Of a stretch of 35,386 nt of DNA, positions 1 to 35,386 are shown piece after piece. Under the pieces are notes generated by a model. The model was given only the letters and a program-made list of their open reading frames with translations. It had not been told where the DNA came from and ran no database searches. A program made the translations under genes and the position numbers. Positions within the stretch are counted from its first letter, which is position 1. Every line of letters starts with the position of its first letter. The DNA is from Gammaproteobacteria bacterium (lineage in GTDB: Bacteria; Pseudomonadota; Gammaproteobacteria; Steroidobacterales; Steroidobacteraceae), in assembly GCA_009692285.1 (NCBI GenBank), contig SHZO01000006.1:1-35386 (forward strand), in the 5' to 3' direction.

Positions 1-153
1 CCCGGGGACACCGAGATGGTGATGCCAGGGGATAACATCAAGATGACGGTGGAGTTATTAGCTCCTATCGCAATGGAAAACGGTCTGCGCTTTGCCATTC
101 GTGAAGGCGGTCGTACCGTCGGTGCGGGTGTCGTGGCGACGATCCTAAAGTGA
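1..153 (+). CDS. tuf: Elongation factor Tu, C-terminal fragment (5' end outside window)
   Basis: In-frame translation [50 protein letters not shown] is the EF-Tu C-terminus; TGA at 151-153. Confidence 0.97.
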
Positions 154-170
154 AGTCCTGAATCAACCAT

Positions 171-246
171 AGGCCAGTAGCTCAATTGGCAGAGCGGCGG
201 TCTCCAAAACCGCAGGTTGGGGGTTCGATTCCCTCCTGGCCTGCCA
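171..246 (+). tRNA. tRNA-Trp (anticodon CCA)
   Basis: 76 nt; acceptor arms AGGCCAG/CTGGCCT, anticodon arm GCGGT-CTCCAAA-ACCGC, T-loop GGTTCGATTCC, encoded GCCA end. Confidence 0.96.
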
Positions 247-261
247 TATCAGGATCACTTA

Positions 262-648
262 ATGAATGAAGTTATTAAACAAGTGGGCGCTGAAAAAGCG
301 AAAGTCTGGGTTGCGACTCTCATCGCAGCTGCCGGTGTGGCTGCCTTTTACACGCTCAAGGGCGAGCAAGCTGAGTGGATCCGTTGGGTTGTGTTTGTTG
401 GTGCGCTAGCGCTCGGTTTAGTAGTTCTTTTGCTCTCGGATTATGGCCGCGGTATGTGGAAATTCGTACTTGAGTCGCGTATTGAGCTCTACAAGGTTTT
501 TTGGCCCACTCGTCAAGAGACCGGCACAATGACGATTGTCGTCTTTGTGTTTGTCATCATCATGTCGGTGTTCTTTTGGGGCATAGATACGTTGATCACC
601 TGGTTAACCGGGCTTTTACTAGGCAGCACCACGGGCACGGGGAATTAA
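262..648 (+). CDS. secE: Preprotein translocase subunit SecE
   Basis: ATG at 262 ([16 protein letters not shown]...); C-terminal motif [20 protein letters not shown]; lies between tRNA-Trp and nusG. The tool's start at 217 falls inside the tRNA. Confidence 0.95.
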
Positions 649-650
649 TT

Positions 651-1184
651 ATGGCGATGCGCTGGTACGTCATTCATGCCTATTCAAACCTTGAGCGTCG
701 TGTTGCTGACTCATTGCGCGAGCGCATTAAGAGAGAAGGTTGTGAAGCGCGGTTTGGTGAAATTTTAGTCCCTACTGAAGAAGTGGTGGAGATGCGCGAA
801 GGTGTAAAGCGAAAAAGTGAGCGTAAGTTTTATCCGGGCTATGTGCTCGTACAAATGGAAATGGATGAAGAGACTTGGCACTTGGTGCGCAATGTGCCTA
901 AGGTCCTTGGCTTTATTGGGGGTACGGCAGAGAAGCCCGCTCCGATTAGTGATAAGGAAGCGAATCAAATTCTACGGCGCGTTGAAGAAGGCGTTGAGAA
1001 GCCGCGTCCGAAAGTTGTTTTTGCACCTGGCGAAGTGGTTCGGGTCACCGATGGCCCCTTTAATGACTTCAGTGGTGTGGTTGAGAGCGTAAATTACGAG
1101 AAGAGCCGCCTGCAAGTAGCGGTGCAGATCCTTGGGCGTTCAACGCCTGTGGAACTGGACTTCTCACAAGTTGAAAAGGCCTAA
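651..1184 (+). CDS. nusG: Transcription termination/antitermination protein NusG
   Basis: [26 protein letters not shown]... with KOW region [33 protein letters not shown]. Confidence 0.97.
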
Positions 1185-1299
1185 GCGGCAACGCTTGGGG
1201 AAATGATCGTCTGCGTGAAGGATCGCGCGACTTAATGGCAAGGAAGCGAATGGGGAGCTTGTGTAAATCGCAGGCGTTTGTACCCAGGAGAGATTAGGC

Positions 1300-1731
1300 A
1301 TGGCAAAGAAAGTTCAAGGCTACGTCAAGCTGCAGGTACCTGCGGGCTCGGCTAATCCATCTCCGCCAATTGGTCCGGCACTCGGACAACAGGGCGTGAA
1401 CATCATGGAGTTCTGTAAGCAGTTTAATGCGGCTACGCAGAAGCTGGAGAAGGGCTTACCGATCCCCACAGTGATCACTGTGTATTCGGATCGCAGTTTT
1501 ACCTTTATCATGAAGACACCGCCAGCGGCAGTATTGATTCTTAAAGCGATCGGCATCGAAAAGGGCAGCGGCACACCAAACACTAATAAAGTTGGCAAGA
1601 TTTCGCGAGCTCAGCTCGAAGCGATCGCCAAGACCAAGACACCCGATCTGACTGCGGCTGATCTAGACGCTGCCGTTCGTACCATTGCAGGCACTGCACG
1701 CTCCATGGGCGTCGATTCGGAAGGAGTCTGA
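1300..1731 (+). CDS. rplK: 50S ribosomal protein L11
   Basis: [43 protein letters not shown]..., with AGTARSMGV near the C-terminus. Confidence 0.98.
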
Positions 1732-1733
1732 TT

Positions 1734-2429
1734 ATGTCATCCATAGCAAAACGCATGAAAGTCTGGAAAGACAAAATACAACCAGGTAAACAATATTCGG
1801 TTGAAGATGGTATCAGCTTGGTCAAAGAATTTGCAAAGGCAAAATTTAATGAATCAGTTGACGTCGCAGTTAACTTAGGTATTGATGCTTCGAAGTCAGA
1901 CCAGCAAGTGCGCGGTTCAACCGTGATGCCTCATGGTATTGGCAAGAACGTGCGTGTCGCTGTGTTCACCTCGGGTCGCAACGTTGAAGCTGCCTTAGCC
2001 GCAGGCGCCGATATTGTTGGTCTTGAAGACCTCGCTGAGAAAGTTAAAGCCGGTAACATGGATTTCGACGTTGTGATTGCAAGCCCTGATGCTATGCGTA
2101 TCGTTGGGCAACTCGGTCAGATCTTAGGGCCTCGTGGCCTGATGCCAAACCCAAAAGTGGGCACGGTCAGTCCCGATGTTGCTAATGCAGTTAAAAATGC
2201 CAAGAGCGGTCAAGTACGTTATCGCGTTGATAAAGCGGGAATCGTACATTGCACCATTGGTAAGGCTGCTTTTGAAGCGACGGCGCTCAAAGAAAATCTC
2301 CAGGCGTTGTTAGCAGATTTGCAGAAAGCAAAACCTGCTACTTCTAAGGGTATTTATCTCAAGCGTGTGACGCTCTCCTCGACCATGGGTCCGGGCGTCA
2401 TTGTTGATCATTCCTCAGTCAGCGCTTAG
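1734..2429 (+). CDS. rplA: 50S ribosomal protein L1
   Basis: [44 protein letters not shown]; immediately follows rplK. Confidence 0.98.
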
Positions 2430-2469
2430 TTGCGCGGCGTGGAAGTTATTTTTTTAGTTGATGTGGGCG

Positions 2470-2670
2470 CGGTAATGAGAGTTGCCGAGTTCCATCGAAG
2501 ACCGCAGGCGGGAAGGAGAGTGTTACAAGCACTCTGTCAACCCTTAATGATCGCCTGCGCAGGTGGTGTGCCGCTCACACGAGGATCGTACTCGGTTGAT
2601 GGTCACCGTCGAAGGGTCCGGCCGATGGCGCAAGCACTCGGTCGGTGTGTGATCTTTAGGAGAGGAGTAA
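2470..2670 (+). promoter_or_regulatory. Candidate ribosomal protein L10 (rplJL) leader; boundaries approximate
   Basis: 248-nt rplA-rplJ gap with CCATCGAAGACCGCAGGCG followed by complementary CGCCTGCGC (2570s region) and further short inverted repeats, as expected for an L10-binding autoregulatory leader. Confidence 0.65.
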
Positions 2671-2677
2671 AAACCAA

Positions 2678-3211
2678 GTGCCTCTGAACCTAGAAGACAA
2701 GAAAGCGCTGGTAAAGGAAGTGGCGGAAATTGCGGCTGTTGCGCAATCTGTAGTCGCTGCGCAGTACCGTGGAATCTCGGTACCGCAAATGACGGAGCTG
2801 CGTGCTAAGGCGCGTGCCCAAGGCGTTTATATGCGTGTCATTAAAAACACGCTCGCTCGAAAGGCCGTGGCTGGTACATCGTTTGAGTTGATTGGTGCCT
2901 TGTTAAAGGGCCCACTCGTACTCGCTTTCTCGAAGGACGATCCAGGCGCCGCTGCGCGCGTGGTGAAGGACTTCGCGAAGACTAACGATAAGCTCATCGC
3001 AACCCTCGTGTCCCTCGGTGGCCAAGTGCTGCCGGCTAAGGATCTCGAGAAAGTAGCGTCGCTGCCGACACGCGAACAGGCTCTATCAATGTTCTTGGGT
3101 ACGCTCAAGGCGCCGATTGAGAAGTTTGTGAGAACGGTTGCCGCAACTCCTACCAAGCTGGTTCGCACCGTCGCGGCTGTCCGCGATGCCAAGCAACCCG
3201 CCAACGCTTGA
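2678..3211 (+). CDS. rplJ: 50S ribosomal protein L10 (GTG start)
   Basis: VPLNLEDKKALVKEVAEIAAVAQSVVAAQYRGISVPQMTELRAKARAQGVYMRVIKNTLARKA. Confidence 0.97.
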   Translation: MPLNLEDKKALVKEVAEIAAVAQSVVAAQYRGISVPQMTELRAKARAQGVYMRVIKNTLARKAVAGTSFELIGALLKGPLVLAFSKDDPGAAARVVKDFAKTNDKLIATLVSLGGQVLPAKDLEKVASLPTREQALSMFLGTLKAPIEKFVRTVAATPTKLVRTVAAVRDAKQPANA

Positions 3212-3247
3212 TCTTGTTGCAATTGATAAACTTTGGAGTTTAAGAAA

Positions 3248-3628
3248 ATGGCTATTAACAAGGACGAAATACTCGAAGCAATTTCGAATATGAGCATCAT
3301 GCAGATCGTCGAACTGATCTCCGATATGGAGAAAAAGTTTGGCGTGACGGCTGCGGCTCCGGTGGCTATGGCCGCCGCTGCGGGTCCTGCTGTAACTGCA
3401 GCAGTTGAGGAACAGACGGAATTTACCGTCATCCTCAAGGAATACCCAGCGGACAAAAAGGTCACGGTCATTAAGGTCGTGCGCGAGCTCACAGGCCTGG
3501 GTCTCAAAGAGGCCAAGGATCTCGTGGAAGCAATTCCGGCTACCGTTAAAGAATCAGCAAACAAGGCTGATTCTGATGCGATGAAGAAAAAGCTGGAAGA
3601 CGCTGGTGCGAAAGTAGAGATCAAGTAA
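3248..3628 (+). CDS. rplL: 50S ribosomal protein L7/L12
   Basis: [33 protein letters not shown]...; C-terminal domain [35 protein letters not shown] at 3248 preferred over the ORF start at 3233. Confidence 0.97.
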
Positions 3629-3631
3629 TTT

Positions 3632-3648
3632 CATCACATTTTGTGATG
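3632..3648 (+). promoter_or_regulatory. Hairpin in rplL-rpoB intergenic region (candidate attenuator/RNA processing site)
   Basis: Perfect inverted repeat CATCACA-TTT-TGTGATG just after the rplL stop, in the position of the known rplL-rpoB attenuator/processing region of enterobacteria. Confidence 0.5.
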
Positions 3649-3742
3649 GACATTACCGTTGTTTTGCGAGCGATGTGGTAGCTGGTTCCTTAGGGTTCCA
3701 GTTGCTGCATCGTTTGTATTTAGTTTCTAAGAGAGGTGGTTG

Positions 3743-6700
3743 ATGGCTTACTCCTTCACCGAGAAGAAGCGCATACGTAAGAACTATGGCAAGCAAGGCA
3801 GCGTCATTGAGACGCCTTATCTGTTGGCCATTCAGCTCGATTCATACCGTAAATTTCTGCAGGCTACCCAGCCTGAAGAAGCGCGGGCTGATGAGGGGTT
3901 ACATGCCGCTTTTAAAACCGTGTTTCCTATCAAAAGTTATTCGGGGAATGCAGAGCTTGAGTATGTCAGCTACCGGCTCGGAGAGCCTGGGTTCGACGTC
4001 AAAGAATGCCAACTGCGTGGTTTAACTTATGCCACTCCGCTTCGCGTGAAAGTGCGCTTAGTCGTATATGACAAAGAAGCTGCCGGTTTAAAGAAGCCCG
4101 TCAAAGACGTGCGCGAGCAGGAAGTATACCTCGGTGAGCTGCCTCTGATGACCGATAACGGCACCTTCGTAATTAATGGCACTGAGCGCGTCATAGTTTC
4201 GCAGTTGCACCGCAGCCCTGGTGTGTTCTTTGATCACGATCGTGGCAAATCACATTCCTCGGGCAAGCTGTTGTTCAGTGCCCGTATTATTCCTTACCGT
4301 GGTTCATGGCTCGACTTTGAATTTGACGCTAAGGATTGCGTTTTTTCTCGCATTGATCGCCGACGTAAATTGCCGGTGTCAATTATCTTGCGTGCATTAG
4401 GCATGAGCGATACAGAGATTCTAGATACCTTCTTTGATAAGAACACCTTGTTTATCTCACAAGAAGAAAGTTCTCTTGAATTAGTGCCTTCGCGTTTGCG
4501 TGGTGAGACTGCTAGTTTTGAAATTCGAATTGGTGATACCATCGTTGTTGAAGAAGGTCGCCGTATTACGGCGCGCCACGTACGTCAACTCGAAGATGCT
4601 GGCGTAACTAAGCTGGCTGTACCGCGTGATTATTTGTACGGTAAGGTTTTGGCTCACGATGTCGTCAATACAGACACTGGTGAAATAATTGCTAAGGCGA
4701 ACGAAGTTCTAACGGCTGTTTCTTGTGAAAAAATCATTGAAGCAGGAATCACGGAGTTGCGTACGCTGTTCGTGAACGACTTGGACCGCGGCCCGTACAT
4801 CTCTGACACCCTGCGAATTGATGCTAGCAAAACTCGTCTCGATGCCTTGGTAGAAATATACCGCATGATGCGTCCAGGTGAGCCTCCTACTCGTGATGCA
4901 GCAGAAAACCTTTTTAATAATTTATTTTTTAATCCTGAGCGCTATGATTTGTCCTCTGTCGGGCGTATGAAGTTTAATCGTCGTGTCGGGCGCACCGAGA
5001 TCCTTGGTTCGAATATCATATCTAAAGAAGATATTCTTGCAGTGCTCAAGGTGCTCATTGCCATCCGCAATGGTGAAGGTACTGTTGATGATATTGATCA
5101 TCTGGGTAATCGTCGTGTTCGTTCGGTTGGTGAAATGGCTGAAAATGCATTTCGCGTTGGTCTTGTGCGCGTAGAGCGCGCGGTAAAAGAGCGACTAACA
5201 ATTGCTGAAAGCGAACCATTGATGCCACAGGAAATGATTAACGCTAAGCCAGTGGCTGCAGCGGTGAAGGAGTTTTTTGGCTCCTCACAGCTTAGCCAAT
5301 TCATGGATCAGAACAACCCGCTTTCTGAAATCACGCACAAGCGACGTGTCTCTGCACTGGGCCCCGGTGGGTTGACCCGTGAGCGAGCTGGTTTCGAAGT
5401 ACGTGACGTGCATCCTACTCACTACGGGCGTGTTTGCCCGATTGAAACTCCAGAAGGTCCAAATATTGGTTTAATTAATTCTTTGTCCGTATATGCGCGT
5501 ACTAATAAATATGGTTTCCTTGAGACGCCATATCGTCGTGTTGAAAATGGTCGGTTAACTACCACTATCGACTACCTCTCTGCTATTGAAGAGGGCGAGT
5601 TTGCGATTGCGCAAGCTAATGCCACTGCCAATGAGAAGGGGGAGTTGTCAGAAGATCTCGTCTCTTGCCGATATCAGAATGAATTCACGCTGATGCCGCG
5701 GGACCGAATTAACTATATGGACGTTTCGCCCAAGCAGATCGTCTCGGTCGCAGCCTCGCTGATCCCCTTCCTTGAGCATGACGATGCAAACCGCGCCCTC
5801 ATGGGCTCGAACATGCAAAGACAGGCTGTTCCAACTCTTCGCACTGAAGCGCCCTTGGTTGGCACAGGAATGGAGCGTCCAGTGGCCATCGACTCAGGCG
5901 TCACTGTGATTGCTAAGCGTGGCGGTGTGGTCGATTCAGTTGATGCCTCCCGCATCGTTGTACGAGTTAATGATAAAGAAACCACTGCGGCAGAACCGGG
6001 CGTGGATATTTATAATCTAACAAAGTACACCCGCTCAAATCAAAACACGTGCATCAATCAGCGTCCATTAGTCACTACGGGCGATGTGATTTCACGTGGC
6101 GACGTACTGGCCGATGGCCCCTCCACTGATCTTGGCGAACTTGCCCTCGGCCAGAATATGCTGGTGGCGTTCATGCCTTGGAATGGTTATAACTTTGAGG
6201 ATTCGATCCTCATCTCTGAACGTGTGGTGCAAGAAGATCGCTTCACTACCATTCATATCGAAGAGCTCAGTTGCGTTGCTCGTGATACTAAGCTGGGCAC
6301 GGAAGAAATTACTTCTGATATACCTAATGTGAGTGATCAAGCCTTAAGCAAGCTTGATGAAGCAGGCATCGCATTCATTGGTGCCGAAGTCCGTGCGGGG
6401 GATATTTTGGTCGGTAAGGTCACGCCAAAAGGCGAGACACAGCTCACTCCCGAAGAAAAACTCTTGCGTGCAATTTTTGGTGAAAAGGCCAGTGAAGTTA
6501 AAGACACTTCACTGCGCGTGCCCCCGGGCATGGATGGCACAGTTATTGACGTGCGTGTATTCACTCGTGATGGCGTTGTGAAAGATGCACGTGCATTGTC
6601 TATTGAGAAATCTGAAATTGAACGGGTCCGCAAGGACTTTGGAGATCAGCAGCGTATTCTTGAAGATGACATGTTTGAGCGTGTGCGTACCATGCTGATC

Positions 6701-7822
6701 GGCAAACAAGCTGCTGGTGGCCCGCAGAAGCTCAAATCAGGTACTAAGATTACGAGAGAATATCTTGACGGTGTACACCGTGATGCGTGGTTTGAAATCC
6801 GTCTTGATGTTGAAGAGGATAATTTACAACTCGAAGCTGCTGCTGAGCGGTTACGCGAACAACGTAAAGACTTCGAGATTAAGCTTGAGAAGAAGCGCAT
6901 CAAAATTACGCAAGGTGATGATCTCTCTCCAGGCGTATTGAAGATGGTGAAGGTATACCTCGCTGTTAAACGACGTATACAACCAGGCGATAAAATGGCC
7001 GGCCGGCACGGTAACAAGGGCGTCATCTCCACTATTGTTCCAGTTGAAGACATGCCTTATATGGCAGATGGTACGCCTGTCGATGTCGTACTTAATCCGC
7101 TCGGTGTGCCCTCACGTATGAATGTGGGGCAAGTGCTCGAAACACACTTAGGTTGGGCAGCTAAAGGGCTTGGAATCAAGATTGGTAAGATGCTTGAGCA
7201 GCAGCAAGCCGTTGCAGATTTGCGTGGCTTTATCACGCGTATCTACAATGAAACGGGCGGTCAAAAAGAGTCTATTGAAGCTTTTAGTGACCAAGAAGTT
7301 TTAACTTTGGCGCGGAATCTCTCTCACGGTGTGCCCATTGCAACTCCGGTGTTCGATGGCGCTTCCGAAGCTGAGATCAAGAAATTACTCGCGATGGCAG
7401 ATTTGCCGCTCTCTGGTCAAACCTATCTACATGATGGGCGCACTGGTGAGCGTTTTGAGCGTCAGGTGACCGTGGGCTATATGTACATGTTGAAACTCAA
7501 CCACTTGGTTGACGACAAAATGCACGCGCGCTCCACGGGGCCCTACTCGCTTGTCACGCAGCAGCCACTCGGGGGCAAGGCGCAATTTGGTGGTCAACGC
7601 TTCGGTGAAATGGAAGTGTGGGCACTCGAGGCGTATGGCGCCGCTTATACATTACAAGAAATGCTGACGGTCAAGTCTGATGACGTAAATGGTCGCACGA
7701 AGATGTATAAAAACATCGTCGATGGCAATCATCAGATGGATGCCGGTATGCCCGAATCGTTCAATGTGCTCGTGAAGGAAATTCGTTCTCTCGCGATCAA
7801 CATTGAGCTCGAACAGGATTGA
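3743..7822 (+). CDS. rpoB: DNA-directed RNA polymerase subunit beta
   Basis: [17 protein letters not shown]...; rif region [48 protein letters not shown]. Confidence 0.99.
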
Positions 7823-7831
7823 GGTAAAGCC

Positions 7832-10800
7832 ATGAAAGAATTTTTAAATATCTTCAAGCAGAATGAACCGGTCGAACAGTTCGATGCGATTAAGATCGGA
7901 TTAGCTTCTCCGGAAATGATCCGATCGTGGTCATTCGGCGAAGTTAAAAAGCCGGAAACCATTAACTACCGCACTTTTAAGCCTGAGCGTGACGGCTTGT
8001 TCTGCGCAAAAATCTTTGGTCCTGTGAAGGACTATGAATGCCTGTGTGGGAAATACAAGCGCTTGAAGCATCGTGGTGTAGTCTGTGAGAAGTGTGGCGT
8101 TGAAGTTACACAATCAAAGGTGCGTCGCGATCGTATGGGCCACATAGATTTGGCCTCACCGGTGGCGCATATTTGGTTCTTAAAGTCTTTGCCTTCGCGT
8201 ATTGGCTTGATGCTCGATATGACGCTACGTGAAATTGAACGCGTTTTGTATTTTGAAGCTTTTGTCGTGATCGACCCAGGTATGACCGAGATGACCCGCG
8301 GTAAATTGCTTACTGATGAAGAGTATCTCAATGCTATTGAAGAACACGGTGATGAATTCGATGCTCGTATGGGTGCCGAAGCGATCCATGAATTGCTGCA
8401 ATCCTTAGATTTACAGGCTGAAATGCTAAAGGCTCGTGAGGATATGGGTAATACCGCCTCAGAGACCAAACTCAAGCGGCTCTCTAAGCGCTTGAAACTA
8501 ATTGAAGCTTTCATGGAATCTGGCAATAAGCCTGAGTGGATGGTGATGACCATTCTGCCCGTTCTCCCACCGGATCTGCGCCCCTTGGTCCCACTGGATG
8601 GCGGGCGTTTTGCTACTTCAGATCTAAATGATTTGTATAGGCGCGTTATCAATCGCAACAACCGCCTGCGTCGTTTGCTGGAGCTCAATGCACCAGATAT
8701 TATTGTTCGCAACGAAAAGCGCATGCTGCAGGAATCAGTCGATGCCCTGCTCGATAACGGTCGTCGTGGACGTGCTATCACTGGCACAAATAAACGGCCG
8801 TTGAAGTCTTTAGCAGATATGATCAAAGGCAAGCAGGGGCGGTTCCGCCAAAATTTACTCGGAAAACGCGTGGATTATTCTGGGCGCTCAGTCATTGTGG
8901 TCGGCCCGACGCTTCGTCTGCATCAGTGCGGATTACCCAAGAAGATGGCGCTTGAATTATTTAAGCCATTTATTTTTCAAAAACTCCAATTGCGTGGTGA
9001 TGCCTCGACAATTAAAGCTGCTAAGCGATTAGTGGAGAGAGAAGGTCCGGAAGTTTGGGATATCCTCGAGGATGTCATTCGCGAACATCCTGTTCTTTTG
9101 AACCGCGCCCCGACTCTACACCGATTAGGCATTCAAGCATTTGAGCCGGTGTTGATCGAAGGCAAGGCAATTCAATTGCATCCGCTCGTTTGTACCGCAT
9201 TCAACGCAGATTTCGACGGCGACCAAATGGCTGTGCATGTGCCACTCTCTCTTGAGGCACAACTTGAAGCTCGTGCTTTGATGATGTCGACCAATAATAT
9301 TCTCTCGCCTGCTAATGGTGATCCGATCATCGTCCCTTCACAAGACGTGGTGCTCGGCCTGTATTACATGACCCGTGAGCGTGTAGGCGCTTTAGGCGAA
9401 GGCATGGTGTTCTCTGACGTGGGTGAAGCACATCGTGCATACGAAACCCATCAAGTGCATCTGCAGGCGCGGGTGCAAGTGCGCATCCTTGAAGTACTCA
9501 TGGTTGACGGAGAGAAAGTACCGCGTCGGCGTTTGGTAAAGACAACCATCGGTCGTGCTTTGTTATCTGAAGTGCTGCCTGAAGGCATGTCCTTTGATCT
9601 CGTCAATCAGGACATGACTAAGAAAATGATCTCGGCCACCATTAATGCTTGCTATCGCCAGCTTGGTTTGAAAGATACAGTTATTTTTGCCGACCGCATC
9701 ATGTACACAGGCTTCCACTATGCTACGCGTTCGTCTGTTTCTTTCGGTATTGATGACATCGTTATACCGGAGCAAAAAACAAAGATAGTTGCCTCTGCTG
9801 ACCGTGAAGTCAAAGAAATCCAGGAACAATATTCTTCCGGTTTAGTTACTAACGGCGAGCGATATAACAAAGTAGTTGATATTTGGTCGCGAGCGAATGA
9901 TCAAGTTGCTAAAGCGATGATGGACAAGCTCGGCACTGAAGAAGCCATTGACTCTAAAGGCCAAAAACAGCGCCAGAAGTCTTTCAATTCAATCTTCATG
10001 ATGGCTGATTCTGGTGCCCGCGGTAGCGCAGCGCAGATCCGTCAGTTGGCTGGTATGCGTGGCCTGATGGCCAAGCCTGACGGTTCAATCATTGAGACTC
10101 CGATCACGGCAAATTTCCGTGAAGGCCTGAACGTCTTGCAGTACTTTATCTCTACTCATGGTGCTCGCAAAGGTCTCGCTGATACCGCATTAAAGACAGC
10201 TAACTCTGGTTACCTTACACGTCGTTTGGTTGACGTTGCCCAGGATTTAGTTGTAACGGAAGTTGATTGTGGCACTACCGAAGGTTTAACTGTGACTCCG
10301 TTGGTTGAAGGCGGAGATGTCGTCGAAGGACTCGGTGAGCGTGTTCTCGGTCGTACTTTGGCAGAAGATGTGCTTAAGCCCGGTGGTAAGGGCCTCGTTC
10401 TGATACCAGCTGGAACTCTCATTGATGAAGCCCTAGTTGCCTTGTTAGAACTGCAAGGCGTCGATCAGGTGCAGGTGCGCTCACCGATCACCTGCAAAAC
10501 CCGTTATGGCGTTTGTGCTACATGCTACGGGCGTGATCTAGCACGAGGCCGTATCATTAATATTGGCGAAGCAGTTGGCGTGATGGCTGCGCAGTCCATT
10601 GGTGAGCCAGGTACGCAGTTAACGATGCGTACCTTTCACATCGGTGGCGCGGCATCAAGAGCGGCGGCGGCTTCAAGCATTGAGGTGCGCAATAAAGGTA
10701 CCTTGCGTTTCCATAACGTCAAAACCGTGGCCCATGAAAAGGGGCACTTTGTTGCTGTATCTCGCTCTGGTGAAATTGGCGTGGTTGATGAATTTGGTCG

Positions 10801-12040
10801 TGAGCGTGAACGTTACAAAATTCCTTATGGGGCACAGATTAATTCGCGCGAAGGCACGATGGTTGTTGCAGGGCAAAGTGTCGCGACTTGGGATCCTCAC
10901 ACTCATCCGGTCGTCACAGAAGTTACCGGGTTCCTTAAGTTCCAAGATTTCGTCGATGGTCTAACGATCACCACGCAAGTGGACGATGTGACGGGTCTTT
11001 CTTCTATCGTTGTCCAAGATGGAACTAAGCAGCGCGGCGGAAAAGAGCTGCGTCCGACGATTAAATTACTTAATGCCAAGGGCAAAGAAGTGCCATTTGC
11101 GAATACTGATATTCCAGCGGTGTACACCTTGCCTGCTGGCGCACTGATCAGCTTGAGCGACGGTGCTAAAGTATCCGTGGGTGATGTGATCGCACGTATT
11201 CCACAGGAATCTTCAAAGACTCGCGATATCACCGGTGGTCTGCCACGTGTCGCGGATCTCTTTGAAGCACGTAAACCTAAAGAACAGGCGATTCTTGCTG
11301 AAGTCAGCGGTACAGCCAGCTTTGGTAAAGAGACTAAGGGCAAGCGCCGCTTAGTGATTACCGAAGAAAAAGGGGAAAAGTACGAAGAGTTGATTCCTAA
11401 GTGGCGGAAACTTAACGTATTCGAAGGCGAACAAGTTGCGCGCGGTGAGGTAATCGCTGACGGCGAGCCTAATCCACACGATATTCTTCGTTTACAAGGC
11501 GTTGAATCTTTGGCTAATTACTTGGTTCGTGAAATTCAGGATGTATATCGCCTGCAAGGCGTGAAGATAAACGACAAACACATTGAAGTCATAATCCGTC
11601 AAATGTTGCGTAAGACTGAGGTGCTCACTACGGGCGAGACTTCACTGTTGAAGGGTGAACAGTTAGACCGTTCACGTGCGATGGACATTAACGATCGAAT
11701 GCGTGCTGATAACAAACAGTTGGCAACATTGACTCCTGTGTTGCTTGGAATAACTAAGGCATCATTGGCTACCGAATCGTTTATCTCTGCTGCTTCGTTC
11801 CAAGAAACTACACGCGTACTGACAGAAGCCGCTGTGCGGGGTTTGAAGGATGATTTGCGTGGCTTGAAAGAGAACGTGATCGTTGGGCGCTTGATTCCAG
11901 CGGGTACGGGTTTTGCGGCTCATTCGCATCGTCGTATCAAGCATGATGATGCGCGGGCACGCACGTTTAGTGATACCGGTAGCGTTGGAATAGAAGCTGA
12001 AGAGACTATTGCTGGTGCGCCAGAAGGTGCAACAGGTTAA
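7832..12040 (+). CDS. rpoC: DNA-directed RNA polymerase subunit beta'
   Basis: [64 protein letters not shown]; catalytic [14 protein letters not shown]. Confidence 0.99.
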
Positions 12041-12052
12041 AAACGGAAAATC

Positions 12053-12910
12053 ATGGGTAACCTTGAAAGCACAATGAAGGGTGATCAAGCAGCGGATCAG
12101 TTTGAGTCCCTCGGCCTTGCGCCGGGGGCTCGTCCGCCCCACAAGATGCCTCCAGGGCATCCCACCCCTGTTAGGGTGTTGTTGCGTGGTCTTGAGCTGA
12201 TTCGAGTTTTGAGTAGCCAAGGGCCTTTGACTACAGCAGCGCTGAGCCAAAAGTTACGGTTGGCGCGCACGACTGTAAATCGTTGTTTAGCTACCTTGGA
12301 AGCTACTGGTTTTGTCTCGCGTGAAGAGGATTCCCGTCGCTTCTCTCTGACACTTAAATCACGAACACTGAGTCATGGCTTTGACCCAACAGTTGAAAGA
12401 TTAGAAGTAGTCCGCCATATGATGCGGGTAGTGGCCCCTCGCGTGCGGTGGCCGATGAGCTTGATGTCCATGCGATACCCGGAAATGTTCATCGAAGATT
12501 CTACCGATCGCGACAGCGGCTTTGCAGTCGAATACTTTGAGCGTGGCATGACGGTACCCGTGCTTATGACTGCCTCGGGTCGAGCTTTTTTAGCTTTTTC
12601 TAGTGCTAAGGTTAGGGAATCAGTTCTGGAGTCTTTATGGGCAGCACGCACAGATGACACGCAATCTATCTGGACTAATCGTGCTGATTTAGATCGCGAG
12701 CTGACTGCCATTCGTGAACGTGGCTACGCGAAAGCGATCCGGCCTTTGCGTATAACAGAGCAAGGCAGCATTGCAGTACCCGTGATGTTTGAGAGCAAAC
12801 CCGTGGGTATTATTGCGGTACGTTTTGCGTTATCGGCAGTAACTTTTGATGAAGCCCGCAAGTATCTATTACCAGCTTTGCTAGAAGTAGCGCAGGCTAC
12901 GACTGTCTAA
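12053..12910 (+). CDS. IclR-family transcriptional regulator (MhpR-like domain layout)
   Basis: N-terminal winged HTH VRVLLRGLELIRVLSSQGPLTTAALSQKLRLARTTVNRCLATLEATGFVSREED; C-terminal effector-domain features PVLMTASGRAFLAF and GSIAVPVMFESKPVGIIAVRF. The true start may be the internal ATG at 12146. Confidence 0.85.
   Translation: MGNLESTMKGDQAADQFESLGLAPGARPPHKMPPGHPTPVRVLLRGLELIRVLSSQGPLTTAALSQKLRLARTTVNRCLATLEATGFVSREEDSRRFSLTLKSRTLSHGFDPTVERLEVVRHMMRVVAPRVRWPMSLMSMRYPEMFIEDSTDRDSGFAVEYFERGMTVPVLMTASGRAFLAFSSAKVRESVLESLWAARTDDTQSIWTNRADLDRELTAIRERGYAKAIRPLRITEQGSIAVPVMFESKPVGIIAVRFALSAVTFDEARKYLLPALLEVAQATTV
12104..12131 (+). other. GC-rich hairpin 64 nt downstream of the rpoC stop
   Basis: GAG-t-CCCTCGGC-cttgc-GCCGGGGG-CTC: 8-bp stem (one T-G wobble) extended by 3 bp across a 1-nt bulge; no U-tract follows. 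Confidence 0.5.
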
Positions 12911-13034
12911 ATCAAAGGGCTTTTATGCGTGGCCGGCTTCTCGCCGAGCCTTTTGGCAGATTCACTTTTGTGTTTTTTTATGGGGGTTTACTGCCATTTT
13001 AGGTAAGTTAATAACCCTACCGGCGCATGCTCTG

Positions 13035-13820
13035 GTGATATGGCGCATGGGGTTAGTCAGTATATTTTTAGCGATGCTCCCTCGTGTGTGGCATTCAATA
13101 CGAGCTTTATCACTAAAATTACTGATGATCTATGCTGGAATCGGTGTGATCATAGCCTTGCATTGGCTGTGTTTCTACGGGGCTATTAAACTATCTAACG
13201 TATCGGTAGCAGTGAGCTGCCTATCTTTAGGGTCATTTTTCGCTGCAGTGATTGAACCTGCGTTAACTGGTCGCAAGCATGTCCGTCGCGAGTTTTTTTT
13301 AGGGATTTTGGCGATCCCTGGAGTACTACTTTTAGTTGATGGGGTACCACTTAATATGCGTGTCGGTATTTTAGTAGGGGTAGCATCAGCATTTTTATCT
13401 GCTCTCTTCTCTGCACTTAATAAACGATATATTCACTCTGCGGATGCTGAGGCTGTGACCTTAATTGAGATGTGCATCGGTACAGTATCACTTAGCCTCA
13501 TCGCTACTATTTTTTTTGGAATTCAAGAAACCTTCAAAATTCCAAGCTTGATAGATTTATTGTGGCTATTAAGCTTAGCTATTGTATTCACTTTATTGCC
13601 ATTTATTATTTCACTACGCGCACTGCGGCACACCAGCGCCTTTTCAACCCAGATGGCTCTAAATCTGGAGCCGGTGTACGCTATATGTATTGCGGCGCTA
13701 TGGTTTAAGGAATATCGCGAGTTAGATTTGCGCTTTTACCTTGGGGCAAGTATTATTTTTTTTGTGGTCGCGCTGCAGCCTATATTGCAGGCTTGGGATC
13801 GCAAAGCCGAGTTTTTATGA
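13035..13820 (+). CDS. EamA/DMT-family permease (5' end under-called; see findings)
   Basis: Multiple hydrophobic helices; WLCFYGAIKLSNVSVAVSCLSLGSFFAAVIEPAL and ALRHTSAFSTQMALNLEPVYAICIAALWFKE are typical EamA signatures. Confidence 0.82.
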   Translation: MIWRMGLVSIFLAMLPRVWHSIRALSLKLLMIYAGIGVIIALHWLCFYGAIKLSNVSVAVSCLSLGSFFAAVIEPALTGRKHVRREFFLGILAIPGVLLLVDGVPLNMRVGILVGVASAFLSALFSALNKRYIHSADAEAVTLIEMCIGTVSLSLIATIFFGIQETFKIPSLIDLLWLLSLAIVFTLLPFIISLRALRHTSAFSTQMALNLEPVYAICIAALWFKEYRELDLRFYLGASIIFFVVALQPILQAWDRKAEFL

Positions 13821-13864
13821 AGTATGCTTATTTAAATTAGGCTGTAATTTACCTGAGGTACAAT

Positions 13865-14272
13865 GTGGATCCCAAATTACTTCAAGCTATTAAGTCCTTA
13901 CATGCACCCTCTGAATGGGTGCATCTATCTACAATAGGACAAGATGGTTCGCCACACGTCACTCCAATGATGATGGGTCTGCAGGACCCGTGGTTACTAT
14001 TTAGTCTCACAGGCAAGCAAAAGGTGCGCAATTTAGAGCGTGATCCACGTGCCTGTGTCGCAATCTCTAAGCCGACAACTATGGCCCATGTCATTGTATG
14101 GGGTCGTATTGAAATTAGAGTGGATACAGAGGCACAGCCTATTTGGGAAGCTATGATTACACGTGCCTTTGGTGCGGAAGGACTGGGTAATCGCGCGCGG
14201 ACGCTTGCTATGGATGGGACGATGCTTGGCGTAATGGTTCCCGAGCGGCATCGTATTTATGGCCTTGATTAG
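13865..14272 (+). CDS. Pyridoxamine 5'-phosphate oxidase (PPOX)-class flavoprotein (GTG start)
   Basis: WVHLSTIGQDGSPHVTPMMMGLQDPWLLFSLTGKQKVRNLERDPRACVAI is the PPOX split-barrel pattern. Confidence 0.75.
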   Translation: MDPKLLQAIKSLHAPSEWVHLSTIGQDGSPHVTPMMMGLQDPWLLFSLTGKQKVRNLERDPRACVAISKPTTMAHVIVWGRIEIRVDTEAQPIWEAMITRAFGAEGLGNRARTLAMDGTMLGVMVPERHRIYGLD

Positions 14273-14309
14273 TCTTTAATTTAGTTGCCAAACATTATGG
14301 AGCTTTGCT

Positions 14310-14831
14310 ATGGATCGACGTAATTTTATTCAATCCTCAGCACCAGCAGTTTTGGCTGCAGGGACAGCCACTTCGCTCTCCGAAGCTAAGTCAGGATCTG
14401 ATCCAAAATACTTTGATATTGTTCTTGCAGTTGTTGATGCTTGGCGTCGTTTGGATATTGATGGCGTGCTCGTACATATTTCTGAAGATATTCTTTGGTA
14501 CTCGCATGTAGGTTCACCACCGATGCAAAACAAGCGACAAATGCGTGCTTTTCTAGAAACTTTTGCTAGTGGAATTACTGATGTTAAATGGGTGATCTAT
14601 AACCATGCAATTTCTGGCAATCAAATATTTTTAGATGGCGCTGATGATTTCGTAATGATCCCTGAAAAACGCCGTGTTGCGATCCCTTACTTAGGTGTGA
14701 TGACATTTCGGGGCGCTTTAATTTACGAATGGCGAGATTACTTTGACCGAGCAGTATTCTTGCGCTATAAAGCAGGGGAAGTGCCAACTATGGATATGCA
14801 GCGTTTATTAGATCGTCCGGGTAGACCCTGA
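14310..14831 (+). CDS. SnoaL/NTF2-like protein resembling limonene-1,2-epoxide hydrolase, with Tat-like leader
   Basis: N-terminal MDRRNFIQSSAPAVLAAGTA; DAWRRLDIDGVLVHISEDILWYSHVGSPPMQNKRQMRAFLETFA; IPYLGVMTFRGALIYEWRDYFD. Confidence 0.7.
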   Translation: MDRRNFIQSSAPAVLAAGTATSLSEAKSGSDPKYFDIVLAVVDAWRRLDIDGVLVHISEDILWYSHVGSPPMQNKRQMRAFLETFASGITDVKWVIYNHAISGNQIFLDGADDFVMIPEKRRVAIPYLGVMTFRGALIYEWRDYFDRAVFLRYKAGEVPTMDMQRLLDRPGRP

Positions 14832-14842
14832 TATTTATTCAT

Positions 14843-16273
14843 TCACCATTTCAGTAGTCGCTCACCGAGAATCTTCCCAAATGTGAGTGCTGGTGTGAGG
14901 GAAAGCCCGCCTACAAACGCATTGCCTGATGTGCGTCCGAATCCCAGAATTTCTCCTGCGGCATACAAATTAATAATTGGCTTGCCGTTTTTTCCGATTA
15001 CCCGTAATTTCTTGTCAACCTTCAGTCCTGCTGGGCTTAAAACGGTAATCCCTTGTGCTTTTATTGCATAGAAGGGTGGTTTTTCAATACGACGAATTAA
15101 AAAATCTTTGTTGTATTTTCTATCAATTCCAGAATCTACTGCTGAGTTGTACTGTTTTATGCTATTACACAAGGTGGCGATTGGCACGCTGAGTTTGCGA
15201 GCAAGCTCAGAAATTGTCTTAGCTTTGATAAATGCAGGGTGGCGTCCAAATTCTGCACGGTACACTGATCTAGAATCGAGTGTCATAGTCCCAGAATTTT
15301 GTAAAATACCTTCGTCAAAGATAATATTCATGGCCGTACCTGGTTGGCGCAGCAATGATCGTTCACGATAATCAATGCTTGGGTGATCTTCTTGCATAAA
15401 ACGCCGACCTTTAGTATCGACAAAGATCTCCCAAATTTTTCGTGTACCTGGTGAGAGAGTTAAAAATATACCACTGCATGGATCTTTTGGATTATCCAAG
15501 ACGCCTGCGAAAGTACACAAAAATTTATCACTACCGTCCAAGGGTGCACCAATTGCTCGGGCAGCAATGAGACCATCACCCTGTGAATAGGGATTCACGT
15601 AAGAGCACAGTGGCACCTTTGGAGTCAGTTGAGTCCACAGCGAAGGGTTGGCTGCATAGCCGCCGGAGGCCAAGACTACGTTTTTACCTAAGAATTCTTG
15701 GCTACCGCTGGGAGTATTTGCTCGAACTCCCGTTACTACACCACGTTCATCTGTGATGATTTTTTGCATACGATGCTGCAGAAGCAGATGAATTTTCCCC
15801 TGAGCAATTAGACGGTCATGGATGGGTTTAAGAGTTTCAAGAATTGATATTGCTTTATTATTTCCCCATAAGTAACGGCGAGTCGAATAGGCTTCGTGGG
15901 CCTCGCCAGCCACAGGTGTACCTACGGCTGGTTGGAATCCAAGATCCATTAGCCAATCTATGGTATTTGCTGCGTTATCAACCATCAGCCGAAGTACGAT
16001 AGGATCAATCTGCCCATGCGCAATTCTTTGTGCATCACGGTAGTGATCGTTGGGACTGTCTTGAATACCCTGTGATTTCTGCAAACGCGTACCCGCAGCG
16101 CTGATTTGGCCTGAGGACCAATAGAGGGTGCCTCCAACGCGATAATCGGCCTCGAGTTGCAGAACTTTAGCGCCGCGTTCGGCCGCTCGTATTGCCAAGG
16201 GGAGTCCTGCGCTACCGGCGCCAATGACAATTATATCCCAAAGTGGCGGGGGATTAACTTTAGCGCGAGCCAT
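14843..16273 (-). CDS. FAD-dependent oxidoreductase, fumarate reductase/3-ketosteroid dehydrogenase-like
   Basis: DIIVIGAGSAGLPLAIRAAERGAKVLQLEADYRVGGTLYWSSGQ (FAD site) and GKPIINLYAAGEILGFGRTSGNAFVGGLSLTPALTFGKILGE (C-terminal FAD-domain signature). Confidence 0.88.
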   Translation of the reverse strand: MARAKVNPPPLWDIIVIGAGSAGLPLAIRAAERGAKVLQLEADYRVGGTLYWSSGQISAAGTRLQKSQGIQDSPNDHYRDAQRIAHGQIDPIVLRLMVDNAANTIDWLMDLGFQPAVGTPVAGEAHEAYSTRRYLWGNNKAISILETLKPIHDRLIAQGKIHLLLQHRMQKIITDERGVVTGVRANTPSGSQEFLGKNVVLASGGYAANPSLWTQLTPKVPLCSYVNPYSQGDGLIAARAIGAPLDGSDKFLCTFAGVLDNPKDPCSGIFLTLSPGTRKIWEIFVDTKGRRFMQEDHPSIDYRERSLLRQPGTAMNIIFDEGILQNSGTMTLDSRSVYRAEFGRHPAFIKAKTISELARKLSVPIATLCNSIKQYNSAVDSGIDRKYNKDFLIRRIEKPPFYAIKAQGITVLSPAGLKVDKKLRVIGKNGKPIINLYAAGEILGFGRTSGNAFVGGLSLTPALTFGKILGERLLKW

Positions 16274-16344
16274 GTGTATCCTCTTAAAAATGTACGTATA
16301 GTTTAGTAAGTTGTGGGAGCTAATGGTAACGCTATACTCAAGAA

Positions 16345-17082
16345 ATGAATATTTCCCCTGAAGAATGGCAGTTACGTTTTGATCTGGCCGCAGCCTATCG
16401 TTTAGTCGCTTTGCACGGTTGGAGTGATCTAGTATTTACGCATATCACGGCGCGTATTCCAGGGCGTGAACATCATTTTCTAATAAATCCGTATGGTTTA
16501 TTGTTTGAGGAAGTTACAGCTTCTTCACTCATAAAAGTTGATGAGCACTGCAATAAATTACAAGATTCGCCTTATCCTGTAAATCCTGCTGGATTTGTTA
16601 TTCATAGCGCAATACATGAGGTCCGCGAGGATGCTAACTGCGTGCTGCATACTCATACTCGCGCAGGTGTTGCAGTCTCAGCTCAGGCGCAAGGACTGCT
16701 CCCTATTTCCCAGCAGAGTACTTTTGTACTGGCTTCATTGGGTTACCACAACTACGAAGGTGTTGCATTTCGATCAGAAGAAAAACCGCGTCTACAAGCC
16801 GATTTAGGAAATTACTCTTTTCTGTGTCTACGTAATCATGGTTTGCTTACTGTAGGCGCAACTATTGCTGATGCTTTTTTAGCAATGTATATCTTTGAGA
16901 GCGCTTGCCAAATCCAAATAGCAGCCCAAGCGGGTGGTAGTGCATTGCTATCAGTAGATCCAGCTATTATCGCGGGCACCGCTGAGGCAATGCGCGTTCA
17001 AACTGGCGGCTTAGGAGGAGGGTTTGTGTGGCCGAGCTTGTTGCGTAAACTTCAACGTACTGATTCAAACTATCGCAGTTAG
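16345..17082 (+). CDS. Class II aldolase/adducin-domain protein
   Basis: GWSDLVFTHITARIPGREHHFLINPYGLLFEEVTASSLIKVD; metal-binding HTHTRAG; LRNHGLLTVG. Confidence 0.88.
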   Translation: MNISPEEWQLRFDLAAAYRLVALHGWSDLVFTHITARIPGREHHFLINPYGLLFEEVTASSLIKVDEHCNKLQDSPYPVNPAGFVIHSAIHEVREDANCVLHTHTRAGVAVSAQAQGLLPISQQSTFVLASLGYHNYEGVAFRSEEKPRLQADLGNYSFLCLRNHGLLTVGATIADAFLAMYIFESACQIQIAAQAGGSALLSVDPAIIAGTAEAMRVQTGGLGGGFVWPSLLRKLQRTDSNYRS

Positions 17083-17129
17083 GGTTGTCCGACGCACTGA
17101 AATTTAATACTACTTAGGATCCTTTAGTG

Positions 17130-18302
17130 ATGAAACGACGTTCAGTTTTATGTTCAGGGGCCTCTTTAATCGCTGCTGGCGCAACTATTTTAAATAGCCT
17201 GCCCAGCATTGCTGCGACGCTGTCTGATAAATCGGTACGCTTCATGCGAGCTTATGAAGTGGGTGAGCTCGGCAGGAAAAATTATGGGCTACGGATTGTG
17301 AGGCGGCCTGTTCCGGATGTTGCTGCGGGTCAAGTATTGCTGCGTGTGCATGCCACCGGGTTAAACGCGCGTGATCTAGCTTTACTACGAGGCCTTCGTA
17401 TTTACGGCGGTGTACACGACCCGACCCGTATACCTTTAGACGATAATGCCTGTGAGGTGTTGGCACTTGGAGCGGGCGTCACAGATTTCAAAATTGGAGA
17501 CCGGGTGCTGTGTACGCATTTTCCACTGTGGCTAGACGGTCCTTGGGATGATGTGACTATGTCAGGCGTAGACTTTGGTGTAAATACCAATGGATTTCTT
17601 GCTGAACAAGTGGCAGTTCCTGCGCAAGGTTTAGTGCGAATTCCTAGAGAAATATCCTACCAAGCCGCTGCTACATTTCCAAATGCAGGATTAACTGCTT
17701 GGCATGCTGTAATGGTGGCAGCAAATCTTCAAGCTGGTGAAACCATGGTTACTTTAGGTACCGGAGGCGTGTCGGTATTTGGGATGCAGTGGGCTAAGTT
17801 ACGTGGTGCCAAAGTTGCAATCACATCTTCACAGGATACAAAGCTCGTGCGAATGCGTGAGCTCGGTGCCGAAATTACTATTAACTATCGCAATAATCCG
17901 GACTGGCACCATGAGTTACTCGAGTTAACACAAGGGCGTGGCGCTGATGTCGTTCTGAATACCGTAGGCATTGCTGAGCTAGAGCGTTGCTTGCTTGCTT
18001 GCAATTCTAATGGAAGAGTCATGGTGATAGGTGCTAACTCAGTTACTCGCGGTAAGGGTACTGCTACAACGGCAGAGTTCACGGGGTTGAAAGTTTTTCC
18101 GCGAGCAATGATCATGCGCGGATTAACTATTCGCGGCATTATTGTTGGGAGTCGCCAAATGTTAGCCGATGCTTTACAAGCTGCAGCATCTGCAGGACTA
18201 CTTCCTGTAATTGACCGCGTTTTTTCTTTTGAGAATGCGCGAGAAGCCATTACGTACATGGAAAGTGGAGAGAAAATTGGTAAGATTGTTATTAGTATCT
18301 AG
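17130..18302 (+). CDS. Zinc-independent MDR/quinone oxidoreductase-like dehydrogenase with Tat-like leader
   Basis: Leader MKRRSVLCSGASLIAAGATILNSLPSIAA; MDR fold VLLRVHATGLNARDLALLRG, GAGVTDFKIGDRVLCT, FPNAGLTAWHAVMVAANLQAGETMVTLGTGGVSVFGMQWAKLRGAKVAITSS. Confidence 0.85.
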   Translation: MKRRSVLCSGASLIAAGATILNSLPSIAATLSDKSVRFMRAYEVGELGRKNYGLRIVRRPVPDVAAGQVLLRVHATGLNARDLALLRGLRIYGGVHDPTRIPLDDNACEVLALGAGVTDFKIGDRVLCTHFPLWLDGPWDDVTMSGVDFGVNTNGFLAEQVAVPAQGLVRIPREISYQAAATFPNAGLTAWHAVMVAANLQAGETMVTLGTGGVSVFGMQWAKLRGAKVAITSSQDTKLVRMRELGAEITINYRNNPDWHHELLELTQGRGADVVLNTVGIAELERCLLACNSNGRVMVIGANSVTRGKGTATTAEFTGLKVFPRAMIMRGLTIRGIIVGSRQMLADALQAAASAGLLPVIDRVFSFENAREAITYMESGEKIGKIVISI

Positions 18303-18335
18303 TCGTGAAATTTTTCATGATGATACTTTAACGCT

Positions 18336-19172
18336 ATGAAATTCTGGCGTACTCCCTTGGGAGTGCAGCGGCACTATATCAACGGACGCTATGGGCAGAT
18401 ACATTATCGTATTGCAGCCCCCGCACACCCCTCTGCTGTGCCGTTATTATGTTTCCATTTAAGCCCTAATTCAGGCCGCGTGTATGCGCAATTTATCGCG
18501 CAGATAGGCCACGATCGTATCGCAATCGCCCCAGATACACCTGGTTTTGGGCTGTCTGATGCACCAACCACTGCGCCTGAAATCAGTGACTATGCCGCAT
18601 GCATGGGAGAATTTGCGGATGCACATGGGTTTACGACATTTGATGTAATGGGCTACCATACAGGCTCAAAGATTGCATTAGCACTCGCACAACAAAGACC
18701 TGCTCAGTTACGGCGTTTAGTATTGGTGTCTGCGCCAATTTATACTGAGGCAGAATTAGTGCAGCAATACAAAAGTATGGGTACGTCCGAGGTAGAAAAA
18801 TTGAGCGAAGATGGCTCGCATTTGCTCAGGCTTTGGCAAGATCATTGGCGTTGGAAGGACTCTGCAGCCCCAGCTAGTTTTATTCAGCGTGAAGTAGCTG
18901 AGGGTCTCGTGGCAGGTGAGCAAGCTTGGTGGGGGCATCAAGCTGCATTTAAAGTACAGCACGCCCTCGAGTTACCGAAAGTTGAGCAGCCAATTTTATT
19001 ACTTTGCCCTAAGGATGATCTTTGGGAAGCAACTCAACGGGCACGGCCTTTTCTACGCAATGGAAAATTTGTGGAGCTGCCGAATTATGCTCATGGTTTT
19101 TTAGACGTGCATACTACTGAGGTAGTGGACATAGTCCGCCATTTTCTGGATGCATCGGAGCAGACGTTTTGA
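18336..19172 (+). CDS. Alpha/beta-hydrolase-fold protein, atypical GYHTG nucleophile elbow
   Basis: CFHLSPNSG, IAPDTPGFGLSDAP, DVMGYHTGSKIALALAQQRP, EDGSHLLRLW, ILLLCPKDDLW, NYAHGFLD. Confidence 0.85.
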   Translation: MKFWRTPLGVQRHYINGRYGQIHYRIAAPAHPSAVPLLCFHLSPNSGRVYAQFIAQIGHDRIAIAPDTPGFGLSDAPTTAPEISDYAACMGEFADAHGFTTFDVMGYHTGSKIALALAQQRPAQLRRLVLVSAPIYTEAELVQQYKSMGTSEVEKLSEDGSHLLRLWQDHWRWKDSAAPASFIQREVAEGLVAGEQAWWGHQAAFKVQHALELPKVEQPILLLCPKDDLWEATQRARPFLRNGKFVELPNYAHGFLDVHTTEVVDIVRHFLDASEQTF

Positions 19173-19978
19173 TCCGTCGTGCCTTTCATGAAGGTGCTTA
19201 TGGACCATTGCATTACCGTATAGTGGTTCCTACGGCCACTGAATTAAGACCGCCATTATTTATGTTTCATATGAGTCCTAATTCTGGCTGTATTTTTGAA
19301 GCTGCTTTGCGTGAGATGGGTAAAGACAGGATTGTTGTTGCGCCAGATACACCGGGCTTTGGTGAATCTGAGGCGCCTTTATTTCCCATTGAAATCGAAG
19401 ACTTTGCTAATACAATGTCGCATCTGATAGATTTTTTAGCGGAAAAGCTTAATTTTTCACAAGTGGATATTATGGGTTATCACACTGGTGCGATGACGTG
19501 TATCGCACTAGCTTTGCAGCGTCCAATCTTAGTCAGACGTATTGTACAAATTTCGTCACCTGTTTTCACGGATGAAGAATTGGTGAGTTTCCGTTCTGAA
19601 TATCAACCGAAAGAAATCTGTGAAAATGGCGCTCATCTACGCGACGCATGGTTAAATTTGCTTCGTTTTTATAATGACGATGTACCTAGGAGCGTGTTAG
19701 CGCGCAACTTTGCTTCTAGTCTACGCGGTGGACCTATAGCTCATTGGGGACATCGTGCAGCATTTAATTATGATCTAAAAATTTATTTGCCTAAAGTAAC
19801 ACAACCATTATTAATCGTTAACCCTAATGATGATCTGGCGGAGCAATCGCCACGCGCCTTGGCGTTAGTGCGGCACGCCAAGATAGTCAATATCGAAAAT
19901 CATGCACATGGTTTTATTGATGTTATGCCGGTGAAATTTGGAGAGATTCTTCGTAACTTTCTCGATTCTGTACCGTAG
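19169..19978 (+). CDS. Alpha/beta-hydrolase-fold protein, paralogue of the upstream gene, GYHTG elbow (TTG start overlapping upstream stop)
   Basis: MFHMSPNSG, VAPDTPGFGESEAP, DIMGYHTGAMTCIALALQRP, ENGAHLRDAW, LLIVNPNDDLAE, NHAHGFID; starts within the upstream stop region (TTGA). Confidence 0.83.
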   Translation: MIRRAFHEGAYGPLHYRIVVPTATELRPPLFMFHMSPNSGCIFEAALREMGKDRIVVAPDTPGFGESEAPLFPIEIEDFANTMSHLIDFLAEKLNFSQVDIMGYHTGAMTCIALALQRPILVRRIVQISSPVFTDEELVSFRSEYQPKEICENGAHLRDAWLNLLRFYNDDVPRSVLARNFASSLRGGPIAHWGHRAAFNYDLKIYLPKVTQPLLIVNPNDDLAEQSPRALALVRHAKIVNIENHAHGFIDVMPVKFGEILRNFLDSVP

Positions 19979-21239
19979 CATCGAACGCTACGCTGATTCG
20001 TGTGCCTGTTGCTTCAAAAGGCAATGTGCGATGCCAAAGATGTGAGGGAAATAAAACTAGGCGGCCCGGTGCCGGTGTCACACAGCGGGTTACAGTCATT
20101 AACGGCATTGTGCTTCGCGCAGGGGGGCGACCAAATTCAAGTGCACCTGCAAAGATATCTTTCGATTGCATTTCATCAGGCAACAAAATATAGAATACGC
20201 CACTCATTTCGCTACGTGGGTGCATATGCGTAATTTGTTGGCCACCACTCTCTATTAGTGTGCCCCACAAACGTAAGTGCCATTGTTGTAATGGCTGAAG
20301 TGGGCACTCGTTGTTAAGCTGTCCCAAGATAAGCGCCTCGAGTGCGAGCAGCGCCGGATGGTATGATGGATCCAACTCTCCTGTCTGAAAACCACCACGG
20401 GTGGCTTTGCTCAAAGGGCTGGCGAGACAGGATGGATCTGCGCGTAGCAGTTCGGCAATTTCTTCGGCTAAAGCTACGGGAAGACCATCATGACCCAGAT
20501 CATGTAGAGTGATCATGCGATCTAGGTCAACTATCTCTTTCGCTTCTTCTTGACGACCGCAAATTTCTAATGCGATTGCGCAGGCTGCTAATACTTGTCG
20601 ATCCCCCGGGTGGTTTGCTAAAAAATTATCTGCTATCTCGCAAGCCTCTGTGCAACGTTCTAATAAGGTTAATAGGTCTACTAATTCTGCTGTAGCCCGA
20701 GCATTATTTGGATTGATATCCCTTGCTTCGGTAAGCGCCACTAGGGCCTTTTCAGGTTCACATAGAGCCCGCTCACAAAGACTCAAGTTTACCCAAGCCA
20801 TTTCATCCACTCGACCGGTAGCCGTTATTGCGCGCAGTGTCGCGCGTGCAGCAGTAAAATCATCTAATGCATACAAAAGCGCGCCTTGGGTGGCTTGAAG
20901 GAGGGGGTGTTCGCTTAGGATGGCTGGTAGGTTTCTCAAGCTCTGTAGCGCCTCGAAACCACGACCAGCATCTAAAAGGGCATGGGCACGGTTGCTAATT
21001 AAATCTATATCTCGGGGCGCTATGGCTAAGGCTCGCTCGTATAGGCTCAACGCAGAGACAATGTGCCCTCGCATATGGAGTACAGCCCCAAGATTCATGA
21101 GCGGCTCGAGCGCCATCGGGGTAGCCTCTAGGGCAGCTCGAAGAGCGTATTCGGCCTGCAGCAAACGTCCTGCAGATAAATGTGCTTGGGTGCTGAGGTC
21201 AAGGCTCGGAACAGTGGGATTTAGCATTTCGCTTGGCAT
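19923..21239 (-). CDS. TPR-repeat protein with C-terminal putative 2OG-Fe(II) oxygenase domain (PF13759-like)
   Basis: TPR repeats (LEPLMNLGAVLHMRGHIVSALSLYERALAIAPRDIDLISNRAHALLDAGR); C-terminal ITHMHPRSEMSGVFYILLP...GRLVLFPSHLWHRTLPFEATGTRISVAFDA. Start at internal Met (21239), since the longer ORF overlaps rmuC. Confidence 0.8.
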   Translation of the reverse strand: MPSEMLNPTVPSLDLSTQAHLSAGRLLQAEYALRAALEATPMALEPLMNLGAVLHMRGHIVSALSLYERALAIAPRDIDLISNRAHALLDAGRGFEALQSLRNLPAILSEHPLLQATQGALLYALDDFTAARATLRAITATGRVDEMAWVNLSLCERALCEPEKALVALTEARDINPNNARATAELVDLLTLLERCTEACEIADNFLANHPGDRQVLAACAIALEICGRQEEAKEIVDLDRMITLHDLGHDGLPVALAEEIAELLRADPSCLASPLSKATRGGFQTGELDPSYHPALLALEALILGQLNNECPLQPLQQWHLRLWGTLIESGGQQITHMHPRSEMSGVFYILLPDEMQSKDIFAGALEFGRPPARSTMPLMTVTRCVTPAPGRLVLFPSHLWHRTLPFEATGTRISVAFDATVQNRESYEESLQISPA

Positions 21240-21265
21240 GATGGAAACAGAATTTGGAGAGTATT

Positions 21266-22468
21266 GTGATTGAACTATTTTACCTGATGCTATTTGTAGG
21301 TGGCGCATTAGTTGGGGGTACTTTGGGGCATTTTTTCGCACGACAACGATTACATACCCAAGAACAGCTTACCCATGCCTTTCGATCAATTTCTGCTGAT
21401 GCTCTGCAAAGAAATAATCAGCAGTTTCTGGATTTGGCCCGCACCCAACTAGAGGGATTCCAAACTGCAGCTAAAACTGATCTTGAAGTACGTCAGAAAG
21501 AGATCGGCGAAACCTTAAATCCTATCCGTGAGTCTATGGCGAAAGTTGATATTCAAATTCAAGAGCTTGAAAAAGTGCGTGCTGGCGCTTATCAGTCTTT
21601 ACAGCAACAACTAGAGCAGCTCATTAAAGAACAAAACCTATTGCGTGGCGAAACTAGTAATTTAGTGAGCGCACTGAGACAACCAACAGTACGTGGACGT
21701 TGGGGTGAAATTCAATTACGCCGGGTAGTTGAACTAGCCGGAATGCTAAATCACTGCGATTTCATTGAGCAGCATTCAGTTCAAACAGAAGAGGGTCGTT
21801 TGCGTCCTGATCTAATCGTGAAGCTACCTGGCGGCCGTAATGTAATTATTGACTCTAAAGTTCCTCTGGCTGCCTATTTGGCTGCGCTTGAAGCGCGCGA
21901 TGATGTAACACGTGGAGCTCGTTTACAGGAGCATGCGCGTGCAGTACGAACCCATATTCAACAACTTTCTCGCAAAGGGTATGCAGAAGAGGTGCGAAAG
22001 AGCGCTGAGTTCGTCGTGCTATTTTTACCGGGCGAGGTATTCTTTAGTGCTGCTTTAGAGCAAGACCCGTCATTGATAGAAGCTGGAGTAGAGCAGGGCG
22101 TGATGATTGCAACACCCACTTCACTTATTGCGTTGCTGCGCGCAGTCGCTTTTGGCTGGCGCCAAGAGCAGATTGCACGTAATGCGGAAGATATTAGTGC
22201 CCTTGGAAAAGAAATATTTGATCGACTTGCTACTATGGCGGAGCATTGGAGCAAAGTTGGTTATAGTTTGAAGAGCGCAGTAGACGGTTATAATAAAGCT
22301 ACAAGTTCATTAGAGAGCCGTGTGATGGTAACTGCGCGGCGTTTTCGAGAGCTGGATGCCGGACTTGATCCAGAGAAGCTGGCTGAGCTCGAATCTGTTG
22401 ATGTGATGCCGAGGCAGTTGCAACATGAAGATTTGGCGCCAAATTCTTTGTCTCTACATAAAACGTAA
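21266..22468 (+). CDS. rmuC: DNA recombination protein RmuC
   Basis: TM N-terminus, coiled coil, LRQPTVRGRWGEIQLRRVVELAGMLNHCDFIEQ, RPDLIVKLPGGRNVIIDSKVPL, GVMIATPTSLIALLRAVAFGWRQEQIARNAEDIS. GTG at 21266 preferred over TTG at 21254. Confidence 0.95.
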   Translation: MIELFYLMLFVGGALVGGTLGHFFARQRLHTQEQLTHAFRSISADALQRNNQQFLDLARTQLEGFQTAAKTDLEVRQKEIGETLNPIRESMAKVDIQIQELEKVRAGAYQSLQQQLEQLIKEQNLLRGETSNLVSALRQPTVRGRWGEIQLRRVVELAGMLNHCDFIEQHSVQTEEGRLRPDLIVKLPGGRNVIIDSKVPLAAYLAALEARDDVTRGARLQEHARAVRTHIQQLSRKGYAEEVRKSAEFVVLFLPGEVFFSAALEQDPSLIEAGVEQGVMIATPTSLIALLRAVAFGWRQEQIARNAEDISALGKEIFDRLATMAEHWSKVGYSLKSAVDGYNKATSSLESRVMVTARRFRELDAGLDPEKLAELESVDVMPRQLQHEDLAPNSLSLHKT

Positions 22469-22485
22469 AATATTAGGCTAAATTT

Positions 22486-22896
22486 GTTTTTGCGTGGATC
22501 TGAAGCAGTTCTGACAGCGCCGGCGTTATCTACAGATATCACTTGCATGTCACCAAATTCCTAGGGATAAATACCAGCTTATTAGCTTAAGAGTTGCGGG
22601 CCTTTCTGCCCTACGGCAGAGGCTGGCTCGCGAAAATCTAGAAAATAATCTTTATCTCGTTGATGTAGGGTCATAACTTCCTCTGCCGGATAGGTTGCCG
22701 TTTCAGGGTAGGTTGCTGGTAGCGTAAAGGCCTAGACCACGCCAGCATCCGTGGCATTGTAACCAGAGCGAAGGATTTGTTCTGCTGTTTCTGCCCCGTA
22801 TTGATCGGGCGCAGCAGTGGCTTCTGAGCTTGCATATACTGATGCTAAGTCTAAAATTACGAAGATTAAGGTAAGAAGTCTAATAATGATTTTCAT
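22486..22896 (-). pseudogene. Gamma-glutamyltransferase relic: N- and C-terminal remnants with internal deletion and in-frame stops
   Basis: Signal-peptide-like start then ATAAPDQYGAETAEQILRSGYNATDAGVV*AFTLPATYPETATYPAEEVMTLHQRDKDYFLDFREPASAVGQ (GGT N-terminal pattern), then EFGDMQVISVDNAGAVRTASDPRKN (GGT C-terminal pattern), same frame; stops at 22732-22734, 22582-22584, 22561-22563. Confidence 0.72.
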
Positions 22897-22920
22897 TGTG
22901 CTCAATTTTGGCATATTTCA

Positions 22921-24840
22921 TTGCTTCTTTCGTACATGATTCAATACATGAACATTAATACTCATTCCGAACTTGTTATGCCTGAATTCACTTTTAAGGC
23001 CTTGCTCACTGGGGTGCTACTCGGTGTTATTTTTGGGTCAGCAAATGCATATTTAGGCTTGCGCGTTGGTATGACAATATCCGCCTCTATTCCTGCTGCA
23101 GTCATGACCGTTGCAGTTTTCAAATTTTTAAGTCGGCCTAGTACCATTTTGGAGGCAAACCTCTCTCAGACTGTTGCCTCGGCTTCTACAGCATTGGCGA
23201 CCGGAACTCTTTTTACCATCCCTGCTTTATTTCTTTGGGGAGTAGTACCTCCTTATATTCAGATAGTCAGTTTATGCTTTTTAGGAGGGTTGCTTGGCCT
23301 TTGTGCCATGATTCCATTACGAAGATTACTGATTGTAAGTGCAGCAGCTGAATTGCCGTATCCTGAAGGGCGTGCTTGTGCAGAAGTCTTACAAGCAGCC
23401 GATCAAAAGTCAGCCTCTAGTCACTGGATATTTTGGGGAATGTTGCTCGGAGCTATCCTCAAGGTCAGTATTTCCCTACTATTTTTATGGCCTGATGAAC
23501 TGCAGATCAGTCTACCTGTTTTGCCTAAGGCTGAGTTGGCTCTAGAATTAGCTCCAGCATTAATTGGTGTAGGATATATCTTAGGCTATCGACAAGCTGC
23601 AGTATGTGTAGCCGGGGCCCTACTATCAGCAGTAGTTTTAACGCCTTTGATTTCTATTATGGGGGCAGAATTACTTGCTCCACATTTACCTGAAACTGTC
23701 AAACTTATTAGTGACATGGATGCTGGAGAAATTTGGTCACGATATGTCCGCTATATTGGTGCGGGTGCGGTGGCTACAGCTGGTATTCTGACTGTGATTG
23801 GTACTACACCTTTAATATGGGAATCTTTTAGATCCGTTGCGAAGGGTATTCGTAGAGTTAGTAACGACATCACTCGGGATGATGTAGATAGCGCGCGTCG
23901 TGATCGAGACTTACCCAAGTCTTTTGTATTTGGCGGCATTGCATTTGTTATTCTAATTGCTGGCTTAGTACCAGGCGTCTTTGCGGGTGAAATGAATATA
24001 GTGCAGCGCGGAGTTCTAGCCGTAGGGGTTGGGTTTTTTGGTTTGTTATTTGTAAGTGTTGCAGCGCGTATTGTTGGTATTGTCGGTGTGTCATCACAGC
24101 CTACTTCCGGGATTGCCTTGGTGACATTGCTTGGCACCGCTTCTGTTTTTGCTGCTGCCGGTTGGGTCACTCCGGATTCACGCGCTGCAGTACTTACTGT
24201 TGGGACTATCGTGGCTATTGCAGCAAGCAAAGCGGGGGATATTGCGCAGGATTTGAAAACTGGGTTTTTACTTGGTGCGACACCCGCGCACCAACAACTT
24301 GGGCAGCTCATTGGGGCAGCTGCAGCTTGTTGGGCAGTTGCAGCTACTGTGTTATTACTTGGTAATGTGTATGGTTTTGGTTCACATGAAATACCTGCAC
24401 CCCAAGCCACTTTAATGAAAACCATTGTGGAGGGGGTGCTATCCGGTGATTTACCTTGGGATTTAGTAGCCACGGGAGCAGGTTTGGCAATGACGGCTAT
24501 GCTCTGTGGTGTTTCAGGTTTAGCTTTTGCGATTGGAGTCTATTTGCCCCTAGGTACTATGACTCCTTTATTCTTTGGGGGGTGCGTCCGCGCATGGATA
24601 GAGTGGCGCACTGGAGACAAAGAAAAAATCATTCAGCATAGTAACTCTGGTGTATTAGCTGCTGCAGGGTTAATTGCAGGTGAAGGTTTGGCAGGCGTTT
24701 TGATCGCAGGCTTAGTTACGGCAGAGATTGCTCCACGTGCCCTTACGCCCATTTTTGGCGCAGGTTTGGGTCAGTGTGCCGTAAGTGCATGTGTTCTAGG
24801 TGTTGGCCTGTTTCTTATGCGTGCAGGACGAAGCTTATAG
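22921..24840 (+). CDS. OPT-family oligopeptide transporter (true start may be an internal Met, e.g. 22936, 22948 or 22978)
   Basis: FKALLTGVLLGVIFGSANAYLGLRVGMTISASIPAAVMTVAVFKFL, ELPYPEGRACAEVLQA, GDIAQDLKTGFLLGATPAHQQLGQLIGAA. Confidence 0.9.
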   Translation: MLLSYMIQYMNINTHSELVMPEFTFKALLTGVLLGVIFGSANAYLGLRVGMTISASIPAAVMTVAVFKFLSRPSTILEANLSQTVASASTALATGTLFTIPALFLWGVVPPYIQIVSLCFLGGLLGLCAMIPLRRLLIVSAAAELPYPEGRACAEVLQAADQKSASSHWIFWGMLLGAILKVSISLLFLWPDELQISLPVLPKAELALELAPALIGVGYILGYRQAAVCVAGALLSAVVLTPLISIMGAELLAPHLPETVKLISDMDAGEIWSRYVRYIGAGAVATAGILTVIGTTPLIWESFRSVAKGIRRVSNDITRDDVDSARRDRDLPKSFVFGGIAFVILIAGLVPGVFAGEMNIVQRGVLAVGVGFFGLLFVSVAARIVGIVGVSSQPTSGIALVTLLGTASVFAAAGWVTPDSRAAVLTVGTIVAIAASKAGDIAQDLKTGFLLGATPAHQQLGQLIGAAAACWAVAATVLLLGNVYGFGSHEIPAPQATLMKTIVEGVLSGDLPWDLVATGAGLAMTAMLCGVSGLAFAIGVYLPLGTMTPLFFGGCVRAWIEWRTGDKEKIIQHSNSGVLAAAGLIAGEGLAGVLIAGLVTAEIAPRALTPIFGAGLGQCAVSACVLGVGLFLMRAGRSL

Positions 24841-24933
24841 AGACTTCATGTGGCACAGGTTGTATGCAGGCGGAAAATAACTTACTAACTTATCCATCCA
24901 CTCAGGAATATTTCAAGAGCTATTCTGTAATTT

Positions 24934-25617
24934 TTAACCCTTTCGTAAATCTGTTATTTTCAGTGCGAGTGCTTGCACTTCAGTTTCGTGCTCTGTTTCA
25001 CGCCATGTTTCTTTTAGTGCTGCGTTGTACCAAGATTTCATGGCAGGTAATCCGAGCATATGCGCAACATATTTCTGGGCAATATTTGACAGTGGTAAAC
25101 CATAGGTTTGAAATCTAAAGATTACCGGTGCAAAGAAAGCATCGACAGCAGTGAAGGCACTTCCTGCGAGGTATGGTCCACCAAAAAGAGTGTGACCTTC
25201 GTGCCAAAGGTTTTCTATACGTTCTATATCCCTGTGCAGGGCTTTAGGAGTGTTTCGCAGTTGTACCCGTAGACCGCAACTCATGGGGCAGTGATTGCGT
25301 AATACTGAAAAACCAGAGTGCATCTCGGCGCTCGCACAGCGAGCCCAGGCACGAGCTTCGAGGGTAGCCGGCCAGACTAAAGGGTGGCTTTCAGCTAGAT
25401 ATTCTGTGATCGCTAAAGAGTCCCATAGGCGTAACTGGCCATCGTGTAAGCATGGCACCTTTCCGCTGGGTGAGAAGTTAACAAAGGTGCTCGTGCTACC
25501 AACACCGTCAAACTGTTCCAGATGTTCCTCGAAAGGTATCTCAAGCGTTTGCATTAGTACCCACACTCGTAAAGACCAAGAAGAGTAGTTCTTATTTGCA
25601 ATCCATAATGAGTACAT
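24934..25617 (-). CDS. Glutathione S-transferase family protein
   Basis: MYSLWIANKNYSSWSLRVWVLMQTLEIPFEEH... NFSPSGKVPCLHDGQLRLWDSLAITEYLAE (N-domain incl. cis-Pro and DS motif); YLAGSAFTAVDAFFAPVIFRF (C-domain). Confidence 0.9.
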   Translation of the reverse strand: MYSLWIANKNYSSWSLRVWVLMQTLEIPFEEHLEQFDGVGSTSTFVNFSPSGKVPCLHDGQLRLWDSLAITEYLAESHPLVWPATLEARAWARCASAEMHSGFSVLRNHCPMSCGLRVQLRNTPKALHRDIERIENLWHEGHTLFGGPYLAGSAFTAVDAFFAPVIFRFQTYGLPLSNIAQKYVAHMLGLPAMKSWYNAALKETWRETEHETEVQALALKITDLRKG

Positions 25618-25629
25618 AGCTACACTTTA

Positions 25630-26418
25630 TTATTTAATAGGCTTACGAAACTTTAACGTAAAGCGATCGCTGTACCCTTTAAGAGATTCGACTTGGCTAT
25701 CAAAGCGCAAATCATCATCGGGACGATAATGCAAATTACTGTAGCCGGAGAACTCAAATCCCGCATCGAGCAACTCTTTAATTACTACAATAGGATCCAT
25801 GCGTCTCCAAATTGCAATATTTGTTGGTTCATTATGACGACGAGTATGATCTATAATTCCGTATATCCCACCAGGCTTTAATGCATTGAATACTGCTTTA
25901 TTCACCAGTGTGCGTGATGCTGGTGTCATGTTGTGATAATTACGAAACGTTAAAACCATATCGATGTTCTTGACGTTAAAATCTACGACGTCAATTTGAA
26001 ATGAGCCAATTTGTCCTGAGGGACTCATTGATCCTTTATCATTAATAATTTCTACTTTATCTAGTGCCCATTCTTTAAGCCTGGGCTCCAAGCGACTTGC
26101 ATTCATAGCTAAATAGAGCTTGCCTTTCTCTGCGAGCGTTAAACCTAAAACTTTGGTATACCAGCCTGCGCCCGGCATAATTTCTATCACGTTCATATTG
26201 GGCTGCAAACCGAAGAACTCTAGCGTCTGAATAGGCTTTCGCTCTTTAGCATCTCGAGAGCGTTCTTCCGGAGTTCTGATCTCACTTGCCAAAGATTTTT
26301 CTATTAGCTGTGCAATTTCGCTCTTTGGGGCAGGCGGTGGCATCTGCGCGAAACTGACAGCGCTGAGTAGAGATAGCGTAATTAGTTTGATCAGGCGCAT
26401 TAGGTTTTGGTTTAGCAT
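25630..26418 (-). CDS. Class I SAM-methyltransferase-like protein with signal peptide (COG4798-like)
   Basis: N-terminal LMRLIKLITLSLLSAVSFAQ; NMNVIEIMPGAGWYTKVLGLTLAEKGKLYL (motif I-like); NIDMVLTFRNYHNM; ALKPGGIYGIIDH. Confidence 0.75.
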   Translation of the reverse strand: MLNQNLMRLIKLITLSLLSAVSFAQMPPPAPKSEIAQLIEKSLASEIRTPEERSRDAKERKPIQTLEFFGLQPNMNVIEIMPGAGWYTKVLGLTLAEKGKLYLAMNASRLEPRLKEWALDKVEIINDKGSMSPSGQIGSFQIDVVDFNVKNIDMVLTFRNYHNMTPASRTLVNKAVFNALKPGGIYGIIDHTRRHNEPTNIAIWRRMDPIVVIKELLDAGFEFSGYSNLHYRPDDDLRFDSQVESLKGYSDRFTLKFRKPIK

Positions 26419-26514
26419 GGTGAAATCGCTCTAGTTGTGTTTAAGACTGGATATAGTGTCATCTATTTTTAAAGGGTACAGTTTATTACTTTAAAGGCAA
26501 GGGGGACTAAGCAG

Positions 26515-27324
26515 ATGCAGTCTTTGACTATATTAATTACTGGCGCATCTTCGGGTATCGGCGCTGAATTGGCGCGTCAGTACGCTGCACGCGGCGCTTA
26601 TGTGGCCTTAGTGGCTAGGAGAGTGGATTTACTGGAAACTTTAGCTGCGGAACTACGTGCGCACGGTGGGCAAGTCAGTATCCACGCGGGCGATGTCACG
26701 CGGTCTGGGGATATTGCTGCGGTGGTTAGCGCCCTACAGGACATCGGACGGTCGTTAGATATAGTAATCGCCAATGCCGGCTTTGGGGTAGCCGGATCCC
26801 TACAGCGTTTGAGTATTCAAGACTATCAACGCCAATTTGAGACCAATGTATTTGGTGTGCTCAGAACAGTCTATGAGACATTAGGTGCTTTGCGCGCCTC
26901 TCGAGGTCGTTTAGTTTTGATGGGTAGCGTTGCGGGTCATTTGGCTACGCCCGGCGCTTCGGCTTATGCCGCGAGTAAATTTGCGGTACGCGCATTATCG
27001 GAGTCTTTGCGTGGTGACCTGCGCGCTGAGGGCATTGGCATTACTTTAATCTCGCCCGGTTTTGTAGACTCAGATATTCGGCGTATTGATAATCAAGGCG
27101 TTTTACTCGCTAGCGTTCCAGATCCGGTGCCCTCTTGGTTGCGCGTGACAACCCCTCGCGCAGTACGCGCTATGATCAAAGGAATTACACAAGAAAAATC
27201 AGAGATTGTGATCACTGGGCATGGTAAATTGATCGTATTTTTTGCGCGATATTTTCCGCGTACTGTGCGTGCTTTAGTATTGCGTAGTTACCATGCTCGC
27301 CCAGAGCCAACAGCAGAAATTTAA
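26515..27324 (+). CDS. Short-chain dehydrogenase/reductase (SDR)
   Basis: TILITGASSGIGAELARQYAARGAYVALVARR, IVIANAGFG, SVAGHLATPGASAYAASKFAVRALSESLR (TGxxxGIG, NAG, YxxxK). Confidence 0.93.
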   Translation: MQSLTILITGASSGIGAELARQYAARGAYVALVARRVDLLETLAAELRAHGGQVSIHAGDVTRSGDIAAVVSALQDIGRSLDIVIANAGFGVAGSLQRLSIQDYQRQFETNVFGVLRTVYETLGALRASRGRLVLMGSVAGHLATPGASAYAASKFAVRALSESLRGDLRAEGIGITLISPGFVDSDIRRIDNQGVLLASVPDPVPSWLRVTTPRAVRAMIKGITQEKSEIVITGHGKLIVFFARYFPRTVRALVLRSYHARPEPTAEI

Positions 27325-27338
27325 GTAGGCTACGTATC

Positions 27339-27956
27339 ATGACTTTCCACAGTTTATTTCCTACCTTACTCTATTCAGCGTCGCTGCAAAGCGGTGACGT
27401 AGCAGGCTTGAATAAAAAATTATTACGTGAATGTATCCAGTTGCGCAGCGATGATGTAGCTGGGCGGCGTTGGTCTGCTAAACATTATTTAGGCGGCTAC
27501 ACATCCTATGGTTCGCAATGCCAATTGCAACGTATTTCTCCCACGTTCGCGTTATTAGAGAAGCGTTTGCAACGTCATGTACGTGCATTTGCGCGCACTT
27601 TGGAATTTGATCTTGTAGGGCGAGAATTAGTAATGACCGATTGTTGGGTAAACATCATGCCGCGTGGTGTTGTGCATAGCATGCACCTCCATCCACTATC
27701 AACATTCAGTGGCACGTACTATGTGCGCACGCCCTCTGGTGTACCTGGACTTAAACTTGAAGACCCGCGACTTGATCGATTTATGGCTGCGCCACCGAAG
27801 CGTGTACAGGCACCAGCGAGCGCTCGTCCTTGGTTTATTTTGCCTGTACGTGCTGGACAAGTAGCTCTATTTGAGAGTTGGCTACGTCACGAAGTCCCAC
27901 CCAATCCAGTTGTTGCTGAGCGTGTGAGCATTTCTTTTAACTTCAGTTGGTTTTGA
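27339..27956 (+). CDS. Putative 2OG-Fe(II) oxygenase (TIGR02466/PF13759-like)
   Basis: MTFHSLFPTLLYSASL...; HSMHLHPLSTFSGTYYVRTPSGVPGLKLEDPR...GQVALFESWLRHEVPPNPVVAERVSISFNFSW. Confidence 0.8.
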   Translation: MTFHSLFPTLLYSASLQSGDVAGLNKKLLRECIQLRSDDVAGRRWSAKHYLGGYTSYGSQCQLQRISPTFALLEKRLQRHVRAFARTLEFDLVGRELVMTDCWVNIMPRGVVHSMHLHPLSTFSGTYYVRTPSGVPGLKLEDPRLDRFMAAPPKRVQAPASARPWFILPVRAGQVALFESWLRHEVPPNPVVAERVSISFNFSWF

Positions 27957-29551
27957 TCTACTGGTAAAGTTGTGTGAGGTATTTTGCTGGCAGCGAGCTT
28001 CTCTTCAAAGGTGTAGCTTAGCATTGCAGAGATAGCAGTCGGCCAAAGACCCCCAATTTTTAAGAGTTCTGTAACTTTTTTATCGACAGAGCATGCATCA
28101 ATTGCCGCATCGCCTAATATAATGGCGCTCGAGCGCCGGTCAAACCATGGGTAGAATAATTGCATATCACGAACGATGGCCCAAGCAGTGACTAAATGAC
28201 TACCATCCCAGCGGGGTTCGATCGAAGGTGCGTAATTTTCTTGCCACAGTTTTCGAGTAGCATTATCAAGTTTCGGGACACCGGCTGACCAAAGATATTG
28301 TGCGCGTCCATAAGATAACTGCGCAAGTTCAAGACCTACCATAGCGCCCATTTCAAAACCAAATATTTCAAATTCAGTTATTTTAAGGCTATCAATCAGG
28401 GGGATGATTTGAGCAGCTAGAGACTCAATAGTTAAATGTTTATTTGTTATCAAGTGTCGCGACTCACCAAAGCCTGGCAAATCTATGGCAATTATCGGCC
28501 TTTGACCAACTAAGGGCGTCAACCAGTCGTGTAAACTTGCTGAAGAACCTGATGCCCCGTGTATAGCTAGGATAACGCGACCAGGACCGCTGTAATTCAC
28601 ACGAGCATGTAATTGGCCGTTGGGTACGGCAAGAAATTTGCGCTCAAGTTTATTTTTCACCTCAGAACGTAAGCTAGATTGATTGCTAATTTTGACTGAT
28701 GCGGTCTGAGTCAAATAATGTTGTAACAAATATTCTTCATTCACGCGCTGGCGCTCTTCTACTGAGGGGCCGGCATGTAGAATCGTGAAGTTTTTTGGTA
28801 GGCCGCGAGTAATGAGTTCATCAACTTCAGATAAATCTGGTTTGCCTTCCCAGCGCATTAAAGTGGCGGGTACTTTTACCCGACTAATCAAATCATGTTT
28901 GGCGGTATAGAACGCGGGGCGGTACGCTGCTGCATATCGATCTCCAACACGCAGATAGTCTAGCATTTTCGCGTGTATTTCCTGCGGCGAGGGCACGTTG
29001 ATTGACAAACGATGTGCCGCGTCAGTTTTTTGCCAAGGCGAGAATAAAGATAGTGAACGTACCATGTCCCAATGCGTCAGCAGATGGCCGCCATCGCGGC
29101 GCGGTGTGACATTTGGAAAATAATCTGCAAGCATTAAATCAAGATCTGCATCTTCTTTGTGTCCTGCCGTATCGAGCATGCACAACGCAACTCGTTCAGG
29201 ATAGGCATGTGCAAAGAGCTGTGCAATTTCTGCCCCTGTTGCATTACCATAGATCGCAATACTTTGTAGTCCTAGTTCATCGAGAAAATCTTTTAAGATC
29301 GGTAAATAATCAACTAATTCAGGTTGAGTTGGATTGCCTGGGAGCGGATCTGAGAGGCCATAACCTGGGGTATCAAGCGCTATGACTGTAAATTTGCGCG
29401 AGAGGCGTTCAGCCATTGGCAAAGAAAAAGTGCTTGATTGCGGTGAGGGGTGTAGCAGTAGAACTGGCGGACCGTGCCCTCCACATCGGTAGTGAAGCTG
29501 TTGCCCGTTGGGCAGCGTGACGTAATGTTGTTGGAGGGTAGTTGGGGACAT
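27887..29551 (-). CDS. Tandem fusion of two alpha/beta-hydrolase-fold domains, both with non-canonical nucleophile elbows
   Basis: N-half: LLLHPSPQSS, IALDTPGYGLSDPL, AIYGNATGAEIAQLFAHAYPERV, RDGGHLLTHW. C-half: ILAIHGASGSSASL, IAIDLPGFGES, EIFGFEMGAMVGLELAQL, WDGSHLVTAW. Confidence 0.82.
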   Translation of the reverse strand: MSPTTLQQHYVTLPNGQQLHYRCGGHGPPVLLLHPSPQSSTFSLPMAERLSRKFTVIALDTPGYGLSDPLPGNPTQPELVDYLPILKDFLDELGLQSIAIYGNATGAEIAQLFAHAYPERVALCMLDTAGHKEDADLDLMLADYFPNVTPRRDGGHLLTHWDMVRSLSLFSPWQKTDAAHRLSINVPSPQEIHAKMLDYLRVGDRYAAAYRPAFYTAKHDLISRVKVPATLMRWEGKPDLSEVDELITRGLPKNFTILHAGPSVEERQRVNEEYLLQHYLTQTASVKISNQSSLRSEVKNKLERKFLAVPNGQLHARVNYSGPGRVILAIHGASGSSASLHDWLTPLVGQRPIIAIDLPGFGESRHLITNKHLTIESLAAQIIPLIDSLKITEFEIFGFEMGAMVGLELAQLSYGRAQYLWSAGVPKLDNATRKLWQENYAPSIEPRWDGSHLVTAWAIVRDMQLFYPWFDRRSSAIILGDAAIDACSVDKKVTELLKIGGLWPTAISAMLSYTFEEKLAASKIPHTTLPVDQNQLKLKEMLTRSATTGLGGTS

Positions 29552-29622
29552 TACGGCATCCTAAGTTATTGGGATCATTGCGTTGGTATGTGTGTTTGCT
29601 TGCATATTCATCTGTTATCAGA

Positions 29623-29640
29623 GATGATTTGTCAATCATC
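29623..29640. repeat. Inverted repeat GATGATT-TGTC-AATCATC
   Basis: 7-bp perfect arms, 4-nt spacer, in the divergent intergenic region between the hydrolase fusion and the TonB-dependent receptor. Confidence 0.6.
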
Positions 29641-29643
29641 GCT

Positions 29644-29655
29644 TTTCAATTGAAA
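29644..29655. promoter_or_regulatory. Palindrome TTTCAATTGAAA (candidate operator)
   Basis: 12-bp perfect palindrome 36 nt upstream of the receptor ATG, 3 nt downstream of the preceding inverted repeat. Confidence 0.35.
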
Positions 29656-29691
29656 GGTTAAGTTTTTTTTATTTTCGTCGGGTTAAGAAAA

Positions 29692-31956
29692 ATGATACAA
29701 ATTAAAAAATTAATGCTGTTTATTACTGCCTTAGCTACAACCACAGTTTTTGCTGCCGAACAGAAGACCGGTCTCGGCGGCCTTGAAGAAATTACAGTCA
29801 CCGCGCAACGTCGAGAACAAAGCTTGCAGGATGTGCCTATTGCAGTTACAGCCTTTACCGCTGAGCAACTCGCCCAGCGTCAAATATTTGATACTTATGA
29901 TTTGGTACGTAATATACCAAACCTTACTGGTAACGCTAACGTTGGTGTGGGGACATCAAGCTCGTTGTTTATCCGTGGTCTTGGTAATGGGGAGTCTATA
30001 GCGACGTTTGATTTGCCCGTCGGCACTTATGTCGATGATGTCTATATTTCTAGACAGAATCATAATAATTTTAGTCTCTTTGATGTTGATCGTATCGAGG
30101 TGCTACGGGGCCCACAAGGCACGCTTTTTGGTCGTAATACGACCGGCGGCGCTATCAATATCACCATGAAAAAACCTTCTGTTAAGGGCGGCGGTTACTT
30201 TGAGGCTGGTGCCGGTCGTTTTGGTCTAGTTACCATGCGAGGGTCGGTAGATTTACCTTTGAGTGATAACCTTCTCACTAAATTCTCAATATATAAAATT
30301 AAAGATGATGGTTACGCCACGCAGCTCTCTACGGGTATTAAATTTAATGATCGTGATGCTACCGGTGTTCGCGCTGACCTGCGTTTTTTGCCAAGCGATG
30401 TCTTAACTATTGATTTAGTCTCTGAATATGTCACAGACCAAGACACAAATTTTCTCAATTTGCTTGATGTCAATGGCAATCGCGTTATAAACAATAAACT
30501 GCAGCAGTACACATTAGTGGGTACTTTTGTCGGTGCTAAAGCAAGTTTTGAGCCAGGTAACGTAGCTAAGACGCATGCAAATACGCTTAATGTAAATTGG
30601 GATTTAAGCGAAACACTCAGCTTAAGCTCTATCACCGGCTACCGTCGTACAGCGCATAATTTTTTGGTGGATTCGGGAGGTGATTTACCCCGCGTAAGTA
30701 CTACGCGTGGTTTTACGCCGCTCGATAATGCGGGGGATCATAAGCAGGTTTCACAAGAGTTCAAGCTTAACGGTAGCGCTGCGGGTGACGCTGTGACATG
30801 GGTCGCTGGTGTGTATTACATGAAAGAGGACAACGTCACTGACTTCGCCAACGCAAGTACAAGTACCGTCACGGGAGTATTTTCTGTGACTGCTGATCGC
30901 ACTATGAAAAATGGCTTGAAGGCTTATGCCGTGTATGCCCAAGCAGATTACAAATTGACAGATCGTTTGACGACCACCGTTGGCGTGCGTTACACCGACG
31001 AGAAGAAAAATTTTGCAATTGAACGTAACCCCGGTGCGCAGGGTGTGTTGCTTTCAACCGCATTAATTTCTGCCGCGGGCATTCCGCTAGAGCTGCAGCA
31101 AAAATTGGTTACGCCTCGTTTTGCGCTGCAGTACGACATCAGTAATGATGTCATGGTGTTTGCTTCGGCGACACGTGGTTTTAAATCAGGTGGCTGGCCT
31201 GCGCGTGCTACGGCCAATAATGCCTTTATCCCGTTCCTACCAGAGAAAGTTTGGTCTTATGAAATTGGCACTCGTGCTGATTTGTTCGATAACCGGTTAC
31301 GTTTGAACCTCACGGCCTTTCATGCCATTACTGATGACGTGCAGATTCCTGCCCGTATTGATGTTAACGGTTTGCAGATCTCCACGACCACAAACCCTGC
31401 TGATTTGCGCAACTCTGGCCTTGAGCTAGATGCGACTTGGATTCCTATTGAGGGCTTGAACATTACTGCAGGCGTGGGCATGCAAGACGCTAAGTACATC
31501 AATATCAGTAAGCGGGTGCTGGACCAGGCCGCCGCTTGTAAAAGCTCCCCTACGGCGCTCTATCAAGGCGTCGCTGCTTGCGCAGCCAACTTTGTGGATA
31601 TGTTCGGCAATATTGCTGTGCCTGTCCGCTCGCCGGATTACACCCTCAGCCTCTCGGCTAGCTACAAACTGACCTTGGGCAATGTGGTTCTGACGCCAAA
31701 CGTGGGCTTGAACAAGAGCGACGCCTATGCTATCGGCACTACCGGTACACCTCAGAGCACAAATGGTACTTGGTCTCCCACTCAGAGCTACATCAATGGC
31801 GGCGTGATGCTGGAGTTGGCAGATGCTCCCGGATTTTCACTCACAGTGGATTGCCGAAATTGCCAGGATAAGGCTTATCCGACCTCAGCCCTCGGAGTGT
31901 TCCAATTTCTGGATCGTCCAGGTAGCTGGAGTGCTCGTATGCGCTATCGCTTCTAA
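29692..31956 (+). CDS. TonB-dependent receptor
   Basis: Signal peptide; GLGGLEEITVTAQRREQSLQDVPIAVTAFTAEQL (TonB box/plug), RIEVLRGPQGTLFGRNTTGGAINI, beta-barrel ending ...PGSWSARMRYRF*. Confidence 0.96.
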   Translation: MIQIKKLMLFITALATTTVFAAEQKTGLGGLEEITVTAQRREQSLQDVPIAVTAFTAEQLAQRQIFDTYDLVRNIPNLTGNANVGVGTSSSLFIRGLGNGESIATFDLPVGTYVDDVYISRQNHNNFSLFDVDRIEVLRGPQGTLFGRNTTGGAINITMKKPSVKGGGYFEAGAGRFGLVTMRGSVDLPLSDNLLTKFSIYKIKDDGYATQLSTGIKFNDRDATGVRADLRFLPSDVLTIDLVSEYVTDQDTNFLNLLDVNGNRVINNKLQQYTLVGTFVGAKASFEPGNVAKTHANTLNVNWDLSETLSLSSITGYRRTAHNFLVDSGGDLPRVSTTRGFTPLDNAGDHKQVSQEFKLNGSAAGDAVTWVAGVYYMKEDNVTDFANASTSTVTGVFSVTADRTMKNGLKAYAVYAQADYKLTDRLTTTVGVRYTDEKKNFAIERNPGAQGVLLSTALISAAGIPLELQQKLVTPRFALQYDISNDVMVFASATRGFKSGGWPARATANNAFIPFLPEKVWSYEIGTRADLFDNRLRLNLTAFHAITDDVQIPARIDVNGLQISTTTNPADLRNSGLELDATWIPIEGLNITAGVGMQDAKYINISKRVLDQAAACKSSPTALYQGVAACAANFVDMFGNIAVPVRSPDYTLSLSASYKLTLGNVVLTPNVGLNKSDAYAIGTTGTPQSTNGTWSPTQSYINGGVMLELADAPGFSLTVDCRNCQDKAYPTSALGVFQFLDRPGSWSARMRYRF

Positions 31957-31971
31957 CGGGTTTACATTGAC

Positions 31972-32006
31972 AGGCCGCGGCAGGCTACCTAAACTCCGCG
32001 GCCTTT
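31972..32006 (+). terminator. Probable Rho-independent terminator of the TonB-dependent receptor
   Basis: AGGCCGCGG ... CCGCGGCCT perfect 9-bp stem with 15-nt loop, followed by TTTCTC; begins about 15 nt after the receptor stop. Confidence 0.7.
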
Positions 32007-32269
32007 CTCGGGTTGCTCATTTTGGTGGGTTCCCGATAAACAGCAGCCTTCAAAACACTGCCTCGCCTCCTAATTCAAAGAGGGCAGGATAATTTGTCTT
32101 GAGGGATGCCCGCCGCAGTCGCTCGTTAAGCTGTCGGTCGTTGGTCCGAGTTCTCTCGTGGTGCCTCTAAAAACGGGGTTGGCACGGGATGTTTTTGTGG
32201 ACACATACGAACGATATCTCCTGTGCGGCTGTTTTGAGTTTTATTTAACGCCCAAGATTTGGAGATTGC

Positions 32270-32647
32270 ATGGCCACCACAGGTCAGCTGATTCGTAACC
32301 CGCGCCGGACTCTTGCCGAAAAGACTAAGGTTCCTGCGCTTGGCTCCGCCCCGCAAAAGCGTGGCGTGTGCACCCGCGTTTACACCACTACCCCTAAGAA
32401 GCCTAACTCGGCGCTGCGTAAAGTTTGTCGCGTGCGCTTGGTCAACGGCTTCGAAGTTACTTCCTATATAGGTGGCGAGGGTCACAACCTGCAAGAGCAT
32501 AGTGTTGTGCTCATTCGTGGTGGTCGCGTTAAAGATTTGCCCGGTGTGCGTTATCACACCGTGCGCGGGACTCTAGATTGTTCGGGCGTTAGCGACCGTC
32601 GTCAGAGCCGTTCAAAATATGGCGCTAAGCGTCCTAAGAAGAAGTAG
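32270..32647 (+). CDS. rpsL: 30S ribosomal protein S12
   Basis: [24 protein letters not shown]... [61 protein letters not shown]. Confidence 0.98.
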
Positions 32648-32658
32648 GAGAGCAAACC

Positions 32659-33138
32659 GTGTCACGTCGTGCCCAAGCACCAGTCCGTCATATCCTGCCG
32701 GATCCTAAGTTCAACAACGATATGCTTGCTAAATTCATGAACGTAGTCATGAAAAGTGGCAAGAAAGCAGCTGCTGAACGCATCATTTACGGCGCTATCG
32801 ATCGTATTGCTGAGAAAACTGGCAAACAGGGCGATGAAGCCATGGCGCTACTTTCCCAGGCGCTCGATAACGTCAAGCCTGCGGTCGAAGTTAAGTCACG
32901 GCGCGTTGGTGGTGCCACCTATCAGGTGCCTATTGAAGTTCGCTCCACCCGTCGTCAAACGCTCGCAATGCGTTGGGTCATCGAAGCTGCGCGTGCGCGT
33001 AGTGAAAAATCAATGTCATTTCGGTTAGCACATGAATTGATGGAAGCCGCAGAAAATCGTGGCGCTGCAGTGCGTAAGCGCGAAGATACACATCGTATGG
33101 CAGAGGCCAACAAAGCCTTCGCGCACTACCGCTGGTAA
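32659..33138 (+). CDS. rpsG: 30S ribosomal protein S7 (GTG start)
   Basis: [46 protein letters not shown]...; [35 protein letters not shown]. Confidence 0.98.
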
Positions 33139-33144
33139 TTTACG

Positions 33145-35232
33145 GTGGCTCGCAGCACAGCTATCGAGCGTTATCGAAATATTGGTATTTCGGCTCATAT
33201 CGATGCTGGCAAGACGACAACCACAGAACGCGTGTTGTTTTATACCGGCGTTTCTCACAAAATTGGTGAAGTCCATGATGGCGCAGCAATCATGGACTAT
33301 ATGGAGCAGGAGCAGGAGCGCGGTATTACGATCACCTCTGCCGCCACCACTTGCTTTTGGACAGGCATGGATAAAACCTTACCTGAACATCGCATTAATA
33401 TTATCGATACGCCAGGGCACGTAGATTTTACAATTGAAGTGGAACGCTCCCTGCGTGTGCTTGATTCAGCTGTGGCCTTGTTTTGTGCAGTTTCAGGTGT
33501 GCAACCGCAATCAGAGACTGTATGGCGCCAGATGAATCGTTACAGCGTGCCAAGAATTGCTTTTGTTAATAAAATGGATCGCGCCGGTGCAGATTTTCTG
33601 CGTTGTGTAGAGCAAATTAAAACTCGTTTGCTTGGTAACCCGGTGCCTATTCAATTGCCGATTGGTGCTGAAGAGGATTTCGAAGGCATTATCGACTTGG
33701 TGCGCATGAAATCTATTTTCTGGGATATGGAAACCCAAGGGATGAAGTTTGAATACCGTGATATCCCCGCAGATATGCTCGAAGAGGCTTGTGCCTACCG
33801 CACTCTTATGGTTGAAGCAGCGGCTGAGGCTAATGAAACGTTGACCAATAAATATCTCGAAGGTGGCGAATTAACCATTCAAGAAATTAACCAAGGTCTG
33901 CGCGAGCGTGCGTTGCGTAACGAGATAGTGATTTGCATGTGTGGTTCTGCCTTTAAAAATAAAGGCGTGCAGGCCATGTTAGATGCTGTGGTTGAGTACA
34001 TGCCATCTCCGTTGCAAATGCCGCCAGTTAAAGGCTTGGATGATGCAGGAGGTCCAGCATTTCGTACCGCATCAGACGATGAGCCATTCGCAGCACTCGC
34101 TTTCAAAATATTGAATGATCCATTTGTTGGTAATCTCACTTTCTTCCGTGTGTATTCAGGCGTCTTGAATTCAGGTGACACCGTTTATGTGCCAACTAAG
34201 TCTCGTTCTGAGCGCATTGGCCGTTTGCTACAAATGCACGCCTCTGAGCGTACTGAAATAAAAGAAGTCCGCGCCGGGGATATTGCTGCGGCTGTAGGCC
34301 TCAAAGATGTTATCACTGGGGATACCCTGTGCTCGGAAGACACGGTGATCACACTTGAGAAGATGGTATTTCCCGTGCCGGTAATTTCCGTTGCGGTAGA
34401 ACCAAAAACCAAAGCAGACCAAGAGAAAATGGGGTTAGCCCTGCAGCGCTTGGCCAAAGAAGATCCTTCGTTCCGAGTCCATACTGATCAAGAATCTGGC
34501 CAGACAATTATCTCGGGTATGGGTGAGTTGCACCTTGAGATTATTGTTGATCGTATGCGTCGAGAATTTAAAGTAGAGGCGAATGTCGGCAAGCCACAAG
34601 TGGCCTATCGAGAAACTATTCGTGCCACTGTAGAGTCTGAAGGCAAGTTTGTGCGTCAATCTGGTGGTCGGGGTCAGTACGGACATATCTGGCTTAAGCT
34701 TGAACCCAATGAGCAGGGCAAGGGCTATGAATTTATTAATGGCATAGTTGGTGGATCAGTACCCCGCGAATATATTCCTGCGGTGGACAAAGGAATTAAA
34801 GAAGCTGTCGATACAGGCGTGATTGCTGGTTATCCCGTAGTAGATATCAAAGTGACCGCTTTCGATGGGTCCTATCATGATGTCGATTCAAACGAAATGG
34901 CATTCAAGATTGCCGGTTCGATAGGCTTTAAAGATGGTTTTCGACGTGCAAAGCCTGTGATCTTAGAGCCCATCATGAAAGTTGAGGTAGTCACGCCTGA
35001 GGACTATTCGGGCGATGTCATTGGTGATCTCAATCGTCGTCGCGGTCAGATTACCGGCATGGATGATTCACCTTCTGGCAAGGCAATCCTCGCTGAGGTT
35101 CCCCTCTCAGAGATGTTTGGTTATGCAACCACCGTACGCTCCATGAGCCAGGGTCGTGCAACCTTCACAATGGAATTTGAGAAGTACATGGAAGTTCCGG
35201 CTAACGTCGCGGAAACCATCATTAAGCAGTAA
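33145..35232 (+). CDS. fusA: Elongation factor G (GTG start)
   Basis: [86 protein letters not shown]. Confidence 0.99.
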
Positions 35233-35256
35233 CCGTTTTTTCCAGGAGATCCTGTC

Positions 35257-35386
35257 GTGTCAAAAGAAAAGTTCGAACGCAAGAAGCCGCACGTAAACGT
35301 CGGAACGATTGGTCACGTTGACCATGGTAAGACGACCTTGACCGCAGCCCTCACGAAAGTGATGGCAGAGACCTACGGTGGTACGT
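35257..35386 (+). CDS. tuf: Elongation factor Tu, N-terminal fragment (GTG start; runs off window)
   Basis: [42 protein letters not shown]. Confidence 0.98.

Follow-up and report, generated by a model that had tools for sequence, protein, structure and literature searches.

The nucleophile of the enol-lactonase PcaD is a serine, and that of the haloalkane dehalogenases is an aspartate. Profiles of these enzymes (TIGR02427 for PcaD; PRK03204 and PRK03592 for the dehalogenases) are among the nearest curated ones, by sequence, to the proteins described here. Alpha/beta-hydrolases form a large enzyme superfamily. Both their classification and the prediction of their functions rest on a Ser, Asp or Cys at the nucleophile elbow; according to the 2024 classification of the superfamily, this position is occupied by Ser, Asp or Cys, or the nucleophile is absent (PMC11878206). 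This Ser/Asp/Cys scheme leaves no place for a widespread family in which a His elbow is conserved. Here we report on such proteins, encoded in a stretch of DNA of 35,386 nucleotides that is referred to below as the window.

Hydrolase-Fold Proteins Encoded in the Window

A first-pass annotation of this DNA had described four alpha/beta-hydrolase-fold domains that possess neither Ser, Cys nor Asp at the nucleophile elbow and share a (D/N)GxHL...W cap motif. Translation yielded the four elbows (GYHTG, GYHTG, GNATG and GFEMG) and the four cap motifs exactly where they had been placed (Table 1). The assignment to the fold was borne out as well: all three ORFs scored above the gathering score of Pfam Abhydrolase_1 (PF00561) and Abhydrolase_6 (PF12697), and Foldseek comparisons with solved hydrolases gave E-values down to 3e-16 at TM-scores of about 0.63-0.76. 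In the AlphaFold2 model of protein 1 (mean pLDDT 79.8; above 90 in the elbow blocks but low, about 50, in the cap), a strand formed by residues 102-107 is followed by a helix formed by residues 110-120; this order places His108 at the turn between beta5 and helix C, and thus at the nucleophile elbow. The model of the tandem protein is weak (pLDDT 55.9; 75-88 in the elbow blocks); its strands 98-103 and 394-399, followed by helices 105-116 and 401-412, put Ala104 and Glu400 at the respective elbow turns. The models hence agree with the earlier assignment of His, Ala and Glu to the nucleophile position, and the window domains are of the alpha/beta-hydrolase fold, with the elbow between beta5 and helix C.

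Table 1. Features of the window and the evidence on which each assignment rests.
Feature	Position	Strand	Basis
IclR-family regulator, first of a conserved catabolic-looking gene set	12053..12910	+	Pfam; order kept in relatives
EamA-family transporter, same gene set	13035..13820	+	Pfam; relatives
PNPOx-like flavoprotein domain, same gene set	13865..14272	+	Pfam; relatives
SnoaL / limonene-epoxide-hydrolase-like protein	14310..14831	+	Pfam
FAD_binding_2 flavoprotein (flavocytochrome c / ketosteroid-dehydrogenase-like)	14843..16273	-	Pfam; NCBIfam; relatives
Class II aldolase/adducin family protein	16345..17082	+	above NCBIfam PRK07044 cut-off; relatives
Medium-chain (zinc-type) alcohol dehydrogenase family protein	17127..18302	+	profile match; relatives
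His-elbow alpha/beta-hydrolase-fold protein 1	18336..19172	+	ORF, 278 aa; PF00561 6e-11; AF2 model
Protein 1, elbow GYHTG (G106-Y-H108-T-G110)	18651..18665	+	translation; conserved among homologues
Protein 1, cap motif EDGSHLLRLW	18807..18836	+	translation; opens cap helix 161-171 in model
Protein 1, candidate triad acid Asp227 (CPKDDLW, after beta7)	19014..19016	+	alignment
Protein 1, retained triad-type His253 (AHGFLD, after beta8)	19092..19094	+	alignment
His-elbow alpha/beta-hydrolase-fold protein 2	19169..19978	+	ORF, 269 aa, TTG start; PF00561 2e-10
Protein 2, elbow GYHTG	19475..19489	+	translation
Protein 2, cap motif ENGAHLRDAW	19622..19651	+	translation
Tandem two-domain alpha/beta-hydrolase-fold protein	27887..29551	-	ORF, 554 aa; two Abhydrolase stretches (Pfam)
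Tandem protein domain 1, elbow GNATG (Ala)	29234..29248	-	translation
Tandem protein domain 1, cap motif RDGGHLLTHW	29069..29098	-	translation
Tandem protein domain 2, elbow GFEMG (Glu)	28346..28360	-	translation
Tandem protein domain 2, cap motif WDGSHLVTAW	28181..28210	-	translation
TonB-dependent receptor, divergent from the tandem gene	29692..31956	+	Pfam; arrangement repeated in L098/G019

Proteins 1 and 2 are 43% identical, and their ORFs overlap by four bases (TTGA at 19169-19172) at the TTG start of protein 2; in relatives, the two domains are encoded by a single fused ORF of about 580-685 aa. Both proteins carry the G-x-H-[TS]-G elbow by which we define the GxHTG (His-elbow) family. 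A triad-type His after beta8 and an acid after beta7 can be aligned in both of them, and the residue corresponding to His253 of protein 1 is kept in 28 of the 36 GYHTG domains in our homologue alignment. With these residues retained in the alignment, both GYHTG proteins look like enzymes.

The tandem protein is homologous to the same family by profile and cap motif and is located on derived branches of the tree; its elbows, GNATG and GFEMG, differ from G-x-H-[TS]-G, and alignment with the family revealed no recognisable triad. Its orthologues, present in four genomes and 57-58% identical, all have the GNATG elbow in domain 1, while that of domain 2 varies among them (GEELG, GRYSG, GEEFG, and GEDFG). 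Moreover, domain 2 is devoid of the C-terminal part that bears the triad His, and the orthologues are likewise shortened. Judged by its sequence, the tandem protein is a member of a small derived Ala-elbow clade, and the GFEMG elbow of domain 2 is the sole elbow of the window that fits relaxed constraint. The proposal that all four domains belong to one divergent family therefore stands with respect to common descent, but the domains are not equivalent. A single mechanism for the four is unlikely because the tandem clade possesses an Ala elbow in domain 1 and, in domain 2, a variable elbow and no C-terminal part with the triad His. We envisage the tandem protein as a derived branch, with Ala in the elbow of domain 1 and an incomplete active site in domain 2; it would more probably serve as a partner or binding protein, or act independently of a His.

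Conservation and Distribution of the Histidine Elbow

A His is found at the elbow of 146 of 175 homologous domains, mostly as GxHTG; since the surveyed sequences were gathered by similarity to His-elbow queries, this fraction is valid for the family and not for the superfamily. A second sample from the window's own order (n = 40) contained 36 His, 3 Gln, and 1 Gly at the elbow, and Ser, Asp, and Cys were found in none of the 40. The reported lack of a canonical nucleophile thus holds for the window (H, H, A, E) and for these 40 relatives alike. GxSxG homologues, which the first-pass annotation had regarded as a sign of error or isolated decay, were looked for; Ser, Asp and Cys were absent from the elbow of the close homologues.

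The family retains the glycines of the elbow and the oxyanion loop (HxSPxS), and in sub-branches Ala or Gln takes the place of the elbow His. The His itself persists even between very distant members and across many paralogues within one genome, and on the tree its distribution requires 7 changes, versus a mean of 31 for shuffled labels. GxHTG and DGxHL...W occur together at an approximately constant spacing in more than 100 homologues, so their pairing is not due to chance. The draft genome from which the sequence stems is incomplete and consists of 96 contigs, which might suggest decay or an assembly error at the elbows. This explanation is extremely improbable, however: the same elbow, encoded by different codons, recurs across many independent genomes (CAC in 118 and CAT in 28 of the 146 His-elbow domains), and GNATG is conserved over five genomes. 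For GYHTG and GNATG, decay and error can be ruled out.

The family is spread over the Gamma-, Beta-, and Alphaproteobacteria and the Actinomycetota and is strongly expanded in the window's order. Outside this order, members were found in Rhodococcus, Streptomyces, Shinella, Variovorax, and Comamonas, as well as in Sphingomonas/Sphingobium, Antarctobacter, and Novosphingobium. A scan of genome contigs with one protein query recovered one locus, L009, which carries the fused form, and a DNA-pattern survey of 399 genomes of the phylum produced mostly chance matches outside the family, with true members recognised among the matches in G129, G239, G256, and G419; the viral contigs scanned contained no relative. 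In annotated plasmid records, family members are labelled "alpha/beta hydrolase" or "hypothetical protein". These data indicate that the His-elbow proteins are a large, uncharacterised family of the alpha/beta-hydrolase fold in which, by sequence comparison, His replaces the nucleophile.

The remaining active-site positions are less uniform. The triad His is present in 53 and the cap His in 108 of the 146 His-elbow domains. In the alignment, the triad His is missing from the tandem protein and from most GFHTG, GSHTG, and GTHTG members; this second His is present in the GYHTG and in part of the GHHTG members. The many members without it, together with the Ala and Glu elbows of the tandem protein and the C-terminally shortened domain 2 that its orthologues share, could be taken to indicate proteins that bind ligands or regulate without catalysis, as is the case for other proteins of this fold that have no nucleophile. 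We consider this unlikely: conservation of the elbow His and the cap residues across divergent members and paralogues suits a chemical role, the GYHTG members retain the triad His and Asp by alignment, and the genes sit in catabolic-looking clusters.

Genetic Context

Several genomes of the genus preserve all or part of the gene set IclR-EamA-PNPOx-flavoprotein-aldolase-GYHTG pair, positioned after rpoC, and His-elbow genes recur in clusters that look catabolic and also encode IclR regulators, flavoproteins, and transporters. The functions of the neighbouring genes are diverse, and no common substrate is apparent; searches with DUF1838 and for gene clusters found nothing relevant. The genomic context points to the degradation of environmental compounds. 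Co-occurrence with TonB receptors, which the first-pass annotation had suggested as a check, proved to be weak: the divergent pair of receptor and tandem gene is repeated in G019 (L098), but in G006 (L085) and G012 (L099) no TonB receptor was found next to the tandem gene. Another TonB receptor lies near a GHHTG gene (L104). As the window and L098 are the only loci in which a receptor was seen to adjoin the tandem gene, we rejected it as a general partner.

Possible Roles of the Elbow Histidine

In the most likely reading, to which we assign an even chance, the elbow His acts as an acid/base in a family of catabolic enzymes. The GYHTG proteins would be intracellular enzymes that process the products of the adjacent flavoprotein, dehydrogenase, and aldolase. 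Located beside the oxyanion loop HxSPxS, the elbow His would be the principal acid/base acting on the substrate or on water, and would not form a serine-type acyl-enzyme; in the members that have them (GYHTG and some GHHTG proteins), the second His and the Asp may serve as a helper dyad. Reactions suited to such a site would be C-C bond cleavage by a lyase (retro-aldol/retro-Claisen), hydrolysis of lactones or enols, and isomerisation. More tentatively, the His itself might be the key catalytic residue, either as acid/base or as nucleophile, leaving the triad His and acid free to vary; this would amount to a fourth elbow chemistry next to those of Ser, Asp, and Cys, in a large bacterial enzyme family that reaches a dozen or more copies within individual genomes as a catabolic toolkit. 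If the His is indeed catalytic, the family would show that evolution has arrived at another kind of active site within a well-understood fold.

A covalent role of the elbow His, with an acyl-imidazole or N-alkyl intermediate that is hydrolysed with the aid of the second His-Asp pair, would be in keeping with the location of this residue at the nucleophile position, with the preserved elbow glycines and oxyanion loop, and with the retention of His253 and Asp227 in the GYHTG members. We nevertheless judge it unlikely, as the second His, the expected helper in turnover, is missing in more than half of the family and no precedent within the alpha/beta-hydrolase fold was found in the open-licence literature searched. 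Alternatively, the elbow His, the second His, and an Asp or Glu might coordinate a divalent metal for the activation of water; if the geometry follows that of the homologous triad, two His and the Asp would be near each other in the GYHTG and part of the GHHTG members. The elbow His persists, however, in the many members that miss the second His, and no such metal-dependent member was found in the structures or literature searched, so that a metal site appears distinctly improbable.

Comparison With Known Systems

No paper (open-licence literature), curated family, or solved structure with a His elbow was found, and no curated NCBIfam model reached its cut-off with the hydrolase-fold proteins of the window. 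An assignment to PcaD (TIGR02427) was rejected on scores of 42.6, 39.3, and 73.9 bits versus a cut-off of 255.85, and one to the haloalkane dehalogenases (PRK03204/PRK03592/PRK00870) on scores of at most 65.6 bits versus cut-offs of 241-466 and on the lack of an elbow Asp; the other curated hydrolase families scored far below their cut-offs.

The cofactor-free dioxygenases HOD/QDO have the same fold, and the Ala elbow of the GNATG/GTATG clade parallels the Ser-to-Ala replacement in some of these enzymes (PMC10548524). Dioxygenase-like chemistry, in which the substrate loses a proton to a His-Asp dyad and the elbow residue is dispensable or Ala, would also fit a catabolic setting with flavoenzymes. 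We regard it as improbable, since HOD/QDO rely on the triad His-Asp dyad, with the triad His as the base and the elbow free to vary, whereas the His-elbow family shows the reverse by conserving the elbow His, and the GNATG clade is without the triad His. Likened by description, the tomato methylketone synthase MKS1 is another alpha/beta-hydrolase-fold protein that lacks the canonical triad and employs a His as its base; there, however, a retained His is aided by Thr, and no elbow His is described (PMC10548524). With the capped alpha/beta-hydrolases at large (PF00561/PF12697), the family has in common the core fold, the elbow glycines, the oxyanion loop, and a cap between beta6 and beta7, and in its GYHTG members an acid following beta7 and a His following beta8 can be aligned as well. 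Its elbow has a His (Ala or Gln in sub-branches) where theirs has Ser, Asp, or Cys; in addition, its triad His is often missing, and its cap contains the DGxHL...W motif.

Four Hydrolase-Fold Domains and Their Nucleophile Elbows

Translation recovered the elbows that the first-pass annotation had placed at the nucleophile position of the alpha/beta-hydrolase fold, each where it had been reported: GYHTG in proteins 1 and 2, and GNATG and GFEMG in domains 1 and 2 of the tandem protein. The four (D/N)GxHL...W cap motifs that it had described were found as well. All three proteins matched Pfam Abhydrolase_1 and Abhydrolase_6 above the gathering score (the tandem protein twice), and the four domains, when aligned, do not vary in the elbow glycines, in H41, S46 and D67, or in the G-x-H-L...W motif.

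Coordinates of the features discussed
Feature	Position	Strand	Remark
Accessory region	12053-32126		about 20 kb
SnoaL-like protein	14310-14831
Protein 1	18336-19172	+	278 aa
Protein 1 cap motif	18807-18836		EDGSHLLRLW
Junction of GYHTG genes	19160-19180		4-base overlap
Protein 2	19169-19978	+	269 aa, TTG start
Protein 2 cap motif	19622-19651		ENGAHLRDAW
PF13759 protein	19923-21341	-
OPT-family oligopeptide transporter	22921-24840
PF13759 protein	27339-27956	+
Tandem protein	27887-29551	-	554 aa
Domain 2 cap motif	28181-28210		WDGSHLVTAW
Domain 1 cap motif	29069-29098		RDGGHLLTHW

An AlphaFold2 model of protein 1, computed from six aligned sequences taken from the window and L009 (mean pLDDT 79.8, pTM 0.80), contains a strand at residues 102-107 followed by a helix at 110-120, which places His108 at the nucleophile elbow, in agreement with the annotation. 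The cap is modeled with a pLDDT near 50 (blocks 151-190). A Foldseek search of the PDB returned hydrolase-fold structures, with 6i8w as top match (E 3e-16, TM 0.74), followed by esterases, chloroperoxidase, dehalogenase and epoxide hydrolases. For the tandem protein, a model built from four aligned rows is of low quality (55.9), but it places both beta5-helix C turns around Ala104 and Glu400.

Conservation and Distribution of the His Elbow

The source genome, a 1.39-Mb draft that is 83% complete and in which the window is contig 70, has nine matching places. Matches to protein 1 were present in 39 of 40 genomes (its own included), with 20-32 in some, and their weak end may include ordinary hydrolases. 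Within the order, a profile of eight His-elbow proteins (cut-off E < 1e-25) matched 106 of 196 genomes, and in a phylum-wide draw 4 of 299, both counts including the source genome, so that the draw yielded three others; copy numbers per genome are lower bounds, as a limited number of candidates was scored in each. Further carriers were found in annotated plasmid records of Rhodococcus, Streptomyces, Shinella, Variovorax, Comamonas, Sphingobium/Sphingomonas, Antarctobacter and Novosphingobium.

We read the elbow column from the profile alignment of all fetched loci, counting domains with at least 200 matched residues. His occupied it in 146 of 175 homologous domains, mainly as GHHTG (54), GYHTG (36), GFHTG (32), GTHTG (7) and GSHTG (4), and was encoded by CAC 118 times and by CAT 28 times. 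A second sample of 40 matches, chosen from the order-wide list blind to the elbow, contained 36 His, three Gln and one Gly. The homologues were retrieved with His-elbow queries, and both fractions hence describe the family, not the superfamily. The three Gln elbows are of the form GxQLG and come from the window genome's own family, in other genera of which we noted GYQLG, GVQLG and GHQLG (L228, L234, L235). Judged from these alignments, the conserved His-elbow family is real, and the elbow conservation that the first-pass annotation had proposed to check by profile is borne out.

The Tandem Protein

Most two-domain relatives carry GFHTG in domain 1, and in domain 2 an elbow without His together with W(Y/F/H)GGHL. 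The window tandem protein and its orthologues in four genomes (G006, G012, G019 and G017; 57-58% identity) share GNATG in domain 1, while their domain 2 elbows vary (GFEMG, GEELG, GRYSG, GEEFG, GEDFG). In the window protein, L040, L042 and L100, little of domain 2 follows the cap, and the usual acid and His are therefore absent; L041 is longer. In a quick tree of 151 domains, from which the elbow columns were left out, the Ala-elbow rows (GNATG, GAATG, GTATG) clustered along with one ATHTS row (SH-aLRT 92), and second domains formed a mostly separate group; support for deep branches was weak (71). The His label required 7 changes on this tree, compared to 31 with shuffled labels. The tandem protein is probably not a His enzyme.

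Gene Neighborhoods

The accessory region holds catabolic-looking genes between rpoC and an apparent rpsL-rpsG-fusA cluster, the latter assigned from length and order, not from a search. It encodes IclR, EamA, PNPOx-like, SnoaL/LEH-like, FAD_binding_2 flavoprotein, class II aldolase, alcohol dehydrogenase, the GYHTG pair, a TPR-oxygenase and RmuC. Large parts of this set recur downstream of rpoC at L085, L086, L088, L089/L009 and L094, and several relatives are syntenic with the left part of the region, likewise after rpoC; at L095, the IclR, PNPOx-like and flavoprotein genes accompany a GYHTG gene at another place. The GYHTG pair, two overlapping genes in the window, forms a single ORF at L085 to L089 (fused ORF at L009 7953-9725). 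The tandem gene, a divergent TonB receptor, an oxygenase and an SDR are found in the same arrangement at L098. Neighbors in other carriers include CoA transferase, HMG-CoA lyase, LeuC/LeuD-like hydratases, isochorismatase, polysaccharide deacetylases, amidohydrolase, acyl-CoA dehydrogenase, Asp/Glu racemase, luciferase-like monooxygenase and DUF1838. These surroundings suit catabolism in general rather than pointing to any single pathway.

On the plasmids of Sphingobium TomTYG65 and Sphingomonas JE1 (L080, L137), a single-domain GSHTG gene shares one cluster with a tandem gene whose elbow reads ATHTS and with the first five of these neighbors. DUF1838 (PF08894) genes occur near GxHTG genes, one of them adjoining a GHHTG gene in Novosphingobium P6W (L081 8860-10891), and DUF1838 is possibly a functional partner. 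The SnoaL-like protein of the window also exceeds the limonene-1,2-epoxide hydrolase cut-off (PF07858) and could be an epoxide hydrolase within the same pathway. PF13759 2OG-Fe(II) oxygenase-like proteins, one of them fused to TPR repeats, are encoded near both hydrolase loci, and the window of this gammaproteobacterial draft genome also carries an OPT-family transporter gene.

Residue Conservation and Comparison with Known Enzymes

NCBIfam gave the hydrolase-fold proteins distant matches only (PcaD, dehalogenases, MenH and others), scoring about 20-100 bits where the cut-offs are 170-466, and a PDB profile search matched chloroperoxidase L and dehalogenases, with nothing above 78 bits. A 2024 classification (PMC11878206) recognizes Ser, Asp or Cys as the nucleophile, or none at all. 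A His elbow was not named in the literature searched, whose partial coverage is no proof of absence from the literature at large.

Among 123 non-redundant domains whose elbow residue is His or Ala (<80% identity over compared columns), variation is lowest at positions such as G70, G72, S74, D67, G106, G110, H41, H108, H23, T109 and P44; the rank of H108 is descriptive only, since the set was chosen by its elbow residue. The triad-type His, the classical catalytic residue after beta8, is present in 53 of the 146 His-elbow domains, and the DGxHL cap His in 108. That the elbow His is kept where the triad His has been lost is our main argument for a direct role of the former; we infer that it is catalytic in some manner, and the two GYHTG proteins are good enzyme candidates. 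HOD-type enzymes depend on the His-Asp dyad and can have Ala at the elbow (PMC10548524), whereas the His-elbow family presents the reverse: the triad His is often lost while the elbow His stays.
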